Of a stretch of 64,000 nucleotides of DNA, positions 1-64,000 are shown one piece after another. Origin of the DNA: Corallococcus carmarthensis (GTDB lineage Bacteria; Myxococcota; Myxococcia; Myxococcales; Myxococcaceae). The position numbers and the translations under genes are program-made. The DNA lies in assembly GCF_003611695.1 (NCBI RefSeq), contig NZ_RAWE01000022.1, positions 1 to 64,000 on the forward strand, read 5' to 3'. The notes below the pieces were generated by a model. It saw only the letters and a program-made list of their open reading frames with translations, was not told where the DNA came from and did no database searches. Every line of letters starts with the position of its first letter. Within the stretch, counting starts at the first letter, position 1.

Positions 1-1
1 C

Positions 2-121
2 GTCAATCCCGAGGAGTACCTGGCCGACGTGCTGCTGCGCGTCCAGACGCACCCGAACGCCCGCATCGGAGAGATGCTGCCGCACGAGTGGAAGCGCCTT
101 CGCGCCGCCGATTCGTCCTGA
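2..121 (+). pseudogene. IS66-family transposase, C-terminal end (cut by window edge)
   Basis: The frame open from base 2 encodes 39 residues ending in a stop at 119-121. The segment 'YLADVLLRVQTHP' followed by 'LPHEWKR' is the characteristic C-terminal tail of IS66 TnpC transposases. Only the end is visible, so whether the element is intact to the left cannot be judged. No tnpA/tnpB partner and no clear terminal inverted repeat could be identified to the right. Confidence 0.8.
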
Positions 122-960
122 GCCCCCTGCTCAGGTCCGCCCCGTCAGCCCGCTCTCACACAGGCTCGCGACCACCGCCGAGCACGGTCCCCGTCCCTCT
201 GCAATAGGCTCGGTCACGTCGCTCGCCGGACGGATACGCTGAGCTGGCGCGGATAGACGCAAGCGAGCCGATATCGAGGGTGAGGGCGGCGCCGAGGAGG
301 GGGCGAGGAGGGCCGCTCATGGGGCCACCCGATCCGTGCGCCAGTCGGATGGAGACGCCGCACAGCTCGTTGAGAGACGCGCTGGACATGGCCGCCCTCA
401 CATCAGGGGCGAACTAGGAGACCTGGATCTCTTGACGCTGGTGAATTGAGCCTCAACACCCGCAACCTGGGGAGACCTCCGGAGCCGGGGCCCGCCGCAC
501 ACCCGCCATGTGCAGGCACTGGCGCTCCTGAATCGCTCCCCCCTCCAGCTTCCTCTACGCACGCCAAACCCGCTGCCTCCACACGTCATCCAGGCGAACA
601 CATCGCGGTCAAACGTCCTCCTCTCGACTCCGTCTCGTCCACTCGCGGCGTCTCCTCCTTCGGCGACTCCTGCCCGGCCTCTACATGGGGCTCCACGCAC
701 ACCTCCTCCTTTGCTTGGGGAACAGCGCCGCGAGCACCGCCTCACGAGGATCCCGTGGAGCTGCAGCGACTGCCGCGCACTTCGCGGGAGTTGGATGCCG
801 GATGGCTGAAGGCCGTGTCGCGCGTGGTGAAGGCGATGGTGTCGGTGCGGCTCGCGCTGCATCCAGCCGCTCCGGTGCCCCGGACGAGGGCATCCGGGGC
901 AGGGAAGAAGCGCCGAGCCCCTGGCCAGGTCTGGTTCACCGGCGGGAGCGCGGGCGTGCC
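122..960. other. gene-poor stretch between IS66 end and helicase gene
   Basis: No convincing gene is seen here. Long open frames on both strands are rich in Arg, Pro and Ser and look like GC-driven artefacts. A leftward frame starting near base 389 has a mildly protein-like beginning and could be the remnant of a gene interrupted by the IS66 element. The right IS66 end probably lies in the first 150 bases but I could not locate its repeat. Confidence 0.4.
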
Positions 961-3207
961 CTACTCGTTCGAATCCTGTCGGACAGGCCTGAGTTCAAAG
1001 TGGGACTGCAACTCCGCCAGAGGAGTGGTGAGCTTGCGCGGTGCAGTGACCACGAGATGGCGAGCCGCACGTGTCAGAGCTACGTATGTTGAGCGCAGCA
1101 ACTGGTCCTCGGTCATGTTGCGCTTCGCACGTCCCGGCTCGATGAGGCCGACGCAGTCGAACTCCAGGCCCTTGGTGTGGAGTGTCGGCGTGATGTGCAC
1201 TGTGTCGCGGTTGTGTAGGTCCACCGCCTTGGATCGACGGCACGAAATATGGTGCTCTTGCAGCAGAGGCTTGACGATGTCTGCCACCTGCTCACGCAGT
1301 TCATCGTCATCGCAGATGAGAACGATGGACCACTCTGGATGCTCCCGTTTCAGCTTGATGACTCGGGACGCGAGTTCCGCGAGCCGGGCTTCAACGTTGC
1401 CTCCCTGAATCAACTCTGGCTTCTGGCCGCTCAGGTCTTCACGTGCCTCAAAGGGAGCAGTTGTGCCGAAGTGCGCCCGGTAGTAGCTCGCAGCGAGTTC
1501 CCCCAATTCGCGCGTCTGCCGGTAATTCTTGCGGAAAAGTCCCACCTGGCCGTCCCCGCCCCCTAGCGAAAATCCACCGTCAGGCCAGGAAGGGAGTCCA
1601 CCCGGGAACTTCAAGCGCTGCATCAGGTCACCCACGGCGGTGACACAGCGGTACTTCGTGTCCGCCAGCTCCAAAAGCAGTCGGGACTCCACAGGGCTGA
1701 AGTCCTGAGCTTCGTCCAATACAAGGTGGCTGACTCGCTCCCAGGGCTTCACGAAGCGCACCGTCGGCGCGGAGGGCACTCCATCTGACATCCAGCGCAC
1801 CATCCAGCCAATCAGAGGGCGGTCATTCTTCCGAATGCGACCTTCGGTCGCGTGTGAGCGCGCCTCGCGGAGTGCGTTCTCGGCCGCCGTGCGCGACAGC
1901 ACCTTGGCTTCAACCAAGGCATTCGCATGCCCTGCGAATGCTTCTGACTGAAGAAAGCCGAGGTAGACCTCTCCATGGTTCACCACTTGAGAGGCGAATG
2001 CATTGAGGCCTTCGCGAACCGCGATGGCCTGTGCCGAATCTCGCTCGCGCGAGAAGTGCTCGTTGGCGATGCGGAATGCCGAGACAAGCTTCCCAAGTCT
2101 CAAGCTTCCTGAGCGCAGGCCCCTCTCCGCTTCCCCAATCTCCCGCAGGTATTCGGCCCTGCGTGCATCCTTCGGACCCAAGCACTGATCGAAGTGGGCC
2201 TCGAGTACCGCAAGCGCCGAAGGCCAGCGGCCGCGCAAGGACTGAACGGTCCAACTCTTCAGCGGCTCGAGAATCGCCGCATGCGTCTTGATGGCCGCGA
2301 GCGCCTTGCTGTCCTTCAGCGGGTCAGCCTTCACATTGTCGAGTGCATGTGCCCCATCCAGCAGGTTTCGGGTCCACGCATCAATCGAGATGACGGGCAC
2401 CTGCGGGATGCGCAGTTCCTTGAGCAACCGCTCAAGGTAGCGCACCAGGATGTCGCTGTACGTCACAACCAGAGTTGACTCCTCGGTGAAGTGGGGGGCA
2501 TCCCGAGGAATATCGAGTTCGTCGTGTTGTGCCTCCAGGGCGTATGCCACCCGCTGAAGTGCGATGGTTGTCTTACCGCTGCCGGGGGCTCCCTCGACGA
2601 CAAGGTGGCCTCGCAGCGGCATCCGCAGATACGTGTCCTGGGTCCGGTCCGTCTCGAAAATGATTTCGCGCAGGCCGAATGCTGCTGCCGCCACCGGGCC
2701 CTCCGGCCGCAGGTCGGATGTAGCTGCATCTATCGTCTGCCGGGCGCTGGCAAAGTCGAATGCTCCCGACAGGGCCTCGTAGCGGCCGTTCCGAAGGTCA
2801 CCTTGCTGCACTTGGAACCTACCGCGCAGGTCAACGCGGTAGGTCTGTTCTCCCTTGGGAACAACGATCTCCTCTTCCTCTCCCAGATCAAACAGTCGCA
2901 GGCGCGCGAGTGGGGAGGTCCATGAGATGATGTGAGCCCCTCCTTGAAGAGCAAGCCCCTGGCGCGCCTTCGTCAGGTAGAGGCGCTTGGCCTCCTTCCC
3001 ATTGCAGATCGCGTCGATACGCACCGAGAAGGGGTCACCTGCCAGTTCGCGAAACGCCGCATACTGGATCTGCCGCTGCTGGTCCAAGGCCTGTGGACCG
3101 AAGACACTCTGCCCTGCCTGCGATGCGCGCTGATTCGCCTCGCGGATGGCGTGGGCCAATGCTGCAAGATCCTCGGTCAAGAGGGCTTTCAGGTTCGACA
3201 CAGTCAT
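961..3207 (-). CDS. UvrD/HelD-like superfamily 1 helicase
   Basis: This 748-residue protein has the motifs of superfamily 1 helicases: Walker A GAPGSGKT at about residues 206-213, Walker B/motif II LVLDEAQD, motif V-like HTKGLEFDCV, and motif VI TYVALTRAAR close to the C-terminus. About 200 residues precede the Walker A, as in HelD-type and related stand-alone helicases rather than UvrD itself. I chose the ATG at 3207 because GGAGAGA lies just upstream; a longer frame to 3285 has no such site. It lies on the chromosome outside the prophage. Its substrate is unknown: DNA repair or RNA polymerase recycling are both possible for this family. Confidence 0.85.
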   Translation of the reverse strand: MTVSNLKALLTEDLAALAHAIREANQRASQAGQSVFGPQALDQQRQIQYAAFRELAGDPFSVRIDAICNGKEAKRLYLTKARQGLALQGGAHIISWTSPLARLRLFDLGEEEEIVVPKGEQTYRVDLRGRFQVQQGDLRNGRYEALSGAFDFASARQTIDAATSDLRPEGPVAAAAFGLREIIFETDRTQDTYLRMPLRGHLVVEGAPGSGKTTIALQRVAYALEAQHDELDIPRDAPHFTEESTLVVTYSDILVRYLERLLKELRIPQVPVISIDAWTRNLLDGAHALDNVKADPLKDSKALAAIKTHAAILEPLKSWTVQSLRGRWPSALAVLEAHFDQCLGPKDARRAEYLREIGEAERGLRSGSLRLGKLVSAFRIANEHFSRERDSAQAIAVREGLNAFASQVVNHGEVYLGFLQSEAFAGHANALVEAKVLSRTAAENALREARSHATEGRIRKNDRPLIGWMVRWMSDGVPSAPTVRFVKPWERVSHLVLDEAQDFSPVESRLLLELADTKYRCVTAVGDLMQRLKFPGGLPSWPDGGFSLGGGDGQVGLFRKNYRQTRELGELAASYYRAHFGTTAPFEAREDLSGQKPELIQGGNVEARLAELASRVIKLKREHPEWSIVLICDDDELREQVADIVKPLLQEHHISCRRSKAVDLHNRDTVHITPTLHTKGLEFDCVGLIEPGRAKRNMTEDQLLRSTYVALTRAARHLVVTAPRKLTTPLAELQSHFELRPVRQDSNE

Positions 3208-3465
3208 GCTGTCTCTCCAGGAGCTCACAGCATAGCCTACCGTGCTGGTCGTGACGCCAGCGGCGGTGGAGTCAGTCCCCGCCAACGCAAGATTTGCTGT
3301 CGGTTTGCGGCGGAAGCATTGGACCCTTGAAATCTTCGCAGCCGCTTGTGCAGCCCGGGAGAAGAAGGCGAAGTGGTATGGCCGCCCTTGGAATGAGGGG
3401 GTGGTCGTGACCCCTCCACGAGGCTCATTGTCCCCTCACTCCAAGATGCGCCTAGACTCGCGGCC

Positions 3466-3669
3466 ATGAGACCTCTTCTGCTCTTGTCTCTCCTGTTCAT
3501 TGGTGTCTCCGCTGAAGCTCGCGGTTCTGTCCGGACCAAGGGTTACACAACGAAGCGAGGGACGTATGTGGCGCCCAGCCACCGGACGAAGGGGAACCAT
3601 ACGAAGGTCGACAACTACTCCACCAAGGGCAACTCCAACCCCTACACGGGCAAGAAGGGCTCGAAATAG
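3466..3669 (+). CDS. small secreted protein with TKG repeats
   Basis: A 67-residue protein with a clear signal peptide (residues 1-18, hydrophobic LLLLSLLFIGV core, likely cleavage after AEA). The mature part is short, basic and repetitive: TKGY, TKGN and 'YSTKGNSNPYTGKKG' at the C-terminus. Similar short proteins with an NPYTGKKG ending occur in many proteobacteria without known function. It is monocistronic and sits between the helicase (opposite strand) and the toxin-like lipoprotein. Confidence 0.7.
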   Translation: MRPLLLLSLLFIGVSAEARGSVRTKGYTTKRGTYVAPSHRTKGNHTKVDNYSTKGNSNPYTGKKGSK

Positions 3670-3899
3670 CCTGGCCCGCGCTCTGTCTTGTGGCAATGCC
3701 ACTCCGAAGGCACCTGCAGCACGTCCATGATAAGGCCCTGCCGGCCGAGGCTGCTTTCGGGGAGGAGCGCGCCAATCCACCTTCGTCCAGCGCAGCAGTT
3801 GCTGCTGGGAGTGCGCCAGGTACGGAACGCAGGGCGAGTGCCCACGACTGGAAACGACCCTGTGGCCTGTCAGCCCTGGCCGTGCTGTCATGGATTGTC

Positions 3900-4544
3900 A
3901 TGACAACCGCTGTGGCCTTCCGCCGCGCCGCGAGCGCTGCTGCGCTCCTCGCTCTTGTCGGGTGCGGGTCCGCAACCGTCGGCGGTGGAGGAAGTCCTGC
4001 TCGCGCGAAGTGGGTCAGCCCGGTCGTCACCACGCCGGATGGCGGCCAACTCCGGACGACCATCTACTACGGGCCCTGGCAGTGCAGCGCCGCGTTCCTG
4101 ACTCGCTGCGAGTCGAAGTGCGCGGCGCAGGGCTACCCCCTCATGGGATGCATGTGGCTGGCCGACATCAAGGGGGACTGGCAGGGGCGCTACCTCTTCA
4201 TGCCCGCGGAGGCAGGTGGTCGCCTCGCCATCACCCACTGCTGCTGCGACTACCCCAAGGTGGCGGACCTCCAGCGGCGCCGTGACAAGTGGGACAACGC
4301 GCGCGAGCGCTTCCGGGATGAGTGGGGCTCCGAGTTCGGCGCGTGGCCGGCGACGAGCGCCGGGAAGAACTGGCCGGGACACCACATCTTTGACCTGGCC
4401 CATGGCGGGCCGCCGGTGGCGCCCGACAACGTCCTGCCTGTCCCTGGTGACGTGCACAAGCTCTTCAACGACGAGTACCCCGCCTGCTACGCGCCCGGCA
4501 GGAAGTGGCTGACGCCCGGCCCTGAGCGCCCCTACGCGGACTGA
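3900..4544 (+). CDS. lipoprotein with C-terminal HNH/GHH nuclease-like domain (SitA-like toxin candidate), chromosomal copy
   Basis: A 214-residue lipoprotein: signal segment with lipobox LVGC at residues 19-22, a glycine-rich linker, a Cys-rich middle (QCSAAF, CESKCAAQG, HCCCDYP) and a C-terminal block with GHHIFDLAHGG, a downstream PDNVLP and then VH..FN. This His-rich spacing resembles HNH/endonuclease VII-type toxin domains of polymorphic toxins. The ATG at 3900 aligns with the start of its close paralogue at 24661. A SUKH gene follows after 10 bases, as expected for toxin and immunity. Lipoprotein nucleases of this build match the SitA toxins of Myxococcus, passed between cells by outer membrane exchange. 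The nuclease call is inferred from the motif only; the Cys-rich region is unassigned. Confidence 0.65.
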   Translation: MTTAVAFRRAASAAALLALVGCGSATVGGGGSPARAKWVSPVVTTPDGGQLRTTIYYGPWQCSAAFLTRCESKCAAQGYPLMGCMWLADIKGDWQGRYLFMPAEAGGRLAITHCCCDYPKVADLQRRRDKWDNARERFRDEWGSEFGAWPATSAGKNWPGHHIFDLAHGGPPVAPDNVLPVPGDVHKLFNDEYPACYAPGRKWLTPGPERPYAD

Positions 4545-4554
4545 GGACGCCACC

Positions 4555-5031
4555 ATGCCCATGGACAGCCTGCTGGCGGAGTTCTCCCGGCTCCACTTTC
4601 CCAACGCACCAGCGACACCCGCGCAGATCTCCGCTTTCGAGGCGCGCGTCGGCTGGAAGCTGGACGAGGAACTGCGCGCCTTCTACCTGCACGCGAACGG
4701 CGGCACCCTCTTCACGCCGCCGCCGAACACGAAGTACTGCTTCCTGTCGCTGGACGAAATTGTTCGGGCACGGGTCGCCATACGTGGAAGAGACCAGGAC
4801 AGCGCGGGCCCCGCATCGCACTTCACCCTGGTGGACATGCAGGACACCAACTTCGTCGTCGTGGACGTAGCGAAGCGGGAGGCCGGACACTACCCTCTGC
4901 TCGACGCCTTCCACGAAACGTACCCGGACGAGGTGCCGCGCATCGCCTCGTCCTTCGAGGAGTTCTTGGAGAAGGCCCTGCGCAGTGGCAACCGCTCCTT
5001 CTGGCTGAGCAGCGAGCCGCCAGAGGAGTGA
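4555..5031 (+). CDS. SUKH (SMI1/KNR4) family immunity protein, chromosomal copy
   Basis: A 158-residue protein with the SUKH pattern: an N-terminal helix, then 'FEARVGWKLDEELRAFY' followed by HANGG, the conserved E..LG..LP...Y...NGG signature of SMI1/KNR4 proteins. SUKH proteins are the commonest immunity proteins beside nuclease toxins. It starts 10 bases after the lipoprotein-nuclease gene on the same strand, so the two are very likely co-transcribed. It is cytoplasmic, with no signal peptide, fitting protection against a toxin that acts inside the cell. A paralogue lies at 25312. Specificity for its neighbour is an inference. Confidence 0.8.
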   Translation: MPMDSLLAEFSRLHFPNAPATPAQISAFEARVGWKLDEELRAFYLHANGGTLFTPPPNTKYCFLSLDEIVRARVAIRGRDQDSAGPASHFTLVDMQDTNFVVVDVAKREAGHYPLLDAFHETYPDEVPRIASSFEEFLEKALRSGNRSFWLSSEPPEE

Positions 5032-5118
5032 GCACGCCGGGTCCATGGTGGCCCGTCCACTCGCGTGAGCTGTCCGCGCCGTGCCCACCCACGGCAAGAC
5101 GAAGACCCTCCCCGGAGC

Positions 5119-5146
5119 GGCGACGGAGCGTGTTCCCTCCGTCGCC
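5119..5146. terminator. hairpin between converging genes
   Basis: A perfect 10-base-pair inverted repeat, GGCGACGGAG (5119-5128) and CTCCGTCGCC (5137-5146), with an 8-base loop. It lies between the rightward immunity gene and the leftward lipoprotein gene and may terminate both. No long T-run follows on either side, so efficiency is uncertain. Confidence 0.55.
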
Positions 5147-5169
5147 TTCGCGCTTCACGGAGGGAGGCG

Positions 5170-7788
5170 TTACGGAGTGCGGACCAGGCGGATGCCGTAC
5201 CAGCTGCCGCCCAAACGTGCGCGTCCGTAGAAGCTGCCAGCCTTCATGGAATACTTGTAGTTGACCTTGGCGGGGGGCGTTCCCGGCGGTCCGGCGACGC
5301 CTCCGTTCTTCGCGTACCGGAAGCCGGCGTTCGCGTCGAACCGCCAGGTGTTCTGGTGGCTGTAGCACTGGGGCTTTTCACCCGCCCCCATGACCCACCG
5401 GAGCCTGTTCGCGTCATCCAGGTTGGTCACCATCTTCGAGTACGCCTCGTACCGGGTCTTGAACGTGGGGTCGATGGCATCCATCACGTGCGTTTCGATC
5501 CCCTTCCAGATGTTGGTGTAGGCATTGCCAATCAGGGAGTTGATGCCACCGTTGGTCCAGCTGGCGATGTCCTGCGTGGTGATCGGATAGTAGGGGACCT
5601 TGATGTTGACGGAGATGTTCGCCGTCTTCACCAGCCAGTTTCCGATCTTGTAATCCGCCAGGGTGTTGAACTTGGGCCGGGCCAGCGTGTTGTAGTTCTG
5701 GGGATACGGGACGATGTAGTCCGTATCCAGCTTCATGTTGTCCATGCCCACGACGATTTCGTCCGCGTAGGACGGTCCCCAGTAGCCAATCCCCAGGAAG
5801 CGCTTGCGACGCTGGAGCTTGCCCTTGATGCCGATCGTGTGGAACCCCACCTCGTAGTCGCCAATGTTGAGCTGGAAGCCCGGAGACTTGGCCTTGAAGA
5901 CGAAGCGGCGGTTGCCGAAGGGGATGTTCTCGGAGCGCTTGAAGTTCGAGCCCACCGGATAGGGCTGGTAGGCGATCGCGGGCGGAGTGAGGTTGCAGCT
6001 CGGTGCCGGAACGATGGTGCTGTCGCAGATGAAGTCCCGCTCGCCGTTGCCGGAATACGCCGCGGCACAGTTCTGGCTGTTCCACAGGTTGGGCGGCTTG
6101 GCGCTCGCCGCCAGCTCCACGACCGAGTTGGTCCCCGGGAAGAACTTCCGGCAGTACGCGACCGGATCCAGGTTGGCGCCCGAGACACAGTCGTTGTCCT
6201 TCAGCCACGCGCCGCCCGGCGCCTTGTGCGCGTTGACCTTGCCGTACCAGTACGAGATGCGGCCAAGCTCAGCCCCCTTGTTCCGCAGGGGAGCGCTGAC
6301 GCTCGCCAGGCCCTGCTCCGTGCCGTGGGTGCCCGATCCGGCGGGGCTGCCCACATCCGGGAGCGCCTGGAGCGTGGCGGCGCCGCTGGCGTCGTCATCA
6401 AAGCCAAGCAGCTTCACGGAAGGCGTACCGAACCCTCCCACCGTGCGGATGACGCCCGGCATGACCTGGTAGGACCCATTGCCCAGCGACGACTCTCCCG
6501 CGATGGACTGGAAGTTGGGGTCGGTGTTGATGGCATAGGCGTTGGCGTTGAACCAGGCGCGGTAGGCCGCGAGCGAGGACAGGTTGACCTGGAACACGCC
6601 CATGTTGGTGAGGTGGTACAGCTTGCCCTCGACGACGACCTGGAGGTCGCGGTCGACGAGGCGACGCAGGGTGTCGTCCTCGGTCAGGGCCGCGGCGAGG
6701 TCGTCCACGAATTCGCTGTAGGTCACGTCGACAATGGCATCCCCGGCCTGCTCCGAGGGGCGGGCCGTCGCCAGGTACGTCTTCGCGCTCACGAAGTTGG
6801 ACGGCACCATGTCGTTGGGGTGGATCTCCGCGCTCAGCGTGTAGGCCAGCGTGCCGGAGCAGCTCAGCGCCGAATAGCAACCGAGCCGCAGTTCATACAG
6901 GCCCGTGCGGGGCGCGGTGTATGTGATGCGGCTGCCGGTGCCACTGCACGCGTCGTCGCTGGCCACGAGTTCGACGTTGCCCTCGGCATCGATGAGGCGC
7001 AGGTAGGAATCACCGGCCACCGAAGAACCCGTGACACCACACGTGCCCGCGTCGATCACCTGCCCCTGGGACAGGTGGAGGACCAGGGTGGAGTAGCCCG
7101 CGGTGGCGCTGGTCGTGGTCGCGCCGCTGTAGCTCCGCGCGCCGCTGAGCACCGCCGTACGGCCCGGCGTCAGGACCGAGTACCCCACGGTGCCGCTACA
7201 GGTTCCCGTGGAGAAGCAGCCCATGCGGACTTCGTAGACGCCGGCGGTGGCGGCCGTGAAGGACAGGCGGCTGCCCGTGGTGCCACACGCGTCATCGTTG
7301 GCCGTGACCTCGGTGCCATTGAGCATCAGGCGCAGGTAGCTGTCGCCCGTGACCGAGGCTCCTTCGAGATCACAGGTGCCCGCCTCGAAGACCTGGCCCG
7401 CATTCAGCTTCACGGTGAACGACGGAGAGTTGGTCGTCGCGCTCGCGGTGGCGGTGGCGCTGAAGGGAGTGACGCCGCTGCTCCCGGTGCTGGCCGAAGT
7501 CGCGTCGGCGACCGTGTCCAGTGCGGAATAGAAGTCGGCGAAGCCGCTGGCCGTAGCGAAGTTCAGGACGCCGTTCGGGAAGTTGCTGTCCACGAGCAGC
7601 GTCGGCGCGACCCAGGGGCCCGGCGGATAGGAGGCCTCGAACTCCTCATCCACGAGCGCCTGGGTCTGCTCCGGCGGGTGCTCGGGCTCCACGGGACCTG
7701 GAACGTCTTCGCCGCCACATCCCCCGAGACCGAGCGTCAGGGTGACCAGCAGCAATGCCTTGAGGGGTGTCTTCACCGCGCGTTTCAT
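5170..7788 (-). CDS. large lipoprotein with two repeated pre-peptidase-like domains
   Basis: An 872-residue lipoprotein. The signal segment ends in lipobox LGGC with a GGEDVP linker. Between about residues 100 and 320 two related modules repeat the pattern GDSYLRL, DDAC, GSR, then G.YE.R.GC.S and CSGT, resembling bacterial pre-peptidase C-terminal (PPC) domains in which paired cysteines are conserved. The C-terminal 500 residues, with many aromatic residues and no catalytic motif I recognise, are unassigned. It is encoded on the chromosome just outside the prophage end; its start lies 58 bases beyond the integrase stop on the same strand, so prophage transcription could reach it. Probably outer-membrane anchored. 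Confidence 0.75.
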   Translation of the reverse strand: MKRAVKTPLKALLLVTLTLGLGGCGGEDVPGPVEPEHPPEQTQALVDEEFEASYPPGPWVAPTLLVDSNFPNGVLNFATASGFADFYSALDTVADATSASTGSSGVTPFSATATASATTNSPSFTVKLNAGQVFEAGTCDLEGASVTGDSYLRLMLNGTEVTANDDACGTTGSRLSFTAATAGVYEVRMGCFSTGTCSGTVGYSVLTPGRTAVLSGARSYSGATTTSATAGYSTLVLHLSQGQVIDAGTCGVTGSSVAGDSYLRLIDAEGNVELVASDDACSGTGSRITYTAPRTGLYELRLGCYSALSCSGTLAYTLSAEIHPNDMVPSNFVSAKTYLATARPSEQAGDAIVDVTYSEFVDDLAAALTEDDTLRRLVDRDLQVVVEGKLYHLTNMGVFQVNLSSLAAYRAWFNANAYAINTDPNFQSIAGESSLGNGSYQVMPGVIRTVGGFGTPSVKLLGFDDDASGAATLQALPDVGSPAGSGTHGTEQGLASVSAPLRNKGAELGRISYWYGKVNAHKAPGGAWLKDNDCVSGANLDPVAYCRKFFPGTNSVVELAASAKPPNLWNSQNCAAAYSGNGERDFICDSTIVPAPSCNLTPPAIAYQPYPVGSNFKRSENIPFGNRRFVFKAKSPGFQLNIGDYEVGFHTIGIKGKLQRRKRFLGIGYWGPSYADEIVVGMDNMKLDTDYIVPYPQNYNTLARPKFNTLADYKIGNWLVKTANISVNIKVPYYPITTQDIASWTNGGINSLIGNAYTNIWKGIETHVMDAIDPTFKTRYEAYSKMVTNLDDANRLRWVMGAGEKPQCYSHQNTWRFDANAGFRYAKNGGVAGPPGTPPAKVNYKYSMKAGSFYGRARLGGSWYGIRLVRTP

Positions 7789-7846
7789 CCGAACTCCGCT
7801 TGACCGGGGGGCCTTGTGAAATTCCGCATTGCTGGAATATCAAGGT

Positions 7847-9412
7847 TCACTGCTTAACCATGAATATACAATTTTCCACCCATGGTAAAGTCCACCGGCA
7901 CGGGGCGATCCGCCTTGGGCCCCTGCCAGCGTCACGCGCCCGGTGGGGGATGACGTAGAGGAAGGACGGGAGCCCTCCGGGTACCCGATCCAGCGAACGC
8001 GCCTGAACGTCACCGGACAGCAAAACGCCCTGCTTCCCGTGGGGTTGGGAAGCAGGGCGAGTGACCCCGACAGGAATCGAACCTGTGGCCTGCGGTTTAG
8101 GAAACTGGCCAGTGGGGATTGAGCGGCCTTCCCCAGCCTTCCTCTGCCTTGCCAAACCTTCGTTTTTATTCACGTTTCGGCCTCCATGTAGGTCCTCAAC
8201 CTTCCTTGGTAATACCTGCGCTTCCTCAGTCTTCACGCCACGTGGACGCCACGGGTCGAGCGTCGCCGCCACGGCGTCGGAGCCCGCGCGAACGTGCTCA
8301 GGCAGCGCCACCGCGTAGTGCGCGCGCGTCGTCTCCACGTCCGCGTGGCCCAGCACTTCGGCCACCAGGCGGATGTCCTTCGTTGTCTGGTAGGCCACCG
8401 TCCCCCACGTGGAGCGCAGGTGCTTGAAGCGCAGTGTGAGGGGAGTGCCCTTGGGCCACAGCTGGAAGTTGCACCGCGGGCACCGTGAGGGGGCATCGTT
8501 CTGGCGCTCCTCCCGGAAGCCGCAGCCTTTGCGCCGACACACGTGCGTCCAGGCCTGCACCAGGCGGGCCCGCACGAGGGCGCGGCGGATGATGTCGTGG
8601 ATTCGCCAGCTCGGCCCGAAGGGCTTAGTCGTTCCGGGCCGCGGGAAGAGGTGGGGGCCCGGCGTCGCTAGCTGTTCCTCAAGCGTCGGTACCAGCACCT
8701 CGGGAATGGGCACCCGACGCTCGCGCCCACCCTTCGTGGTGTCGCGGTGTCCGCTCCGGCGCACGAGGAGGTAGCGCTCCACGAGGTGGACCTCGTCCTT
8801 GCGCAGCACGCGCACCTCGCCCTTGCGGAGTCCCGTCAGCACGCTGGTGGCAACAGCCGGGCGATGCTCCGGGCTCAGGGCGGCGAAGAGCTGGGCGACC
8901 TGCTCCGGCGTGTAGAAGCCCACTTCGCGCTTGGGCACTCGCACCTTCCCAGCCTTCTTGAAGGGATTGGGCCCGGAGAAGAGGCCGGCCTTCTCGTCCA
9001 GGAACGAGTAGAGGCCCTGCCCTGCCATCCGCACGTGCTCACGCGACTGGGGGGAGAGCTTCGTCAGCTTCGCGAGCACCTGAAGCACGTCCGCCGGCGT
9101 GACGGAGTCCACGAGTCTGGTGCCCAGCGCCGTCGCCACGTAGCGCAGCTTCTGCTCCAGGTTGCGCTTGCTGGCGAACTCCGGCGGAAGTGCATCGAGC
9201 CGCATGCGGATGGCCGCAGCCACGGTCGGTACCTCTCGTCGCTCCGCCTCCAGTCCGGCTTCCTCTCGCCACGCGCGATGCTCCACTTCGTGCGCTTCGC
9301 GGCGCGCCTCAGTGAGCGTTCTCGCGGGAATGACCCGACGGTGCGGCTTACCGTCCTTCCCCACCCAGCCAATCCGGAACTTCCCTGACGGCAGCTTCTG
9401 CGCCCAGGCCAC
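7847..9412 (-). CDS. int: tyrosine recombinase (integrase) whose frame crosses the attachment site
   Basis: A 521-residue phage integrase. Catalytic residues: R196 (TGLRKGE), K330..R333 (FKHLR, with Lys where His is usual), H356 (LGHAD) and nucleophile Y366. An inserted zinc ribbon (C292, C297, C311, C314) lies between the first Arg and the second box. The start is GTG at 9412, behind GGAGGGAAG. The catalytic domain ends near residue 380, but the frame continues through the tRNA-Arg fragment (residues about 436-451) and stops in chromosomal DNA at 7847. The last 70 or so residues therefore come from the host. In myxophage Mx8 attP also lies inside the integrase gene, so integration changes the protein tail. 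The free-phage tail should be encoded at the far right end. Confidence 0.9.
   Translation of the reverse strand: MAWAQKLPSGKFRIGWVGKDGKPHRRVIPARTLTEARREAHEVEHRAWREEAGLEAERREVPTVAAAIRMRLDALPPEFASKRNLEQKLRYVATALGTRLVDSVTPADVLQVLAKLTKLSPQSREHVRMAGQGLYSFLDEKAGLFSGPNPFKKAGKVRVPKREVGFYTPEQVAQLFAALSPEHRPAVATSVLTGLRKGEVRVLRKDEVHLVERYLLVRRSGHRDTTKGGRERRVPIPEVLVPTLEEQLATPGPHLFPRPGTTKPFGPSWRIHDIIRRALVRARLVQAWTHVCRRKGCGFREERQNDAPSRCPRCNFQLWPKGTPLTLRFKHLRSTWGTVAYQTTKDIRLVAEVLGHADVETTRAHYAVALPEHVRAGSDAVAATLDPWRPRGVKTEEAQVLPRKVEDLHGGRNVNKNEGLARQRKAGEGRSIPTGQFPKPQATGSIPVGVTRPASQPHGKQGVLLSGDVQARSLDRVPGGLPSFLYVIPHRARDAGRGPRRIAPCRWTLPWVENCIFMVKQ
8062..8105 (-). other. attachment core: 3' fragment of a tRNA-Arg(CCU) gene
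   Basis: Read on the minus strand this is the 3' half of a tRNA: anticodon loop TTCCTAA (anticodon CCT, Arg), stem ACCGC, variable loop, T-arm ACAGG/TTCGATT/CCTGT, and acceptor strand CGGGGTC plus A. The 5' half is absent: upstream the anticodon stem no longer pairs. This is the duplicated core left when a phage integrates into a tRNA gene. The intact tRNA should stand at the other prophage end, beyond base 64000. The core lies inside the integrase frame. Confidence 0.75.
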
Positions 9413-9414
9413 GG

Positions 9415-9618
9415 TTACTTCCCTCCCCGCTGCTGCATCTCACGCCAGGCCAGGAGCCGCGCCGGGTCGAACCGCAGTGAACCGCCCACCTTGAAGCTGG
9501 GAACGCTGCCCTCTGCCGCGAGGCGGTAGAGCGTCTTCTCGCTGATGGCGAGGAACTGGGCGGCACGCCGCACGTCCCACGCGTCCTGCATCTGGCCGTT
9601 GCTGACTTCGCTGTTCAT
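9415..9618 (-). CDS. xis: excisionase-family helix-turn-helix protein
   Basis: A 67-residue protein with the AlpA/MerR-like winged-helix pattern of excisionase-family DNA-binding proteins: 'WDVRRAAQFLAISEKTLYRL' then GSVPSFKVGGSLRF and LLAW. The start ATG has GGGAGAAG upstream. It ends two bases before the integrase start, so the genes are translationally coupled. In phages such proteins direct integrase towards excision. A palindromic operator candidate (9668-9693) lies 50 bases upstream and may control the pair. Confidence 0.85.
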   Translation of the reverse strand: MNSEVSNGQMQDAWDVRRAAQFLAISEKTLYRLAAEGSVPSFKVGGSLRFDPARLLAWREMQQRGGK

Positions 9619-9667
9619 CGACTTCTCCCACCGCCTGCGGCACTGAACGAAGGATTAGGTTTGAAGT

Positions 9668-9693
9668 GTGACAACAACCTGAAAGGTTGTCAC
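9668..9693. promoter_or_regulatory. operator-like palindrome, copy 1
   Basis: The core CAACCT-GAA-AGGTTG (9675-9689) is a perfect 6+3+6 palindrome, flanked by GTGACAA to the left and TCAC to the right, which extends the dyad with a 3-base offset. The same core, with GAG in the centre, occurs at 12386-12400. A repeated palindrome in front of xis-int and in front of an early gene suggests a binding site for a prophage regulator. Confidence 0.5.
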
Positions 9694-9982
9694 CCGGGCC
9701 GCACGGTGCCTGGACTGGAGAACCAGCCAGGGTACGCGCGCGTAGAGCAACTGCCGCGCCAGTTCAGGGTTTAAGCGCGGAGGGGGCGCTTCTCGTCAGC
9801 GCCAGTTCGAGTCCTCGACGACAGCGCACCGCCCCCGGCACGCGAGGGCTGAGCCTCGACGTGGGGAGCGCGAGCGACGGAGGTGCCATGCATGGACGCA
9901 CCGTCCGAGCCTGTGGATCCTGTGCGTGGGGAGCGAAGCGGCGCTGCGTGCGATGACGTCCCATGGCGACCCCAAAACAGGC

Positions 9983-10011
9983 CCCGCTGGTGCCTAGAGA
10001 ACACCAGCGGG
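9983..10011 (-). terminator. strong hairpin, probable leftward terminator
   Basis: A perfect 10-base-pair stem CCCGCTGGTG (9983-9992) with CACCAGCGGG (10002-10011) and a 9-base loop. Read leftward it is followed within five bases by TTTT, giving a plausible intrinsic terminator for the leftward genes at 10194-11532. Confidence 0.5.
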
Positions 10012-10153
10012 AACCCGCGGACACACCTGCAGCACCATCACGTGGTTACAGGGCCCTATCACCGGCCAGACCATCACGACCAACCGGTGAATTCTGTGGT
10101 GAAGCTTTGGGATGCCCGCCGTCTCTAGGTCAGCGGGTGCTGCGGTACTGCTT

Positions 10154-10168
10154 CAGTAATCGTTACTG
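10154..10168. promoter_or_regulatory. small palindrome
   Basis: CAGTAA-TCG-TTACTG is a perfect 6+3+6 palindrome, 25 bases downstream of the stop of the kinase-like gene. It has the same geometry as the two CAACCT palindromes but a different sequence. It could be a protein-binding site; no function is shown. Confidence 0.3.
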
Positions 10169-10193
10169 CTGGTGCGACTGAAAAGCAAGTCGA

Positions 10194-11165
10194 CTACTTC
10201 GAGATCGAGCGCGAAGCGCCGTCTTCCGGCTCCGCCTTCACCGGCGCGTAACACCCGCCCTTGTACTCGTAGAGGTCATCAGGACACGGCGGAGCGTCCT
10301 CAACATCCGCCTTCACCCAGCAACCGCCGTTGATCTCCTTCTGACTTCCGCGGCAGGGCGGCCTGCGCTGCACCTTGAAGGGCCGGGACGGCATGTCGCG
10401 AGCGATGAAGGGAGACACCTCGCTGACGAGGAGCACAGGCGCCTCGATCTCTTCGACCGCAGTCTGCCCAACGCCATTGGCCAGGACGGTGGACTCAGGC
10501 GTCTGGAGCTCCGCGACAACCGTGCTGGGAGGCTCATTGGATGGCGCGTGCTGGCGCTGCGGCCAAATGAGGTTGCCAAGAAACGCCGCAACGAGCAGTC
10601 CGAGCGCAGCGTCCTTCCAGTGCTGGACGACGAACGCCCTGCCCCTGTTCGCATGACGTCGCGCCAAGCCACGCCAGCGCTGTGCCCGGGTGAGCGGCGG
10701 TGACAACAGGTGCTCACGCAGCTCCGGCGCCCCCATGGCGCGGTCCAGAAGCTTCGGAAGATCCTCGCTCACAGCTACCAACTCCTCGTGCACCTTGGCG
10801 GTAGCCGCCGCGTGCGGCAGTCGCACCTGGAGCGCGCGGAACGCGGGGGAGTCGGAGGACGTCCAGGTGACCTCGAGGGACGCGCTGGGAAACTGCTCCA
10901 GCACTTCCTCCGGCGTTGTCTGGAGGAGCTGCGACTCCTCAACCTCCGGCCTGACGACGATGGCTGGCAGTCCCGTTTGGACGTGGCGCGCCAGGAAGAC
11001 GTCACCCTGCTCCGTCCGGCGCTCAATGCACCGGCTCAGGTGGTACTGCCCCACACGGCCGGTCTGCCGGCCCTCGTTGGCGCGCGGCTCTCCCGGACTC
11101 GCACCACCACCTCCGCGCGCCCGCTGAGACGCACCACCGCCCCGGCTATTCACACCGCTGCCCAT
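10194..11165 (-). CDS. truncated kinase-like membrane protein lacking the catalytic core
   Basis: A 323-residue protein if started at ATG 11165; a longer frame to 11309 would overlap the regulator gene. After a Gly-rich start, 'VGQYHLSRCIERR' and 'GDVFLARHVQTGLPA' resemble the N-lobe of myxobacterial Ser/Thr kinases, but there is no HRD, DFG or APE. One membrane helix (AALGLLVAAFLGNLIW) follows. The C-terminus has the Cys pairs typical of myxobacterial kinases: PCRGSQKEINGGCWVK and PPCPDDLYEYKGGCYAPV. It therefore looks like a kinase with its catalytic core deleted, or a dedicated pseudokinase. It follows the RHH gene on the same strand. Confidence 0.6.
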   Translation of the reverse strand: MGSGVNSRGGGASQRARGGGGASPGEPRANEGRQTGRVGQYHLSRCIERRTEQGDVFLARHVQTGLPAIVVRPEVEESQLLQTTPEEVLEQFPSASLEVTWTSSDSPAFRALQVRLPHAAATAKVHEELVAVSEDLPKLLDRAMGAPELREHLLSPPLTRAQRWRGLARRHANRGRAFVVQHWKDAALGLLVAAFLGNLIWPQRQHAPSNEPPSTVVAELQTPESTVLANGVGQTAVEEIEAPVLLVSEVSPFIARDMPSRPFKVQRRPPCRGSQKEINGGCWVKADVEDAPPCPDDLYEYKGGCYAPVKAEPEDGASRSISK

Positions 11166-11238
11166 CGCGCACTCTCGCTCGCCTGCCTGGAGGGGACTCC
11201 AGCGACCTGACTCTACGGCGTTTCCCTGACTCTCCGGG

Positions 11239-11532
11239 CTACTTCTTCGGCGACCGTCCGCGGCGCGGGGCTTCATGAGGCTCCGGCGTCGTCGAAGCCA
11301 GCGCGTCACTCTGCTCCGCCTTCTTCTCGCGGTAGTCGGCGATGGCCCAGCGGAGGAAGTGCTCGCACACGTCGCTGATCGTCCGCTTCTTCTCGGTTCC
11401 GCTCTCGACCTCAGCGATCTCCCTCAGCTCCTCCCACATCGACTCAGGGAGATAGACCGTGGAGCCCTTCTTCTTCTCTTCAGGCGGGGGAAACAGCGGC
11501 ATGGGGCGCTCACTTTCGACGGCTCTCTGCAC
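11239..11532 (-). CDS. ribbon-helix-helix type DNA-binding protein
   Basis: A 97-residue protein whose core, GSTVYLPESMWEELREIA followed by RTISDVCEHFLRWAI, fits a ribbon-helix-helix regulator: a short strand and two helices. The tail is charged. Start GTG at 11532 is supported by AAAGGAGG six bases upstream. It is transcribed leftward away from a long AT-rich palindrome (11604-11647), so it probably regulates itself and the divergent rightward early genes. The RHH call rests on pattern only. Confidence 0.6.
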   Translation of the reverse strand: MQRAVESERPMPLFPPPEEKKKGSTVYLPESMWEELREIAEVESGTEKKRTISDVCEHFLRWAIADYREKKAEQSDALASTTPEPHEAPRRGRSPKK

Positions 11533-11582
11533 TGCTGGCCTCCTTTCGTATGCGTCGGTCGCAGTTCGGTCAACGACGCAAA

Positions 11583-11611
11583 GATGTAGTCGCCAAGAAC
11601 TCCAACGTCAA
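11583..11611 (-). promoter_or_regulatory. candidate promoter of the RHH gene
   Basis: Reading leftward, TTGACG (11611-11606) is separated by 17 bases from TACATC (11588-11583). The -35 box is good and the -10 box weak. The -35 overlaps the outer arm of the 11604-11647 dyad, so a protein bound there would block it. Confidence 0.4.
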
Positions 11612-11647
11612 ACTTGCACTAAACTAAATTTAGTTTAGATTGACGTT
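11604..11647. promoter_or_regulatory. AT-rich divergent operator with nested palindromes
   Basis: An inner perfect 20-base palindrome, CTAAACTAAA followed by TTTAGTTTAG (11619-11638), lies inside outer arms AACGTCAA (11604-11611) and TTGACGTT (11640-11647). It stands in the 100-base gap between the leftward RHH gene and the rightward early genes, and is strikingly AT-rich for this DNA. It is a likely regulator binding site, possibly for the adjacent RHH protein. Confidence 0.6.
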
Positions 11648-11707
11648 CATTGAGGCGGACGGACGGGGCTCCACACGGGAGAGGGCGGATGGGCGGGCGC
11701 GAGTCGG

Positions 11708-11836
11708 GTGGCCGACGAGGACGCCAGCAGGAGCAGCACGGACACCAGCGAGTCAGGGCAGGCGAAGCGCGCGAAGGCGAAGCAGCTGTGCAACTCGGGG
11801 CACGCGGTGCCCCAGAAGGAGGAGTGCCGTGGCTGA
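11708..11836 (+). CDS. small early protein, hypothetical
   Basis: A 42-residue frame from GTG 11708 with a plausible soluble composition: Ser/Thr-rich start (DASRSSTDTSES), a basic stretch (AKRAKAKQLCNS) and a C-terminus HAVPQKEECRG. Its stop overlaps the next gene by eight bases (GTGGCTGA), as in coupled phage genes. No ribosome site is obvious. No function recognised. Confidence 0.4.
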   Translation: MADEDASRSSTDTSESGQAKRAKAKQLCNSGHAVPQKEECRG

Positions 11837-11999
11837 GAAGAAGACGAAGGCGCCGCGCGAGGTGCTGCGCGCCTACTTCGATGAGCACGAGGTGGAGCCG
11901 GAGGTTCTGCGCGCGTGGCAGGAGCTGGACACCACCATTGGAGGCGTGGCGCTCCGCATGGAGGATGACGTCGCTCGGCTGAAGGGCGGCGCGAAGTAA
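11829..11999 (+). CDS. small acidic early protein, hypothetical
   Basis: A 56-residue helical acidic protein (REVLRAYFDEHEVEPEVLRA). The GTG start at 11829 is preceded by AGGAGGAG at good spacing and is preferred to a long upstream extension of poor composition. It overlaps the preceding small gene and shares its stop with the next start (TAATG). Function unknown. Confidence 0.6.
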   Translation: MAEKKTKAPREVLRAYFDEHEVEPEVLRAWQELDTTIGGVALRMEDDVARLKGGAK

Positions 12000-12352
12000 T
12001 GCCCCTGCACGAGCTGGCCGAGGCGCTCACCGTCCTCGCTCGTGAGGGCTGGACGCCGCCGGACCGCGACGCGGCGAGCCTCGCGCAACAGGTGCGCGAG
12101 CTGGAGGCGCAGCAGGCCCAGACGCAGGAGGCGCTGCAGGCCGTCGAGTACCTCCAGGAGGCGTGCGAGCCCGACGGCACCGACGCCACGCGCGAGCGGT
12201 GGCTGCGCCTCCAGCGCCGCGTCACCAGTTCGCGACTCCAGTTGGCCCGCCTCAACGAGGCGGAGGTGTATCTGCGCGCGGAGTTGGAGCGCCAGGTGTG
12301 GCTCGCGCAGCACCTTCGCGCGCGGGCCGAGTCGCAGCGGGCCGCCGCGTAG
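11999..12352 (+). CDS. coiled-coil early protein, hypothetical
   Basis: A 117-residue protein, almost entirely helical: 'ASLAQQVRELEAQQAQTQEA' followed by a second helix rich in Arg and Glu. Its ATG overlaps the stop of the upstream gene (TAATG), so it belongs to the same early operon. No family recognised. Confidence 0.65.
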   Translation: MPLHELAEALTVLAREGWTPPDRDAASLAQQVRELEAQQAQTQEALQAVEYLQEACEPDGTDATRERWLRLQRRVTSSRLQLARLNEAEVYLRAELERQVWLAQHLRARAESQRAAA

Positions 12353-12385
12353 CACGTCAGACCTCATTGGCAAGACGAAGGCATT

Positions 12386-12400
12386 CAACCTGAGAGGTTG
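12386..12400. promoter_or_regulatory. operator-like palindrome, copy 2, overlapping a ribosome site
   Basis: CAACCT-GAG-AGGTTG repeats the palindrome at 9675-9689 with one central base changed. It lies two bases before the TTG start of the next gene, and its right arm includes GAGAGG, which would be that gene's ribosome-binding site. Protein binding, or folding of the hairpin in RNA, could both block translation. Confidence 0.5.
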
Positions 12401-12402
12401 CA

Positions 12403-12612
12403 TTGCCGAATGGACGCCGCTCCCCCTGCCCCGCCTACGCCGAGCACCCGGACAGAAGCTGGGTGCTGTGCGAGCGCGAGTATGGACACGAGGGACGGCA
12501 CCGGTGTCGGGACATGGAGTGGGACTGCCTCACCCCGGAGGACGAGGTGCAGGCCGAGTTGCGAGAACTGCTGCGCCAGGCCGAGCAGGCCGCAGGCGAG
12601 CACTACGAGTAG
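12403..12612 (+). CDS. small Cys/His-containing early protein
   Basis: A 69-residue protein from a TTG start with CPAYAEHPDRSWVLCEREYGHEGRH: paired Cys and an HEG.H motif, a layout found in small phage proteins that may bind zinc. The C-terminal half is an acidic helix. It sits directly downstream of the palindrome at 12386 and 12 bases before the ERF gene. Confidence 0.55.
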   Translation: MPNGRRSPCPAYAEHPDRSWVLCEREYGHEGRHRCRDMEWDCLTPEDEVQAELRELLRQAEQAAGEHYE

Positions 12613-12624
12613 GAGCGGACGGCA

Positions 12625-13422
12625 ATGACGGGCACCAACACAACCACGGGCACCGCGGAGAAACCGCCGGAGCGCAGCTTGGTGCGCAAGCTGGCCGAGG
12701 TCATGGGCGAGGTGGAGCGCGTCCCGAAGTCAGGGCGCAACGACTTCCACCGCTACGACTACGCGACCGAGGCAGACATCGTCTCGGCCGTTCGGAAGGC
12801 CATGGCGGACCGCGCCCTCATGCTGATTCCCTCCGTGGTGAAGACGGAGTGGCGCGAGGTGGAGCGCAACAAGGGCGGCAAGGACCGAATCGCAACGCTG
12901 ACCGTGCGCTTCACACTGACCGACGGCGACAGCGGCGAAGAGCGGTCGTTCGAGGTGCTCGGCGAGGGGCAGGACCAGGGCGACAAGGCCACGTACAAGG
13001 CGCTCACCGGAGCGGTGAAGTACGCCTTGCTCAAGCTCTTCCTGATTCCCACTGGCGATGACCCGGAGGATGACGGGCAAGGCCAAAGCCAGCAGTCCCA
13101 GCGCGGAAGCCAGCAGCGCCCTCGTCAAGCAATGGACGACGGACCGCCCCCTCAGCGCACGGGTGCCCCGGCTCCTCGCACTACTCCTCGGAGTGGAGGT
13201 GCCGACGACGTCGCCGCCGCCATCGTCTCTGAAGCCGAGCAGGTGACCAAGGAGGAGTTCCCCGCGCTCTACGGGCGTGCACAAGGCCTCCCCAAGGGGA
13301 GCAAGGCTCGGGAGGTGGCGGGCGAAGCCGTGAAGGCCTCCGCAAAGCGCCTGGGCTTCTCTGCCAAGCAGGTTGCCGCCATGCAGAAGCCGGTGGGACG
13401 CGAGCCCGGCGCGGAGGGCTGA
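12625..13422 (+). CDS. erf: ERF-family single-strand annealing protein
   Basis: A 265-residue recombinase of the ERF superfamily, which anneals single DNA strands in phage recombination. The core, residues 15-150, contains the motifs KSGRNDFHRYDYATEADIV, DGDSGEERSFEVLGEGQDQGDKA and 'YKALTGAVKYALLKLFLIP' before GDDPE, which are diagnostic of ERF proteins. A Gln/Pro-rich linker and a smaller C-terminal domain follow. ATG at 12625 has GGAGCGGAC upstream. It lies in the rightward early operon. Confidence 0.9.
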   Translation: MTGTNTTTGTAEKPPERSLVRKLAEVMGEVERVPKSGRNDFHRYDYATEADIVSAVRKAMADRALMLIPSVVKTEWREVERNKGGKDRIATLTVRFTLTDGDSGEERSFEVLGEGQDQGDKATYKALTGAVKYALLKLFLIPTGDDPEDDGQGQSQQSQRGSQQRPRQAMDDGPPPQRTGAPAPRTTPRSGGADDVAAAIVSEAEQVTKEEFPALYGRAQGLPKGSKAREVAGEAVKASAKRLGFSAKQVAAMQKPVGREPGAEG

Positions 13423-13424
13423 CC

Positions 13425-13670
13425 GTGCGCCGCTGCCGCCCGCGCAAGCCGTCCTCCGAAGTCGTTCGGCACCGGTCCAACCGGGCCGAGTACTTCGCGG
13501 GCCTGCGCGCACTGCGCGGCGAACAGCAGGAACTGCCAGCGCCGCGCCAACTCGACGTACGCGTGGACTGCTGCGCGAAAGCAACCATCCAGGACTGCGC
13601 GTGTGGTGGCTCGCGCGTCTGCCCGGACCATGGCGGCCCGGTGTGCTTCGGGAAGTTCAGCCACGACTGA
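13425..13670 (+). CDS. small Cys-rich protein, hypothetical
   Basis: An 81-residue protein with a basic N-terminus and a Cys-rich C-terminus (DCCAKATIQDCACGG then CPDHGGPVC), suggesting metal binding. The GTG start lies two bases after the erf stop. It is the last clear gene of the early operon. Function unknown. Confidence 0.55.
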   Translation: MRRCRPRKPSSEVVRHRSNRAEYFAGLRALRGEQQELPAPRQLDVRVDCCAKATIQDCACGGSRVCPDHGGPVCFGKFSHD

Positions 13671-13742
13671 TTGCGCAGCACCGCGCGTTCCGACAGCCGC
13701 ATCACGCGGCCCGGGCCGATCTCCTAGCGCGCGGGGTTGCAA

Positions 13743-13765
13743 CCCGGTGGCATTGGGCCACCGGG
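13743..13765. terminator. hairpin after the early operon
   Basis: A perfect nine-base-pair stem CCCGGTGGC/GCCACCGGG with a five-base loop, 73 bases after the last early gene. No T-run follows, so this may be a weak terminator or an RNA structure. Confidence 0.4.
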
Positions 13766-13949
13766 CCTTGTCGGTGGAGCGGCCAGCACAACACCTGGCT
13801 GGACGGAGCGTTCCACCTCACCCCGCGCGGCATAGGGCCTCGCGGGGCCTCTCACGGCGCTGGCGTTGAGCGCTGCCCGGCGAGGGCGGTCCCCACTCCC
13901 GTCCTCGCCGGGTCCTTCTCTCGCAGTGCCACCACAAGAGGCCGTCCTC

Positions 13950-14330
13950 ATGAACGAAGTCGTCGCAGCGATCATCCTTGGCGTGTTCCCCACAGCCCCG
14001 CAGAAGCGAAAGCTTGAGAAGTTGCGCGGTCCGGACGGTGAGTTCGTGGGCTTCCCACTCAAGGACGTCCCCTCCTTCATTGATGGCTCCACGACCGGAA
14101 GCGGTGTGCCCGCCGCCCTCGGCATCCCCGTGGCCATCGCGAACAGGTTCAAGGAGGCCCCCGGCGCCGTGGACCTTCCCGTCTGTCGCGTCGAGGACTT
14201 GTCCAAGGTGCTGAAGAAGCCGCTGGCCTTGGCGACGAAGCGGTGGAAGCAACTCGCGAAGTGGGCTTCCGCGAATGGCGTGGAACTCGGAGAGCCATCG
14301 CTGATCCTCGGACACATCAACAGAGGCTGA
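13950..14330 (+). CDS. hypothetical protein
   Basis: A 126-residue protein starting at ATG 13950 with AAGAGG eight bases upstream. The first 15 residues are hydrophobic (VVAAIILGVFP) and the rest is a small soluble domain with PKDVPSF-like and LPVCRVEDL segments. No family recognised. It is rightward, between the early operon and the lipoprotein gene. Confidence 0.55.
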   Translation: MNEVVAAIILGVFPTAPQKRKLEKLRGPDGEFVGFPLKDVPSFIDGSTTGSGVPAALGIPVAIANRFKEAPGAVDLPVCRVEDLSKVLKKPLALATKRWKQLAKWASANGVELGEPSLILGHINRG

Positions 14331-14383
14331 GCCCCACGAGCAACACCGCGCCACCACCTAGCGCGCGCAACACCAGCAGCACC

Positions 14384-14451
14384 TGCCGATGACGGGGCGA
14401 GGGCCCCCGCTGGACGTCCCAGCGCTCCCGGTTCGAGTCCGGCGTCGGCAA
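14384..14451 (+). ncRNA. tRNA-like cloverleaf, possibly degenerate
   Basis: TGCCGAT (14384-14390) pairs with GTCGGCA (14444-14450) as an acceptor stem, followed by a discriminator A. A T-arm with loop TTCGAGT has four of five pairs, and an anticodon-like arm CGCTG/CAGCG holds a seven-base loop GACGTCC. However, the position corresponding to the invariant U33 is A, the D-arm is poor, and the total is only 68 bases. It could be a decayed phage tRNA gene or a coincidence of GC-rich sequence. Confidence 0.3.
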
Positions 14452-14486
14452 CTCCGTCCAGCCGCAACACCAATCCCCGGAGTCGT

Positions 14487-15620
14487 ATGTCTTTCTCCCC
14501 GCGTCTTATCGCGCTGGCACTCGTGTGCCTCGTCGCGTGCAGTTCCAGCGAGTACAGCACCCGTGGTGAGTCCGAAGCGAAGCCCCGCGCGGACACGGCT
14601 GGCGTCATCCTCTTCGGCCTCCCGTCCTTTCCCAAAAACATGCAGAGCTACTGCCGCAACAGTTCGGACACGGCGATGACCAACTACGAGGCCAAGCGGG
14701 GGGCCATCCCCGACGACCTCGTCAAGTGCACCTCCGTCCATCTCCAGGCGGATTGCCTACGCGCAGCCCTCGCAAAGCACAGCTCCAACTGGAGCGGCGC
14801 CGACGAGGCCTGGGAGGCACGCTTCCCGGCTGCTGACTGGGACAACCTTCCCAACACCGCCTACGCGGATGCCGAGGATGCATTGGACAATGCGGAGGAC
14901 ACGCATCCGGCGTGCAAGGGCAAAGGGGTGGCGTTGAGGGCCGGAGCCATCGTCGGACACATCCTCGCCGGAGCCGGCACCGCAGACGGCAAGCCCTTGG
15001 ACTGGACCGCACACAAGAGCCCCGCCCGGGCGGCCACGTTCGACTTCGAGTCGTTCATCCCCGCCCGGGCTGCTGACTTCGGCGCCCCTCGCGAGGCGCA
15101 GGAGGTCTGGACAGCTTGGCGCAACGAAGCCATCACCGAGGCCCGCTCGGCGGCCGCCAACGCATACCTCGCACAGAAGGAGGGGCGGCTCGACGTGGAC
15201 GGCGCGAAGTGCTTCGTGTGGACCCGCTTCTCCCGTGCCTCCGGTGGGAGCATGAGCCTGATTGATGCCCGAGCCATCGCGCTGGGGGAGAAGATCCGGA
15301 AGGTCCCCATCAACGCGCCGGCCTGGGTGAAGGCCACGTCGAACAAGATCCAGGATGAGGCCGAGGAGAAGTGCGACGACTCGGACAACATCGGCGTCAA
15401 ATACATGAACCGCATCGAGAGTGACGCGCGGCTGGCGGCACTTCGCTCCGAGGCGGACGCAGCCATGATGGGAATGCTGAGGTTCGTCAACAACGCGAAG
15501 ATATTCGTGGAGGCTGCCGCGACTGGTGGACTGAGCCCCGCGAACCTCCCTCTACCGTTCCTCGGCGGGGACCTCGTCGAGAAGTACCGCCCCCACAAGG
15601 GCTACGACGGCCCGCTGTAG
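14487..15620 (+). CDS. lipoprotein, hypothetical
   Basis: A 377-residue protein with a lipoprotein signal (IALALVCLVAC, then SSSEYS), so membrane-anchored and exported. The mature part is mixed helical with scattered cysteines (SYCRNSSD, VKCTSVHLQADC, HPACKG, AKCFVW, EEKCDD), suggesting disulfides. No catalytic motif seen. It is a rightward accessory gene of the prophage; phage lipoproteins often act in superinfection exclusion, but nothing here proves that. Confidence 0.65.
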   Translation: MSFSPRLIALALVCLVACSSSEYSTRGESEAKPRADTAGVILFGLPSFPKNMQSYCRNSSDTAMTNYEAKRGAIPDDLVKCTSVHLQADCLRAALAKHSSNWSGADEAWEARFPAADWDNLPNTAYADAEDALDNAEDTHPACKGKGVALRAGAIVGHILAGAGTADGKPLDWTAHKSPARAATFDFESFIPARAADFGAPREAQEVWTAWRNEAITEARSAAANAYLAQKEGRLDVDGAKCFVWTRFSRASGGSMSLIDARAIALGEKIRKVPINAPAWVKATSNKIQDEAEEKCDDSDNIGVKYMNRIESDARLAALRSEADAAMMGMLRFVNNAKIFVEAAATGGLSPANLPLPFLGGDLVEKYRPHKGYDGPL

Positions 15621-15767
15621 GCACTGATGTGGCTGGCCAGCGAGAGCGAGGCCGCCGCGACTCCGAAGCACTTCAAGTACCGAGCGGGCGGCACAGCGCG
15701 GGCCGCCCGCCCGCTTCCCGCGCGCCGTCACGACGGCGGCGCGATCACCCCCAACAACGAGACGAAA

Positions 15768-16178
15768 GTGGCGACGAAGACGGAGACGAAGAGCAGTGGT
15801 GGCCTGCTGGAGCTGGCAGAGAGGCTGGAGGAGGTCGCGCAGCTGCTGCGTGACACTGTGGCGAAGCTGGGTGGCGTGGTGACGTCCGCGCCCGCGGCGA
15901 AGGCGCCCCTGGCGAGCGCGGCCAAGCCGTCGAAGCCCGGCACGGCGAAGGCGGCGCAGGAGGACGGCACGCGCGTGTGCGCCATCAAGGGCTGCGGCAA
16001 GCCCAGCCGGACGAAGGGCTACTGCGCGGCGCACTACCAGAAGCTGCGCAACCTGGAGAAGACGAAGCGGCGTCCGGCGGACTGGGTGGACGACGCGAAG
16101 CCGAACACGGTGGAGGACGTCCTCCTGCCGCGCGGCCGCGCCGCCTCGAAGGCGCTGGCGGAGGCGAGCGCCCAATGA
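15768..16178 (+). CDS. small zinc-ribbon protein of myxobacterial 'vegetative protein' type
   Basis: A 136-residue protein from GTG 15768 (ATKTETKSSGGLLELAER). After an acidic helix and an Ala/Lys-rich linker comes CAIKGCGKPSRTKGYCAAHY, a CxxxxC...CxxH zinc-binding motif, then an EDVLLPRGRAA end. Proteins of this plan recur in myxobacterial genomes; their role is unknown. The frame extends upstream to 15627 but that part is of poor composition. Its stop overlaps the next start (ATGA). Confidence 0.6.
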   Translation: MATKTETKSSGGLLELAERLEEVAQLLRDTVAKLGGVVTSAPAAKAPLASAAKPSKPGTAKAAQEDGTRVCAIKGCGKPSRTKGYCAAHYQKLRNLEKTKRRPADWVDDAKPNTVEDVLLPRGRAASKALAEASAQ

Positions 16179-17053
16179 AGCCAGCGGACGTCAGCGGCCT
16201 GCCGAAGGAGCTGGAGGAAGTCCGTCGCATCGCACTGGGCGAAGTGCCCGCCGATGAGGCGCAGGTCCGGGCCGCGCTGGCTCAGGCATGGGCCTGGCTC
16301 GCGCCGCTGACGTCCGCACTATTGCCGGCTGAACCGTCGCCCGGCGCGGCGAAGCACACGACCGAGGATGTGGAACGGTGGTTCCGGGCAGTGGTCGCGC
16401 GGACAAAGGGTTCCACCGAAACGGTGATGGCCCGGATGCTCCGGGACGCCGCGCTGGAGGGCGCTAAGGTGCCGGGGCTGGTGGCGGACAACGCCGTCCT
16501 CCTGAAGCTCGCCCTGGATGACGTCCCCGCGTGCGATTGGCAAAGCGGGCGGGGCACGTGTGACGAGACGGGGCGCCAGCCGCGGTGCCAATTCTGCCTG
16601 CGCCGGGATGAGCTGATGAACAGCCCCGGCGCATCCATGCTCGCAGAGCACGAGACGAAGGTGTCCGCCCTCCAGGCCCAGGTGGCGCATCTCACGGCCG
16701 AACTGGACAACCTGAAGGACTGCGAGCAAGGGGCGAATGCCGTTGCAGTTGAGGCGATGGCTGCGCAGCGCAAGGCCGAGTCCGAGCAGGACGAAGAACG
16801 CAAGGCGGTGGAGGCGATGACGAAGGCCATCGACAAGCACCTCCCCGGCATCTGCCCGGCGCAGTCCCCGGACGAGGGCATCCACCTGCTGGCCGAGCAG
16901 CGCGACGCCGCCCAGGCCCGCGTGGCGGAGCTGGAGCGCGAGTTGCGCATTCGCAACGATGACCACGCTTTCGAGCAGGACATGCGCATCAAGACCGAGT
17001 CCGAGCGCGACGCCCTCCGCGCAGGTGGAGGCGGTGCGCGACAGGGCGACTGA
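16175..17053 (+). CDS. coiled-coil protein, probably truncated by a frameshift
   Basis: A 292-residue protein beginning at ATG 16175, overlapping the upstream stop. It has a helical N-terminal domain, a cluster of five cysteines (PACDWQSGRGTCDE, then CQFCLRR) typical of phage zinc-binding proteins, and a long coiled coil from about residue 160. It ends abruptly as LRAGGGGARQGD, while the adjacent frame reads LRAQVEAVRDRATEV, which continues the coiled coil. A frameshift near 17024 therefore probably shortened it. Confidence 0.6.
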   Translation: MKPADVSGLPKELEEVRRIALGEVPADEAQVRAALAQAWAWLAPLTSALLPAEPSPGAAKHTTEDVERWFRAVVARTKGSTETVMARMLRDAALEGAKVPGLVADNAVLLKLALDDVPACDWQSGRGTCDETGRQPRCQFCLRRDELMNSPGASMLAEHETKVSALQAQVAHLTAELDNLKDCEQGANAVAVEAMAAQRKAESEQDEERKAVEAMTKAIDKHLPGICPAQSPDEGIHLLAEQRDAAQARVAELERELRIRNDDHAFEQDMRIKTESERDALRAGGGGARQGD

Positions 17054-17237
17054 GGTGGCGGCGGCGCGGCAGGATCTGGCGGAGTGGGATCAGCAGACCG
17101 TGCTCTCATTCGAAGGGCTCCAGAAGGAAGGGCTCTCTGCATTCACCGAACTCTCGGCGGCGTTGGGGGAGGTTGTTCCTCGCCATCCCCGCCCCGCCCG
17201 CCGAGACGCGAGCCGACGAGGCGTCATGCGCGGGTGA
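17025..17237 (+). pseudogene. out-of-frame continuation of the coiled-coil protein
   Basis: This frame begins VEAVRDRATEVAAARQDLAE and continues the heptad pattern of the gene at 16175, from which it is displaced by one reading frame. It ends after a basic tail at 17237. It is best read as the former C-terminus after an indel near 17024; separate translation from GTG 17025 is possible but no ribosome site is evident. Confidence 0.45.
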
Positions 17238-17259
17238 CGTCCCACCGTGCGAGGACTCC

Positions 17260-17703
17260 ATGTGCGGCGACCCGGTGTGCACGAAGCACCGCGGCGCAAC
17301 GCCCGCCCCGAACTCTCCGGCTCTTCCGGAGGGTTCGACTCCGCCCGCCGAACCTGAAAGCGGGGCTTACACGTTGGCGGCGCGACGCTGGCTGGCGGCC
17401 GTTGAGCGCGCGGCCTCGAATGAGGCCGTCGCGAGTCGCTACCTAGTCAACGCCAATGGCGCATCCGTCCACCCCGGGGCGCTGCGCGAGGCCGTCCGCT
17501 GGGTGCTCCGCGGAGACGAGCCGGTTTGCGGCGAGCCCTCCACCGTGCAGGGCAGCGGCAAACCCGCCTCAAACCCCATGCTGTCCGCGCTCGACGTGCG
17601 CACCGCGGCGCCGCCGGGTCTGCGAGTGCGCGCCTTCGTTAACACCGTCATCGCAACAAGGGCCGGGCTCTCCTCTTCCTGTCCCGGCTCCTCACTCGCT
17701 TGA
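17260..17703 (+). CDS. hypothetical protein
   Basis: A 147-residue protein from ATG 17260, with GAGGA five bases upstream. It starts MCGDPVCTKHRG, has a Pro/Ala-rich linker, then a helical segment (YTLAARRWLAAVERAASN) and a Ser-rich end. It follows the coiled-coil gene in the same direction and precedes the NACHT gene. Function unknown. Confidence 0.5.
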   Translation: MCGDPVCTKHRGATPAPNSPALPEGSTPPAEPESGAYTLAARRWLAAVERAASNEAVASRYLVNANGASVHPGALREAVRWVLRGDEPVCGEPSTVQGSGKPASNPMLSALDVRTAAPPGLRVRAFVNTVIATRAGLSSSCPGSSLA

Positions 17704-17821
17704 GAGAGCGTTGCGGCACTTCAGTGAACCTCTGACCTCTCTGCATCCCGAGCCGCTTGAGGTGCGCCTCTCGTCTCGGGTCCTGGGTTCTGCCAAAATG
17801 CCCACGGGGGGCAGCATTCGC

Positions 17822-20800
17822 ATGAGAGAGCACATGCCCAGGCAAATTCTGACGTTGTGGCTCTGCGCCACCATGACACTCGGTGACCTCGCACAGGCCG
17901 CGCAGACACAACAGGCACAAGACGTTTCACCGAGGCTCCGCGGGCTGCTCGCAGCTCTCGATGATCCGAGCGGCCAAGTGGCGGCTGGAGCGCTGCGGTT
18001 GTTGATCAAGGAGAAGCGGGTTCCGGATGAACAGATCCCGCGTCTCGGCCGCATGCTCAAGGACCCCAATCCGCAAACCCGCCTTGACACAGCGCAGGCT
18101 TTGGGAGTCCTCGGCAAGGCCGCCAAGCAGCACGCCCCCCTCCTCACCGGCCTTCTCAGGGATCCAGACGTGTCCGTCCGCCAAGCTGCTGCGGAGGCCC
18201 TGGGAGCCATGGGTGAGGCCGCCAAGGATCAGGCTCCCCTCCTCGTCGACATGCTCAAGGACCCGGATGTGAACGTCCGAATTGCAGCAACGTTTGCGCT
18301 GAGAGAAATGGGCAAGGCCGCACAGGATCAAACCCTACGACTTACCGGCTTGCTGAAAGACCAGCACGGTGGTGTCCGCGCAGCAGCAGTGCAGGTGCTG
18401 GTAGCCATAGGCAAAGTTCCCAAGGAGGAGGCTCCGCACCTCGGCGACCTGCTCAAGGCCCCCAAGGAGAGCGTCCGCTATGCAGCAACGCAAGCGCTGG
18501 GCGCCCTGGGCGAGGCAGCCAAGGAGCAAGCTCCACTCCTCGTTGGCATGCTCAAGGATCCGGATAGTGGCGTCCGTGAGGCCGCAGTTCTAGCACTGGG
18601 TAACATGGGCGAGGCAGCCAAGGAGCAGGCTCCACTCCTCGTTGGCATGCTCAAGGACCCTAATGAGAATGTCAGTAGAGGAGCAGCAAAGGCTCTGGGC
18701 GCCATGGGCGAGGCAGCCAAGGAACAAGCCCCCCTCCTCGTTGACATGCTCAAGGATCCAGACTGGTCCATCCTCATCCCTGCTTTGCAGGCGCTGCAAG
18801 CCATGGGCAAGGCCGCCAGGGAACAGGTCCCGCGCATTAGCAACCTGCTCAAGGATCCGTCACCGTTCCGTCGAATTGTAGCAGCGGAATTGCTGGGACA
18901 CATGGGCGAGGCAGCCAAGGAGCAGGCTCCACTCCTCGTTGGCATGCTCAAGGACCCTAATGAGAATGTCAGTAAAGGAGCAGCAAAGGCTCTGGGCGCC
19001 CTGGGCGAGACAGCCAAGGAGCAGGCTCCATACCTCGCCGACATGCTCAAGGACCCTAATGAGAAAGTCCGCGATGCGGCAGTGCAAGCGCTGCAATACA
19101 TGGGCAAGGCCGCTAAGGATCAAGCTCCGCACCTTGTCGGCCTGCTCAAGGACCCCGAGAAGGACGTCCGCAAGGAAGCAGCGGCGGCACTGGGAGCCAT
19201 GGGCGAGGCAGCCAAGGAGCAGGCTCCATACCTCGCCGACATGCTCAAGGACCCCGATGAGAAAGTCCGCCTTGCAGCAGCGAAGGCGCTGAGCGACATG
19301 GGCGAGTTTGACAGGAAGTACGCGCCTCTAGCTCTGGAGCTTCTGGAGAACGAAACAGTTCAGTATGACTATGAAGCCAAGGGTCTCCTCATGACCATGG
19401 CCCCGCTCGAACTCCAGCACGTTGTCCTGCTCCTGGCGAAGGCAAGCGCGAATCCATGGGATCGCAACGACTGGCTGTTATGCGCTCACGTTACGGGCGG
19501 TGGTGAGCCACCGGTGGAGCGCGTCCTACGTTGGCTCCCAAGGCGGGCCTTCGCGGGACTCCCAACGGAGCTGACGCTCGAGGAGGCCCGGGAGACGATG
19601 CATGCGTTCGCCGTGGTCTGGCAACATTCCGGGAAGTACCCTGACCTGCGGGATGATCTAGCGGAGCAGATTGTACGAGTGGCCAGCCTTACCAAAGGCC
19701 AGTGGACGCTCACTGACGACAAGCTACTCGTGCAGCATCAGACAAACCTGAAGGCCTCCTACCCGGCGCATGCCGAGAGACTTCAGGCCATCAGGTCCTC
19801 TCTAGAGAGCTGGGGGAGAGTGAAGACCTTCGCGTGGACCTGGGTGGGGCACCTCTGCTTCTGGTTGCTCCTCCTGTTCGTCTACCCACGCTCGCCGCAA
19901 GTCCAGGCGGTTTTCTTCTGGAATCCGTGGGTGCGCACCATCACGGGCTTCGGGTATGTGGGCCTTCTGTTGACATGGGTGCCGATCCTGCGGCGCCGCC
20001 TCCTCGCGCCCTTTGCGAACCAGCTCCTGGCGGATGCAGATCTCGAGCGTTTCCCCAAGGAGAGTTACTTCCACGGCTCCCAGGTCTTCATCCCGTCCGC
20101 GGGCCGGAGCGTCCCCCTGCTCTCCGCCGTCCCCCAGCTGCGAGGCCAAGTGGTCTTGGAGGGAGCCTCGGGCCTGGGCAAGTCGCTGTTCATCCGGTAC
20201 CTGCTCCGCCACTCGAAGCAGCTCACGGTGTTTCTGCCCGCAGAGCGATGCCGGGAGGGTGTACTTGAGGCCATCCAGGCCAAGCTGGAGGGGCATGCGA
20301 AGGACACCGCCTTCCTGCAGAGCATCATTTACAGCGGCGCACTGGACATCTACATCGACGGACTCAACGAGGTGACGGCAGACACGCGTGCTCGCATCGT
20401 CCAGTTCGTCGAGCGCAACTTCCACGGCAACATCCTGCTTGCCACCCAGCGCATGGAGTGGACACCGCCCATCACGGCGCGCCTGTACGTGCTGCAGCCC
20501 CTCTCCGACGCCCAGGTGTCCGAGTTTCTGGCCAGCCGTGAGGTGCTGCTGGGTGAGAAGGCGCGGCTGCGTGGTCCAGAGTACCTCCAGTCATGTGAGC
20601 GATTCGTGCAGCGAGTCCTCGCCCCCGAGCAGCCCGAGGAGCTGCGCCTGTCGATGCGCGAGGTGCTCTCCAACCCGATGGACCTCACCGTCATCGCGCA
20701 GATGCTGGGCGAGGGGCACTCGCCGGATCTGTTCCGCCTGCGGCAGCAGCAATACGAGCTGATGGCCAGGGACTACCTGGAGGTCAACCTCGCAGAGTTC

Positions 20801-21295
20801 CCGCTGAATGGGTTCGCCGAGGAGTGCCACAGGATGCGGCTCGAGGATCGGCCGTCTCTGCCGGAGGAGCGCTTCGGTAAGGAGTTGCTGCGCCTGGAGT
20901 CCTTCAAGATCGTGGTGCGCCGGCAGTGGAAGGGGCCTGACGGGCGGGAGCACCGCGAGTGGCGTTTCCGCCATGACAAGCTTCAAGAATTCTTCATCGC
21001 CCAGGCACTCCTGGGGCAGGGCAACCCCCGCATTGCCCAGCACATGGACGATCCGCGCTTCCGGGGCGTCTACTTCCTGTTGGCGCTGCTGATGGATCCG
21101 GAGAGCGCGCATCAACTGCGAGATCGGCTGGTCGTTCACGCCGCCAGGACCCGCGACCACAGCGTGAGCGATGAGTTCGTCACCCTGCTGGAGGCGCGGC
21201 GCAAGTCCGAGCAGCTCCTGCATGCGCCGCCCCCGCGACCGCAGGATGACTCAGATCCCTCAAACAAGCACGGAGGAGGCGAGCGCGTGGCATGA
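17822..21295 (+). CDS. HEAT-repeat / membrane / NACHT-like NTPase
   Basis: A 1157-residue protein from ATG 17822. In order: a hydrophobic N-terminus (ILTLWLCATMTLG), thirteen 33-residue HEAT/PBS-lyase-type repeats (about 67-495), a helical region, two hydrophobic helices (about 673-690 and 706-722), then a NACHT-like STAND NTPase with Walker A GASGLGKS (781-788), Walker B LDIYIDGLNE, and the C-terminal FRHDKLQEFFIAQ motif typical of NACHT winged-helix regions. Many bacterial NACHT proteins guard against phage, so a prophage copy may exclude other phages; that is inference. The topology conflicts: a cleaved signal peptide plus two helices would put the NTPase outside the cytoplasm, whereas the RRR after the second helix argues that it faces the cytoplasm. 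Confidence 0.75.
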   Translation: MREHMPRQILTLWLCATMTLGDLAQAAQTQQAQDVSPRLRGLLAALDDPSGQVAAGALRLLIKEKRVPDEQIPRLGRMLKDPNPQTRLDTAQALGVLGKAAKQHAPLLTGLLRDPDVSVRQAAAEALGAMGEAAKDQAPLLVDMLKDPDVNVRIAATFALREMGKAAQDQTLRLTGLLKDQHGGVRAAAVQVLVAIGKVPKEEAPHLGDLLKAPKESVRYAATQALGALGEAAKEQAPLLVGMLKDPDSGVREAAVLALGNMGEAAKEQAPLLVGMLKDPNENVSRGAAKALGAMGEAAKEQAPLLVDMLKDPDWSILIPALQALQAMGKAAREQVPRISNLLKDPSPFRRIVAAELLGHMGEAAKEQAPLLVGMLKDPNENVSKGAAKALGALGETAKEQAPYLADMLKDPNEKVRDAAVQALQYMGKAAKDQAPHLVGLLKDPEKDVRKEAAAALGAMGEAAKEQAPYLADMLKDPDEKVRLAAAKALSDMGEFDRKYAPLALELLENETVQYDYEAKGLLMTMAPLELQHVVLLLAKASANPWDRNDWLLCAHVTGGGEPPVERVLRWLPRRAFAGLPTELTLEEARETMHAFAVVWQHSGKYPDLRDDLAEQIVRVASLTKGQWTLTDDKLLVQHQTNLKASYPAHAERLQAIRSSLESWGRVKTFAWTWVGHLCFWLLLLFVYPRSPQVQAVFFWNPWVRTITGFGYVGLLLTWVPILRRRLLAPFANQLLADADLERFPKESYFHGSQVFIPSAGRSVPLLSAVPQLRGQVVLEGASGLGKSLFIRYLLRHSKQLTVFLPAERCREGVLEAIQAKLEGHAKDTAFLQSIIYSGALDIYIDGLNEVTADTRARIVQFVERNFHGNILLATQRMEWTPPITARLYVLQPLSDAQVSEFLASREVLLGEKARLRGPEYLQSCERFVQRVLAPEQPEELRLSMREVLSNPMDLTVIAQMLGEGHSPDLFRLRQQQYELMARDYLEVNLAEFPLNGFAEECHRMRLEDRPSLPEERFGKELLRLESFKIVVRRQWKGPDGREHREWRFRHDKLQEFFIAQALLGQGNPRIAQHMDDPRFRGVYFLLALLMDPESAHQLRDRLVVHAARTRDHSVSDEFVTLLEARRKSEQLLHAPPPRPQDDSDPSNKHGGGERVA
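18020..19306 (+). repeat. 13 tandem 99-base repeats encoding HEAT units
   Basis: The HEAT array is a coding tandem repeat with a 99-base period. Most units diverge, but 18604-18703 and 18901-19000 are identical except for one base, 297 bases (three units) apart. This points to recent unequal recombination or gene conversion within the array. Confidence 0.85.
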
Positions 21296-21444
21296 GGCAG
21301 CGGCCAGGAAGGTGCGGATGAAGTAGAGGACACCGCGAGTGGACTGGGCAGAGTTTAACAGGAGGACATTTGCGGACACGCCCTGGTCCTCGTCCCGGAT
21401 GAAGTCTGCCGCGCTTGCATATTGGCCCAAGTTGGAGGGTCGAC

Positions 21445-21632
21445 ATGCAGGGGCCTGGAGTGAAGCTGAAGCAGGCGGAGAAGGAGGCGCTGGACGCGCT
21501 GATGTCTCGTACGGTGGCGTCTGCGACACCTGCTCCATCCCCGGGCGCAACAACCAGTGCGGCTCGCTGTGCAGCAACCCCGCGCAGTGCCAGTACTCCG
21601 CGTCCGGCAACTTCCACACCTGCGGATTCTGA
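21445..21632 (+). pseudogene. small Cys-rich peptide gene with a frameshift
   Basis: ATG 21445 has a strong ribosome site (GGAGGG) and opens with a leader-like helix KLKQAEKEALDALMSR. Downstream, in another frame, is a compact Cys-rich segment: GGVCDTCSIPGRNNQCGSLC, then CQYSASGNFHTCGF and a stop at 21632. Joining the two near base 21500 gives a peptide of about 60 residues with six cysteines. As it stands, the first frame runs on in low-quality sequence to 21681. It may be a sequencing error, a real mutation or a recoding site. It could be a precursor peptide or disulfide-rich peptide; no modification enzyme is nearby. Confidence 0.45.
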
Positions 21633-21753
21633 CGCCCGCTCGTCTGTGGACGGCCGTCCCTGCCGCGAGATGGGACTGTAGGGCAAGCCCAGAGGGGAGA
21701 CGCAGGGCACGCGCGCTGCACACCTCCGGAGGGACACGCCTCACGGAGCCAGC

Positions 21754-22794
21754 ATGGACGCCATCTCACGCAGCCGCACCGCTCTCCTCCCCACCACCTA
21801 CCGCGAGCCCGCAGAGCAGCCCCAGCGCTCCACGCCGAAGCCCCGGGTCCTGGAGAGGTCAATCAACACCGTCGACGCATTCACGCCGCACACGCCCACC
21901 CACAAGGCGCTCGTAGACCAGGTCCGCCGCACGACGACGCCCACGGCCATCTCCATCCGCCCGCCTACCGAGGGTCTGACGAAGTCGGCGGAGAGCGAGC
22001 CGCGCGTCTCCGCCCAGGGCTTCTTCAGCTCCGTCGGCGACGCGCTGAAGGACTTCGGCGGGCGCGTGGTGGACGGAGTGGCTGGCATCGGCAAAGGCAT
22101 CTACGACAGCGTCAAGGGCACCCTGAAGAACACCTGGGAGATGGCGGAGACGTTCGGAAAGGGCATCGCCAACATCTTCACTGGCCGCTTCGCGGAGGGC
22201 TTCACCCAGCTCGGACTGAGCGTCCTCAAGGCCATCCAGACGCCGACGGACGGGCTCCTGCGCCTGGGAGGAAGCATCCTCAGCGCCATCCAGACGATGC
22301 TCTTCATCGAGCCCACGAGCCGCAAGCTGACGGGCGACGAGCTGGCGGCGCTGCACGAGGTGTACGGGGACTCCATCGACTACACGCGCATCGAGATCAA
22401 GGAAGGCAACGCGGGGCTTCTCACGGTGGGGGGACGACCCTTCACCCATGGGGACACCATCTACATTCCCAAGGACTCACTGCCCCTGCAGCCGGAACTG
22501 CTCGTGCACGAGGCGGCCCACGTGTGGCAGCACCAGCACGGGGGCAACGACTACATGTCCGAGGCCCTGGTGGCGCAGCTCTTCGGCGACGGCTACAACG
22601 TCGGCAAGGCCCTCCGGCAAGGCAAGTCCTGGGAGCAGATGAACCCGGAGCAGCAGGCGGAGTTCATTGAGTTGGCCTTCGGTCAGGGCTGCTTCGAGAC
22701 GCCGCCGGCGCCGTTCGAGCTCGGCGGCAAGGACTACACTCAACAGCTTGAGGCCGCGAAGAAGTCCCTCCGCGCCGGCCAGGGAGCACCGTGA
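21754..22794 (+). CDS. putative zinc metalloprotease (HEAAH motif)
   Basis: A 346-residue protein with a disordered N-terminus, an amphipathic helical middle (KGIYDSVKGTLKNTWEMAET, AEGFTQLGLSVLKAI) and a C-terminal domain carrying LLVHEAAHVWQHQ (HExxH at 252-256). Similar domains occur in myxobacterial DUF4157-like proteases and toxin-associated proteins. There is no signal peptide. The stop overlaps the GTG of the next lipoprotein gene, so the two form a pair. It may be an effector with its partner lipoprotein as immunity or anchor, but this is a guess. Confidence 0.6.
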   Translation: MDAISRSRTALLPTTYREPAEQPQRSTPKPRVLERSINTVDAFTPHTPTHKALVDQVRRTTTPTAISIRPPTEGLTKSAESEPRVSAQGFFSSVGDALKDFGGRVVDGVAGIGKGIYDSVKGTLKNTWEMAETFGKGIANIFTGRFAEGFTQLGLSVLKAIQTPTDGLLRLGGSILSAIQTMLFIEPTSRKLTGDELAALHEVYGDSIDYTRIEIKEGNAGLLTVGGRPFTHGDTIYIPKDSLPLQPELLVHEAAHVWQHQHGGNDYMSEALVAQLFGDGYNVGKALRQGKSWEQMNPEQQAEFIELAFGQGCFETPPAPFELGGKDYTQQLEAAKKSLRAGQGAP

Positions 22795-23204
22795 CCATGC
22801 GCCTCCACCGCGTCTTGCCGCGCGCGCTCGTCGTCCTCCAGGTGTTGCTCCTCACCGCCTGCCAACCGCCGCTGGAGGTGACGCTCGCCTCCGGCAACGA
22901 GCGCCTGCCCGGCCCCGTCTTCCTCGTCGACGAGCCGTCCCAGGACGGGGGGCCGCCGCGGTACGACGTCATCCGCGTGCTGTCCGCAGACGGGACGCAG
23001 GTGTGGCACGTCCGCGCCCTCTCCTTCGGTGGGACGCGCGGACGCCGCGTCGTCTACGGCGAGGTGCCGGAGGGCTTCGAGACGGTGCAGCCCCCACAGC
23101 CCTTGGAGAGCGGGCGTCTCTACAGCATCGGCGTCTCAGGGGAAGCGTCGGGCGCGCTGCGCTTCATCGTCGGACAGGACGGCGACGTCCGGCCGGAGAA
23201 GTAG
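22791..23204 (+). CDS. small lipoprotein paired with the metalloprotease gene
   Basis: A 137-residue lipoprotein with lipobox LTAC (VLQVLLLTACQPP). The mature part is a small beta-rich domain ending GQDGDVRPEK. The GTG start overlaps the upstream stop (GTGA), with GGGAGC ahead; an ATG lies two codons later. A fragment of a related gene, ending DQDGSVRPEKE, lies at 24425-24568. The overlap with the metalloprotease suggests functional linkage. Confidence 0.65.
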   Translation: MTMRLHRVLPRALVVLQVLLLTACQPPLEVTLASGNERLPGPVFLVDEPSQDGGPPRYDVIRVLSADGTQVWHVRALSFGGTRGRRVVYGEVPEGFETVQPPQPLESGRLYSIGVSGEASGALRFIVGQDGDVRPEK

Positions 23205-23443
23205 CCGCCCGCCGGACTGGAGCGCGGCACCGCGAATGCGGCGTTCGAGTAGGCAGATGATGAGAATGACCGCCGCCAAGGCCACTATAGGCGGGCCGGA
23301 GGTGCTTTTGCCATATCTGCGCAAGCATACCGTCACATTGCCAAGCTTGACAGAGGGCAAGATATTGGGCTTTGCCGGCTTGTCCTTACTTTTCCGCCTG
23401 TGCTATAGTTGAACTACAACCCATTGCCCTTCCTAATCTTCCT

Positions 23444-24154
23444 ATGAAATCATCAAGCGCACTTCTTGTTCCTTTAGCCGCCTTCTTGATCCTCGCCGGC
23501 TGCGGCGGCACTCAAGATGAGGCGTTCAATACACTGGAAGACCAACTAAATGCTCTGATTGCACATGAAGAAGGAAGCTCCAGCGGGGAAGCTTGGTCGC
23601 AGCGTATCACTCAAGATGCTTTGACAATCTCGCTTTCATCAGACAGCGATCCACAATCGGTCGAAAGGAAGTTCGAATTAACGATTAAGGACAACAAGAG
23701 CATCCCAATCGAGGAGGAACTTGGGCATACCGAGATTTTGCCCTCATCGGATCTTAGCCTTCTGGTTCTTCATTCCAGTGCCAGCAATGGCATTTACATC
23801 TTCAGCCTTGGAACCGACCAGAATCGCAAGGCAATTGAGCTTTTGAAGAACGATCCGATCCTCAAGACCGCCATCAAGGCTGACGTGCTTTGCGATGGGA
23901 TAGCACTATCTTCCGGTTCCTGGAGGCGAGATGCTCTTCATCCAAAAGATGAAGTTTCGGCCTTTTATGCCCAGCCTGATAGTGGCGGTGGCGGTGGCGG
24001 TGGCACGGCACCTTCCTGCACCTCAGGAGGCGCAGGCTCTTCAAGCTGCTCCATCTCGGAGGCTTATAACATGGGCTGCAGCGTTACCTGTAACGCCGGC
24101 TATTACGCCTGCTGCATGTCGAGCAACACTACATGCAAGTGCTTCAAGGGGTAA
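23444..24154 (+). CDS. low-GC lipoprotein with Cys-rich C-terminus
   Basis: A 236-residue lipoprotein with lipobox LAGC. The N-terminal domain of about 170 residues is followed by a Gly-rich linker and a tail with many cysteines (GCSVTCNAGYYACC, then CKCFKG). Its base composition is clearly lower in GC than its neighbours, so it was probably acquired separately. It stands alone, with 240 bases before it. The tail may form a disulfide knot; no family recognised. Confidence 0.65.
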   Translation: MKSSSALLVPLAAFLILAGCGGTQDEAFNTLEDQLNALIAHEEGSSSGEAWSQRITQDALTISLSSDSDPQSVERKFELTIKDNKSIPIEEELGHTEILPSSDLSLLVLHSSASNGIYIFSLGTDQNRKAIELLKNDPILKTAIKADVLCDGIALSSGSWRRDALHPKDEVSAFYAQPDSGGGGGGGTAPSCTSGGAGSSSCSISEAYNMGCSVTCNAGYYACCMSSNTTCKCFKG

Positions 24155-24660
24155 GTCCTTCCTCTACATCGTTGCCTCCAAGTCCTTTCTCGTGGACAAG
24201 ATCAACGACCCCTCAATTCTGAGAACTGCAAGGTTCGCCACCACGAGAACCCTGTGTCGGGGGATTCCCTAGATTGTTGGACTGCGCGCGCGGCGTTACT
24301 CGTCGTCCAAACTCGGGCGGGAGGAGGCGCAATGATCCGCTTGGGGTTGTAGCGCCCCTTCGGTGAGGCATGGCCTCCCTCTTCCGCCGTGCCCTCACGG
24401 CCTTGGGCTTCCTGCCCAGCCGCCAAGGGCCCCCTCGTCCACGGCCTGCCCATCTTCTCGTTCTCGCCCCGGCGCGGCAGCCGAGAGGTGCTCGTTGCGT
24501 ACCGGGAGAACGAGGGGCTGCACGTCGTGGTGGACCAGGACGGCAGCGTGCGACCGGAGAAGGAGTAGCGCGCCTGGGTCGGTCCGCGCGTCCTACCCAA
24601 CAGGATGCACTCGCGGCCGTGACTTAACTTTCTCGTTTTGCCGTGCTGGCATGTTGAGCC
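24155..24660. other. intergenic region with a gene fragment
   Basis: About 500 bases between the low-GC lipoprotein and the second toxin-like gene. The only recognisable content is the relic of a small lipoprotein gene at 24425-24568. No promoter of standard form was identified before 24661. Confidence 0.5.
24425..24568 (+). pseudogene. C-terminal fragment of a small lipoprotein gene
   Basis: This frame reads KGPLVHGLPIFSFSP and ends VVVDQDGSVRPEKE before a TAG. The ending matches GQDGDVRPEK of the lipoprotein at 22791. No start or signal peptide is attached, so it is the remnant of a related gene. Confidence 0.5.
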
Positions 24661-25302
24661 ATGTCAGCCGCTTTCGTCCTCCGCAGCGCCGTGAGCGCCG
24701 CCGCGATCCTCGCCCTCGCCGGGTGCGGGTCGGCTACCGTCGGTGGGGGTGGTAGTTCTGCGCGTGCGAAGTGGGTCGGCTCGGTCGTCAGGACGCCGGA
24801 CGGCGGGCAGCTGCGCACGACCATCTACTACGGGCCCTGGCAGTGCAGCGCCGCGTTCCTGTCCCGCTGCGAGTCGAAGTGCGCGGCGCAGGGCTACCCT
24901 CTCATGGGCTGCATGTGGCTGGCCGACATCAAGGGGGACTGGCAGGGGCGCTACCTCTTCATGCCCGCGGAGGCCGGTGGCCGCCTCGCCATCACCCACT
25001 GCTGTTGCGATTACCCGACCGTGTCGAACGGCCGCCAGTTGCGGGAGAAGTGGAAAAACGCCCGTGAAGGCTTTCGTCGCCAGTGGGGCTCTGAGTTCGG
25101 AGAGTGGCCGTCAACGAACGGGGCCAACTGGCAGGGCCACCACATCTTCGATTTGGCGCACGGCGGTCCGCCGGTGGCGCCCGACAACGTGCTTCCGGTG
25201 CCGCAGGACGTCCACCAAGTCTTCAACGACGAATACCCCGCCTGCTACGCCCCTGGCGGCAAATGGCTCACGCCAGGTCCCGCGCGGCCGTACGTGGACT
25301 GA
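24661..25302 (+). CDS. lipoprotein with C-terminal HNH/GHH nuclease-like domain (SitA-like toxin candidate), prophage copy
   Basis: A 213-residue lipoprotein closely similar to the product at 3900-4544 over its whole length: the same lipobox region (LAGCGSATVGGGG), the same Cys-rich middle and the same GHHIFDLAHGG, PDNVLP, VH..FN nuclease-like block. Differences cluster in the region just before the nuclease motif and in scattered surface positions. It is followed 10 bases later by a SUKH gene. Because it is on the prophage, integration would bring both toxin and immunity to a new host. In Myxococcus, sitA-type toxin genes are known on prophage-like elements. Confidence 0.65.
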   Translation: MSAAFVLRSAVSAAAILALAGCGSATVGGGGSSARAKWVGSVVRTPDGGQLRTTIYYGPWQCSAAFLSRCESKCAAQGYPLMGCMWLADIKGDWQGRYLFMPAEAGGRLAITHCCCDYPTVSNGRQLREKWKNAREGFRRQWGSEFGEWPSTNGANWQGHHIFDLAHGGPPVAPDNVLPVPQDVHQVFNDEYPACYAPGGKWLTPGPARPYVD

Positions 25303-25311
25303 GGAGCCACC

Positions 25312-25770
25312 ATGTCCATGGAAAGCCTGCTGGCCGAAGTCTCCCGACTCCACTTCCCTCGCCCTCCTGCCACGCTCGCGCAGGTCGCCGCCTTCGAGGC
25401 ACGCGTGGGGTGGAGGCTTGATGAGGACCTGCGCGCCTTCTACCTGCACTGCGATGGATGTGATCTCTTCGTTTCCTCGCCGGACACCCGCTTCCGCGTG
25501 CTGCCGCTGGAGCAAATCATGCGGGCGCGCATCGCCGTCCGCGGCAACGACAGGGACGAAGCCGGAGCGGCATCCCTCTACACGCTCGTGGACATGCAGG
25601 ACTCCGACTACGTCGTCCTGGACGTGGCACGGAGTGAGTCCGGCCGCTACTCCCTCTTCGACGCGTGGCACGAGACGTTCCCCGAACTGGTGCCTGTTGC
25701 ATCGTCCTTCAGCGAGTTCCTGGAGAAGGCGCTTCGCAGCAGCAACAGCGCCTTCTGGCTGGACGGATGA
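25312..25770 (+). CDS. SUKH (SMI1/KNR4) family immunity protein, prophage copy
   Basis: A 152-residue SUKH protein with FEARVGWRLDEDLRAFYLH and the same ending (SFSEFLEKALRS) as its chromosomal paralogue at 4555. The middle differs more: HCDGCDLFVSS replaces HANGGTLFTPP, so the conserved NGG is lost here. It is co-directional with and immediately downstream of the toxin-like gene. Whether each immunity protein protects only against its own toxin is unknown. Confidence 0.8.
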   Translation: MSMESLLAEVSRLHFPRPPATLAQVAAFEARVGWRLDEDLRAFYLHCDGCDLFVSSPDTRFRVLPLEQIMRARIAVRGNDRDEAGAASLYTLVDMQDSDYVVLDVARSESGRYSLFDAWHETFPELVPVASSFSEFLEKALRSSNSAFWLDG

Positions 25771-25789
25771 GCCCGCCGGAGGGCTGAGC

Positions 25790-25832
25790 GGTTCCGGTTT
25801 CTCGCCCTAATTTGAGAGGGAAAACCGGAACC
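25790..25832 (+). terminator. strong hairpin after the toxin-immunity pair
   Basis: An 11-base-pair perfect outer stem GGTTCCGGTTT (25790-25800) with AAACCGGAACC (25822-25832), and further pairing inside (CCCT with AGGG). It lies 20 bases after the SUKH stop and before the IS630 element. It may be the operon terminator; part of it could belong to the end of the IS. Confidence 0.55.
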
Positions 25833-25845
25833 GGGTGCGACTCAT

Positions 25846-26424
25846 TCACGCCTCGGGTAATCCGGTCGTCGTCCAAAGCGAGCCGAAGAGCTTGAGGACG
25901 ACGTGAGGCCGTGTCCGGAAGTAGCCCAGGCCCGAGCGCAGCGCCTGTTGCAACTCGGTCATCTCGTCGAAGAGAAGGTTGTGCGTGGCCCGCTGGCGCA
26001 GGGGCCGCCACAGCCGTTCAATGGGTTGAAGCTGAGGGCTGTAGGGCGGCAGCCGGTACAGGGAGAGGTGCGGGAAGCGGCGCAAGGCCCAATCCACGGG
26101 GCGCCCGCGGTGCCAGGGCGCGTTGTCGATGATGAGGACGACTTGCCGCCACGCCGTGGCGGGATAGGCGCGGGCGACGTCGAGCAGGTGGTGGGCGAAA
26201 GCCACCTGCATGCGCTTTGTCTTGGAGAGTCCATCCTTGCGACGCGCTCGGGTGCGGCTGCCGTACAGCCTGCTCGTCACCGCGCCCGTCGTGAGGTTGG
26301 CGGAAGCGAAGGTGTGCACCACGTCCTTACAGTCGCGGGTGCCAATGACGGGGCGGCATCCCTTCACGCCCAGCGTCGCCGTCAGCGTCGGCACCATGGG
26401 AAATCTCGCTTCGTCCTGGCTCAA
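25846..26424 (-). CDS. IS630 transposase, C-terminal DDE frame
   Basis: The catalytic half: first Asp in LSQDEAR, second in LIIDNAPWHRG, and Glu in 'LPPYSPQLQPIERLWRPLR', the classic DDE_3 pattern. Normal expression needs the frameshift from the upstream frame. Both halves look intact, so the element could be active. Confidence 0.85.
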   Translation of the reverse strand: MSQDEARFPMVPTLTATLGVKGCRPVIGTRDCKDVVHTFASANLTTGAVTSRLYGSRTRARRKDGLSKTKRMQVAFAHHLLDVARAYPATAWRQVVLIIDNAPWHRGRPVDWALRRFPHLSLYRLPPYSPQLQPIERLWRPLRQRATHNLLFDEMTELQQALRSGLGYFRTRPHVVLKLFGSLWTTTGLPEA

Positions 26425-26957
26425 GAGGGCGATGTCACCTGCTTGCGCCTGGCGTTTTTTTCACTCAATTCCTGCCGCGCCTGCTGCTGGCGTGAAGCGT
26501 CCGCGCGAAGGAAGCGATAGGTGGGCCGGTACAGACGCACGCCATGGCGACGGCAGAAGTCCCCCATGGCCGTCTCCCGCGCCCGAATCCCCGTCTGGCG
26601 GTAGAGGAAGTCCGCCAGCGCCTCATGCGTCCAATTCGCCCGCTTGACGCCGCAGGCCCTTGGCCCCCGCTGGACCCAGCCCAGAATCACTGGCGCCAGC
26701 CCCTCGGGAATCAACGGCGTGCGGCCCGGTGCCCACTGAATCCTCAACCCGCTCAAGCCTCCCGCTCGATAGCGGGCGAGGAAGCGCTGGACGTTGCGTG
26801 GCGTCGTCCCCAGGTCCTCGGCAATCTGCTGCTGGGAGCGCCCTCGGGACGTCATCAGCACCGCCTGGCACCTCTCACGCAGACGTCGGTCCTCCGTCGT
26901 GCGGAAGCAGGATTCCAGCTCGCTCCGCTGCTCCTCGCTCAGCGCCAGTCCGCTCAT
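26421..26957 (-). CDS. IS630 transposase, N-terminal helix-turn-helix frame
   Basis: A 178-residue frame with tandem helix-turn-helix motifs (RSQQQIAEDLGTTPRNVQRFL, WTHEALADFLYRQTG), the DNA-binding half of IS630 transposases. It ends 14 residues after the A7 run at 26455-26461. With a -1 shift there the sequence continues QAGDIALLSQDEARF into the DDE frame. Confidence 0.85.
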   Translation of the reverse strand: MSGLALSEEQRSELESCFRTTEDRRLRERCQAVLMTSRGRSQQQIAEDLGTTPRNVQRFLARYRAGGLSGLRIQWAPGRTPLIPEGLAPVILGWVQRGPRACGVKRANWTHEALADFLYRQTGIRARETAMGDFCRRHGVRLYRPTYRFLRADASRQQQARQELSEKNARRKQVTSPS

Positions 26958-27002
26958 GCTCCTTCAACCCGGCTGACACGACGGATTCTTCCGGGCCGTG
27001 AA

Positions 27003-27710
27003 TCAGGCGGCGCGGGCAACCGTGGCCGCGCCTGCCTCAAGGCGCCGCGCGGCGGCCTCGCAGTAGCGCTCTTCCAGTTCCACGCCGACTGCGCGGAGCC
27101 CAAGTGACTGCGCGGCGACGAGCGTGGCCCCGGAGCCGACGAACGGATCCAGGACGAGGCCGCCCGTCGGGCAGGAGCGCTCCAGCAGGTAGCTCAGCAG
27201 GTTGACCGGCTTCTCGGTGGGGTGCGTGCGCGCCCGCGCGGGCACCGGCGGGTAGCCATCGAGGACCGCGCCGTGCCGCTTCCCAGCGAGCGCGCGACGT
27301 GTCGGCCCGGCGCCGTGCAGCACCACCTCGTAGTCCGGCGCGAAGCTGGCGGCGCAGTCACCCATGCCGCCGCGCGCCTTCCACCACATCAGCGCGCCCT
27401 TGATCTTCAGGTGGGCGCTAGCCGCGTCGAAGAAGTCCGGCCAGCTCTCCCAGTGGCAGAAGACGAAGGCGTGCAGGTCCGGCTTCAGCGCGGGCCCCGC
27501 AGCCGTGAGCGCCTGGCGGAAGACGCGCATGCCCTGGCGGGAGCCGTCCGCACGAATGGCGGCGCCGCTCTTCCCCTTTGCCTCGTAGGCCATCCCGTAG
27601 GGCGGGTCGGTGAGGAGCACGTCCACGGATCCGGACGGGAGTCCGGGCAGCGCGTCGCGGCAGTCGGCATGGAGCAGGGTGATGGTGTCGGTCTGGAAGT
27701 AGGGCTTCAC
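27003..27710 (-). CDS. DNA methyltransferase (beta-type adenine or N4-cytosine)
   Basis: A 235-residue methyltransferase with catalytic motif DPPY (35-38) preceding the SAM-binding motif DPFVGSGAT (188-196), the order of the beta class, which modifies adenine N6 or cytosine N4. A TEKP segment lies between. I prefer GTG 27710, with GAGG upstream; the frame extends to 27848 with poor composition. No restriction gene is adjacent, so it is probably an orphan phage methyltransferase protecting phage DNA or altering regulation. Myxophage Mx8 also carries a methyltransferase gene. Confidence 0.85.
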   Translation of the reverse strand: MKPYFQTDTITLLHADCRDALPGLPSGSVDVLLTDPPYGMAYEAKGKSGAAIRADGSRQGMRVFRQALTAAGPALKPDLHAFVFCHWESWPDFFDAASAHLKIKGALMWWKARGGMGDCAASFAPDYEVVLHGAGPTRRALAGKRHGAVLDGYPPVPARARTHPTEKPVNLLSYLLERSCPTGGLVLDPFVGSGATLVAAQSLGLRAVGVELEERYCEAAARRLEAGAATVARAA

Positions 27711-27922
27711 TCTGGGGGCCTCGTCGGGCACGTGGGGCGAGGTGCACCACACGCGCGCGTGGTGCACACGGGATGCCGCTCGGCTGCCATCCTCACTATC
27801 CAGACGTACAGTTCTCAGGAAGGACTGCCACATGGACTGGTAGTCCAAGTCCTTCCGGTGCTTCAGTTCGTCATCAAGCGTGGGACGGGGTGTCTCACGT
27901 CATCGAAGAAAGGAAGTCTGGA

Positions 27923-28246
27923 ATGCCGCACAGCCGTGAAGTCGTAGACCTCATTGCAGAGCTGAAGGCGCAGCGCCCTGTGGGTGAATTCGAAGTCACC
28001 GGACACCACACAGCCGACGAATACATTTGGGTGGCGGTCCGGCACACGGACGGCTCGCCAGCGTGCACCGTGCCGACGAGCATTGTGCCAGCGGATGGCC
28101 TGCAGGGCCTGATTCAGCAGTATGGCCGGCAGGAGTTAACCCGGGGAGCTGGCTGCTTGCCGGAGTGCACACGCTGCTCGAAGGAGATGATCTGGCGGCC
28201 ATTGGACGTGGATGACACCAAGGTCGCGCTCGTCGCCGCTGCGTAG
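27923..28246 (+). CDS. hypothetical protein
   Basis: A 107-residue protein from ATG 27923 with AAAGGA upstream. It begins SREVVDLIAELKAQRPVGEF and contains CLPECTRCSKE, a possible metal-binding Cys cluster. It is divergent from the methyltransferase and followed by a strong terminator at 28263-28293. Function unknown. Confidence 0.55.
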   Translation: MPHSREVVDLIAELKAQRPVGEFEVTGHHTADEYIWVAVRHTDGSPACTVPTSIVPADGLQGLIQQYGRQELTRGAGCLPECTRCSKEMIWRPLDVDDTKVALVAAA

Positions 28247-28262
28247 CCCCCTCAAGCAGCAA

Positions 28263-28293
28263 CGGCCCGCCCCGAGTCATCCGGGGCGGGCCG
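28263..28293. terminator. strong bidirectional hairpin between converging genes
   Basis: A perfect 12-base-pair stem CGGCCCGCCCCG (28263-28274) with CGGGGCGGGCCG (28282-28293) and a 7-base loop. It lies between the rightward gene ending at 28246 and the leftward relic ending at 28304, so it probably marks the end of the leftward late operon. Confidence 0.7.
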
Positions 28294-28303
28294 CAGCGCT
28301 TCA

Positions 28304-28479
28304 TCAGCCGAACGTCCATCGCACGCCCGCGCCAGCCATCCGCTCGCGCTGATTGGCCTCCACGAAACCGAAGACGCCCAGGTTCTGCCGGAGCCGCGCC
28401 CCACCCTCCAGGCGCGCGTAGGCGCCCGTAAGGGAGGTGACGCCCGCCTGGGCCTCCAGGTAGCCCGAACCGGCATGTC
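28304..28479 (-). pseudogene. displaced 3' end of the gene at 29100-29839
   Basis: A leftward frame reads SGYLEAQAGVTSL, RLRQNLGVFGFVEANQ and ends RMAGAGVRWTFG before the stop at 28304. This is clearly homologous to the end of the frame at 29100 (GYAEITATVASG, TNHLGAFAFAEASS, RMAGAGLRWLF). It has no start. The HNH gene lies between the two copies, so this is the old 3' end, cut off by the insertion. Confidence 0.65.
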
Positions 28480-28502
28480 AGACCAACGTCGTAGGTTGGG
28501 CC

Positions 28503-29144
28503 ATGTCAAACTGCCCGCCAAAACCTCGGAAGCGTCGCAATGTTGCCGAGCGATTCTGGGAAAAGGTCCGCAAGGGAGAGGGGTGTTGGGAGTGGGCCCT
28601 TGCCCACCTGCGGGGATATGGGGTCTTCACAGCGAACGGAAAGCACCTGCGGGCGCACCGGGTCGCATGGGAACTGACCAACGGTCCCATCCCAGATGGC
28701 ATGTTGGTCTGCCACCACTGCGACAATCCTGGGTGCGTCAGGCCCGACCATCTCTTCCTGGGCTCAAATGCCGACAACAGCTCAGACAGGGACTCAAAGG
28801 GACGCCAAGCCCGTGGCGCAAAAGTTGTGCCGCTCACCCTCCCACGCGGTGACGAGCACTGGACTCGTCGTCAACCCGATCGCCTGCAGCGTGGTGACGC
28901 GAATCCGTCTCGAAGGCTTCGGGAGAAGCTCAAGCGCGGCGAGTCGCATCCAAAGGCGAAGATCACCCGCGAAGTTGTTCTTGAAATCAGGGCGGCTCAC
29001 GCCGAGGGCGTCTTGGCCAAAGCTCTGGCGGAACGCTTCGGCGTAAGCCGTCATCTGATCTACCGAGTCGTCAAGAAGACGTTATGGGCGCACGTCGTTT
29101 CAGAAAAGCCACCTGAGCCCGGCCCCTGCCATCCGGGTTCCTGA
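28503..29144 (+). CDS. HNH homing endonuclease
   Basis: A 213-residue protein with a phage-type HNH core: 'GYGVFTANGKHLRAHRVAWE', then VCHHCDNPGCVRPDHLFLG followed by NSSDR.SKGR, which matches HNH_3-type homing endonucleases. A C-terminal helix-turn-helix (AKALAERFGVSRHLIYRVV) probably recognises DNA. It runs against the late operon, and its 3' end overlaps the stop of the leftward gene ending at 29100. It sits between two homologous 3' ends of that gene. Confidence 0.85.
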   Translation: MSNCPPKPRKRRNVAERFWEKVRKGEGCWEWALAHLRGYGVFTANGKHLRAHRVAWELTNGPIPDGMLVCHHCDNPGCVRPDHLFLGSNADNSSDRDSKGRQARGAKVVPLTLPRGDEHWTRRQPDRLQRGDANPSRRLREKLKRGESHPKAKITREVVLEIRAAHAEGVLAKALAERFGVSRHLIYRVVKKTLWAHVVSEKPPEPGPCHPGS

Positions 29145-29347
29145 CGAGGCTTCGGCGAATGCGAAGGCGCCGAGATGGTTGGTCGGTCGATAGCCAACCT
29201 CTCCGCGAACTCGCCATCCGCTACCCGATGCCACGGTGGCGGTGATCTCGGCATACCCGTGGCGCACCGGCACGTCGCTCAGCACCCGCGACAGCCCCGC
29301 GGCGACTTCTACCCGCGGGGCATCGAAGGGACCGCCGCCACCGCCGC
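29100..29347 (-). CDS. C-terminal domain, out of frame with the upstream gene
   Basis: This frame reads FDAPRVEVAAGLSRVLS, GWRVRGEVGYRPTNHLG and ends RMAGAGLRWLF. It resembles a small beta-rich domain. It has no good start and directly follows, in another frame, the gene at 29309-29839. Either an indel in the Gly/Ala-rich GC run near 29340 split one gene, or it is translated by coupling from a GTG near 29282. A second, displaced copy lies at 28304-28479. Confidence 0.5.
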
Positions 29348-29839
29348 CGTGGCGACCGGGCCCAGCGCGGCGGTGCTGCCGATGGCGCCGAGCGCGAGCT
29401 CCAGCGCCTCCGCGCGCACCTTCACGTCGGCCTTCTGCGCGCCGTGGATGGAGGCGAACTCCAGCTTCACGGCCTCCTGCTCCCAGGGCTTCAGCGGGCG
29501 CCAGCCGTTGGCCTTCAGCCAGGAGTCCGCCACCTCCAGGCCCTTGGCCACCTTGTCGAGGGCGTTCTCCTCCTCGTCCATCGCGGCGAAGTCCTCCACC
29601 ACGTGGAAGGCATGGAAGGCCACGGTGGCGACGATGCGCTTGCGCCGGGTGGTAAGCCAGGTGCCGCCGGCGAAGAGGCCGACGGCACCGGCGACGATGC
29701 CCAGGCCGATGCCGATGTTCCCCGGTGTGAACAGCGCGTCCAGGATGCTGGAGCTGGCGCCGGTGGACGCCTGGGCCAGGGCCGCCGGAGCGGCGAGGAC
29801 GACCGGGAGACACGCGGCCAGGGTGAGACGCTTCTTCAT
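29309..29839 (-). CDS. exported membrane protein of the lysis region
   Basis: A 176-residue protein with a signal peptide (LAACLPVVLAAPAALAQA), one membrane helix (GIGLGIVAGAVGLFAGGTWL), then a basic stretch and a helical domain (FHVVEDFAAMDEEENALDKV). ATG 29839 has AGAAGGAG upstream. It is the last intact leader of the leftward late operon, downstream of the NlpC/P60 endolysin candidate. It may be a spanin- or holin-like component; this is from position only. It probably once extended into the frame at 29100. Confidence 0.6.
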   Translation of the reverse strand: MKKRLTLAACLPVVLAAPAALAQASTGASSSILDALFTPGNIGIGLGIVAGAVGLFAGGTWLTTRRKRIVATVAFHAFHVVEDFAAMDEEENALDKVAKGLEVADSWLKANGWRPLKPWEQEAVKLEFASIHGAQKADVKVRAEALELALGAIGSTAALGPVATAAVAAVPSMPRG

Positions 29840-29915
29840 GGGGTGCTTCTCCTTCTGGGGTGTGGGGCTCCCGGGAGCGCCCCGGGCGAGCGCCGGCAGC
29901 TGCCGGAGGAAGACG

Positions 29916-30410
29916 TCAGACGCGCGGCATCCAGTTCCAGCAGCCGGGCACGGGCGCCTCGGTGGGGGCCTGGGACACGTCGGACGCCGTGAAGGGCAGG
30001 AAGCGGGGCGGCTTCACCAGGAGCTCCACGGTGCCGTCGTCGTTGACGGCGGTGATGTCCGCCGCGCACACCACCTCGTCGCGCTGGTAGTGGACGGCCC
30101 GGCCGACGCTGGGCTTCTGCCCGGGCGGCACCATGGGAGCGCCGACCGGGCCCGGCGGCACCGCCACGGACGCGACCGGGGTGTTGATGGCCTCGGCCAC
30201 CGCGAGCCAGCCGGCGCGAACCAGCGCGGAGCACTTCTCGAACGGGGGCAGCTCGGCGCCCGTCACCGCGGAGCGCCCGCCGGTGACGCTGCCGTAGCAG
30301 GTGTAGAGCGTGAGGGCCGTGGCGAGCTTGCCGGGGCTGGCCTGGGCCAGAGCCCTTTCGGCGGCGGTGATGAGATCGGCGGGCGGCGTGTACGGCGCGG
30401 GTGAGGACAT
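29916..30410 (-). CDS. hypothetical late protein
   Basis: A 164-residue protein. The N-terminal half is helical (DLITAAERALAQASPGKLAT) and the C-terminal half, containing VHYQRDEVVCAADITAVND and ending PGCWNWMPRV, looks like a small beta domain. ATG 30410 follows CAGGAGCACC. It lies between the endolysin candidate and the exported membrane protein in the late operon. Function unknown. Confidence 0.6.
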   Translation of the reverse strand: MSSPAPYTPPADLITAAERALAQASPGKLATALTLYTCYGSVTGGRSAVTGAELPPFEKCSALVRAGWLAVAEAINTPVASVAVPPGPVGAPMVPPGQKPSVGRAVHYQRDEVVCAADITAVNDDGTVELLVKPPRFLPFTASDVSQAPTEAPVPGCWNWMPRV

Positions 30411-30509
30411 GCTGGTGCTCCTGGTGGTGCTGCGGGTTGGACGTCGGGAAAGAGATTCGGCGGCACAGCGGCACCCGAAGAGAGCGCGCCATGGGCAGGC
30501 AGGTGCAAC

Positions 30510-30962
30510 TCAGGAGACGAAGGGCAGGCGCCGGAAGCCGAGAACGTCGGGGCGGTACTCCACGCGGGTGAAGGACTTCACCTTCGCGTCCGCGCGCACC
30601 GCATCGTCCAGCGTGAGCGTCTTGCTGCCGCCCCCGGAGGCGCCCACCACGACTCCCGCGCCCACGTGCACCATGACGTGGTCCGGATCGCCGGCCTTGC
30701 CGTACAGCACCAGGTCTCCAGGCTGCAGGTCCGCCGCGCTCGCCACCGGAGCGCACTCCGCCCACAGCCGGTCCGTGTTGTGCGTCGCGCGCCAGTCCTT
30801 CCCGCCCACCTGATTGAAGCACCACGTCACGAGGCCGGAGCAGTCGAAGAGGCGCGGGCCATCCGCCGCGGCTCGCTGGCCCTTCGCGCCCCAGCGGTAG
30901 GGCGAGTGCATCTGCGCGAGGACGAGCTGAAGGAAGGCGGCGCGCTGCGAGGTGATAGGCAT
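30510..30962 (-). CDS. NlpC/P60 peptidase, probable endolysin
   Basis: A 150-residue NlpC/P60 cysteine peptidase, which cuts peptidoglycan stem peptides. Catalytic Cys41 lies in FDCSGLVTW and His95 in PDHVMVHVG, with the PGDLVLYG strand between. I start it at ATG 30962, seven bases after GGAG; an ATG at 30998 that overlaps the stop of the upstream mini-gene is an alternative. There is no signal peptide, so release would need a holin. Position after the tail genes supports a lysis role. Confidence 0.85.
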   Translation of the reverse strand: MPITSQRAAFLQLVLAQMHSPYRWGAKGQRAAADGPRLFDCSGLVTWCFNQVGGKDWRATHNTDRLWAECAPVASAADLQPGDLVLYGKAGDPDHVMVHVGAGVVVGASGGGSKTLTLDDAVRADAKVKSFTRVEYRPDVLGFRRLPFVS

Positions 30963-30994
30963 GGTGAGGCTCCGGCTGCTGGGAGTAGGCGGCG

Positions 30995-31078
30995 TCATGG
31001 AGAAGCGCTGACCCAGACCGCCAGGACGAGGGCGGCGCACACGGCGAGCATGTGCGCGGCGAAGAGGGAGAGGCTCAC
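30995..31078 (-). CDS. 27-residue membrane peptide
   Basis: A tiny frame, VSLSLFAAHMLAVCAALVLAVWVSASP, wholly hydrophobic, forming one membrane helix. Its GTG overlaps the stop of the upstream gene (GTGA) and its stop overlaps a downstream ATG (ATGA). Such tight coupling on both sides suggests a real gene in the lysis cassette, perhaps a small holin or antiholin. Confidence 0.4.
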   Translation of the reverse strand: MSLSLFAAHMLAVCAALVLAVWVSASP

Positions 31079-31632
31079 CGGCGCCTCATGGGGGAACCGG
31101 GCTCGGACGCGTCCTGCGTGAGCTGGTGCTGGGCGGGCGCCTGGGCCTGGACGAACCAGCGGCCGCAGTCGCGCAGCCCAGCGAGCCCCAGCAGGCCGAC
31201 GACGACGCCCACCACCCACAGCGCCCCAGCCTGACGGGAGTTCCGGTGCTCCTGCGCGTCCTGGCGCTCCCGGATGGCGGGGATGGCCTCCACCGCAACC
31301 CCGTGGGCGGCCGAGGACTTCTCCAGCGCCTCCACCTTCGCTGCCAGCCCGGGCACCGCACCGACGGCCGGCGCGTGCTCCGTCACGCGCCGGTCCACCT
31401 CCATGATGCGATCTTCCAGGCGGCGCACCTGCTCGGCGGTGGCCATGCGCTCGCCGACGCCGCGCACCTCCGTCTGGACGCCCTCCATGAGCCGGTGGAG
31501 GTCCACCGCCATCCGCTCGGCGGCTTTCAGCGCCGTGCCTGCGCGCTCGTTCGTCGCCTCCTGCTGGGCGGCAAGCCGGGCGAGGTCCTCACGGACAGTG
31601 TTGTCGGGGGTACGGCGGGGAGCGGGGGGCAT
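31075..31632 (-). CDS. coiled-coil protein with C-terminal membrane helix, lysis region
   Basis: A 185-residue protein: a long coiled coil (about 10-120, with RRLEDRIMEVDRRV) followed by a membrane helix ALWVVGVVVGLLGLAGL and a short tail. This layout fits phage holin- or spanin-like accessory proteins. It starts the lysis cassette, upstream of the membrane peptide and NlpC/P60 protein. Exact role is uncertain. Confidence 0.6.
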   Translation of the reverse strand: MPPAPRRTPDNTVREDLARLAAQQEATNERAGTALKAAERMAVDLHRLMEGVQTEVRGVGERMATAEQVRRLEDRIMEVDRRVTEHAPAVGAVPGLAAKVEALEKSSAAHGVAVEAIPAIRERQDAQEHRNSRQAGALWVVGVVVGLLGLAGLRDCGRWFVQAQAPAQHQLTQDASEPGSPMRRR

Positions 31633-31824
31633 ACCGCCGCATGGTCAACGCTCGCGTGGACGGTGTCCGGCGGCACTTGTGCGAGCCCGCCCACCGAATC
31701 AGCAGCAAACAGGAGTCGTAGACGCCCCAGGAACACAGGTTCAGATGACAAGCAATAAGTCCGTTCTATAGCGTCTGCCGGAACGCAGGCTCTCTACTTA
31801 GCAATCGGACTCTAAAAACCATCC

Positions 31825-33108
31825 ATGCGAATCATTGAAGAAATCGACAGTGGCGGCTTCGGCAAAATCGAGAAAGTAGAACTCTCAGACGGCACAATCG
31901 CCGCAAGAAAGACTTTCTCACCCAGCGTCAAGGTGGCAACCAATGAGGAGCGCGAGAAGCTAAGAAAACGATTCTGCCGAGAGGTGCGAATTCAGCGCGG
32001 ACTATCGTCCGACCTGTTCCTGCCGGTGCTTGACGCCGATCTTAACGGGCCCGCACCTTGGTTCACAATGCCGCTCGCCGACAAGTCATACATTGAGCAG
32101 ATCGAAGAAGACAAGCAGTCCGGGATCATTACCAGCGAAGCTCTTGCAGACATTCTTAACGGATTAGAGGAACTACACAGGCTTGACTATGTACATCGTG
32201 ACTTAAAACCCGCGAACATCCTTCTTCACGAAGGAACATGGAAACTGGCCGATTTCGGGTTGGCCTTGCCTCCGAACGGAGGGACATCCAGACTGAGTTC
32301 GCAGTATTCAGCGTGGGGCTCAGAACACTATGCAGCCCCCGAACAATACACCGACTTCTCAAACGTTCGACCTTCTGCCGACATCTACTCGTTCGGCTGT
32401 ATTCTTCACGATCTCGTAGCAAACGCGAGCAGAATCCCTTATCAGCGGCAAACCTGTAGCGGGCCGTTCGCCCCAATCATAGAAAAATGCACCGAAACAA
32501 TCCCAACAAAGCGCTTCAAGACAATTAGCGGGCTTCGATCCGCACTTCTAGGTCTCCTCGCTCAGCCGAACAGCATCAAGATCTCTCTCGAATCAGGGGA
32601 GTGGATCAAAGAACTCGACTCAGTCAACACCTGGACAATCGAAACTGTCGCAAACTTCGAGCGCTACTTAAAAACAACCGACACGGAGCAAAAATGGGCC
32701 ATCCTGGATAAGTTCAATGAAGAAACTATCACCATCCTGTCGAAACTCGACCCAGACCTTTGGCTGTCGCTAGGGCTGGTTTATTCCGACTGGGCACGCG
32801 GATCATTCGACTTCTCATACTGCGACGTGGTTGCAGTGCGCCTGCTCGCCATCTTCAAGTCGACAAGCTCACTGGAGCTCAAGGCATCCATTGCGCTTTC
32901 CCTTGCCGAACTTGCATATTCCCACAATCGCTGGTTCGTCATGGAACGACTATTCACGATTTGCGGTCACAGTTGCGACGCAGCCGCAGCCGCTCGAATC
33001 GCTCTTGAGATCCAGGCAGAGGAGTTTCAGAGGCCATTCAAGAGATGTGCAGAGGGAATTCGGCGCACGCCAACCATGTTCCATCCAATTATCGCAGGTG
33101 TCCTCTGA
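31825..33108 (+). CDS. Ser/Thr protein kinase, accessory gene
   Basis: A 427-residue kinase with all catalytic motifs: Gly-rich loop GGFG (10-13), Lys29, Glu53, HRDLKPAN with Asp126, DFG (143-145) and APE (171-173). The C-terminal 150 residues are helical and unassigned. It lacks a membrane helix. It reads against the late operon, between lysis and tail fibre genes, and is much lower in GC than its surroundings, so it is a recent insertion. Such phage-borne kinases can act in exclusion or abortive infection, but the target here is unknown. Confidence 0.85.
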   Translation: MRIIEEIDSGGFGKIEKVELSDGTIAARKTFSPSVKVATNEEREKLRKRFCREVRIQRGLSSDLFLPVLDADLNGPAPWFTMPLADKSYIEQIEEDKQSGIITSEALADILNGLEELHRLDYVHRDLKPANILLHEGTWKLADFGLALPPNGGTSRLSSQYSAWGSEHYAAPEQYTDFSNVRPSADIYSFGCILHDLVANASRIPYQRQTCSGPFAPIIEKCTETIPTKRFKTISGLRSALLGLLAQPNSIKISLESGEWIKELDSVNTWTIETVANFERYLKTTDTEQKWAILDKFNEETITILSKLDPDLWLSLGLVYSDWARGSFDFSYCDVVAVRLLAIFKSTSSLELKASIALSLAELAYSHNRWFVMERLFTICGHSCDAAAAARIALEIQAEEFQRPFKRCAEGIRRTPTMFHPIIAGVL

Positions 33109-33129
33109 AGCTCAGAGCCGAGCAAGTCG

Positions 33130-33669
33130 CTAGTTCGTTGCCCCAACGGCTCTGTCCTTTCCGACGCCAAGCAACCAGTCGCGAAAGGCGGGCCAGGAGT
33201 CCTCAGTGATGAGTCCGCGTGCGGCAGCGTTCGCCTGCCACTCGCGGATGAGCCCGTCACCGCGCTGGAGCAGCCAGGGCCGCCCGAAGGCGGTCCGCTG
33301 CTCCAGCATGTACTTCTCGAACTCGGCCACCGTCTGCTCGAACGTGGCCAGCGGGTTGAAGACGAGCCAGTCGTAACCCTTGTCCTTCGCGTAGAAGCGC
33401 TCGTCCTGGCCGACCATCTCTACGGTGGAGTACTTCCCCCAGTCGTCGCTGCTGCCGGGGGCCGCGCCCGCGGACTCCAGCTGCACCAGCTCCTGCTCGA
33501 GCGCCGACTTCTTCACCAGCGTGGCGGAGTTCACCTCAGCGGCCGCGCGCGACAGTGCGGCTGAGGCATCGAGCTGCCCCTTGATGCGGGCGATCTCCAG
33601 CCGCAGGTCCCGCTTTCGGGCCTCGTTGGCGTTGATGGTGTAGACGTCGCTCTGCGTGAGGGTGGGCAT
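33130..33669 (-). CDS. late protein downstream of the tail fibre, hypothetical
   Basis: A 179-residue protein: an N-terminal helical coil (RLEIARIKGQLDASAAL) and a C-terminal domain rich in aromatic residues (DERFYAKDKGYDWLVFN, PWLLQRGDGLI, WPAFRDWLLG). Directly downstream of the Hint-bearing tail protein, so probably a tail or assembly component. No family recognised. Confidence 0.6.
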   Translation of the reverse strand: MPTLTQSDVYTINANEARKRDLRLEIARIKGQLDASAALSRAAAEVNSATLVKKSALEQELVQLESAGAAPGSSDDWGKYSTVEMVGQDERFYAKDKGYDWLVFNPLATFEQTVAEFEKYMLEQRTAFGRPWLLQRGDGLIREWQANAAARGLITEDSWPAFRDWLLGVGKDRAVGATN

Positions 33670-33678
33670 GGCCGACTC

Positions 33679-35814
33679 CTAGATGGGCTGCTTGATGTTG
33701 TGGCTGAGGAGGCCCGCGGACTCGTACGTCCGGGCCCCGTGCACGGTGAGCTTCACGACGGCGCCCTCCCCTTCCGGCGCGACGCGCCGCACGAGCCCCG
33801 GGCGCAGGCCCTCCAGCAGCTCGCCGGGCCGAAGCGCGCGGACCTGCGTCCAACCTGCGAAGCGCCGGTAGACGAGGTGGTTGGGCGTCGCAACCAGGAC
33901 GCGGCCATCCGTCAGCTCCACCCGCCAGCGCGCGGCCCGGTGGCTGGAGGCGGCCGTCACCTCAAAGGTGCCCACCCGGCGCGTGTCCTCGTGCTGGGTG
34001 AGGACGCGCATGCCGGGGCGGATGGACGCCGCAGGCACCTCCTGCCCGTCCTCCAGCGTGATGAGCGTCTCGGGCGCTACGCATGTGCCGCCCGTCCCGC
34101 CGGAGCCGCCGCCGCCGCCACCCGCGGGCGCGCCACTGAAGGGCGAGGTCGTGGACTTCGCGAAGTTGATGCCCAGCCCGGCGCCGAACGTGGGGGTGAA
34201 CCACATGGAGGCGCTCACGCCGTAGACGCCGTGCACCTCGCACAGGAGCGCGACGTACTCTCCCAGGTTCTGGCCGTAGAGCCCCGAGAGGGCCGCCGGG
34301 TACTGGAAGGTGTGGGTGATGGCGATGCGGTTGACCGCGTTGCCGTCCACTGCGGCGGCGTACTTCCGGTCCGCGAGGGTGATGTAGCGCGTGCCCCGGT
34401 ACGTGGCGCTGACGCTGCTGTAGTAGTCCACCTTGAGGTAGCGGAGCGCGTCGAGGTTGTCGTCGATGCTGGAGGGCTGGATGAAGAAGTGGTGCACCAG
34501 CCAGGAGTGGACGATGGGCGTCGTGTACCGGAAGTAGTCCGTGCACTGGACGTCCAGCCGGTCAATGAGCGGCGCCCCGCCGCGCACGCCCGTGTTGTTG
34601 CTCCCCCGGTAGTGGACGCGCCCCGCGGCCGATGTCCCATCCAGCGCCTGGTTGGCCCGGAAGAAAGGCGTGTCCAACAGGTAGCTACCAATCTGCACGT
34701 TGCCGCCGGCCGCCTTGAAGGCGGTGCCCACGTTGTCTAGCTTCGCCCCGGCGACGGGCACGCCGTTGCCGTCCTCCGCGTAGTTGGACGTCTGGAGGGT
34801 GTTGGCCACAAGCAGGTCGAACGTCACCATCTTCCGCATGGAGATGGCGTCCAGGTACACGGCCTTGCCGGCGTCCGCTCCCACGGCATTGAGCTCGAAG
34901 TACAGCTGCACGCCGGTGCACCCGGCCGGGCACGTGCCCTTCAGCTTCACGCGCTGGTAGCCCGTCGTGAGCGTGACGGCGACGGAGGTGATCTGACCGT
35001 CGTAGCTGCCGCTCGCCCCCTCCCAGAGAAGGAAGAGCGTCGCGCCAGACTGGGCGAGCGCGGCCGAGGACTTCACCCAGGCCTCGGCGTAGAACTGATC
35101 CCCAGCGGTGCACTTGATGCGGCCACCGGGTGCGGTGCTCCGGTAGCCGCCGATGAAGTTGAGGCCCACGAAGCCGCCCCCCACGGGCACGGGCAGCTTG
35201 CGGCACCAGCGCCCCTCCTTCGCGCTGGAGGGCTCCTCCACCAGCCTGTCACCCTCGGGGGACTGGCCCAGTGCGGCCGCGCCGGCTTCCGAGTACCCGT
35301 TGGGCACCAGGTTGTCCGTGGGCGGCAGCAGCAGGTGCGTGAAGCTGATGGCCGCCGCCGCCACCGCGGCGCTGGTGACGGAGCTCGCCGACATGTGCCG
35401 GGCGTAGACGCTCCCCGTCGGCACATTGGAGAGGTCCGCCACTGCCATGGTGAGGGTGTCCGGGTCCGCCACCACGCTACCGCCGAGGACGCGCCAGTTG
35501 CTCTGGCTGCCGTTGGTGTAGAGGGCCTGGACAGCGCACTGCACCTCCGTCGGCAGCTTCAGCTTCAGCGGCGCCACCCACCGTCTCTCGGAGGGGCCGA
35601 ACTTCCGGGGCTCCAGCAGGTAGCTGTCCGTGTTGTTGGGGTCGCTGCCCTCGTAGACGACGACCTGGAAGCCCGCGAGGAGGTGCGCGGGGAGCACCTC
35701 CTCGTGCGTCCAGCGGATGTCCAGGTAGCGCGACTTGACGAGCTGTGGGGAGCGGACGCCGTCCACCTCCCGGTCGTAGACGCCGGCCGCTTCTTCCTGC
35801 TCGCGCGAGCGCAT
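33679..35814 (-). CDS. tail fibre-like protein with C-terminal Hint (intein-like) domain
   Basis: A 711-residue protein directly after gpJ. The first 570 residues look like a distal tail or fibre protein, with a jelly-roll-like middle (KCTAGDQFYAEAWVKSS, LNAVGADAGKAVYLDA). After a Gly-rich linker, residues 578-711 form a Hint domain: Cys1 in CVAPETLITL, block B TPNH, and terminal LLSHN followed by only five residues (IKQPI). There is no Cys, Ser or Thr after the final Asn, so protein splicing is unlikely; self-cleavage as in bacterial intein-like domains is expected. A second Hint domain ends gpI. Confidence 0.75.
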   Translation of the reverse strand: MRSREQEEAAGVYDREVDGVRSPQLVKSRYLDIRWTHEEVLPAHLLAGFQVVVYEGSDPNNTDSYLLEPRKFGPSERRWVAPLKLKLPTEVQCAVQALYTNGSQSNWRVLGGSVVADPDTLTMAVADLSNVPTGSVYARHMSASSVTSAAVAAAAISFTHLLLPPTDNLVPNGYSEAGAAALGQSPEGDRLVEEPSSAKEGRWCRKLPVPVGGGFVGLNFIGGYRSTAPGGRIKCTAGDQFYAEAWVKSSAALAQSGATLFLLWEGASGSYDGQITSVAVTLTTGYQRVKLKGTCPAGCTGVQLYFELNAVGADAGKAVYLDAISMRKMVTFDLLVANTLQTSNYAEDGNGVPVAGAKLDNVGTAFKAAGGNVQIGSYLLDTPFFRANQALDGTSAAGRVHYRGSNNTGVRGGAPLIDRLDVQCTDYFRYTTPIVHSWLVHHFFIQPSSIDDNLDALRYLKVDYYSSVSATYRGTRYITLADRKYAAAVDGNAVNRIAITHTFQYPAALSGLYGQNLGEYVALLCEVHGVYGVSASMWFTPTFGAGLGINFAKSTTSPFSGAPAGGGGGGSGGTGGTCVAPETLITLEDGQEVPAASIRPGMRVLTQHEDTRRVGTFEVTAASSHRAARWRVELTDGRVLVATPNHLVYRRFAGWTQVRALRPGELLEGLRPGLVRRVAPEGEGAVVKLTVHGARTYESAGLLSHNIKQPI

Positions 35815-35824
35815 GCCCTCCCAT

Positions 35825-38305
35825 TTACGGAGGAGGCGTGGACGAAATCCCCAGGGTAAGGGTGGCAGGCACCGTGGGCACGGACACCACGAGGACGCTC
35901 GCCGCGCTGGTGCTGTAGTTGCCCGAGGTGTCGATGGCCTTCACGTGCACCAGCTGGTTGGTGCCCGGCGCCGGCAGGGCCCATTCGTAGGTGGTGGCTC
36001 GCACCTTGCCGATGAGGCTGCCCACCTCCCAGCTGCTGCCGTAGCGCAGCTCGTAGGTGTCCCGGTCCAGGTCCGGCACCTCCGCCCAGCGCAACGTCGC
36101 GGTGCTTCCGTTGAGGACGCAGGTGAGGCCCGTCACGTTGGAGGGAGGGGCCGCCTTGCCCACCACGGTGTGGCTGGCCGAGGCGTAGGTGGTGACGAGG
36201 CCGTTGAGGACGGCGGCCACCTGGACGGTGTACTCGCCCGGCAGGCAGTCCTGGAGCTCCCAGAAGTGCGTCTGCACCGGTGGCTCCGACGTCCAGTTGC
36301 CGCCCTCGCGCCGCCAGCGCACGCGGTACTCCGTGGCCGTGGCCACCTGCGTCCAGCGGGCCGTCACCATGACCTTCACGCCACCATTCGTCGTCTTGTA
36401 CAGCGACTCGCCCACCGCGAGGCCCGCAGGTGGCGCGGACGAGGGCAGCACGGACGTGGGCAAGGGCTGCAGCTTCACGCCGTGCTCCACCTCCGCGTAC
36501 TTCCCCGGCTCGTGGCGCAGGGCGGTGATTTCGTAGAGGTGCGGCTCCACCTCCGCGACGTTGAGGATGCGCCAGAGGGTGGGCGTCAAGTCGGACGCGG
36601 CCAGCACCCAGACGGCCTGGGGCTGGGGCGCGGCCGAGAAGGGCGTGGCCACCGTGAGGGCCCGGTACGGCGCCGGCGCGAGCGCGGCCAGCGGGCGCTC
36701 CTCCACGGTGCCGTCCGGCAGCACCGCGGAGAGGGCGTACGTCTTCCCTGCTTCCAGGGTGACGTCCGCGTCGAGCTCCACCTGGCTGGCGGTGGCGGCC
36801 ACCACGCGCCCGCCCCACCTGCGCCCGGCGCGGTATGGGTCCTGGAGCTTCACCACGGCGCCGGGGTTGCGCATGGCGCCCTCGAAGCCGGTGCGGAACG
36901 TCACCGTCTCCGTCTCCAGCCTCTCGGTGAGGAGCAGCCACCGGCCCACGCGCTGCGCCTGGCCCCGGGAGGTGCAGCCGAGCGCCACCACCTCGGTGGG
37001 GTTGTAGCCGTAGGTGGCGAGGCCCTCTTCGTCGGTGACGTACTCCTGGGCCACCTTGAAGTGGTTGTCCGGGTCGTTCCAGCTGACGAGGGCCACCGTG
37101 TGGCGTGCGCGCTTGCCGCTGGAGGCATACGTGAAGAGGCCCTCCACCACGTTGGCCGGCGTGAAGAGGTACTCGGCGTCGCGCGGCGCGTCCTGGGCGA
37201 CGAAGACGGCGCCGGAGGCCCAGTACGTCATGCCGCGGAAGACGGACGCGAGGTTGTTGATGACCTTGTACGCGTCCTCCTGCGTCTGGAGGTAGAGGTT
37301 GCAGCGGAAGCGCGGCTCCATGCCGCCCTTCCCGTCCGGCACCAACTCGTCGCAGTACTTCCCCACCGTGTAGAGGCCCCATTTGTCCACGGCGGCCTCG
37401 TTGAGGTAGCGGCCCAGGCCGTAGCGCTTCGTCGTCAGCAAGTCGTAGAAGCACCAGGCCGGGTTGTCCGTCCAGGCCACCTTCCACGTGCCGTCCCAGG
37501 TGCCCTCGTACGTCCGGGCCACGGGGTTGTAGTTGCTGGGCACGCGCACCCGCAGCCCGCGAATCCGGTAGCTGCGCGTGGGGATGCTGCTGAACTGGCT
37601 CGCCGGCACCTGCAGCGCGCAGAGGGCGGTGTTGGGGAAGGAGAGCTTCTCGTCCAGCAGCGTTGCGTAGGACTTCCAGAGGACCTTGTTCTGCTTCGTG
37701 ACGCTGTCGGCCTCCTCGCTGACGCGCGTGACGCGGATGTCCCACGGGGGCGAGCCCGTCAGCTCCACGCGGAAGGTGCGCTCGTAGGGGCTGGTGCACT
37801 TCCCGCGGAAGAGCTCCGCGCCCTGGAAGGACTGCTCCACGTAGCCGCCGCCGTTGCTCTGCACGGCGATGGAGACGAGGACGCGGGTGGGCAGCAGGTC
37901 GCCCGTCGTCGGATCCTGGTAGGTGAGCTGGGGCGCCTGGAGGGTGACGCGCACGGCGTCCACCCCCGGGTCCGTCACGGTGCGCACCACCGGGGTTGCG
38001 TGCTTCACCTCCACGCCCACGGAGTACTCCGCCTCGCCGGACGGGAAGCCGGGGATGTACTCCTGGGACTGCGTGCCGCGCACGTCGTAGACGGTGACGC
38101 CGGTGAAGTTGAAGGTGCCGTCGGGATTCTGGATGGCGACGCCGTCCAGGTAGACGGACTTCAGCCCGTCGACGAGGCCCTGAATCTCCCCCTCGCACAG
38201 CAGGTCCAACACGCGCGCCTTGGAGCTGGACTTCAACGTGTTCGGAGACTCGACGGGCGTCCGCTGGGCGCCGCCCTCCCCCTTGCCGCCGCTGCTGCCA
38301 CCCAT
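35825..38305 (-). CDS. tail tip protein J (host specificity)
   Basis: An 826-residue gpJ-type central tail fibre: N-terminal SPNTLKSSSKARVLDLLCEGEIQGL and 'VYLDGVAIQNPDGTFNF', then YIPGFP, are diagnostic, followed by the phage-tail core and fibronectin type III-like domains near the C-terminus (YRVRWRREGGNW, TYELRYGSS). It determines receptor contact at the tail tip. It is shorter than lambda J (over 1100 residues), since receptor binding may be shared with the next gene. Starts one base after the gpI stop. Confidence 0.9.
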   Translation of the reverse strand: MGGSSGGKGEGGAQRTPVESPNTLKSSSKARVLDLLCEGEIQGLVDGLKSVYLDGVAIQNPDGTFNFTGVTVYDVRGTQSQEYIPGFPSGEAEYSVGVEVKHATPVVRTVTDPGVDAVRVTLQAPQLTYQDPTTGDLLPTRVLVSIAVQSNGGGYVEQSFQGAELFRGKCTSPYERTFRVELTGSPPWDIRVTRVSEEADSVTKQNKVLWKSYATLLDEKLSFPNTALCALQVPASQFSSIPTRSYRIRGLRVRVPSNYNPVARTYEGTWDGTWKVAWTDNPAWCFYDLLTTKRYGLGRYLNEAAVDKWGLYTVGKYCDELVPDGKGGMEPRFRCNLYLQTQEDAYKVINNLASVFRGMTYWASGAVFVAQDAPRDAEYLFTPANVVEGLFTYASSGKRARHTVALVSWNDPDNHFKVAQEYVTDEEGLATYGYNPTEVVALGCTSRGQAQRVGRWLLLTERLETETVTFRTGFEGAMRNPGAVVKLQDPYRAGRRWGGRVVAATASQVELDADVTLEAGKTYALSAVLPDGTVEERPLAALAPAPYRALTVATPFSAAPQPQAVWVLAASDLTPTLWRILNVAEVEPHLYEITALRHEPGKYAEVEHGVKLQPLPTSVLPSSAPPAGLAVGESLYKTTNGGVKVMVTARWTQVATATEYRVRWRREGGNWTSEPPVQTHFWELQDCLPGEYTVQVAAVLNGLVTTYASASHTVVGKAAPPSNVTGLTCVLNGSTATLRWAEVPDLDRDTYELRYGSSWEVGSLIGKVRATTYEWALPAPGTNQLVHVKAIDTSGNYSTSAASVLVVSVPTVPATLTLGISSTPPP

Positions 38306-38306
38306 G

Positions 38307-39365
38307 TCAGTCCTCCACCGTTGGGTCCGCCTTCTTCACGTTGTGGCTGAGGAGGCCGTCGGAGACGTAGGTGTGCGCGCCCGCCACGGTGAGGCGTACC
38401 ACCGGCCCGCGCTCACCGCGCGTCACCTGGCGCACCACGCCCGGCCGGGCGCCCACCAGTCGCGTGCCGGCCGCGAGGTGCCGCAGTTCCACCCAGGCGT
38501 CCTCCGTCCGCACGCGGTGGGTGCCGGTGGCCTCCAGGCGTCGGCCGTCCTCCAACTCCAGCAGCCAGCGGACGCCCTCGGCGGGCTCCGCTGCGATGAC
38601 GGGGAAGACGTCCCACTCCAGCGTCTCCTCGTCCTGGGTGCGCACCGCCATGCCCACCTGGACTTCGCCTGCCGGCACTTCCCGGCCGTCCGCCAGGAGG
38701 ATGGGCACCCACGGCGCGGGGCAGGTGCCGCCGCCAGGGGTGGTTCCGCCGACGCCCGTCTGTCCGCTGCCGCTGTTGCCCCCGAAGCCGCCGTCGGACC
38801 ACTCGGTGACGATGCCGGCGGAGACGACGCAGCTGCCCACCTCCATCTCCCCGTAGCAGATGGGCACCGGGTGGCCCTGGGCGAGCGTGTTGACGGGGCC
38901 GTTGAAGACGTAGCTGGGCTTGTTGGCGTCCTTCTCGTCAGGCCCATTCGCGGTGGGCGGGGCGAAGAGGAGCTGGGAGACGCCGCCGGCCATCAGGGAG
39001 ATGCCCGCGGTGATGAGGGGCACGCCCGCGCCGTACCCGTAGACGGAGAGGACGACGCCGGCGGCGATGAGCACCGCACCCGCCACCACCTGGAACCAGC
39101 CGGACTTCGCCCCGGCCAGCGCGGGCATGAGGGTGAGGACGCGCGCGCCGGTGGGCATGCCCAGGTCGTCCTCCCCCACGTCCCGCTTGCCCGCGAAGAC
39201 GTGGTAGCCGGGCTCGCTGTTCTCCGCGAGGTAGCGCCGGAAGCCGTCGCAGACGGCCGAGAGGGCGCGCACCGCCTCCGCAGGCGAGGGCACCGAGAGG
39301 TCCATCTTCCACACGCGCCCGAAGCGCTTCCCCAGCGGACCACCCAGGACGATGGTCGTCAGCAT
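38307..39365 (-). CDS. tail assembly protein I with C-terminal Hint domain
   Basis: A 352-residue protein. The first 210 residues match lambda gpI: an N-terminal ubiquitin-like part (MLTTIVLGGPLGKRFGRVW), a hydrophobic middle (VAGAVLIAAGVVLSVYGYG) and PVPICYGEM.VGSCVVSAGI. Residues 215-352 add a Hint domain: Cys1 in CPAPWVPILL, block B TGTH, and LLSHN near the end, followed by VKKADPTVED. Hint on a gpI homologue is unusual. It overlaps the gpK stop by seven bases. The Hint may clip itself off during assembly. Confidence 0.8.
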   Translation of the reverse strand: MLTTIVLGGPLGKRFGRVWKMDLSVPSPAEAVRALSAVCDGFRRYLAENSEPGYHVFAGKRDVGEDDLGMPTGARVLTLMPALAGAKSGWFQVVAGAVLIAAGVVLSVYGYGAGVPLITAGISLMAGGVSQLLFAPPTANGPDEKDANKPSYVFNGPVNTLAQGHPVPICYGEMEVGSCVVSAGIVTEWSDGGFGGNSGSGQTGVGGTTPGGGTCPAPWVPILLADGREVPAGEVQVGMAVRTQDEETLEWDVFPVIAAEPAEGVRWLLELEDGRRLEATGTHRVRTEDAWVELRHLAAGTRLVGARPGVVRQVTRGERGPVVRLTVAGAHTYVSDGLLSHNVKKADPTVED

Positions 39366-40090
39366 CGGGAGACGTGCCTCACGACGCGCTGGGTGATGCG
39401 CTCCCAGAAGCCGGAGTACGTCTCCCGGCCGGACAGGCGCCCCATGACGTGGTGCAGGAGGACATCCCCGCCCAGGTAGACGCCCGCGTGGTTGGGCACC
39501 GGGGCGCGCAGCTGCATAAGGAGGACGTCATGCTCGCGCAGGGCCTGGCCCGTCACATCCACGAAGCCCGCCCGGCCGAAGCCCTCCTGGTAGAGGTTGC
39601 CACCCTTCGCCCACCAGTCGTCCGGGCGCTCGAAGTCGGGCAGTGCCAGGCCCAGGCGCTCCCGGTAGTAGTCCTGGATGAGGGAGTAGCAGTCCAGGAC
39701 GCCGTGGCTGAAGGTGCGGCCCACCAGCGGCGGCCGGTAGCCGTCCGGGTACCAGAGGCACCAGTGCCCCACCGGCACGTTGAGGATAAGCCAGGGCAGG
39801 CCCCAGCGCTCCATCATCACCCGGTCCGCCTCGCTCGGCTCCGGCGCGGCGTTGGGGTGGGAGTGCACCACTGCCACCACCTCGCCATCCCCTTCCGCCC
39901 GCGCATAGTCCTCGGGCGACAGGACGAAGTGCGCCTGGCCGTCGGCGAGGTTCCGGCAGGGCCGGTACCGCTGGGCGCCTCCAACCAGCACCACGAGGCC
40001 GCAGGACTCGCGGGGATAGTCCGCCTGGGCGTGTGCGAACGCGGCGCCCAGGACGTCATCAGCCAGCGTCAGCCGGCAGGGGTCGACCAT
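39359..40090 (-). CDS. tail assembly protein K (JAMM plus NlpC/P60)
   Basis: A 243-residue gpK homologue with two enzyme domains: an N-terminal JAMM metalloprotease (Glu28, H76SH78P, Asp89) and a C-terminal NlpC/P60 peptidase (Cys134 in VLDCYSL, His201 in NHAGVYLG). In lambda-like phages this protein acts in tail tip assembly and may open peptidoglycan during entry. Its neighbour gpI follows directly. The gpL gene that normally precedes it is 2.5 kb away because accessory genes have been inserted. Confidence 0.9.
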   Translation of the reverse strand: MVDPCRLTLADDVLGAAFAHAQADYPRESCGLVVLVGGAQRYRPCRNLADGQAHFVLSPEDYARAEGDGEVVAVVHSHPNAAPEPSEADRVMMERWGLPWLILNVPVGHWCLWYPDGYRPPLVGRTFSHGVLDCYSLIQDYYRERLGLALPDFERPDDWWAKGGNLYQEGFGRAGFVDVTGQALREHDVLLMQLRAPVPNHAGVYLGGDVLLHHVMGRLSGRETYSGFWERITQRVVRHVSRC

Positions 40091-40146
40091 GCCGGCATCG
40101 TCGGCGGTAGCGTGGACGACGTCCCTTCAGACTCTGCACGCCAACA

Positions 40147-40974
40147 TCAATGCTGCATCTCGTTGATGACCGCATCCACGAACTGCAGGCGACACTCCGG
40201 AGCGGGATGTTTCGACTGCGCTTCGCCCTCATCACATCGGATTGGCAGAACCAGAGCCGGCTGCTCGCACGAAACGGAATTGATCCCGGCATCGGCAAGA
40301 TCGGCACGGGCGCGCGCAATCATCTTGGCGACAGGCGTATTGGGCGACTCGGCGAGAGCCCGGAGTTCCTCGTTCGTGACAACACCACCGTCGGCGCGCT
40401 TCATGTTTGGCCCTCTCAACCGGAGCATCAGCTGGAAAGAGCATGACTCAACGGAACGCGCGAACAGGCGCGCGCTCTCTTTATCTATTTTATCCTTCGC
40501 CTTTGGCCCGGCCCAGGCCACCCGACAGTCCTTGATGACGGGCCGCTTGAGGAGGAGGCCTCGCACTGTACCGTGGAAGGCAACAAGCTGCCCCTTCGCC
40601 AGCTCCGCGACGGCTTGCATCTGCTCGTCCGGAACAAGGCACATGACAGAGCTCATCATCTCGCCCACGTCCAGCGAGATGACGATGTTATCTGTCGCGT
40701 CCTTGGCAATGTCTTGGATGAGTCCCGTCACCTCCACCTGCTTGCTGCGGTACTTCATGTCCGCTGCCACCTCGTTCTCGGCGTAAGCCTCCCAAAGCTG
40801 GCGCGGGCCCACGAGGATGAGCCCTGGTGCGGCAGGAGCTGGAGGTGGACTGGGAGCCCTGGCGGCTGGGCCCGAGGTATCGCTGGGTGCTGCTGCCACC
40901 TGCTCCGGGGCCCGTCCCGCCTCCTGCTTGCACCCGACTACCGTCAGCACTGCAACAAGCCACCACGCGCGCAT
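40147..40974 (-). CDS. lipoprotein with OB-fold (tRNA_anti-like) domain
   Basis: A 275-residue lipoprotein with lipobox VVGC (LTVVGCKQEAG) and a Pro/Ala-rich linker. Residues about 60-150 (LWEAYAENEVAADMKYRSKQ, VEVTGLIQDIAKDA, MCLVPDEQ, GQLVAFHGTVRGL) fit the tRNA_anti-like OB-fold family of bacterial lipoproteins. The rest is unassigned. ATG 40974 follows GGAGGGG. It lies between gpL and gpK genes but is no tail protein; as an exported phage lipoprotein it may block superinfection. Confidence 0.65.
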   Translation of the reverse strand: MRAWWLVAVLTVVGCKQEAGRAPEQVAAAPSDTSGPAARAPSPPPAPAAPGLILVGPRQLWEAYAENEVAADMKYRSKQVEVTGLIQDIAKDATDNIVISLDVGEMMSSVMCLVPDEQMQAVAELAKGQLVAFHGTVRGLLLKRPVIKDCRVAWAGPKAKDKIDKESARLFARSVESCSFQLMLRLRGPNMKRADGGVVTNEELRALAESPNTPVAKMIARARADLADAGINSVSCEQPALVLPIRCDEGEAQSKHPAPECRLQFVDAVINEMQH

Positions 40975-41067
40975 CGTCCCCTCCAGTGAGACGTGGGAGG
41001 ACAGCACGGGGCACCAGAACGACGCAAGGAGTCGGGCTTGGCGGCGGGCGTCTCTGGAAAGGATGGA

Positions 41068-41604
41068 TCACACCTCCACCAGCAGAACCGCCAGGGCCAG
41101 CAGCCGCTCCCGGACGCGGGCGCGCAGGGTGGCGGCGGCGGCCACGGCACGGCGCCAGGCATTCAGCGCGGCGGACGCCTCGCGCGCCAGCTCCGCCAGC
41201 AGCAGCGGCACGGGACGACGCGACAGATTCGTGGCCTGGGCGCAGTAATCACGTGCGGGACCCGTGCGGCCCGCGCTTCGGTACAGCGTGGCCCGGCGTG
41301 CGAGTAGCTCCGCGCGGGCCTCCCCTGACGCGGCGGACACCAGCCTGCCCAGTGGCTCCAGCCGCTCTGCCTCTTCTTCCGGCGTGCCCGTGCCGGGCGG
41401 AGGCAGCAGGTCCAGCAGCGCCTGTGCCGCCCACGCGTCCAGCGGCCCCTCCGCCAGTAGGCTGCGCAGCGAATCTGCGGCGGCGCTCGCGCGGCCCAGT
41501 GCGAGGCACAGCTAGGCTAGTTCGCGGCGGGCCTGACAGCGGGCGTCGCCCGCCAGCCGGGGTCGCAGTTCCACCACGTCTCCCACGCCTCGCGCAAGTT
41601 GGCA
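41068..41604 (-). pseudogene. TPR-protein gene fragment with in-frame stop
   Basis: Read leftward, VVELRPRLAGDARCQARRELA is followed by TAG (41512-41514) and continues in the same frame as LCLALGRASAAADSLRSLLA and on to LLALAVLLVEV at 41068. It is a helical TPR-like C-terminal fragment with a nonsense mutation and no start. It resembles, in style, the fragment at 45956-47050. Confidence 0.55.
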
Positions 41605-41611
41605 AGCCGCG

Positions 41612-42517
41612 TCAGATGACCTCGATGGTCGGCTCAGCGTCTTCACCAGTGCCAACTGCGAGAACGCTCCGCCGCCGAGCCGGGTCAGCCTTCGAGCGCT
41701 CCTTCGCAACTTTCTGAACGAGGTCAGCTCGGTGGATGGTCGCGGCCGCTTCCGCCTTCACATCGTTCACGACCACGAGGCCGCAGGACGATGAGAGGTG
41801 ACGGGGCACTCCTTTCACCTTGACCGTCTCCCCGGAGAGCGATGCCAAGGCCGCATGCAGGCGACGCCGTGCCTGTTCCAGCGGAGTCGCTGGCATCACG
41901 ACAACAACCTCATCACCGCCCTTTCTGTAGGCATCGCCCACGTCGGAGACTGCCTTTTCGAGGACATGGAAGAACGCCTTGATGGCCTCATCGCCAGTGG
42001 CGTGATCACCGTCCTCGTTGAATGCCTTGAGCCCGTTCATGTCGAGATAGGCCACAGAAACTGGCGAATCTGCCTGGATATTCATAATGGCGATCGCCAA
42101 GTCACGCTCAGCATAGCGTCCATCGTAAAGGATATCAAAAGGCTCTCGAAGCCGGGTCGCCCGAAGCTCGTCTTGCAGTCGCGCCAATTCCAGTCGACCC
42201 AGGTGGCCCATCTCCAGGCCTACAGTCTGCCCCGACAATAGCCGCCCGACAAGCAATGCCTGTTCTCGGCGGTCTTCGCTCTCCATCTGCTGGGCGAGCG
42301 TACTCGTGTATCGCATGTCGATAGAGTCATAGCCCCTTCGAGTATCGGGGCCATTGAGGATGCCGCGATGAATGAGCGACATCACCATTTGCATTTTTTT
42401 CGCGGACATGAACTCACTCCCGCCCAGAGGGAATGAAACGCTAATCCAGCGCTCCTGCTCAAATCGAGCAAGGAACTGCAACTCGCGGAAACGAGCATCA
42501 TTCACGTAGTCAGCCAT
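41612..42517 (-). CDS. GGDEF-domain protein
   Basis: A 301-residue protein from ATG 42517 (a frame to 42541 is also open). The N-terminal half is helical and unassigned. The C-terminal half is a GGDEF domain: 'YLDMNGLKAFNEDGDHATGD' and the active-site-like RKGGDEVVVVMP (GGDEV instead of GGDEF, about 200-204). GGDEF enzymes make cyclic di-GMP. Metal-binding Asp residues are kept, so activity is possible. Found between gpL and gpK, it is an accessory gene that could act on host signalling or in defence. Confidence 0.75.
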   Translation of the reverse strand: MADYVNDARFRELQFLARFEQERWISVSFPLGGSEFMSAKKMQMVMSLIHRGILNGPDTRRGYDSIDMRYTSTLAQQMESEDRREQALLVGRLLSGQTVGLEMGHLGRLELARLQDELRATRLREPFDILYDGRYAERDLAIAIMNIQADSPVSVAYLDMNGLKAFNEDGDHATGDEAIKAFFHVLEKAVSDVGDAYRKGGDEVVVVMPATPLEQARRRLHAALASLSGETVKVKGVPRHLSSSCGLVVVNDVKAEAAATIHRADLVQKVAKERSKADPARRRSVLAVGTGEDAEPTIEVI

Positions 42518-42664
42518 GCCGGATGGGTCCTCGTGCGCCATACACAGGCAGCAACGCCTGCTTTGTCAGCGAACCATAAGAGAAGAAGACAACGGGGCAG
42601 AAGCACTATCCCTTGGCCAGCGGAATGCCTCAGGGGTCTTCATGACCCGCCCGAGAAAAGAAGC

Positions 42665-43360
42665 CTACCGGATCAGCCCTACCGCCGGAAATCCCCCGTA
42701 CGGAAGCACTGCGGTAGTCCCAAAGCGCAGCTTGCAGCTTGTGAGGCGCTTCCCGCAGCGGTCCTCGGTGGCACTGGACGTCAGCGTATCGTCCAGCTTC
42801 GCTACCGGGGGCCCCGCGTAGCCGCAGCCCTCCCCCCGGTACTCCCAGGGGCACATCTGCGTGATGATGCGCAGGGGGATGCGGACGCCGTCCAGGTCGC
42901 ACTTCGCGGCCAGGCTGAACTCGATGACGTGCTTGTTCTCCACCGTCTTCTGATCCACCACGAATTCGTCGTCCGGGAAGGCATCCAGCGGCGAGGCGGT
43001 GGGGTTGACGCCCCCGGGGTAGTTCACCGCGTCCAGGTAGCGGACGAAGGTGCGCTTCCGGAGGACGCGCGCGCCCAGCAGATCGTTCAAGTCCCGCGCC
43101 ATGGCGCCGATGGTGCCGGCGACGTTGGCGAGCGTCAGGGTGGGCCGGGGCAGCCGGCCCATGCCCGACTTGTCGAAGCCCTTCACCTGGATGGCCCAGG
43201 GCTCGTACGCCATGCCCTGCCAGACGACGGGCCCGCGGAGGCCATTGGTACCCGCGTGGAAGTGGCTGACGCCCCCGCCAGGCAGGTTGGTGGCGTCCAG
43301 GACGAAGAGCTCCACGAGGGCCCCCGCGTCCAGCCTCTGGATGTCGTTGGCGATGCTCAC
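42665..43360 (-). CDS. minor tail protein L
   Basis: A 231-residue gpL homologue: NDIQRLDAGALVELFVLDAT at the start and conserved cysteines in AKCDLDG, MCPWEYRGEGCGY and DRCGKRLTSCKLRFG, which in gpL ligate an iron-sulfur cluster or metal. GTG 43360 overlaps the stop of gpM (GTGA), so the two are coupled. It bridges tail tube and tip. Confidence 0.9.
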   Translation of the reverse strand: MSIANDIQRLDAGALVELFVLDATNLPGGGVSHFHAGTNGLRGPVVWQGMAYEPWAIQVKGFDKSGMGRLPRPTLTLANVAGTIGAMARDLNDLLGARVLRKRTFVRYLDAVNYPGGVNPTASPLDAFPDDEFVVDQKTVENKHVIEFSLAAKCDLDGVRIPLRIITQMCPWEYRGEGCGYAGPPVAKLDDTLTSSATEDRCGKRLTSCKLRFGTTAVLPYGGFPAVGLIR

Positions 43361-43944
43361 CCTGCCTCCTCCTGGAACGTCGCAGTGAAGTCGTAGGCAT
43401 TGAAGCCCTTCGCGGTGCGGTGCCACTCCTCGCACACGACGTGCGCCACCAGTTCGCCCGCGCCGGTGAAGGTGAGCGCCGCCCCAGCGGCTGGCGCCGC
43501 AGTGAAGGTGACGAGACCCGAGGCAGAGAGCACGTAGGCGGTCCCCGCCACCTGGGCGACGCCCGCCACGTAGACGGTGGGCGGCGCCGACCAGTCTGCG
43601 GCGGGCACCAGCAGATGCGGCATCTCCGGGGACAGCGGACGCTGGAGGAGCCACTGTGTCCGCGCCTCGTCTCCCACCCCGAAGGGCTGCGCGGCGACCG
43701 ACCAAGCTGTGTCCGGGGTGACGAACTCGAAGGGCTCGACGCCCGCGCGGGCGCGCAGGAAGGACTCCAGGGCGTCCGCGTCCACCTTCGTGAGGCTGGA
43801 GAACTGGAGGGCCCAGCGCCGCAGGACGGGGTTGAGTCCGTCCCCGGATCGCTGGGTGTAGCCCTCACCGAACTGCGCCTTGCGCACCCGGAGCACCGAG
43901 TCCGCCTGGGCCCCGTAGTCCGGAGTGAAGGGGAAGCGCTCCAT
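43357..43944 (-). CDS. minor tail protein M
   Basis: A 195-residue gpM homologue: MERFPFTPDYGAQ, 'VRKAQFGEGYTQRSGDGLNP' and WALQFSSL are diagnostic of the family. The C-terminal half has a beta-rich insert not found in lambda gpM (109 residues), ending GFNAYDFTATFQEE. It is the first tail-tip gene after the inserted region that separates it from the tape measure gene. Confidence 0.9.
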   Translation of the reverse strand: MERFPFTPDYGAQADSVLRVRKAQFGEGYTQRSGDGLNPVLRRWALQFSSLTKVDADALESFLRARAGVEPFEFVTPDTAWSVAAQPFGVGDEARTQWLLQRPLSPEMPHLLVPAADWSAPPTVYVAGVAQVAGTAYVLSASGLVTFTAAPAAGAALTFTGAGELVAHVVCEEWHRTAKGFNAYDFTATFQEEAG

Positions 43945-44163
43945 GGCCTACCGCCCCCTTTTGGGCATCCACCTGGTCATGCGGCAGATCATTGGCGACA
44001 GCGTGGACGGTGGCCGTCGTGACTTCGAGGCAGTCCTGAAGCGCAGTCGTCCATCCTGACGCTAGGGCGGACCGCCCCTTCGCTGCATGTAAAGTCTCGC
44101 TCCTCAGGTCCTGCTCCCTAACAAGAGCGTCTCCGCCGCATTTTCCGAGTTACAGTTGCAAGG

Positions 44164-44598
44164 CTAGTATGGAATGTCCTCGTCCGAGGAAATGCCATCC
44201 TTGACTGAGACGCGGACGCAACTGTCGCAGAGTCTCTTTCCAGAGAATTCTCCCGCGCCCGGCGAAGTAACCAAGGGCCACGGGGCGGTATACGGAACAG
44301 ACTTGCGGCACTTTGCGCAAGTAACGAATTTCGCCTTTAGGCGTGATTGCTCACTCGATTTGGGGACCAATAGAAGTTCTTGAGCGGTGCCGTTGCTAAA
44401 GTGAGCGCATAGCTCATCTGCAGTGAGCCTTTTTGCGCGAACAAGATCAGCCGCACTTCGGCAGAACTCCACAACCGCCTTTAGGCAGGCGCTGCAATAG
44501 ATGACCGGGTCCTTGCCTAGTTGAATGCGCGCCCAGTCGTCCACGCGCTGGGAGCAGAATCGACAAGGAAGCTGACCGGATTTCTTCACTCGTGCCAC
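44164..44598 (-). CDS. double zinc-ribbon protein, hypothetical
   Basis: A 144-residue protein from GTG 44598 with a very strong ribosome site, AAGGAGGTGA. Two Cys4 pairs (CRFCSQ with YCSACL, and CAKCRKS with LCDSCV) suggest two zinc ribbons around a helical segment. It is part of the inserted region between tape measure and gpM. Function unknown. Confidence 0.65.
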   Translation of the reverse strand: MARVKKSGQLPCRFCSQRVDDWARIQLGKDPVIYCSACLKAVVEFCRSAADLVRAKRLTADELCAHFSNGTAQELLLVPKSSEQSRLKAKFVTCAKCRKSVPYTAPWPLVTSPGAGEFSGKRLCDSCVRVSVKDGISSDEDIPY

Positions 44599-45311
44599 GT
44601 CCCTCACCTCCTTGGCGACCCTACCAGACCGACGGGCCAAATACGTGGATCCAGCACGGATCGCACAGCCGAACTCCGAGAGCCTTCGCGCGCACCGATG
44701 TTCACCTGCTTGCCCCGTGCACCCCGCGCGATTCAAGCAGGAAGGGCGCGCGTCAAGGCTACGTCGTCCTGCGGGTCCACAAAGTCCGAAGGCGCGCAGA
44801 CTGCCGGGGTACAATCCTGCGTTCGTTATGCAACCTCGGTGTAGATGACCGAGCGAGACAGGACCATTTCATGAGCGGCTTTGAAAAAGGTGGCATGTAC
44901 GATCTCACATGGAAGAAGGCCGTGACGTGGCACTCTCCGGTCTGCCAAGCCAATGCGTGCTGGCACGAGAATTCTTACAACGGAGGAGACGACTTCCTCG
45001 ATCAGCTCTTCGAAACCCAACTTCGACCGCGCGGATTCGCCCGCCATCCAATCAAGACTACTTCAGCATTGCGTCTCTCGGGACCGGGCATCAGCGCCGG
45101 GAGCACAGACGAACTGTTCTCTGCGATCCGAAAGCCTCTTCCAGCGCCGATACATCCTAGAAACGTGTCTTCGCCATGACGGCCTTCTGCTAGCGGCCCG
45201 GAGGCATCATTACCGCTGACCGCCTGTCACAAGGAGCAGAGCGAACAGATCCGTTTCCTGGCTTGGTCGCGCAGCGCTGCCAGCGTGAAGGCCTTCCCCA
45301 GCGCCGCCTAC
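44599..45311. other. non-structural insert with weak coding signal
   Basis: About 700 bases without a clear gene. Composition is closer to 55 percent GC than the surroundings. A rightward frame 44871-45179 is listed separately; an overlapping leftward frame 44826-45047 is equally plausible by composition. Left over are GC-rich sequences without motif. Confidence 0.4.
44871..45179 (+). CDS. possible small gene, doubtful
   Basis: A 102-residue frame starting MSGFEKGGMYDLTWKKAVTW with AGGACC some eight bases upstream. The first half looks like a soluble protein; the second half is Arg/Pro-rich. An opposite-strand frame overlaps it, so only one, or neither, is real. Confidence 0.25.
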   Translation: MSGFEKGGMYDLTWKKAVTWHSPVCQANACWHENSYNGGDDFLDQLFETQLRPRGFARHPIKTTSALRLSGPGISAGSTDELFSAIRKPLPAPIHPRNVSSP

Positions 45312-45445
45312 CTACTCAACAAAGGTGTGCGTCATTCCACCTGGGGCCCTCTCCTCGCGCCTCACCTTGCGGACTGCGTCAAGGCGGCGGCCCAGGCGCT
45401 TCGCCTCAGCGCGCCCTCGTCGGCGCTCGCCTTGACGCTGGGGGC
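45312..45445 (-). pseudogene. displaced 3' end of a tape measure gene
   Basis: Read leftward in the frame ending at TAG 45312, this gives RAEAKRLGRRLDAVRKVRRE and then APGGMTHTFVE. The end of the intact tape measure protein (47318) is RAEAERLGRRLADAVRKVMR, then APGGMTYTFVRGR. Upstream, in another frame, SVKASADEG matches QVSASGEG. It is a frameshifted relic of the same gene end, separated from the living gene by the HNH and TPR insert. Confidence 0.7.
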
Positions 45446-45486
45446 GCTGCGCCAGGTTCGGACCGGCGGCCGCAGTTCAGCAGCAG

Positions 45487-45804
45487 CTACCTCAACTCGC
45501 GTCGTCGTAACAGCCTGCCCGCGTAGTCCCGCTTGGCGTAGCAGTTCGTTGCCCGGTGTCCTTTGTGGCCGCAGCGGAAGCACACGAAGCCTTTCGCACC
45601 GTGGATGCGGCCGTGGACGCCTCGCGACACCGCAGTGAGGTTCTCCGGCCGGTTGTCCCCCTTGTCGCCGTTGATGTGGTGGACGACTTGCCCCTCTTGG
45701 AGAGGCCCCCCGAGCTTCTCCTCCATCGTGTAGACGTGGACGAACCGCATCCGTCCGTCACGGGCCCGGAACGTCTTGTAGCCGTTCTTCCATCCGAAGC
45801 TCAT
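45487..45804 (-). CDS. HNH endonuclease with CCHC zinc knuckle
   Basis: A 105-residue HNH homing endonuclease-type protein: VVHHINGDKGDNRPENL is the HNH core, and the C-terminus has CFRCGHKGHRATNC, a CCHC zinc knuckle that may bind nucleic acid. ATG 45804 follows AGGAGG. It stands immediately upstream of the displaced tape measure end, in the inserted region, and is a likely cause of that insertion. Confidence 0.8.
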   Translation of the reverse strand: MSFGWKNGYKTFRARDGRMRFVHVYTMEEKLGGPLQEGQVVHHINGDKGDNRPENLTAVSRGVHGRIHGAKGFVCFRCGHKGHRATNCYAKRDYAGRLLRRRELR

Positions 45805-45955
45805 GCGGCCTCCTGGGTGCCCACGTGGCGGCAGTGCTACGTGGGGAACCCCAATAGCATACCACAAAAGACCACATTGGACCACCTGCACGAATGAATG
45901 AGCCCCGCATATGCGGAGTAGCCGCTGGGCGGCTGAGTTACTGACGACGCCAAGC

Positions 45956-47050
45956 TCAAGGCGAACGTGGAAGCGCGGCTGGTGCGCGTGGGCGACGCGC
46001 TGGTGGCGCTGGAGAAGGCCGCGCGGCTCGCGCCGGACGCGGCCGTGCTGCTGGACCTGGAGGACCTGAGCCTGCGCTGCGAGCGGCCCGAGCATGCCCG
46101 CAGTGCGCTGGAGTCGCTGCTGTCCACGCTGCCGCGCACCGCGGCGCCGGAGAAGCTGGCGGACGTGCGCGCGCGGCTGGGCCGGGCGTGTGAGCTCCTG
46201 GGCGACCGTGAGGGCGCCATTGCCGCGTACGCGCAGGCGTTCCCGCTGCGGCGGCTGGACGACGTGCGCGCCACTCGGCTGGAAGCCCTCTACACGGAGG
46301 CCGGCGAGATGCAGGCACTGGCCGAGCTATGGGCCACGCGCGCGCAGGCGCTGGCGGGCGCGGACCGGTCGGAAGAAGCGGCGCCGCTGTTCTTCCAGAG
46401 CGCGCGCGCCCTGCTGGAGCGCGGGGAGAAGGCCGCCGCGCTGATGCGCCTGGCTTCCGCGCTGGAGGCGAGCCCCGAGGGACCGCTCGCCGCGGAAGTG
46501 CTGGAGGCCCTGGCCGAGCTGGAGCTGGAGCGCGGCGAGAAGCTGGAGGCGGCGCGGCTGTACGCGCGGCGGGCCACGCTGGTGCCAGAGGCCCGGGCGG
46601 GCGCGAAGCTGCTCTTCCGCGTCGCTGCTGGCCGCGGGCACCAGCCGCGAGGAGGCCTTCCTCGCCGAGGCGCTGGAGCGCGACGCGACGTTCGCGCCCG
46701 CGCGGATCCGCCGGGGCGAGCTGCGGCTGACCACGGATGCCCGCGCCGCGCTGGAGGACTTCGAGGCGGTGCTGGCCCTGCCGCCCGCGGACGTGGATGC
46801 CCCGCGTGAGGCGGAGCGCGTGGCCCTCACGCGCAAGGCCGCCACCGCCGCCGTGCGCGCGAACCGCACGGACGCGGCCCGGCGCCTGCTCGCGGAGTTC
46901 TGCGCGCGCACGCCGAAGGACTTGGACGCGCGGCTTGAGTTGGCCGCGCTGCACCGCAAGGCCGGCGCCAGCCGGGCCCGGGCGGACCTGCTGGCGGAGC
47001 TGTGGCCGCGCCTCGCCGGAGCCGCCCGCTGCCCGCCCTGCGAATCCTGA
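45956..47050 (+). pseudogene. TPR-protein gene fragment, frameshifted
   Basis: A rightward frame without start gives TPR-like helices (LVALEKAARLAPDAAVLLDL, GDREGAIAAYAQAFPLRRL, EEAAPLFFQSARALLERGEK) until about 46620; coding sense then passes to another frame that continues as VLALPPADVDAPREAERVAL and ends ARCPPCES at 47050. So it is the C-terminal part of a large myxobacterial TPR protein with at least one frameshift. It runs against the late operon inside the insert. Confidence 0.65.
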
Positions 47051-47072
47051 GCGGGCGGCCGCGGCTCTACCT

Positions 47073-47210
47073 CTAGAAGAACGCCGCGAGCAGGCTGAGC
47101 ACCGCAGGCAAGAGCAACAACAGGTTGATGACCGCGTAGAGGAGAGAGAGCCACGCTGCGGTACGGCGGATGGACGACGTCTTGATTCGCTTGGTGATGT
47201 TCTTGTTCAT
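47073..47210 (-). CDS. 45-residue membrane protein
   Basis: A small frame, too short for usual predictions: MNKNITKRIKTSSIRR followed by a hydrophobic stretch LSLLYAVINLLLLLPAVLSL. Basic N-terminus and one or two membrane helices. GGTGGG lies before ATG 47210. It sits between the TPR fragment and the tape measure end. Function unknown. Confidence 0.45.
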   Translation of the reverse strand: MNKNITKRIKTSSIRRTAAWLSLLYAVINLLLLLPAVLSLLAAFF

Positions 47211-47317
47211 ACCCACCACGTAACGAATTGATCTAAAAATTTGACGGATGGTCCGTTCTCCCCATACCCCTGGTCGGCGCCTCGACCATGGACGGGGTAC
47301 GCCCCTCCCCTCTTCTC

Positions 47318-50300
47318 CTACCGCCCCCGGACGAACGTGTACGTCATGCCTCCGGGGGCCATCTCCTCGCGCATCACCTTCCGGACTGCGTCCGCGAGGC
47401 GGCGGCCCAGACGCTCCGCCTCCGCGCGCCCGCCCTCCCCTGACGCGCTCACCTGGGAGGAGCCGTCCGAGTTGATGGTGATGGAGATGGTCTGGTTAAC
47501 GTCCCCTCCCCCCAGCGCCTCGTTGGGGACGATGCGGCCGGAGCTGGAAGGGATGAAGAGCTCCGGCCCCAACTCGCCCACCAGGTGCGCCTGCTGCGCG
47601 CGGACGGACCCGCCGGCCGCGTGCGCGCCGCCCAGCATGAAGTTGTAGGTGCCGCTCATGTCCGCGCCGCCGACCATGGTGGAGCCGCTGCCGCCGGACG
47701 AGCCCATCCCGCTGATGGCGTCCATGCCCAGGTTGACGAGCGCCATGAAGGCCTTCTGCGCCGCGAGCCGCGCCAGGTCCTTCAGGATGCCATCCACGAG
47801 GGCGGAGAACTCCAGCCGGCCCGTGGTGACGAAATTCGCGAAGGCGTCCGCCATGTGCTGCGTGGCCGTGCCGACGATCTCCTTCGTGTAGGAGAAGCCA
47901 CCGTGGAGCTGGTCCTGGAGGCGCTCCACTTCCTGCCGGTACTGCTCCGCGGTGATGCGCCCCTCGGCGAAGAGCTGCTTCACCATCTCCAGGCGCTTCT
48001 GCAGCTCCGCCGTCGGGTTGAGCTGCTTGGCGAGTTGGTCCATCTCCGTCTTCAGCGCCGCCTCGGCCTTGCCCTCCGGCGTCCACATCTCCCGGGCCTT
48101 CTTCATGGCCTTCGCGTACTCCTCCGCCTTGATGCGCTGAGCCGCGAGCTCCTCGCCCAGCAGCTTCTGGGCCTGGGCGTACTTCACGGTGTCCTGATTG
48201 CCCAGCTCGCGATTGAGGCTCTGGAGCACCTGCTTGCGCTCCTCCTCCGCCTTCTTCACCCGCTCCGTCTCCTCCTTCTGCTTCCGGAGGGCCTCCAACT
48301 GGGCGATGGCCGCGTCCGCCCGCGCGATCATCTTCGGGTCTTTCAGCGAGCGGTATTCGTCGGAGAGCTCCTTCGCTTCGTCCTTCGTCTTGCCGAGGGT
48401 GCGCGCCTCCTCTTCCAGGTTCATCAGCCACTGCTCCTGGCGCTTGAGCAGCTTCTCCCGGGCCTTCTCCTCCTGCTCTGCCTCCTTGAGTGAGGCCTTC
48501 GTGTTGGCGGTGCTCTCCTTCGCGGCGGCCGCGCTCACCTTCGCGTCTTCCGCTCGTGCAGCCCGCACCCGCTGGAGGCTCTTCTCGATGTCGGCCGCGC
48601 GCTGCATTTGGATGCTGAGATCCTTCTCCAGGGGCGCTAGCTTCTTCTCAATGTCCTCGGCGTAGGCGGGGTCCGCACGAACCTTCGAGAATGGCACGTC
48701 ACGACCTATGTTCTTCGACAGCCTTTCATCGTTGTAGTGATTCAGCACGATCCAACGCTTCACGCCGTTGTTGGGATCGTTGATTTCCTTTTCGAGCCGG
48801 TCAATCTCAGCCAAGGCCGCCACCAGATCCTCCTGGGAGAGGCTTTCGTAAACCCTGACGACATCCTCCGCTGAGTCGCCAACGTTTTTCAGGGCATCCT
48901 GGTATCTCCCCCCCAGCGACGCCATTTCCGTGCGCGCGATAGCGGCGGCCTTCTGCGCCTTCTCGTAGTCCTTGAGGGCCTTCGTTTCGCGGATGAGGTT
49001 CTCCGCGATTTGACTGCCACGGGTGGCGTTGGCGCCGCTCTCTTGAGCGAACTGCCGCGTCTTCTCCTTCGCGTCCTCTGCGGCTTTGCCGTACTCGTGC
49101 CAGAGGGCGACCGCCGTGGTGAGGGCGCCGGTGATGATGCCGATGGGCCCACCCATGAACTCCAGCGCCGTCTTCCCCGCGCGCGCCGCCAGGGACGCGC
49201 CCTCGATGGCTGACGCCTCCCTCACCTTCGCCAGCGCCAGCTCCGTGGAAGCCAGCGTGGCACGCTTCGTCGCCGACATGAGGCTGCCCTCCACGGCCGC
49301 CGAAGCCTGGAGCGCCGCGAGCTTCTTCTCCAACATGGCCTGCGCCGAGCGGAGCGCGGCGATGCGGCTCTCGTCGGCGGCCCGGGCGTACTTCGCCTCG
49401 GCGAGCGCGGCGCTCGCAGCGGACTCGCGCGCCTGGGTGAGCGCGGTGGACTTCGCAACCAGCCCCTTCACCCACTCCTGGGCCCACGTGGCCCCGCGCA
49501 TGGCCGCCACCACCACCAGCGCCTCACCGAAGAGCTTCACGGCGTAGGTGGCCGTCTCGAAGTTCTCCGTCAGCGCCCGGACTCCCGGCTCCGTCGCGGA
49601 GAGGATGTCGCCGCCCACCTCGCCCTGGAGCTCCGAGAAGCGCGCGCGGAGCTGGTCCAAGGCGAATTGGGGCGTGCTCGCCATCTTGTTGAAGGCGGCC
49701 TCCGTGCGTCCGGCGGAGTCCTGCATGTGCTTCAGGGAGGCGGCGAAGTCCGCGGAGGCGGTGCCGGTGAGCGTCATCACCGGAAGCAGGGCTTCCACGC
49801 CCCCGAAGAGCATGGCCATCTCCTCGGTACTGCCACGCGTCTTCTCTTTCACGTCCTGGAGGAAGCCGGCGAGCCCTTTGGCCTTCAGCGCGGTGACGGA
49901 GAACTCCAGGCCGAGCGCGTCCGCGAGCTTCGCTGCTTCGTGGGACGGCTTCGCGGTGGCGGCGATGATGGCGCGCAGGCCTTCCATGGCCGTGGACGTC
50001 TGGATGTTGTTCTTCGTGAGGGCACCCGTGGCCGCGAGCAGTTCCGCGAGGCTGACGCCCGTCTGGGAGGCGATGGGGGCCACCCGGCCGATGAAGCGTG
50101 AGAGGTCCTCGATGCTCGTCTTCCCATCCGCGGCGCTCACGAACATCATGTCCGCCGCCTGGGTGACGTTGCGCAGCTGGCTGCCGTAGCTGGCCATGAC
50201 GCCCGTCAGGCCGTCCGCAGCCGTCCTCACGTCCGTCACGCCGCCAATGGCCAGCTTGTTGGAGACGGTGAGCAACTCCGTGGCCTTCGCCGCGTCGCTC

Positions 50301-51061
50301 GCGCCCGCGCTGAGGATTTCGTAGAGGGCCCCGGCCTGGTCCGTGGGTGTCCGGCCGAACTGGTTGCCCAGCTCCTTCACCTTCGCGGTGAGGGAGTCCA
50401 TCATCCCCAGCTGGTCCTGCTCCAGCACCGTGGAAACCTGGGCCATCGCCGTCGAGAACCGCAGCGCCTCTTCCGTGGCGCTCTTGATGGCGGCTCCCGC
50501 CGCCGCGACGCCGAGGAACTGGCCCGCCAGGCTCTTCATCCCGTCCGCGAACTTGCTCACCGGAGGCTCGGCCTTTGCGGCCTCCTCCTTCACCTTGCGG
50601 AGAGCGTCCGCCGCCCCCTCTTTCTGCTTCCCCATCTCGTCGAAGCGCTTGTTGAGGGACTCCACATGCCCCAGGAAGCGCGACAGCGCGGACGTGTCCG
50701 CGAGCGTCGCCTGGAGCTTTCCGGCCGCGCCACCGAGGGACATGAGCTGGGCCTCCAGCGCCCCCGTCGCCGTCGCCGTCGCCGTGAAGGCTGTCTGGAT
50801 CTTCGCCGCGGACTGCTCCAGCACCGAAAGGTGCGAGGTGGCGGCCCGGATGTCGGCCAGCGCCTTCGACGTGCCGTCCAGGCTCCGCGTCGCGCGGGCG
50901 AAGGCCTTCGTGAGGGCCTCGGTGGCGTTCTCCAGGCCCGATGTCCTCCGCTCCGTCTTCTCGGCAGCCTCCTCCAGCCCACCCAGCGACGTGACGGCCT
51001 CTTTCGCGTCGGAGGTGTCGATGCGGATGCTCAGCTCAGCCAGGTCAAAGCCACCGGACAT
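47318..51061 (-). CDS. tail tape measure protein
   Basis: A 1247-residue protein: N-terminal coiled coil (VTSLGGLEEAAEKTERRTSG), then the TP901/PhageMin_Tail core (QAGALYEILSAGASDAAKAT, TDVRTAADGLTGVMASYGSQ, IASQTGVSLAELLAATGALT), a hydrophobic region, a long second coil and a C-terminal segment (QAFMALVNLGMDAI-like, APGGMTYTFVRGR). It sets tail length; at about 0.15 nm per residue the tail would be near 190 nm, a rough inference. It follows the frameshifted chaperone after an inserted opposite-strand gene. A relic of its 3' end lies at 45312. Confidence 0.9.
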   Translation of the reverse strand: MSGGFDLAELSIRIDTSDAKEAVTSLGGLEEAAEKTERRTSGLENATEALTKAFARATRSLDGTSKALADIRAATSHLSVLEQSAAKIQTAFTATATATGALEAQLMSLGGAAGKLQATLADTSALSRFLGHVESLNKRFDEMGKQKEGAADALRKVKEEAAKAEPPVSKFADGMKSLAGQFLGVAAAGAAIKSATEEALRFSTAMAQVSTVLEQDQLGMMDSLTAKVKELGNQFGRTPTDQAGALYEILSAGASDAAKATELLTVSNKLAIGGVTDVRTAADGLTGVMASYGSQLRNVTQAADMMFVSAADGKTSIEDLSRFIGRVAPIASQTGVSLAELLAATGALTKNNIQTSTAMEGLRAIIAATAKPSHEAAKLADALGLEFSVTALKAKGLAGFLQDVKEKTRGSTEEMAMLFGGVEALLPVMTLTGTASADFAASLKHMQDSAGRTEAAFNKMASTPQFALDQLRARFSELQGEVGGDILSATEPGVRALTENFETATYAVKLFGEALVVVAAMRGATWAQEWVKGLVAKSTALTQARESAASAALAEAKYARAADESRIAALRSAQAMLEKKLAALQASAAVEGSLMSATKRATLASTELALAKVREASAIEGASLAARAGKTALEFMGGPIGIITGALTTAVALWHEYGKAAEDAKEKTRQFAQESGANATRGSQIAENLIRETKALKDYEKAQKAAAIARTEMASLGGRYQDALKNVGDSAEDVVRVYESLSQEDLVAALAEIDRLEKEINDPNNGVKRWIVLNHYNDERLSKNIGRDVPFSKVRADPAYAEDIEKKLAPLEKDLSIQMQRAADIEKSLQRVRAARAEDAKVSAAAAKESTANTKASLKEAEQEEKAREKLLKRQEQWLMNLEEEARTLGKTKDEAKELSDEYRSLKDPKMIARADAAIAQLEALRKQKEETERVKKAEEERKQVLQSLNRELGNQDTVKYAQAQKLLGEELAAQRIKAEEYAKAMKKAREMWTPEGKAEAALKTEMDQLAKQLNPTAELQKRLEMVKQLFAEGRITAEQYRQEVERLQDQLHGGFSYTKEIVGTATQHMADAFANFVTTGRLEFSALVDGILKDLARLAAQKAFMALVNLGMDAISGMGSSGGSGSTMVGGADMSGTYNFMLGGAHAAGGSVRAQQAHLVGELGPELFIPSSSGRIVPNEALGGGDVNQTISITINSDGSSQVSASGEGGRAEAERLGRRLADAVRKVMREEMAPGGMTYTFVRGR

Positions 51062-51159
51062 GCTCCAGCCCTTTCACGCAAACCCACGATCCTCAACGCC
51101 CGCCACAACTGAACACACGTCAAGTGGAACTACTCACACAAACATGGTGGCATCGGGGC

Positions 51160-52146
51160 ATGAGATCGCTAGTCATTTTCATTTTTATTGCTACATCGTC
51201 AGCAGCAACAGCAGCAGACAACCCCACATCTTCGGGCGAGGCGACTCAAAAACAGCTTTCAGAATCAATCAGCGGGCTTGAATCAATCTCAATGCTCTCC
51301 GCCTACGCATTCGCCACAATCCCGCATTCTATAGAGCAAGCCGGACTGAGCGAGCCAAGTCTACAAGCGCTTACCAGAGCGCAGCTTCAGGCCGCTGGAC
51401 TCACAATCGGAACTACCGCCGAGGACAATGGCCCTAACCTAATAGTATCCCTCAAGATCCTTGCTACGGGGACTGGGAAGTCCAGCCAGCACGTAGTTGA
51501 AATCCAAATGCGACTACACCAAGAGGCACTTCTAGCGTCAGACCAGCGAAGAACGCGACCCATTACTTGGTTCTACAGCAAGCTCAGCCTACACCCCAGC
51601 AACGCAAAGCAGACAGCAAGCGCGGCTCTTGACGAGCTTACGAACGGAATAGATAAGTTCATCGCCGACACTGCGGCAGCAAAAGCCAGGCTTGTGCGAC
51701 TCAAGGCAATTAGCCTAGCCAACTCATCTACAGCGCTCATCAAGGAGACTGACGACAAAGAGTCCGCCACAACAAGACACTACGGCGCCGCCCCAGAAAC
51801 GACCGAGACGAAGAGGCAACGTCGTATTGCTTTCTACAACTCACCCAGTACCCCGAGAAGCGACCCGGACTTCTACACGACAACCTCGGGAGCAGACGCC
51901 ACGACGTTCGTTCGAATGTTCCGCCTCAAGGAACTGAATCCTTCAAAACGGAAAGAGTTCCTCGAATCCGACGCTGAGTTGTTCGGATGTGTCGCGCAGA
52001 CGTTCTTGGAAATGGGTTTCAGTCGCCTTTCCGTCCAGGAGATGGACACCCACGAAGAAGTCGTAAAGGAAATGGCATCGCTAAAATCCTCGGTCAAATG
52101 CGAGAGCGCCCAAGCGGGCGACAAGCGGACCTCCGCCCAGGACTGA
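51160..52146 (+). CDS. secreted accessory protein, hypothetical
   Basis: A 328-residue protein with a signal peptide (SLVIFIFIATSSAATAA). The mature protein contains PSLQALTRAQLQAAGLTIG and NLIVSLKILATG, a pattern seen in envelope proteins with a small alpha/beta domain, and a hydrophilic C-terminus. ATG 51160 is preferred because it opens the signal peptide. It reads against the late operon between chaperone and tape measure genes and is much lower in GC, so it is an insertion. Function unknown. Confidence 0.6.
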   Translation: MRSLVIFIFIATSSAATAADNPTSSGEATQKQLSESISGLESISMLSAYAFATIPHSIEQAGLSEPSLQALTRAQLQAAGLTIGTTAEDNGPNLIVSLKILATGTGKSSQHVVEIQMRLHQEALLASDQRRTRPITWFYSKLSLHPSNAKQTASAALDELTNGIDKFIADTAAAKARLVRLKAISLANSSTALIKETDDKESATTRHYGAAPETTETKRQRRIAFYNSPSTPRSDPDFYTTTSGADATTFVRMFRLKELNPSKRKEFLESDAELFGCVAQTFLEMGFSRLSVQEMDTHEEVVKEMASLKSSVKCESAQAGDKRTSAQD

Positions 52147-52174
52147 TCGCCTGCCATTACCAATCCATCTCTCC

Positions 52175-52534
52175 TCACTTCTTCGAGACTTCGACCAGGA
52201 ACGCTTCGTCTAACCGGCGGAGGAGCTGCACCTCGAAGGGCGTGGGGCGGCTGCCGGAGAGGCGGCCCCAGGACTCCATGTCCTGGAAGGAGATGGGGTT
52301 GAGGGTGAAGGCGCCGGCACCGCGGGCGTTGGACAGCTCGGCGAACCACCCCCAGACGTGGGCGAGGGCCTCGGGCAGAGGGGGCGCCTCCAATAACTCC
52401 GGCGGCGGCTTCCCGGTGGCGCGCTCCACCTGCTCCAGGTGGGCACGGACGGAGACGCCCTCCGCGTCGGTGCGGCTCAGGCGGAATTCGTGACGGGCGA
52501 AGTCGAGGAGTCGCTCGGCTTCTCCTCGAAAAAA
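52175..52534 (-). CDS. tail assembly chaperone, frameshift extension (gpT part of gpGT)
   Basis: This frame has no start of its own worth using. From the T6 run at 52529-52534 it continues gpG after a -1 shift as FRGEAERLLDFARHEF and ends LRRLDEAFLVEVSKK at 52175. In lambda-like phages a small share of ribosomes makes the longer gpGT, needed with gpG to load the tape measure. Position and layout match. Confidence 0.75.
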   Translation of the reverse strand, partial: FFRGEAERLLDFARHEFRLSRTDAEGVSVRAHLEQVERATGKPPPELLEAPPLPEALAHVWGWFAELSNARGAGAFTLNPISFQDMESWGRLSGSRPTPFEVQLLRRLDEAFLVEVSKK

Positions 52535-52932
52535 CTCGCGCGGTCCCCCACCGCCTCGTCCACCTGGCGGCGCAGCCACGGGTGCGCGGTGAAGAGGCGC
52601 CGGGCATTGTCGGGCGTGAGGGGCACCGCCGCGCCGTGCTCCATGACACCCGTCCAGGAGACGGTGCAGGACACCAGCAGCTCCAGCGCGTCGGCCTCCA
52701 TGTCCCGCGGCACCTCCTGCCGGGCGCGGCGGCCGGCACGCGGCGCGCTGGCGGTGGCCCTGTCGATGAGGGAGCGCGTGGCGTCGCGGTAGCGCGGCGA
52801 GTCCATGCCAGCCACCTCCACCTGCATGCCCGTGGGCTGGCCGGTGACGGGGTGGAGGATGTCCACGGTGAGGGTGTCGTGGTGGATGAGGCTGGAAAGG
52901 TCGAAGCCGGAGGCGGCGGGGGCGGTGCTCAT
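52477..52932 (-). CDS. tail assembly chaperone (gpG-like)
   Basis: A 151-residue protein lying between tail tube and tape measure genes: FDLSSLIHHDTLTVDILHP, PTGMQVEVAGMDSPRYR and a helical C-terminal half. The unshifted product ends FFEEKPSDSSTSPVTNSA. It wraps the tape measure during tail assembly by analogy with lambda gpG. ATG 52932 follows CAGGAGCACC. Confidence 0.75.
   Translation of the reverse strand: MSTAPAASGFDLSSLIHHDTLTVDILHPVTGQPTGMQVEVAGMDSPRYRDATRSLIDRATASAPRAGRRARQEVPRDMEADALELLVSCTVSWTGVMEHGAAVPLTPDNARRLFTAHPWLRRQVDEAVGDRASFFEEKPSDSSTSPVTNSA
52529..52534 (-). other. -1 ribosomal frameshift site in the chaperone gene
   Basis: On the coding strand GCGAGTTTTTTCGAGG has six T. 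Reading AGT-TTT and slipping back one base gives TTT-CGA-GGA, joining gpG to the downstream frame. Two codons of Phe on a homopolymer is a typical slippery site. No pseudoknot was sought in detail. Confidence 0.6.
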
Positions 52933-52975
52933 GGGGTGCTCCTGGTGAGGGGGGACGGGCTGCGCAGGCCGCGGG

Positions 52976-54124
52976 CTACGCGTTGCTGCGCTGGTAGAGG
53001 ATGGAGGCGCCGGACGTGGAGTCCAGCAGCGCCGTGAAGGGCATGGACACCTGGACGGGCCCCTCCTTCGGGTTGTCGAGTTCGCCGCCCGTGTACTTGA
53101 GGCGGGGAATCCGGAGGGTGTGGAAGTCCGTCCCGTTGACGTCCTGCAGCACCACCTCCAGCGAGGACTCGGACTCGTCGAGGAACTTCGCCAGCAGCTC
53201 CTGCCCCATGAAGTAGGCCGAGAGGGTGCCGGACACGCCGAAGCCGCCCTCGTGGATCTCCGTGGCGGAGCGCTGGCCGATGACGCCCTTCGTGGAGCGC
53301 CCGTTGGTGATGTCCAGGTCCAGGGACGTGACGTTGGCCACCAGCTGCCCGCCCTCGCGCAGGCTGCCGGTGAAGGCGTCGAAGGGGCTGTTGGTGCCCG
53401 GGGGCGTGACGGTGGCCGCGTGCGACGCCGTGGCCATCTGCATGTCCTTGCCCAGCAGGGCGAAGGTGCCGGTGATGATCTCCTCCGGCTTGATGGAGAG
53501 CTTCAGGCTGTCCACCGCGCAGCCGCGGTAGAGGGCGTACTGGTTGATGTCCGTGAAGGCGCGCTCGAAGGAGAACGTCTTCAGGACGGTGCCGGACTTC
53601 AGCCGGCGGCCCACCAGCGCCACGGTGCGCCCGGCGGCGGCCACGTCGTCCTCCAGCTCCCGGTCCACCGTGAGGGCCAGGGCGGTGACGGCCTCGACGC
53701 GCGCGCGGCCGTTGTTGCCCGCTTCCGCGAAGCCGGACACCAGCACCTGGTCCCCGGGCAGGAAGCCTTCGGCGAGGAAGCTGCCGGCGGTGCGCACCAG
53801 GGTGCCCGTGGCCGCGTCCGCGGCGAGGGAGACGCTGCCGGTGGTGGCCGTGGCCCAGGTGCCGCTGAGGGCGGCCTCCAGCAGGTCGTCGAAGGTGCCG
53901 AGGGAGAGCTCGACGCCGATGTCCCCGCCGACGCTCACCATGCCGTGGCGCAAGTCGGAGAGGTGCCGGTCGGCCCGAATCTCGTTGGACTGGTAGTTGG
54001 CCTTCGAGAGGTTGAGGCCCGTGCTGGTGAAGCGCAGGGCCTTGTAGGTGGTGCTGGCCGCGACGCCGAAGGAGGCCTCGGAGGTGAAGCGCAGCGCAGT
54101 GCGCTGGCCGGAAGCGGAAGGCAT
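52976..54124 (-). CDS. major tail tube protein
   Basis: A 382-residue tail tube protein of the phage_tube family: TALRFTSEASFGVAAST, STGLNLSKANYQSNEIRADR and a middle Ig-like insert (GDQVLVSGFAEAGNNGRARV), ending SMPFTALLDSTSGASILYQR. It polymerises into the tail tube. Highly expressed in late phase, consistent with CAGGAGAAACC before ATG 54124. Confidence 0.9.
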   Translation of the reverse strand: MPSASGQRTALRFTSEASFGVAASTTYKALRFTSTGLNLSKANYQSNEIRADRHLSDLRHGMVSVGGDIGVELSLGTFDDLLEAALSGTWATATTGSVSLAADAATGTLVRTAGSFLAEGFLPGDQVLVSGFAEAGNNGRARVEAVTALALTVDRELEDDVAAAGRTVALVGRRLKSGTVLKTFSFERAFTDINQYALYRGCAVDSLKLSIKPEEIITGTFALLGKDMQMATASHAATVTPPGTNSPFDAFTGSLREGGQLVANVTSLDLDITNGRSTKGVIGQRSATEIHEGGFGVSGTLSAYFMGQELLAKFLDESESSLEVVLQDVNGTDFHTLRIPRLKYTGGELDNPKEGPVQVSMPFTALLDSTSGASILYQRSNA

Positions 54125-54154
54125 GGGTTTCTCCTGTCGCGCGAGGCGACGGTG

Positions 54155-54574
54155 CTACGCGTGGACGAGCCAGAAGACGGAAACGGGACGCATCCACCAG
54201 GGCTCCTCGCGGAGGCCCGGCCCGGCGGAGGCGGACTGGATGCGGACGACGGTGGCGCCTACCTGCAGTGAGGTGCCGCGCGCGAAGCCGTCGCACACGG
54301 CCTGCGCGGCGGCGTTGGCGGGCCCTGCGCCCTCACCCAGGGGATAGAAGAGGGACACCTGGAAGACGCCAGGGTGGCGCGTCTGCGCATCCTGGCCCAG
54401 GCCAGCGGCGCCGGTGCGTGCGGGCAGGTGGTCCACCCGCGCCCAGGGCATGCCCTCCTTCGGTGAGAAGAGGACGTTGGGGAAGGCGATGTTGTCCACC
54501 CCCACCACGGACGCCAGCACGTCCGCGGCCCGCGCCTCCAGCGCCCGGGGGATGTCCAGGAGGACGGTGCTCAC
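54155..54574 (-). CDS. tail terminator-like protein (DUF4128 type)
   Basis: A 139-residue protein with IPRALEARAADVLA, FPNVLFSPKEGMPWARVDHL and a conserved HPGVFQVSLFYPLGEG, as in DUF4128 tail terminator proteins, which cap the tail tube and join it to the head. Start overlaps the upstream stop (ATGA). Position before the tube gene agrees. Confidence 0.8.
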   Translation of the reverse strand: MSTVLLDIPRALEARAADVLASVVGVDNIAFPNVLFSPKEGMPWARVDHLPARTGAAGLGQDAQTRHPGVFQVSLFYPLGEGAGPANAAAQAVCDGFARGTSLQVGATVVRIQSASAGPGLREEPWWMRPVSVFWLVHA

Positions 54575-54990
54575 TTCGCCGCCTCCTCGAGGATTTCATC
54601 CAGCTGGGCGAGGGTGGTGCGCACGACGCCCTTCGGGGCCTGCTGACTCCAGCCGAACTCAATCCGGCGGGCGTAGGGCAGGTTGTTGGTGATGAAGACG
54701 GTGTCGCCCAGCTCCACCCCCTCCAGCTTCGCGCCCTCGCGGGAGATGGTGCCGCTGCCGTCCTTGTCCTCCGCCTCCACGGTGCCAGCGGGCCGCTCAG
54801 CAATGCCCACCTGCCAGTTGCCGCGGAAGCGTCCGGTGTCCACCGGGGAGGCGGTGACGACGTTGGCCAGGACGCCCAGCGCCGTCTTGCGCACCACCTC
54901 GTTGGCCTTCGCCTGGGTGGCTTTCACGGAGGCCTGCACCTGCTTGGAGAAGCGGGCCCCCTTGCGGATGCGCGAGTCCACCTTCGTCAT
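54571..54990 (-). CDS. HK97 gp10-like head-tail / tail completion protein
   Basis: A 139-residue protein with 'VVTASPVDTGRFRGNWQVGI' and NLPYARRIEFGWS...PKGVVR, the signature of HK97 gp10-type proteins that complete the head-tail joint. Coupled by ATGA overlaps with both neighbours. Confidence 0.85.
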   Translation of the reverse strand: MTKVDSRIRKGARFSKQVQASVKATQAKANEVVRKTALGVLANVVTASPVDTGRFRGNWQVGIAERPAGTVEAEDKDGSGTISREGAKLEGVELGDTVFITNNLPYARRIEFGWSQQAPKGVVRTTLAQLDEILEEAAK

Positions 54991-55373
54991 GCGGACACCC
55001 GGAGGTTGAAGAGGATGGGGGTGCCGCCCAGCTGCGTCGGCGGGTCCGTGCGCAGCACGCGCCAGGTGCGGCCCTCCAGTGGGCCCACGGTGTCGCCCGG
55101 CGCCGGCACCACAGGCAGGCCGCCAGCCGCGACGAGCACCTTCCGCCGGTCCGCGCGGGTGGTGCCGCCGTCGGTGAGGCTGTCGCCCTCCTTGTCCTGG
55201 CCGCTGTCCGCCTGCACCAGCACCTGGACGGGGTACGTCGCCGTGGACGCCACCACCTTCGCGGTGGCCACGTCGTAGGTGCCCGGCCCGGCCCGCGTGA
55301 GGGTGGCCTCCTGGCCGTAGCGCTTCACCAGCGCCAGGGCCTTCGTCGCCAACCTGTCGGCCTGGGCGCTCAT
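54987..55373 (-). CDS. head-tail joining protein
   Basis: A 128-residue protein with RYGQEATLTRAGPGTYD and GDTVGPLEGRTWRVLRTDPP, a small beta-barrel head-tail connector (stopper-type). ATG 55373 overlaps the upstream stop. Family assignment is by position and fold pattern. Confidence 0.7.
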   Translation of the reverse strand: MSAQADRLATKALALVKRYGQEATLTRAGPGTYDVATAKVVASTATYPVQVLVQADSGQDKEGDSLTDGGTTRADRRKVLVAAGGLPVVPAPGDTVGPLEGRTWRVLRTDPPTQLGGTPILFNLRVSA

Positions 55374-55861
55374 CCGCGCACCGTGGTGTGGACGCGGATG
55401 CCGCCCGCGCTGCCCTGGACGAGGGGCCCCAGCAGCGCCAGTACCTGGGAGGGGATGGGCCGGTGCGTCTCCTTCGACGTCTTCAGCGGGCCCACCGTCA
55501 CGCCCTCGTCCACCACGGGCCCGAGGCCGGCCGTCCAGTCCTCGCCCAGCAGCCGGAAGGCGAACTCCGCCACCGCGGCCTTCACGCGCCGGGGGACGGC
55601 GCCCTCCGCCACCGGGCACCCGTCGAGCACCACGCCCCGGCGTGGCCAGGCCAGTGCCTGCTCCGCGTCGGCGCGCGCGCCCAGCCACTCACAGCGCGAG
55701 TCCAGGACGGACGTCGCCCACTGCAGGTGCCGCTCCTTCGCCGCCACGTCAGCAGCGGCCCAGGCGTCGTTGTGGCCGCGCGCCGCGTGGTAGGCGTCCG
55801 CCTCCGCGACGTCGCAGTAGGAGTCGGTGAGCGGGCCGCCGGGGGTGGTGTCGAGCGCCAT
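55370..55861 (-). CDS. head-tail connector (adaptor; DnaT-like family)
   Basis: A 163-residue helical protein: 'DSYCDVAEADAYHAARGHND' with ATSVLDSRCEWLG and VKAAVAEFAFRLL, the pattern of gp6-like/DnaT-type phage adaptors that dock on the portal. ATG 55861 is followed directly downstream by the joining gene. Confidence 0.8.
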   Translation of the reverse strand: MALDTTPGGPLTDSYCDVAEADAYHAARGHNDAWAAADVAAKERHLQWATSVLDSRCEWLGARADAEQALAWPRRGVVLDGCPVAEGAVPRRVKAAVAEFAFRLLGEDWTAGLGPVVDEGVTVGPLKTSKETHRPIPSQVLALLGPLVQGSAGGIRVHTTVRG

Positions 55862-55882
55862 GGGCAGGTCCTCGTGCGCGGA

Positions 55883-56374
55883 CTACTTCGCCGCCTTGCC
55901 GGCCTTGGGCGCCTTCTCCTGGGCCTCGGTGGCGGGCGCGTCGGTGGCCGGTGCGCCCTTGGCACTGTTCTCGGTGGCGCCAGCGGTCGCACCCGCCTTG
56001 GCCTTCGCCTCCGCGCGCGCCAGCTTCGCCTCCAGGTCCTCGCGCTCGCGCCGGGCCCTCTCCAGCAGGCTCTCGCGCTCGCGGTGGGCCGCCTCCAACT
56101 GGGCCTGCAAATCCTCCACGTCCCGCGCGCTCACCTCCGAGGACGCCCCGCGGGCGGACGGCGTCTCGCCCTGGGACGCCAGCCAGGCGCGGTGCGCCTC
56201 GCGCCCTTCCAGGCTGCCCTCGGGGTAGGCGCTGTAGTAGCGCGTGAGGAGGCGCTGCGCGTGCTCACTGCCGCGCGAGGGGAGGATGAGCTCTCCCTCC
56301 TCGAAGCGGAAGCCGCCCAGCTCAATGTCCTTGCCCGCGTTCGGGCCCACCAAAACCATACGAATGCCGTCCAT
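55883..56374 (-). CDS. late head-region protein with coiled coil
   Basis: A 163-residue protein: a compact N-terminal domain (MVLVGPNAGKDIELGGFRFE) and a long charged coil (LQAQLEAAHRERESLLERAR) with an Ala/Lys-rich tail. Between capsid and connector genes. Possibly a head decoration or stabilising protein; unproven. Confidence 0.6.
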   Translation of the reverse strand: MDGIRMVLVGPNAGKDIELGGFRFEEGELILPSRGSEHAQRLLTRYYSAYPEGSLEGREAHRAWLASQGETPSARGASSEVSARDVEDLQAQLEAAHRERESLLERARREREDLEAKLARAEAKAKAGATAGATENSAKGAPATDAPATEAQEKAPKAGKAAK

Positions 56375-56448
56375 GCGAAAGGCTCCTGTGCTGCCGAAGG
56401 TGTGAGGGAAGGAGGAGGGGCTGCCGACGCGGCCGACTCCTGGTGACG

Positions 56449-57381
56449 TCAGGCGAGGGGCGCGACGCGCACGCCCTTCACCACCGCGAGGGCGTAGTCG
56501 TTGTAGTTGGCCATGCCGCAGTACCAGACGATGCGGTCGATGCTCTCGTCCTTGGCCTGCGCCTCGCCCACCGTCTTGATGTGGATGCCCGCGCTGTCGC
56601 CCGGCGCCGTCAGCCCGGCGATGCCCACCTTCCGGCTGCCGTCGTCGAAGCAGCCCGCGGCGATGGTGGTGCAGTCGGTGGCCGTCCCCTGCGTCTGGTT
56701 GGTGGGGATGGAGTCATTCACGAAGATGGGAATGCCCCGGTACACCGGCACCGTCTTCCCACTGGGCAGGGTGAGGACGTCGTTGATGCTCGCGCCCCCC
56801 AGCTTGCGCAGGTAGGCGTAGTGCCGGTTGAGGAGCACCTCCGCCATGGTGATGAAGTCCACCTCGCCGTCCTTCGCCTTCACCTTCGAGATGAGGTCGT
56901 CGAGGATGCCCACGTCGTAGAGGGCGCCGTTGGTGCCGGCCACCAGCGTCTGGCCCGCCGCTACCTGGGTGAGGAGGCCGGGGAACTCGTCGTTGAGCCC
57001 CGTGCCGTTGATGAACATGTTGCGGAAGCGGCGCCCCGCGGCCTTCGCCTTGCTGGCCACCTGGTACGTCCGCTGGTCGTTGACGTTGCTGCGCGTGGCC
57101 TGGATGAGTCCGTCCACCTCCGCGTCGCCGATGATGCGCGTCAGCGTCGCGGTGGACTGCTCCACCGTGGCCGGATTCTTCGCGGTGATGGTGCCGCCGA
57201 CGCCGAGCACCTGCACGTCACCCAGCACCGACTCCTTGTTCCACGTGTGCGAGTTGCCCTCCAACTCGTCGAAGGGCAGCCGCTCGTAGAGGCGGTCGGT
57301 GGTGATGATGGTTTCGACGACACCGGCAACCAGGTCGTCTTTGCACAGCTTGGCGGACTCAGCGAGGGTGATGGAAGGCAT
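56449..57381 (-). CDS. major capsid protein
   Basis: A 310-residue protein starting MPSITLAESAKLCKDDLVAG at ATG 57381, behind GAGGAGG. It has the N-arm and spine-like helix RLYERLPFDELEGNSHTW, then LIQATRSNVNDQRTYQ, and LNRHYAYLRKLGG, as in HK97-fold phage coat proteins of the type found next to a gp20-like scaffold. A frame to 57495 is open but non-coding in style. Confidence 0.8.
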   Translation of the reverse strand: MPSITLAESAKLCKDDLVAGVVETIITTDRLYERLPFDELEGNSHTWNKESVLGDVQVLGVGGTITAKNPATVEQSTATLTRIIGDAEVDGLIQATRSNVNDQRTYQVASKAKAAGRRFRNMFINGTGLNDEFPGLLTQVAAGQTLVAGTNGALYDVGILDDLISKVKAKDGEVDFITMAEVLLNRHYAYLRKLGGASINDVLTLPSGKTVPVYRGIPIFVNDSIPTNQTQGTATDCTTIAAGCFDDGSRKVGIAGLTAPGDSAGIHIKTVGEAQAKDESIDRIVWYCGMANYNDYALAVVKGVRVAPLA

Positions 57382-57554
57382 GCGGGTGGACTCCTCCTCG
57401 GGGAGAGGGAGGTGAAACAGGGCGGGAAGACGCGCCAAGGGCGAAGGGGTGTCAGGGCCCCGGGGCGTATGAAAGGGATTGGACGAGAGGGGCACTGCCG
57501 GGCATCCCGCCCGGTTCGCCTCGGTGACGCATCCCGCGTCCTCGGGGCCTACTC

Positions 57555-58304
57555 CTATTTGCGATTGGCCAAGCCCGCCGAGATGCGCTGCGTCGGGTTC
57601 AGCTTGTCGCTACCGCTGGGCATCGCGCCCGTCCTCGGCCCCGGTTGCGTCCCGCTTCCGGAGGCACTCGTGCTGTCGAAGGCACGAGCGAAGTTGGCGT
57701 CCTTCTTGAGCTCCGTGACGAACTCTCGAATCGTCAGGAAGCCGCCCTTGCCGTTGCCGCGAGGATCGCCCTCCGCGTCAACAACCCGAGCCAAGAATGA
57801 ACCACCTTCCTCAATCACTTTCACATGCTTCTGGACGTGGGGCAAGAGCAACACCGCACTTCCTTTCAGCTCCGCGAGGGCTGCCGTGGCCTCCGCGTCC
57901 ACGAGGTGCTTGTGGAGCGAGGCGCGCATGCGCTCCACGACGGTGTCGCGCTCGCCGAGCGCCTTCGCGTGGCCGGCCTCGAGGTCCGCCTTCAGCTTCT
58001 CGAAGTTGGCAGCGCCGTCCTTCCCTTCCTGGGCCTTCGCCAGCGCCGCCTTCAGCTCGCCGAGGGACTTCTCCACGTCCTCCGGCGTCTTGCCGAGCTT
58101 CAGCCACGCCGCCTGGGCCGTCGTCAGCGCCTTGCTGCTCTTGCGCTCCTTGTCCAGGGCGGTGGTGAGCCCACTGTGGTCCATGCGCTTGAAGACGTCC
58201 GCGTCGAGGGCGAACTTGCCGCCCTCCCCCTTCGCGTACAGCCCGCGGAACTTCTCCGGGACGATGTCCAGCGCGTCCAGCTCCTGCTGCCACTCGAATT
58301 CCAC
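57555..58304 (-). CDS. scaffold-like minor structural protein (GP20 type)
   Basis: A 249-residue helical protein (ALDKERKSSKALTTAQAAWLK, ELKAALAKAQEGKDGAANFE) with a disordered C-terminal end (SGSGTQPGPRTGAMP, then KLNPTQRISAGLANRK). This matches phage scaffolds encoded directly before the capsid gene. It guides capsid assembly and is later removed. Confidence 0.8.
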   Translation of the reverse strand: MEFEWQQELDALDIVPEKFRGLYAKGEGGKFALDADVFKRMDHSGLTTALDKERKSSKALTTAQAAWLKLGKTPEDVEKSLGELKAALAKAQEGKDGAANFEKLKADLEAGHAKALGERDTVVERMRASLHKHLVDAEATAALAELKGSAVLLLPHVQKHVKVIEEGGSFLARVVDAEGDPRGNGKGGFLTIREFVTELKKDANFARAFDSTSASGSGTQPGPRTGAMPSGSDKLNPTQRISAGLANRK

Positions 58305-58334
58305 GTGTCTGCCTTTCTCGGCCCAACGGGCCGG

Positions 58335-59534
58335 CTACAGCTGTGCCTTCTTGAAAGCGGCGGCCTCGGTGGCGCGCAGCGCGTCCAGGGTGAGCGTCTT
58401 GCCGCTGGCGTCGGTGAAGCTGCCGAGGCGGAGGCCTCCGTCCCGGAAGAGGCGCCCGCGCGCGGGCCCCAACACCTCGTCCTGGAAGCTGGTGGGCTGA
58501 CGGCGCAGCCAGTCCTCGTAGGACAGGCCCTTCGGCGCGGAGCCGATGTTCTCCTTGGCCCAGCGCTCGCGGACGCGCTTCACCGCAGCGCCGCGCTCCT
58601 TCTCCGTCATGTCCTTCCATGCCTCGCCGGCCTTCGCCTTTGCCTCGGCCCGGAAGTCGATTTCCCGGTTCCGCCTGTCGCGCGTGTCCCGGACGGTGGG
58701 CCTGTCGCCCACGAGGCGCACGCCGTCGATGACGGGGATGGTGGTGCTGCGGCAGCGCCAGTGCGCCGGCGGTCGCGGGCCCCCGCGCACCGGGAAGGTG
58801 TGGCCGTCACGGGAGGCGCACAGCAGCGTGGTGCGGCCGTCCAGCGTGGACACCCAGCGCACCTCTCGCACCAGGTCCTCGTTGGCCCGGTACACCTCCT
58901 CGCGGGCCTGGGTGGCCACGTGGTTGAGGGCGGTGCGCGCCACGGCTTCCGCGCCGCGGCGGCTGCCCTCCAGTGCCCCATCCCCGCTGACGAGGTCCCG
59001 GACAATCTGCTGCGTCGTCCGGCCCTCCACCACCCCGGCCTGAATGGTGCGCTCGATGCGCGCCAGGTCCGCCGGCTCCATGCCGCCCACCCACGTCTCG
59101 AAGAGGGCGCCGTTGAAGGGCCTGGAGAAGACGGCCGCCTCCAGCACCTCCGCCGTGGGCGCGGCGATGGAGACGTCCACGATGAGCGTCTCCTCCAGCA
59201 GGGCCGCCTGCCACCGCGCCTCGTACGCCGCGAAGGAGGCCGCCTCCTCCTGCAGCGTGCTGGAGATGGCCGCGTAGGCTCCGGCCCGGAGGGTGCGCAC
59301 CTCGGACAGCAGGCCCGCGATGCGCTCCGTCGTCTCGCGGCCGGTGTCGTACCCGCCCGTGTCCTCGACGGCCTGGAGGCGCGAGGCGAGCTGCTCCGTC
59401 AGGCGCTCCTCCGTGTCATTGAGGAGGCCCACGACGCGCCGGGCGACGCCCGCCTTGTAGCGCTCCAGCTGGACGGCGTGCGCGACGGAGCGCTCCAGCA
59501 GCTCCTCGTTGGCGGTGGGGAGGCCGGTGCTCAC
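58335..59534 (-). CDS. SPP1 gp7/Mu gpF-like head morphogenesis protein
   Basis: A 399-residue protein with the gp7 family core: VARTALNHVATQAREEVYRA, 'VREVRWVSTLDGRTTLLCAS' and RPPAHWRCRSTTIPV. The protein is packaged in small numbers and helps head assembly or DNA ejection. It follows the portal and small gene in the expected place. Confidence 0.9.
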   Translation of the reverse strand: MSTGLPTANEELLERSVAHAVQLERYKAGVARRVVGLLNDTEERLTEQLASRLQAVEDTGGYDTGRETTERIAGLLSEVRTLRAGAYAAISSTLQEEAASFAAYEARWQAALLEETLIVDVSIAAPTAEVLEAAVFSRPFNGALFETWVGGMEPADLARIERTIQAGVVEGRTTQQIVRDLVSGDGALEGSRRGAEAVARTALNHVATQAREEVYRANEDLVREVRWVSTLDGRTTLLCASRDGHTFPVRGGPRPPAHWRCRSTTIPVIDGVRLVGDRPTVRDTRDRRNREIDFRAEAKAKAGEAWKDMTEKERGAAVKRVRERWAKENIGSAPKGLSYEDWLRRQPTSFQDEVLGPARGRLFRDGGLRLGSFTDASGKTLTLDALRATEAAAFKKAQL

Positions 59535-59749
59535 CGCGTCCCCCGCTTCACCTGGACGGGTGCGTTGGAGCGCTGCTCGCGGAGATGCCGCGCCTGATGC
59601 AGCTCACGCAGACGGCGGCGTACCTTCCGCGCACCGCGGCGGTTGGAGCGGAACCAGTGGGCGGCCCGCGCGAAGTCTTCCGTGAGGCACGGCAGTTGCT
59701 CCCCAAGGAGTCCCGCCGCGCACAGCGTCTCGTCATGGAGCAGCTTCAC
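59531..59749 (-). CDS. small basic late protein
   Basis: A 72-residue protein (MKLLHDETLCAAGLLGEQ, then RGARKVRRRLRELHQ) coupled by ATGA overlaps to the portal gene and the gp7-like gene. Strongly basic in the C-terminal half. Function unknown. Confidence 0.6.
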   Translation of the reverse strand: MKLLHDETLCAAGLLGEQLPCLTEDFARAAHWFRSNRRGARKVRRRLRELHQARHLREQRSNAPVQVKRGTR

Positions 59750-61227
59750 AGGGCACCTCCGGCGAGCTGCCCAGGCCCCTGCGCGGACGGCACCTGGCCG
59801 CCAGCCGCCGGCGCCGTGCGGAGGCTGCCCAGGGCGGGCCCCTCGCTCGCGAGGCGCTCCCCATCCGCCTCCACGTCGAAGTCGGCCATGAGGACGCCGC
59901 GGCGCTTGAGCTCCGCCAGGAAGGCCTCGCGGGAAATCTCCCGGGCCGCGCGCGCCTTGAAGAGGACGTCCAGGCCCTGCGCGTCAGACTCGGAGATGCC
60001 GAAGTCGGTGTGCACCTCCACCTTCAGCTTCGCGTCTTCCACGTCCAGGGCCAGCCACCGGGCCGCGAAGTAAAAAGCCAGCTCCAGCGCGTCGCTGAAG
60101 GACTCCGCCATGGCCTGCAGCTCGGAGTGCGACTGCGCGGTGTTGATCGACTTCTCGGTGGCCGTGGGGGTGCCGGAGCGCCGGACGAGGAGTTCCACGC
60201 CCAGCATGGCCATCTCGTCCTTCAAGTCCTCCAGGTCCTGCCGGCCGGCCTCGATGGCCTTCCCCGAGTGCTCGACGTAGTAGAACTTCCCCTGCGGACT
60301 GCTGGTGGTGAGGAGCGCGTGGGGCCCCACCGTCACCTTCCCCGAGCCTCGTGACTCCCCTTCCCCGCGGTCCTGCTCCAGCCCAGAGGCCGCCAGGATG
60401 GGGAAGCGCGCCACGTTGAGGATGTTCCGCTGGTCGCTGGCGGACTGCCAGTGCTCCACGTTCTTGTCCGCCAGGTCCATCAGCGGCGGCTTCGCGGCGC
60501 ACAGGGCCGTGCGCTCCCCGGCGTACCAGGTGACGAGGGGGATGAAGCCCAGCGTGTTGGGGCCGCTCGCAGCCTCCTTCCACTCGCTGGTGCCGCTGCG
60601 CTCGTAGACGGTCCAGGTGTCGCGCTCGAGGACGCGCACCCGCTCCACCTTCACCTCGTCGAAGCCGTCCCGGCGCGTCTCGCTCTCGCGGATGCGCACG
60701 TGGGTGAGCACCTCCACCCCGCCCACCGTCTCCGCGTACGCGGCGATGAGGGACTCGGCGGAGACGTGCACGAAGTAAGGGCGGAGGCCGGCGCGCTGCT
60801 CGTCCTCCAGCGTCTTCACCGTCTCCGAGTCCACCACCGGGAAGTCCACGAGGATGTGGGCGAGGCCCTTGGCCAGGCCGTCCCGGAAGACGCCGCGGGC
60901 CCAGGCGGTGACGTCGCTGCCCTGCCTGTCCACGTCATCCACCAGGACGCGCAGCGGCTCCGGCGCGGAGTCGCCCAGGCGCACCGGCTTGGCGAAGGGC
61001 TTCGCGGCGAGGTTGCGCACCGTCTTGCCGAAGACGTTGAGGAGGACGGCGCGCGCGAGGCGCTCCTTGTACGCCGCGTCCTCCTCCGCGTGGTACTGCG
61101 GCAGGTAGGTGCGGCCGGCGGCGCGCATGGTGCCGGTGCCGCCCAGGAGGGCCAGGACGAGGGCCCATGCGGGCTGCATGGCCCGGTAGGCGCCGCTGGG
61201 GGTGCTGACGTCGGAGGCGCCGCTCAT
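59746..61227 (-). CDS. portal protein (DUF4055 type)
   Basis: A 493-residue portal. Characteristic segments: 'HAEEDAAYKERLARAVLLNV', WARGVFRDGLAKGLAHILVDFP, LVTWYAGERTALCAAKPPL, LADKNVEHWQSASDQRNIL and a long C-terminal helix region (NTAQSHSELQAMAESFSDAL). It forms the dodecameric DNA channel of the head. Confidence 0.9.
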   Translation of the reverse strand: MSGASDVSTPSGAYRAMQPAWALVLALLGGTGTMRAAGRTYLPQYHAEEDAAYKERLARAVLLNVFGKTVRNLAAKPFAKPVRLGDSAPEPLRVLVDDVDRQGSDVTAWARGVFRDGLAKGLAHILVDFPVVDSETVKTLEDEQRAGLRPYFVHVSAESLIAAYAETVGGVEVLTHVRIRESETRRDGFDEVKVERVRVLERDTWTVYERSGTSEWKEAASGPNTLGFIPLVTWYAGERTALCAAKPPLMDLADKNVEHWQSASDQRNILNVARFPILAASGLEQDRGEGESRGSGKVTVGPHALLTTSSPQGKFYYVEHSGKAIEAGRQDLEDLKDEMAMLGVELLVRRSGTPTATEKSINTAQSHSELQAMAESFSDALELAFYFAARWLALDVEDAKLKVEVHTDFGISESDAQGLDVLFKARAAREISREAFLAELKRRGVLMADFDVEADGERLASEGPALGSLRTAPAAGGQVPSAQGPGQLAGGAL

Positions 61228-61760
61228 CCGGGCACCACGAGGAAGGGGCCTCGCACGCCGTTGTTGAAGCGCTCCGCCGCGCGAAGGGCCGTACGCACGC
61301 GCTCCACCGGCTTCGCGCCCTTGGTGGCGAAAAGGGCTCCGCGCGCGACGTCCGCACCGCAGCCGACAGCCGCGAAGGAGTCCCGCGACTCGCCCACCTG
61401 GTAGTCGTCTTCGACCGTGAAGAGGCGGCCGCAGACGCCCACCAGGAAGTGGCCACCGCGCTCCTGTCCGTTCTCCTGGTGCGCGAAACCCGCGTCCTTC
61501 AGCGTCGCGCGCAAGGCATCAACGAAGTCCACCACCATGAAGCGCTCCAGGGCGCTTGTCCGGCGAGGTGGCGGCGGCGGCCGGAAGGCGTGGCGCAGCA
61601 CCTGTCCCATCCGGAAGGAGGTGGTGAAACCGAGGACGTAGGGCCCGTTGCGGAACACCTTCGCGTCCTTCCGCACCACCAACTGCCAGCTGTTGGAGCC
61701 AGCGCTGTCCCCGCCGACGTACACGCGTCCCTGGTGAACCACTCCGGCAATGCACGTCAC
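61224..61760 (-). CDS. proteasome-like Ntn hydrolase
   Basis: A 178-residue protein beginning (V/M)TCIAGVVHQGRVYVGGDSAG: a Thr directly after the start and GxVYVGGDS resemble the N-terminal nucleophile and strand S2 of proteasome beta/HslV-like hydrolases. FAAVGCGADVARGALFATK is like the central helix region. GTG 61760 overlaps the upstream stop (GTGA). Lying between the JAMM protein and portal, it could be the maturation protease of the head. That role is inference. Confidence 0.65.
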   Translation of the reverse strand: MTCIAGVVHQGRVYVGGDSAGSNSWQLVVRKDAKVFRNGPYVLGFTTSFRMGQVLRHAFRPPPPPRRTSALERFMVVDFVDALRATLKDAGFAHQENGQERGGHFLVGVCGRLFTVEDDYQVGESRDSFAAVGCGADVARGALFATKGAKPVERVRTALRAAERFNNGVRGPFLVVPG

Positions 61761-62251
61761 AGCACCACCTCCATGCGGCGGATCGCCGCCTCGCCGCACA
61801 CCGCGGTGAAGACGCTCGCCACCACGTGGCCCTGCATCGCGGACGGGCCGGACAGCAGCAGGTGCAGCACCTCCGGCCGCTCGGCGTTGAGGGTCTCGCG
61901 AACGGAGGCCTCGTCGGTGCGCGACAACCTGGCGGGCCCACCCGGGTGGGTGTGCCAGTCGCCCAGGTAGCGCAGGCACGGAGACACCCGGCCCAGGAGG
62001 CGGTTGTCGCGGACGCGGTCCGCCGCGAAGCCCACGCGGCCGCGCACGGCACGCCGGCCTGGGCCGGTGATGGCGAGCACGTGGGCCTCGCCGTCCACCA
62101 CGGCGCCCAGCAGCAGGCCGCCCGTCTCCAGCGGGGCGCGTACCCGCGCCAGGCGCAGGGCCTTCGCCAAGACGCCGGGCGCCAGGCGCACGCGGTAGCC
62201 GTCGGAGACGTAAAGGGCCGGCGCCGACGCCGACGGCAGCGGGCAGGCCAT
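61757..62251 (-). CDS. JAMM/JAB domain protein
   Basis: A 164-residue JAMM metalloprotease-like protein: Glu42 in LETGGLLLG, the H100TH102PGG motif and S/T..Asp113 (RLSRTDEAS), a complete zinc site. JAMM proteins cut isopeptide or peptide bonds. ATG 62251 overlaps the terminase stop (ATGA). It is not the gpK gene, which has its own JAMM domain. Confidence 0.8.
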   Translation of the reverse strand: MACPLPSASAPALYVSDGYRVRLAPGVLAKALRLARVRAPLETGGLLLGAVVDGEAHVLAITGPGRRAVRGRVGFAADRVRDNRLLGRVSPCLRYLGDWHTHPGGPARLSRTDEASVRETLNAERPEVLHLLLSGPSAMQGHVVASVFTAVCGEAAIRRMEVVL

Positions 62252-63807
62252 CACCGGTAGCTCCTCACCTGGAAGGTGGCGGTCCCCTCGCCGAGCATCA
62301 GCTCCGTGAGGGCCCACACCTCCGCGTCCATGCGGTTGGGGCTCCAGGTGGACTCCCCGGGCACCCACGTCGTCTGCTCGTCCTCCAGCGCGGGCAGGCG
62401 CCCCACGTGGTGGGCCATGCCGCGCTCGAAGAGGGCCGCCACCGGCTCCGCGCGCTTCGCCTTGCCACGCGAGGCCGTCACCACCTTTACGGTGACGTGC
62501 TTCTTCATCTCGCGGGCCTTGGCGCGGAGGTTCGTCTCCACCATGTCGCCGCCGAAGTTCTTCTCGCCCACAACAGCGTCCGCGCTCTCTTTCTCGTAGA
62601 CGGCCAGGGACTTCGCGGCCCATCCCTCCGCGGAGTACTTCGCGGAGTCGTCGCGCCAAACGTAGGCGTGGCCGTTGCTGGCCTTGCCCGCGCAGACGAT
62701 GCCCACCTCGTCGTTGGCGGGCCCGTCGCCGCCGGCAGGGTCGACCGCCACCACCACGCGCACCATGGGCAGGGGGTTGCCCTCGGCGTCCTTCGGCAGC
62801 GAGGAGACGCGGGTGTTGTCCAGCACCTCCTGCGTCCACAGCGCGCCCACCGCTGCGGCCTTGAAGGCCTCCTCCACCGTCGCCGGGTACTCGCGGCGGA
62901 AGTCGTGGATGCCCTTCTCGTAGACGGAAATCTTCGCCCGGCGCCAGGCGAGCTGCGCGTCGTCCAGCTCGAAGCCGTGCGCCTCGCGGCAGAGGGCGGC
63001 GTACCGCTCCTCCTCGCTGGTGCGCTCGAAGCCGGGCGGCACCTCGCGCCGGTACTCCTCCTGCCAGAACCAGGGGACGAAGATGAGCTCGAAGTCGTTC
63101 TCCCCCTTCTGCGCCGCCATGCACAGGTGGTGGAAGAGGCCCTGGGGCCCGTCGCTGGTGCTCTCCAGGATGACTTCGGTGCCCGGCGCCGTCGGCACGC
63201 CCTCCATGACGCCGCGCATGTGCGTCGCGGCGTTGGGCCAGAAGGCCACCTCGCTGCCGTGGAAGTACTGGATGGTGGAGGAGCGGCCCGTCCCTTTCGC
63301 GCCCGCAGTGCCCACCTTGTAGCCGGAGGACAGCTTGTCGAAGAGGAGCTCCTTCGCGTTGGAGGCGCTCGTCGAAGGCTTCACCAGGGCCGGAACGTGG
63401 TCGTGGTACCTCTTCGCCATGTCGAAGAGGTTCACCGTCGCCGCGTCCTCGTGCGTGAGGATGTAGGCGCGCACGCCCTTCAGGTGGCTCACCTTCCAGT
63501 AGAAGCGGGCCTCGACGTACGTGCTGCAGCCCTGCTGGCGCCCCTTCAGGACGATGGCGCGCACGAAGCCCCGGCGCTTCAGCTGGGCCTCCAGCCGCTC
63601 GTGGATGTACAGCTGCGCGCGGTTCAGCTTCAGCGCCGGCAGCTCCCCGCCCGTCACCTCCTTCGGGCGGATGCGCAGGCACCGCGAGGCGTAGTGCGGG
63701 AAGTCGTCCTTCAGCCGCTGGCGGATGGCCTTCTCTCGCGCAGAGAGGGGCGCTGGGGCCGCGCCCTGGCGGGACTCGGCCGCGCGGCGGCGGGCGGGGG
63801 CGCTCAT
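62251..63807 (-). CDS. terminase large subunit
   Basis: A 518-residue terminase with an ATPase P-loop variant KGRQQGCS (88-95), adenine-binding region, FHGSEVAFWPNA, ESTSDG motif and a C-terminal RNase H-like nuclease (VVAVDPAGGDG, VVGEKNFGGD, SPNRMDAEVWAL). It cuts concatemeric DNA and pumps it into the head. Overlaps the small subunit by four bases. Confidence 0.9.
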   Translation of the reverse strand: MSAPARRRAAESRQGAAPAPLSAREKAIRQRLKDDFPHYASRCLRIRPKEVTGGELPALKLNRAQLYIHERLEAQLKRRGFVRAIVLKGRQQGCSTYVEARFYWKVSHLKGVRAYILTHEDAATVNLFDMAKRYHDHVPALVKPSTSASNAKELLFDKLSSGYKVGTAGAKGTGRSSTIQYFHGSEVAFWPNAATHMRGVMEGVPTAPGTEVILESTSDGPQGLFHHLCMAAQKGENDFELIFVPWFWQEEYRREVPPGFERTSEEERYAALCREAHGFELDDAQLAWRRAKISVYEKGIHDFRREYPATVEEAFKAAAVGALWTQEVLDNTRVSSLPKDAEGNPLPMVRVVVAVDPAGGDGPANDEVGIVCAGKASNGHAYVWRDDSAKYSAEGWAAKSLAVYEKESADAVVGEKNFGGDMVETNLRAKAREMKKHVTVKVVTASRGKAKRAEPVAALFERGMAHHVGRLPALEDEQTTWVPGESTWSPNRMDAEVWALTELMLGEGTATFQVRSYR

Positions 63808-64000
63808 TCCAGCGCCCCCAGCGCGTCCTCGTGGCTGAACTGGACGGTGGTCTCCACCTTGTCGACGAAGAGGCGCAGGTGCTTGCCCAGCAGCTCCAAG
63901 GACTTCGTCTTGTCCCAGAGCTTCACCTTGGCCACGGTGCCGATGGCCTCGCCGTCCACGGTGAGCTGCTCCACCTCGATGGAGGAGATGGCTCGGCGCA
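63804..64000 (-). CDS. terminase small subunit, C-terminal part (cut by window edge)
   Basis: The last 65 residues end SHEDALGALE at 63804. VAKVKLWDKTKSLELLGKHL is the typical C-terminal signature of Terminase_2 small subunits, which recognise the packaging site. Start lies beyond the window. Confidence 0.85.
   Translation of the reverse strand, partial: RRAISSIEVEQLTVDGEAIGTVAKVKLWDKTKSLELLGKHLRLFVDKVETTVQFSHEDALGALE

Follow-up and report, generated by a model that had tools for sequence, protein, structure and literature searches.

Integration into tRNA-Arg(CCU) is predicted to exchange the C-terminus of the integrase of a Corallococcus siphovirus prophage

Introduction

The locus described here raises the question of what happens to a phage integrase when its gene runs through the attachment core and, in the lysogen, ends in the DNA of the host. 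Until now, Mx8 was the single studied phage whose integrase was known to be altered by integration; in it, attP lies within int and integration is described as changing the specificity of Int rather than inactivating it (review, PMC6070905); a similar integration principle has been reported, also in review, for Mx9. Integrases that disrupt their own gene have been said to occur only in archaea (review, PMC8371274). An earlier note on the same DNA had described a 521-codon integrase frame that contains a 3' fragment of tRNA-Arg(CCU) and stops in chromosomal sequence, and had proposed that the Mx8 switch operates here in a siphovirus with a different target. We examine this layout at tRNA-Arg(CCU) with both prophage ends in hand.

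Sequences compared

The window covers positions 1-64,000 of contig C144 (74,417 bp) of the 10.8-Mb source genome, Corallococcus carmarthensis (G000). A close relative, G029, apparently Corallococcus sp. AS-1-6, whose integrase is 95% identical to that of the window, served for comparison. In addition, we surveyed 39 non-redundant integrase loci, all myxobacterial and related to one another rather than all independent, in which a tRNA T-arm lies 60-125 codons after the catalytic Tyr. Paired prophage ends were anchored on the T-arm; the T-stems of one pair (G091) differ, and the final statistics exclude this doubtful pairing.

Table 1. Features of the prophage and its integrase gene (window coordinates unless stated otherwise)
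Feature	Position	Strand	Basis or remark
Prophage, left part in window	8059..64000	.	Onward to C144:74417, then C421:1-9136
Host-derived tail of lysogen integrase, ~70 codons	7847..8058	-	Length not different from other frames
Tyrosine integrase ORF, lysogen form, 521 aa	7847..9412	-	GTG start; 521 codons
Native tRNA-Arg terminator, 13-bp stem then TTTT	8022..8059	-	Terminator scan; dG -28.7 kcal/mol, z -4.3
Attachment core, 47 bp, GTTTCCTAAACCGCAGGCCACAGGTTCGATTCCTGTCGGGGTCACTC	8059..8105	-	Identical to 3' end of tRNA-Arg(CCU), G000:C421:9092-9166
Putative arm-type repeats in int frame (CGTGGCGTCCACGTGGCGTGAA; GGAAGGYTG repeats)	8124..8253	-	Putative assignment
Excisionase-like HTH_17 ORF, 67 aa	9415..9618	-	PF12728, E 7.8e-10; ends 2 bp before int start
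Phage-form int tail and PP2C gene	On C421, outside window		Same prophage, right end

Results and Discussion

The right end of the prophage is absent from C144 and is located on another contig of the same assembly, C421. In G029, a single contig (G029:C1:187842-268306) holds both prophage ends, int with its core, the intact tRNA and the tail, and the source sequence aligns to this prophage in order, C144 from 8059 onward followed by C421 158-9293. Because both contigs are colinear with one element of G029, they are taken as two parts of one prophage, which would measure about 75.5 kb if C144 and C421 abut. PHROG matches to a tape measure protein, the central tail fibre J, terminase, head morphogenesis and major head proteins identify the element as a siphovirus, as the earlier note had supposed. 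A tRNA-Thr(CGT) is predicted within the prophage (14384-14452). Two stretches of the window, 3916-5010 outside the prophage and 24365-25838 inside it, both match the same place in G029 (~209.6-210.8 kb) at ~75%, and each carries a lipoprotein-like ORF with a possible immunity-like partner.

The integrase ORF matches Phage_integrase (PF00589, E 7.7e-14) as well as the PHROG integrase family, and its catalytic domain displays the Arg, an HxxR-like box and the Tyr nucleophile, Tyr366. In the alignment, R333, H356 and Y366 are invariant and R196 is nearly so. AlphaFold predicts residues 1-371 as folded and residues 372-521 as disordered (pLDDT <50), which places the end of the catalytic domain near residue 371, ~65 codons ahead of the attachment core. 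Four further invariant residues, C292, C297, C311 and C314, form a zinc-ribbon-like insert in the catalytic domain (residues ~285-320, window 8447-8580), and the integrases of Mx9 and Mx4 have a similar Cys pattern. The HTH_17 ORF directly upstream of int is found in G029 too.

The core corresponds to integrase codons 436-452, inside the frame and downstream of Tyr366. Beyond it on the integrase side, CGCCCTGCTTCCC...GGGAAGCAGGGCGTTTT represents the native tRNA-Arg(CCU) terminator, which also follows tRNA-Arg(CCU) in five relatives with a single unoccupied copy each (G017, G027, G028, G033 and G034). Because it matches these empty sites, the DNA left of the core is assigned to the host; the tRNA fragment in the frame and the stop in host sequence thus stand as the earlier note had read them, with ~70 host-encoded codons after the core as the host-derived tail that it had postulated. 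On C421, tRNA-Arg(CCU) is intact and is followed by phage DNA with a different, phage-type hairpin common to G029. The GTGGCGY element of the putative arm-type repeats is present at this other phage end also. In G029 near 187,842 (L008 6353-7000), the integrase-side core is followed by a phage-type hairpin and not by the host terminator, which suggests a tandem or an earlier integration at the same tRNA. A core-like match at 3824-3869, considered as a second active end, was rejected as a degenerate copy: this 46-bp sequence (87%) reproduces the tRNA-Arg 3' end and the start of its terminator, and may be what remains of the attachment site of an older element left of the prophage.

Joining int to the C421 side leaves the frame open for 106 more codons after the core, giving a 558-residue Int whose TGA overlaps the ATG (ATGA) of a 241-aa PP2C-type ORF. 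The earlier note had predicted just such an arrangement for the right end, an intact tRNA-Arg(CCU) followed by an alternative tail in frame with int, and it is borne out in the source genome and likewise in G029, where the tail has equal length and the same stop/start overlap. The PP2C-type phosphatase gene (L006:8045-8770) lies behind the phage-form tail in G029 as well. Homologues of the tail occur behind tRNA-Arg(CCU) in G015 and G024, and relatives behind other tRNA fragments; they share the motif GC-x2-C...AC-x2-H, with G54, C55, C58, A70, C71 and H74 invariant. Between the source genome and G029, substitutions in the tail fall 14/11/23 by codon position, and synonymous and nonsynonymous codons number 20/21 in frame compared with 8/34 and 5/34 in the other frames, a comparison that points to a modest coding signal. 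The AlphaFold model of the tail, calculated at low depth, consists of three helices with pLDDT ~76-93 in the motif part; a fold search of this model against the PDB returned no match, the phage tail has no Pfam match (HTH_17 being the separate ORF upstream of int), and the phage records searched gave no convincing relative.

The survey places this tail in a wider context. Of the 39 loci, which are partly related, 33 have an int frame that continues open into the core, compared with 17 and 11 for the other two frames and 10.4 predicted from shuffles. At tRNA-Arg(CCU), 10 of 13 int genes pass the core, in one or the other of the two phases in which the tRNA sequence is open, and the remaining three (G061, G025 and G006) stop 22-44 codons before it. 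Fusion is not essential, since these three integrases stop short; in view of them, of phages with a separate tail gene (Mx4) and of the codon usage ahead of the core, it may be partly neutral. Some phage-form tails carry in frame an HTH_17 domain of excisionase type (G041, G034B and G043, and G091 with its doubtful pairing), and a further HTH_17 domain is encoded by an ORF of its own upstream of int in these elements. At L147, L148, L150 and L153, tRNA cores are followed by orphan HTH_17 domains that would fuse in frame to Int after excision. Taken together, the surveyed genes suggest that an attP inside int is a common, perhaps usual, layout among myxobacterial viruses.

The two forms of the tail differ clearly when the ends of 12 paired prophages are compared. 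In the phage form, a median of 107 codons stay open after the core in the int frame, against 38 and 17 in the two others; p is 0.004 for all 12 pairs and 0.024 when each lineage is counted once. Lysogen tails are not longer than other frames in the same 12 prophages (medians 44.5 vs 44 and 25; p=0.49). Moreover, phage-form tails end on the start of an ORF of 100-383 codons in 8 of 11 pairs, and lysogen tails end on the start of such an ORF in 0 of 11, the next ORF there being <=33 codons. Two paired elements, G006 and G075, have no long phage-form tail under the T-arm-anchored pairing. From these lengths and the coupling to the next ORF, the phage tail behaves like a true gene end and the host tail is probably accidental; in the model, the host tail also looks unstructured.

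Proposed mechanism

We consider it probable, on the arrangement of the two ends, that attP lies inside the 3' part of int, that int is in frame through the core in the phage circle, and that integration swaps the C-terminus. In the free circle, int would read through the tRNA-Arg(CCU) core into ~106 phage codons and end on the PP2C start codon; the product would be an Int of 558 residues that bears the Cys/His motif at its C-terminus. Integration would cut int at the core, leaving the chromosome with an intact tRNA-Arg, downstream of which the phage tail would be stranded with no start codon evident. The lysogen gene would keep the whole catalytic domain and gain the ~70 host-encoded codons, so that integration is predicted to swap the last fifth of the integrase for host sequence. 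Both Int proteins would presumably be made and differ. The lower activity or stability that the earlier note had suggested for the lysogen form finds no support in these comparisons, and for Mx8 the review describes altered specificity of Int (PMC6070905). The most likely consequence is that the state of integration can be read from the form of Int, the phage tail having its role before integration only; such a layout would offer a recombinase simple means of sensing whether it is integrated. On C421 the early genes share the orientation of int, which implies that integration would also uncouple xis-int from the early genes downstream.

A broader reading, which we put forward tentatively and would not bet on at even odds, is that in myxobacterial temperate phages attP routinely lies within int and integration removes a C-terminal regulatory domain, so that the form of Int reports integration and sets the direction of recombination. 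The domain removed would be the Cys/His module here and the excisionase-like HTH in others.

Alternative explanations

An accidental open frame in GC-rich DNA, without meaning, appears a very improbable account of the passage through the core. It would suit the host tail, whose length is no different from that of other frames. Yet chance does not account for the excess of int frames open into the core over the other two frames in the survey, nor for a conserved in-frame motif in a tail whose end is coupled to the next ORF, and for the phage side this explanation is already largely refuted by the sequence comparisons. Another reading, which we regard as unlikely, is that the tail is an independent gene downstream of attP, akin to p08 of Mx4, which came to lie in frame by chance when int lost its stop in the arm region, the swap then having no role. 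The Cys/His block might indeed be such a gene, since homologues of the tail can stand alone: in Mx4, int and p08 are separate ORFs, and a homologue on C530 has its own Met start. The three integrases that stop before the core point the same way, as does the codon usage ahead of it, where a codon-position test on 45 codons (52/72/75) shows no clear third-position bias and gave no support for selection at the protein level, so the protein sequence there appears loosely constrained. Against an independent gene, however, the tails of the source genome, G029 and others share no conserved internal start codon with a Shine-Dalgarno sequence, and the int frame is open for ~100 codons in several lineages. 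Zinc-type tails are, in addition, in frame with int in both G000/G029 and G015, despite a different core phase (phase 2 and phase 1, respectively).

A further possibility concerns the lysogen transcript. In the lysogen, the int frame crosses the tRNA-Arg terminator, with its T-run, ahead of the stop codon at 7847, a layout repeated in G078, and on the phage side the hairpin is strong and has no T-run. Speculatively, some lysogen int mRNA may thus lack a stop codon. Taken to its end, the proposal would be that the lysogen form is the functional product of the switch: int mRNA terminates at the tRNA terminator, tmRNA rescues the non-stop message, Int is degraded, and the prophage is locked in. 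We judge this decidedly improbable: ribosomes trailing RNA polymerase may block formation of the hairpin, the lysogens of G029, G074 and G015 have no such terminator after the core, and the lysogen Int of Mx8 is reported as active with altered specificity (PMC6070905). An exchange of C-termini between two integrase forms remains our preferred reading of the locus. Apart from any mechanism, the locus calls for caution with prophage int annotations, which often end in host or tRNA sequence.

Comparison with known systems

The closest parallel in architecture is Mx8. Its Int (IntP/IntR; AF396866) likewise has a tRNA 3' end as attP inside int, downstream of the catalytic domain, and its int acquires a new 3' end on integration (PMC6070905). 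The position of attP within Mx8 int, which the earlier note had stated, agrees with the gene itself, whose frame passes through a tRNA T-arm located 62 codons beyond the catalytic Tyr, and with the same review. The two systems differ in that Mx8 reads the tRNA fragment antisense, whereas the window phage reads tRNA-Arg(CCU) in sense; the Mx8 tail has no evident sequence relation to that of the window phage, and Mx8 is a short-tailed phage and not a siphovirus.

Among the integrases of the phage collection, Mx9 Int (AY247757) is the nearest, at 28.8% identity, and, like the phage form described here, extends well past the catalytic Tyr in a C-terminal tail; this likeness concerns Int and its tail. 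The Mx9 tail carries HTH_17, as do those of G041, G034B and G043, whereas the window phage has a Cys/His motif in its tail and HTH_17 in the separate gene upstream, and so does not belong with the Int-HTH_17 fusions. Mx4 p07-p08-p09 shares with the window phage the order int, p08-like, PP2C, and p08 likewise terminates in GGGR, with an ATGA in which it overlaps the following gene. In Mx4, however, int comes to a stop, and a different frame encodes p08 as an ORF of its own.

Outside the myxobacterial phages, the archaeal SSV-type (suicidal) integrases also have the att site in the integrase gene, which is split by integration (PMC8371274). There, however, the enzyme loses its catalytic part and becomes inactive, whereas the catalytic domain of the window Int stays whole, so this Int is not of the SSV type; the result bears on the statement that such integrases are restricted to archaea, though here the catalytic part survives. 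In mycobacteriophage BPs, attP likewise lies in a reading frame and integration changes the C-terminus of a protein, acting as a switch (PMC4557955), but the gene concerned is the repressor, whose phage form carries a degradation tag, and not the integrase. With its core in the int frame downstream of Tyr366 and, at the other end, an intact tRNA with a tail in frame, the window element is, as far as its sequence indicates, of the Mx8 type and a new member of it.

What the first reader, a model, noticed from the sequence alone, without database searches (positions are those of the whole stretch)
17822..21295. HEAT-repeat, membrane-anchored NACHT-like NTPase in a prophage
Seen: hydrophobic N-terminus, 13 HEAT units, two hydrophobic helices, Walker A GASGLGKS, IDGLNE, and a FRHDKLQEFFIAQ end. 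Known: bacterial NACHT/STAND proteins often give phage defence, usually with the sensor repeats C-terminal. Here repeats are N-terminal and separated from the NTPase by membrane helices, an unusual order. Inference: a membrane-associated superinfection exclusion sensor.
Basis: partly seen in the sequence, partly recalled or inferred. Interest (0 to 1): 0.75.

Follow-up and report, generated by a model that had tools for sequence, protein, structure and literature searches.

The report
Prophage-borne transmembrane NLR-like NACHT receptor
A bacterial virus lying dormant in a myxobacterium carries a gene for an immune-receptor-like protein that appears to reach through the inner membrane, with a fast-changing sensor outside and an ATP-driven switch of the animal NLR type inside; it may help the host cell sense attackers, but nobody has tested that.

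Summary
ORF 17822-21295(+) encodes 1157 aa: a signal peptide, 13 exact 33-residue HEAT units, a membrane segment, and an NTPase with winged helix. The NTPase is NACHT: profile-profile 97.7% over 311 columns, structural Z 14.8 to NLRC4. The window protein alone scores below Pfam's NACHT threshold. The gene lies inside a lambda-like prophage, in a slot holding other genes in a related prophage, with IS remnants at its 3' side.

It belongs to an apparently unnamed family in Myxococcota, Cyanobacteriota, Planctomycetota, Nitrospinota and rhizobial plasmids. Two things stand out. (1) Nearly all complete relatives start with a secretory signal and share an almost invariant membrane block (YPRSPxVQAxFFWNPWVRR...RR), so the repeats are probably periplasmic and the NACHT cytosolic: the reverse of textbook NLR order, with the sensor outside. 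(2) The HEAT side is hypervariable (e.g. NACHT 97%, HEAT 63% identical), whole units come and go, and the variable residues fall on one helix face.

Best reading: a transmembrane, receptor-like STAND NTPase whose outside sensor triggers a membrane-acting response. Antiphage function is plausible, untested, and not supported by defence-island context in relatives. New variant of a known kind.

The parts
17822..21295 (+). HEAT-TM-NACHT gene, 1157 aa
17822..17899 (+). predicted secretory signal peptide, residues 1-26, cleavage-like AQA|A
   Evidence: hydropathy and A-x-A motif, conserved in position in nearly all complete relatives
18056..19342 (+). 13 HEAT units of 33 aa (residues 79-507), predicted periplasmic sensor
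19343..19825 (+). helical linker with conserved GGGEP/WL motifs
19826..19885 (+). TM1 (residues 669-688)
   Evidence: hydropathy; alignment
19886..19939 (+). near-invariant PRSPQVQAVFFWNPWVR loop
   Evidence: alignments
19940..19990 (+). second hydrophobic segment (residues 707-723), arginines on both sides in the family; likely in-plane or re-entrant
   Evidence: charge pattern; broken helices, low pLDDT
20162..20185 (+). Walker A GASGLGKS
20354..20371 (+). Walker B / NACHT DGxxE motif IDGLNE
20666..20686 (+). LSNPMDL, NACHT NPxxL motif
20969..21004 (+). RHDKLQEFFIAQ, end of NACHT winged-helix region
17616..21517 (.). variable slot: synteny with the G029 prophage stops at 17616 and resumes at 21517
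21256..21370 (+). IS91-type transposase remnant; supplies the last ~13 codons and the stop
21380..21504 (.). IS630-like transposase 5' remnant
21517..21632 (+). C-terminal remnant of a Cys-rich lipoprotein gene that is whole in G029
7847..9412 (-). phage integrase
   Evidence: Pfam PF00589
9415..9618 (-). excisionase-like HTH protein
   Evidence: Pfam HTH_17
35825..63807 (-). prophage structural and packaging block (tail tip J, tape measure, major head, portal, terminase)
   Evidence: PHROGs

Best explanation
A transmembrane, receptor-like NACHT (STAND) NTPase. The signal peptide sends a HEAT solenoid into the periplasm. A membrane segment and a near-invariant loop connect it to a cytosolic NACHT plus winged helix. 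Binding of an extracytoplasmic ligand on the variable face of the HEAT array would release autoinhibition, the NACHT would exchange ADP for ATP and oligomerise, and the conserved hydrophobic block would act on the inner membrane (leak, growth arrest or death). On the prophage it would serve as host-protective cargo, most simply sensing a second phage or another attacker at the envelope. Status of steps: NACHT fold, signal peptide, membrane block, hypervariable HEAT and prophage slot are shown by sequence; periplasmic location is inferred; ligand, oligomerisation, membrane effector and protection are inference. Rough confidence by step: architecture 0.85, outside sensing 0.6, defence outcome 0.4.
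For: NACHT: hhalign 97.7%, E 1.8e-12, 311 columns through the winged helix; the nSTAND/AP-like control aligns only over the P-loop. Structural top rows NLRC4 Z 14.8, NLRP3 14.2, NOD2 12.7. Topology: signal-peptide-like N-termini in nearly all complete relatives from several phyla, and Arg/Lys on both sides of the second hydrophobic segment. Neighbours with secretion signals: DUF4412 gene upstream in some myxobacteria, small secreted protein overlapping downstream in rhizobia. Diversifying sensor: L114/L117 NACHT 97% vs HEAT side 63%, dS 0.18 vs 1.09; L119/L122 differ by whole units, dN/dS 0.93 (HEAT) vs 0.17 (NACHT); entropy peaks at unit positions 6, 7, 10, 11, 14, 18 averaged over nine proteins, one face of helix A. 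Membrane block as or more conserved than the NACHT part (median 0.58 vs 0.51 identity). Mobility: variable prophage slot with IS remnants; nearest kin in another genus, not the same-genus copies; plasmid copies.
Against: No enzymatic effector domain found and no test of function. Two hydrophobic segments that both crossed would put the NACHT outside, so the model needs the second not to cross; this rests on charge pattern and weak model confidence (pLDDT about 50-60 there). Relatives do not sit in defence islands. The HEAT dN/dS is below 1 in all pairs, so positive selection is not proven; array replacement by recombination explains much of the divergence. NACHT proteins also serve non-immune roles.
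Confidence: 0.45

Rival explanations
1. Same transmembrane NACHT receptor, but for self/non-self (kin) recognition or envelope-damage sensing rather than phages; the prophage copy is passenger cargo.
For: Mostly solitary chromosomal genes in multicellular or social bacteria (myxobacteria, cyanobacteria) among ordinary genes; variable repeat arrays resemble fungal NLR allorecognition genes (PMC4986451); the same prophage carries duplicated SUKH (SMI1/KNR4) genes of the kind known as immunity proteins.
Against: The present copy is in a prophage slot and plasmid copies exist, a pattern common for defence genes.
Confidence: 0.28
2. Membrane-anchored but cytosolic: the N-terminal segment is an anchor, the two segments form a hairpin, and HEAT and NACHT both face the cytosol, as in an ordinary bacterial NLR-related protein with rearranged order and a membrane effector.
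For: Two hydrophobic segments give an even count, which puts HEAT and NACHT on the same side; STAND proteins sense mostly inside the cell.
Against: Classical n-h-c signal peptides with A-x-A or V-x-A ends in nearly all complete relatives; the loop between the segments carries K/R and almost no acidic residues; secreted neighbours.
Confidence: 0.2
3. A captured, non-functional passenger: IS-mediated insertion into the prophage that replaced phage genes; the prophage is decaying.
For: IS91 and IS630 remnants at the 3' side, the C-terminus ends in IS sequence, and phage genes present in G029 (e.g. a thymidylate-kinase-like gene) are missing.
Against: A full-length open frame with every motif intact; the last residues are not conserved in the family anyway.
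Confidence: 0.07

Closest known systems
Bacterial NACHT (bNACHT) antiphage proteins, NLR-related (PMC12169576 and the 2023 Cell paper it cites)
   Same: NACHT NTPase with winged helix, single large protein, repeats that plausibly sense
   Different: bNACHTs are described with effector N-terminal and sensor C-terminal; here the repeats are N-terminal, behind a signal peptide, with a membrane segment before the NACHT and no recognisable effector enzyme
Animal NLRs (NLRC4, NLRP3, NOD2)
   Same: closest solved folds for the NACHT region
   Different: no N-terminal signal peptide plus HEAT plus membrane block; the animal sensor repeats are C-terminal LRRs in the cytosol
Fungal STAND NLRs with highly similar internal repeats (PMC4986451)
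   Same: internally similar repeat arrays, unit-number changes, variable surface positions
   Different: WD/ANK/TPR repeats C-terminal to the NTPase, cytosolic
DGR-diversified NACHT/STAND proteins with CLec sensors (PMC10907252)
   Same: NACHT with diversified sensor; one such sensor predicted periplasmic
   Different: C-type lectin sensor hypermutated by a retroelement; here HEAT repeats, and I did not look for a retroelement
KAP P-loop NTPases
   Same: P-loop NTPase with membrane segments
   Different: KAP segments lie inside the NTPase between Walker A and B (own knowledge); here they precede Walker A, and Pfam gives no KAP match

Membership tests
NACHT family of STAND NTPases | Walker A with GK[ST] and NACHT-type Walker B (hhhhDGxxE) | tested here: met
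   GASGLGKS and IDGLNE; G, K, D, G, L, N, E invariant in 8 relatives
NACHT family of STAND NTPases | NPxxL-type motif and winged-helix region aligned to NACHT proteins over the full module | tested here: met
   hhalign 97.7%, E 1.8e-12, columns 254-573; non-NACHT STAND control matches only the P-loop
NACHT family of STAND NTPases | fold closest to NACHT proteins of known structure | tested here: met
   VIA-align: NLRC4, NLRP3, NOD2 lead. Note: Pfam PF05729 gathering score not reached; the window protein has no hit, 7 of 8 relatives weak, best E 0.001
Canonical bNACHT antiphage protein | N-terminal effector, central NACHT, C-terminal sensor | tested here: not met
   repeats and membrane block N-terminal; only about 100 helical residues follow the winged helix
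Canonical bNACHT antiphage protein | protects cells against phage | not testable with these tools
   needs plaque assays
KAP P-loop NTPases | membrane segments inserted between Walker A and Walker B | tested here: not met
   segments at 669-723, Walker A at 781
Prophage superinfection-exclusion protein | carried by a prophage as variable cargo | tested here: met
   slot 17616-21517 holds other genes in the G029 prophage
Prophage superinfection-exclusion protein | blocks a second infecting phage | not testable with these tools

The most novel reading that the evidence does not exclude
A cross-phylum class of transmembrane bacterial NLRs: cytosolic NACHT switches driven through the membrane by hypervariable periplasmic HEAT ectodomains that are rebuilt by repeat turnover or swapping, used to detect attackers at the envelope before entry.
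Probability: 0.35. Interest if true: 0.88.

Novelty: new variant of a known kind. Interest (0 to 1): 0.64.

Why it matters
Bacterial and animal NLRs are studied as cytosolic sensors. A family that pairs the NACHT switch with an outside sensor would work more like a Toll-like or receptor-kinase design built on an NLR engine, and would make outside-in activation of a NACHT protein directly testable. The variable HEAT array offers a natural library for mapping what is recognised. No description of this family was found in the open-access papers searched; the main bNACHT survey was not readable here, so prior description cannot be excluded.

Tried and rejected
Single-sequence Pfam, NCBIfam, PADLOC and PHROGs scans do not name the NTPase part; the strong PADLOC and NCBIfam hits fall on the HEAT repeats only. 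PDB sequence searches gave only P-loop noise, NLRC4 at E 0.15. No relative in deposited phages or E. coli genomes, the latter by near-identity DNA only; in IMG/VR only this contig. Looked for a conserved partner gene: none family-wide; DUF4412 gene in a few myxobacteria, a secreted 166-168 aa gene in rhizobia, a ~158 aa gene in four cyanobacteria. In-frame stops reported in cyanobacterial hits are the natural stop codons, apart from a few broken copies. Foldseek alone ranked ORC/Cdc6 and p97 beside NLRs; VIA-align separated them. The 3' repeat hits were first suspected to be an RNA element; they are transposase remnants. The rhizobial N-terminal domain has no Pfam match; whether it is a diverged HEAT fold was not tested.

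Full report
What is there. The ORF at 17822-21295 (+) encodes 1157 residues. Pfam finds HEAT repeats at E 7e-86; the array is 13 units of exactly 33 residues (residues 79-507; self-identity 0.47-0.50 at lags 33, 66 and 99). The N-terminus (MREHMPRQ-ILTLWLCATMTL-GDLAQA|A) has the n-h-c plan of a secretory signal. Hydrophobic segments lie at 669-688 and 707-723, Walker A at 781-788, the NACHT-type Walker B DGLNE at 845-850, NPMDL at 949-955 and RHDKLQEFFIAQ at 1050-1061.

Is it NACHT? For the window protein Pfam gives only sub-threshold AAA_16/AAA_22; 7 of 8 relatives match NACHT weakly, best E 0.001. A profile of 8 relatives against 8 NACHT proteins from related genomes aligns 311 columns, from P-loop through winged helix, at 97.7% probability and E 1.8e-12; a control profile of other STAND-type proteins aligns 32 columns at the P-loop only. 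A predicted structure (mean pLDDT 67, NTPase core mostly 70-90) is closest to NLRC4 (Z 14.8), NLRP3 (14.2) and NOD2 (12.7), above the ORC/RFC rows at about 11. I therefore file the NTPase part as NACHT, with the Pfam threshold stated as not reached.

Family. No other copy exists in its own genome. In its bacterial family 11 of 96 genomes, own included, carry a substantial homologue and a few more carry fragments. Others: Archangium, Hyalangium, a Planctomycetota MAG, Phormidesmis and Nitrospina; plasmids of Calothrix, Mesorhizobium and Rhizobium; 19 of 386 cyanobacterial, 2 of 294 planctomycete and 1 of 77 Nitrospinota genomes sampled. The tree places the prophage copy beside one from a different genus, away from the two same-genus copies, consistent with horizontal movement.

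Topology. Nearly all relatives with a complete N-terminus begin with a signal-peptide-like segment, mostly ending in an A-x-A or V-x-A cleavage-like motif; this is read by eye and hydropathy, no SignalP was available. After the HEAT side comes a first hydrophobic segment, then Y-P-[RK]-S-P-x-V-Q-A-x-F-F-W-N-P-W-V-R(R), a second hydrophobic stretch and R-R-[RK]-L. Basic residues on both sides of the second stretch, and prolines within it in several cyanobacteria (WFPPF), suggest it does not cross. HEAT would then be periplasmic and the NACHT cytosolic. If both stretches crossed, the NACHT would be outside, away from ATP. Neighbouring genes with secretion signals fit outside sensing: a DUF4412 gene in some myxobacteria and an overlapping small gene in rhizobia. 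The rhizobial proteins keep the signal, membrane block and NACHT, but Pfam finds no HEAT there.

The HEAT side changes fast. Across relatives the median identity is 0.51 for the NACHT part, 0.58 for the membrane block and 0.33 for the HEAT side. Between two cyanobacterial copies the NACHT part is 97% identical, the HEAT side 63%, and dS differs sixfold (0.18 vs 1.09), so the array was replaced or homogenised as a block. Another pair (NACHT 95%) differs by the gain or loss of whole units; HEAT dN/dS 0.93 vs 0.17. Units within some proteins are far more alike than between proteins (0.72-0.79 vs about 0.4-0.6). Averaged over nine proteins the variable unit positions are 10, 7, 6, 14, 11 and 18, one face of helix A. 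Fungal NLRs evolve similarly (PMC4986451).

Setting. The prophage has an integrase (7847-9412) and excisionase-like gene at its left end, an ERF recombinase gene at 12625-13422, and lambda-like head and tail genes to 64 kb. A related prophage in another genome of the genus (G029) matches at about 88% up to 16488, in shreds to 17616, and again from 21517; between these it has 7.4 kb of other genes. The gene is thus exchangeable cargo. Its 3' side is an IS91-type transposase remnant (21256-21370, supplying the stop codon) followed by an IS630-like remnant (21380-21504) and the end of a truncated lipoprotein gene. In other genomes the neighbours are ordinary genes, not defence islands.

Mechanism and judgement. 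The best-supported reading is a receptor-like NACHT protein: outside variable sensor, transmembrane relay, cytosolic ATP-driven switch, and the conserved membrane block as relay or effector. Outcome and ligand are inferred. Superinfection exclusion is possible, but the genomic context of relatives does not single it out over kin recognition or envelope sensing. Published bNACHT proteins are described with a C-terminal sensor and N-terminal effector (PMC12169576), so this is a variant, not a canonical member. A NACHT protein with a predicted periplasmic lectin sensor has been proposed in a multicellular bacterium (PMC10907252), so outside sensing by STAND proteins is not wholly without precedent.

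Noticed in passing
window 3879-5033 and 24365-25844: Duplicated cassette (78% DNA identity): a small secreted/lipoprotein-like gene followed by a SUKH (SMI1/KNR4) gene; looks like a polymorphic toxin/immunity type pair, with further relatives across the genus.
   Followed up: partly
window 25846-26957: IS630-type transposase in two overlapping frames between the SUKH gene and the phage DNA methylase.
   Followed up: no
window 21754-22794: 346-aa protein with a weak eCIS_core (DUF4157-like, HEXXH-type HEAAH) match, conserved at 88% DNA in the G029 prophage directly behind the variable slot.
   Followed up: no
window 15960-16165: Short zinc-finger-like coding stretch (weak Zf_WRKY19 match) in a phage early gene; the DNA is 75-85% identical in nearly every genome of the family, so phage and hosts share it.
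   Followed up: no
window 7847-8120 (-): Integrase frame appears to run on into sequence resembling a tRNA-gene 3' end, suggesting an attachment site near 8.1 kb.
   Followed up: no
window 14384-14452: tRNA-Thr(CGT) inside the phage early region.
   Followed up: no
L032 9010-10788 and 15676-18942, with L035 2-2788: One Archangium violaceum genome carries three copies on two contigs, one of them lacking the HEAT side.
   Followed up: partly
L047 3984-7115: Upstream of the Mesorhizobium plasmid copy lie a trypsin-like peptidase fused to an endonuclease/phosphatase-like domain and a hydrolase-like gene, a conflict-system-like neighbourhood.
   Followed up: no
L114, L116, L117, L120: A ~158-aa gene upstream of the NACHT gene recurs in four cyanobacteria.
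   Followed up: no
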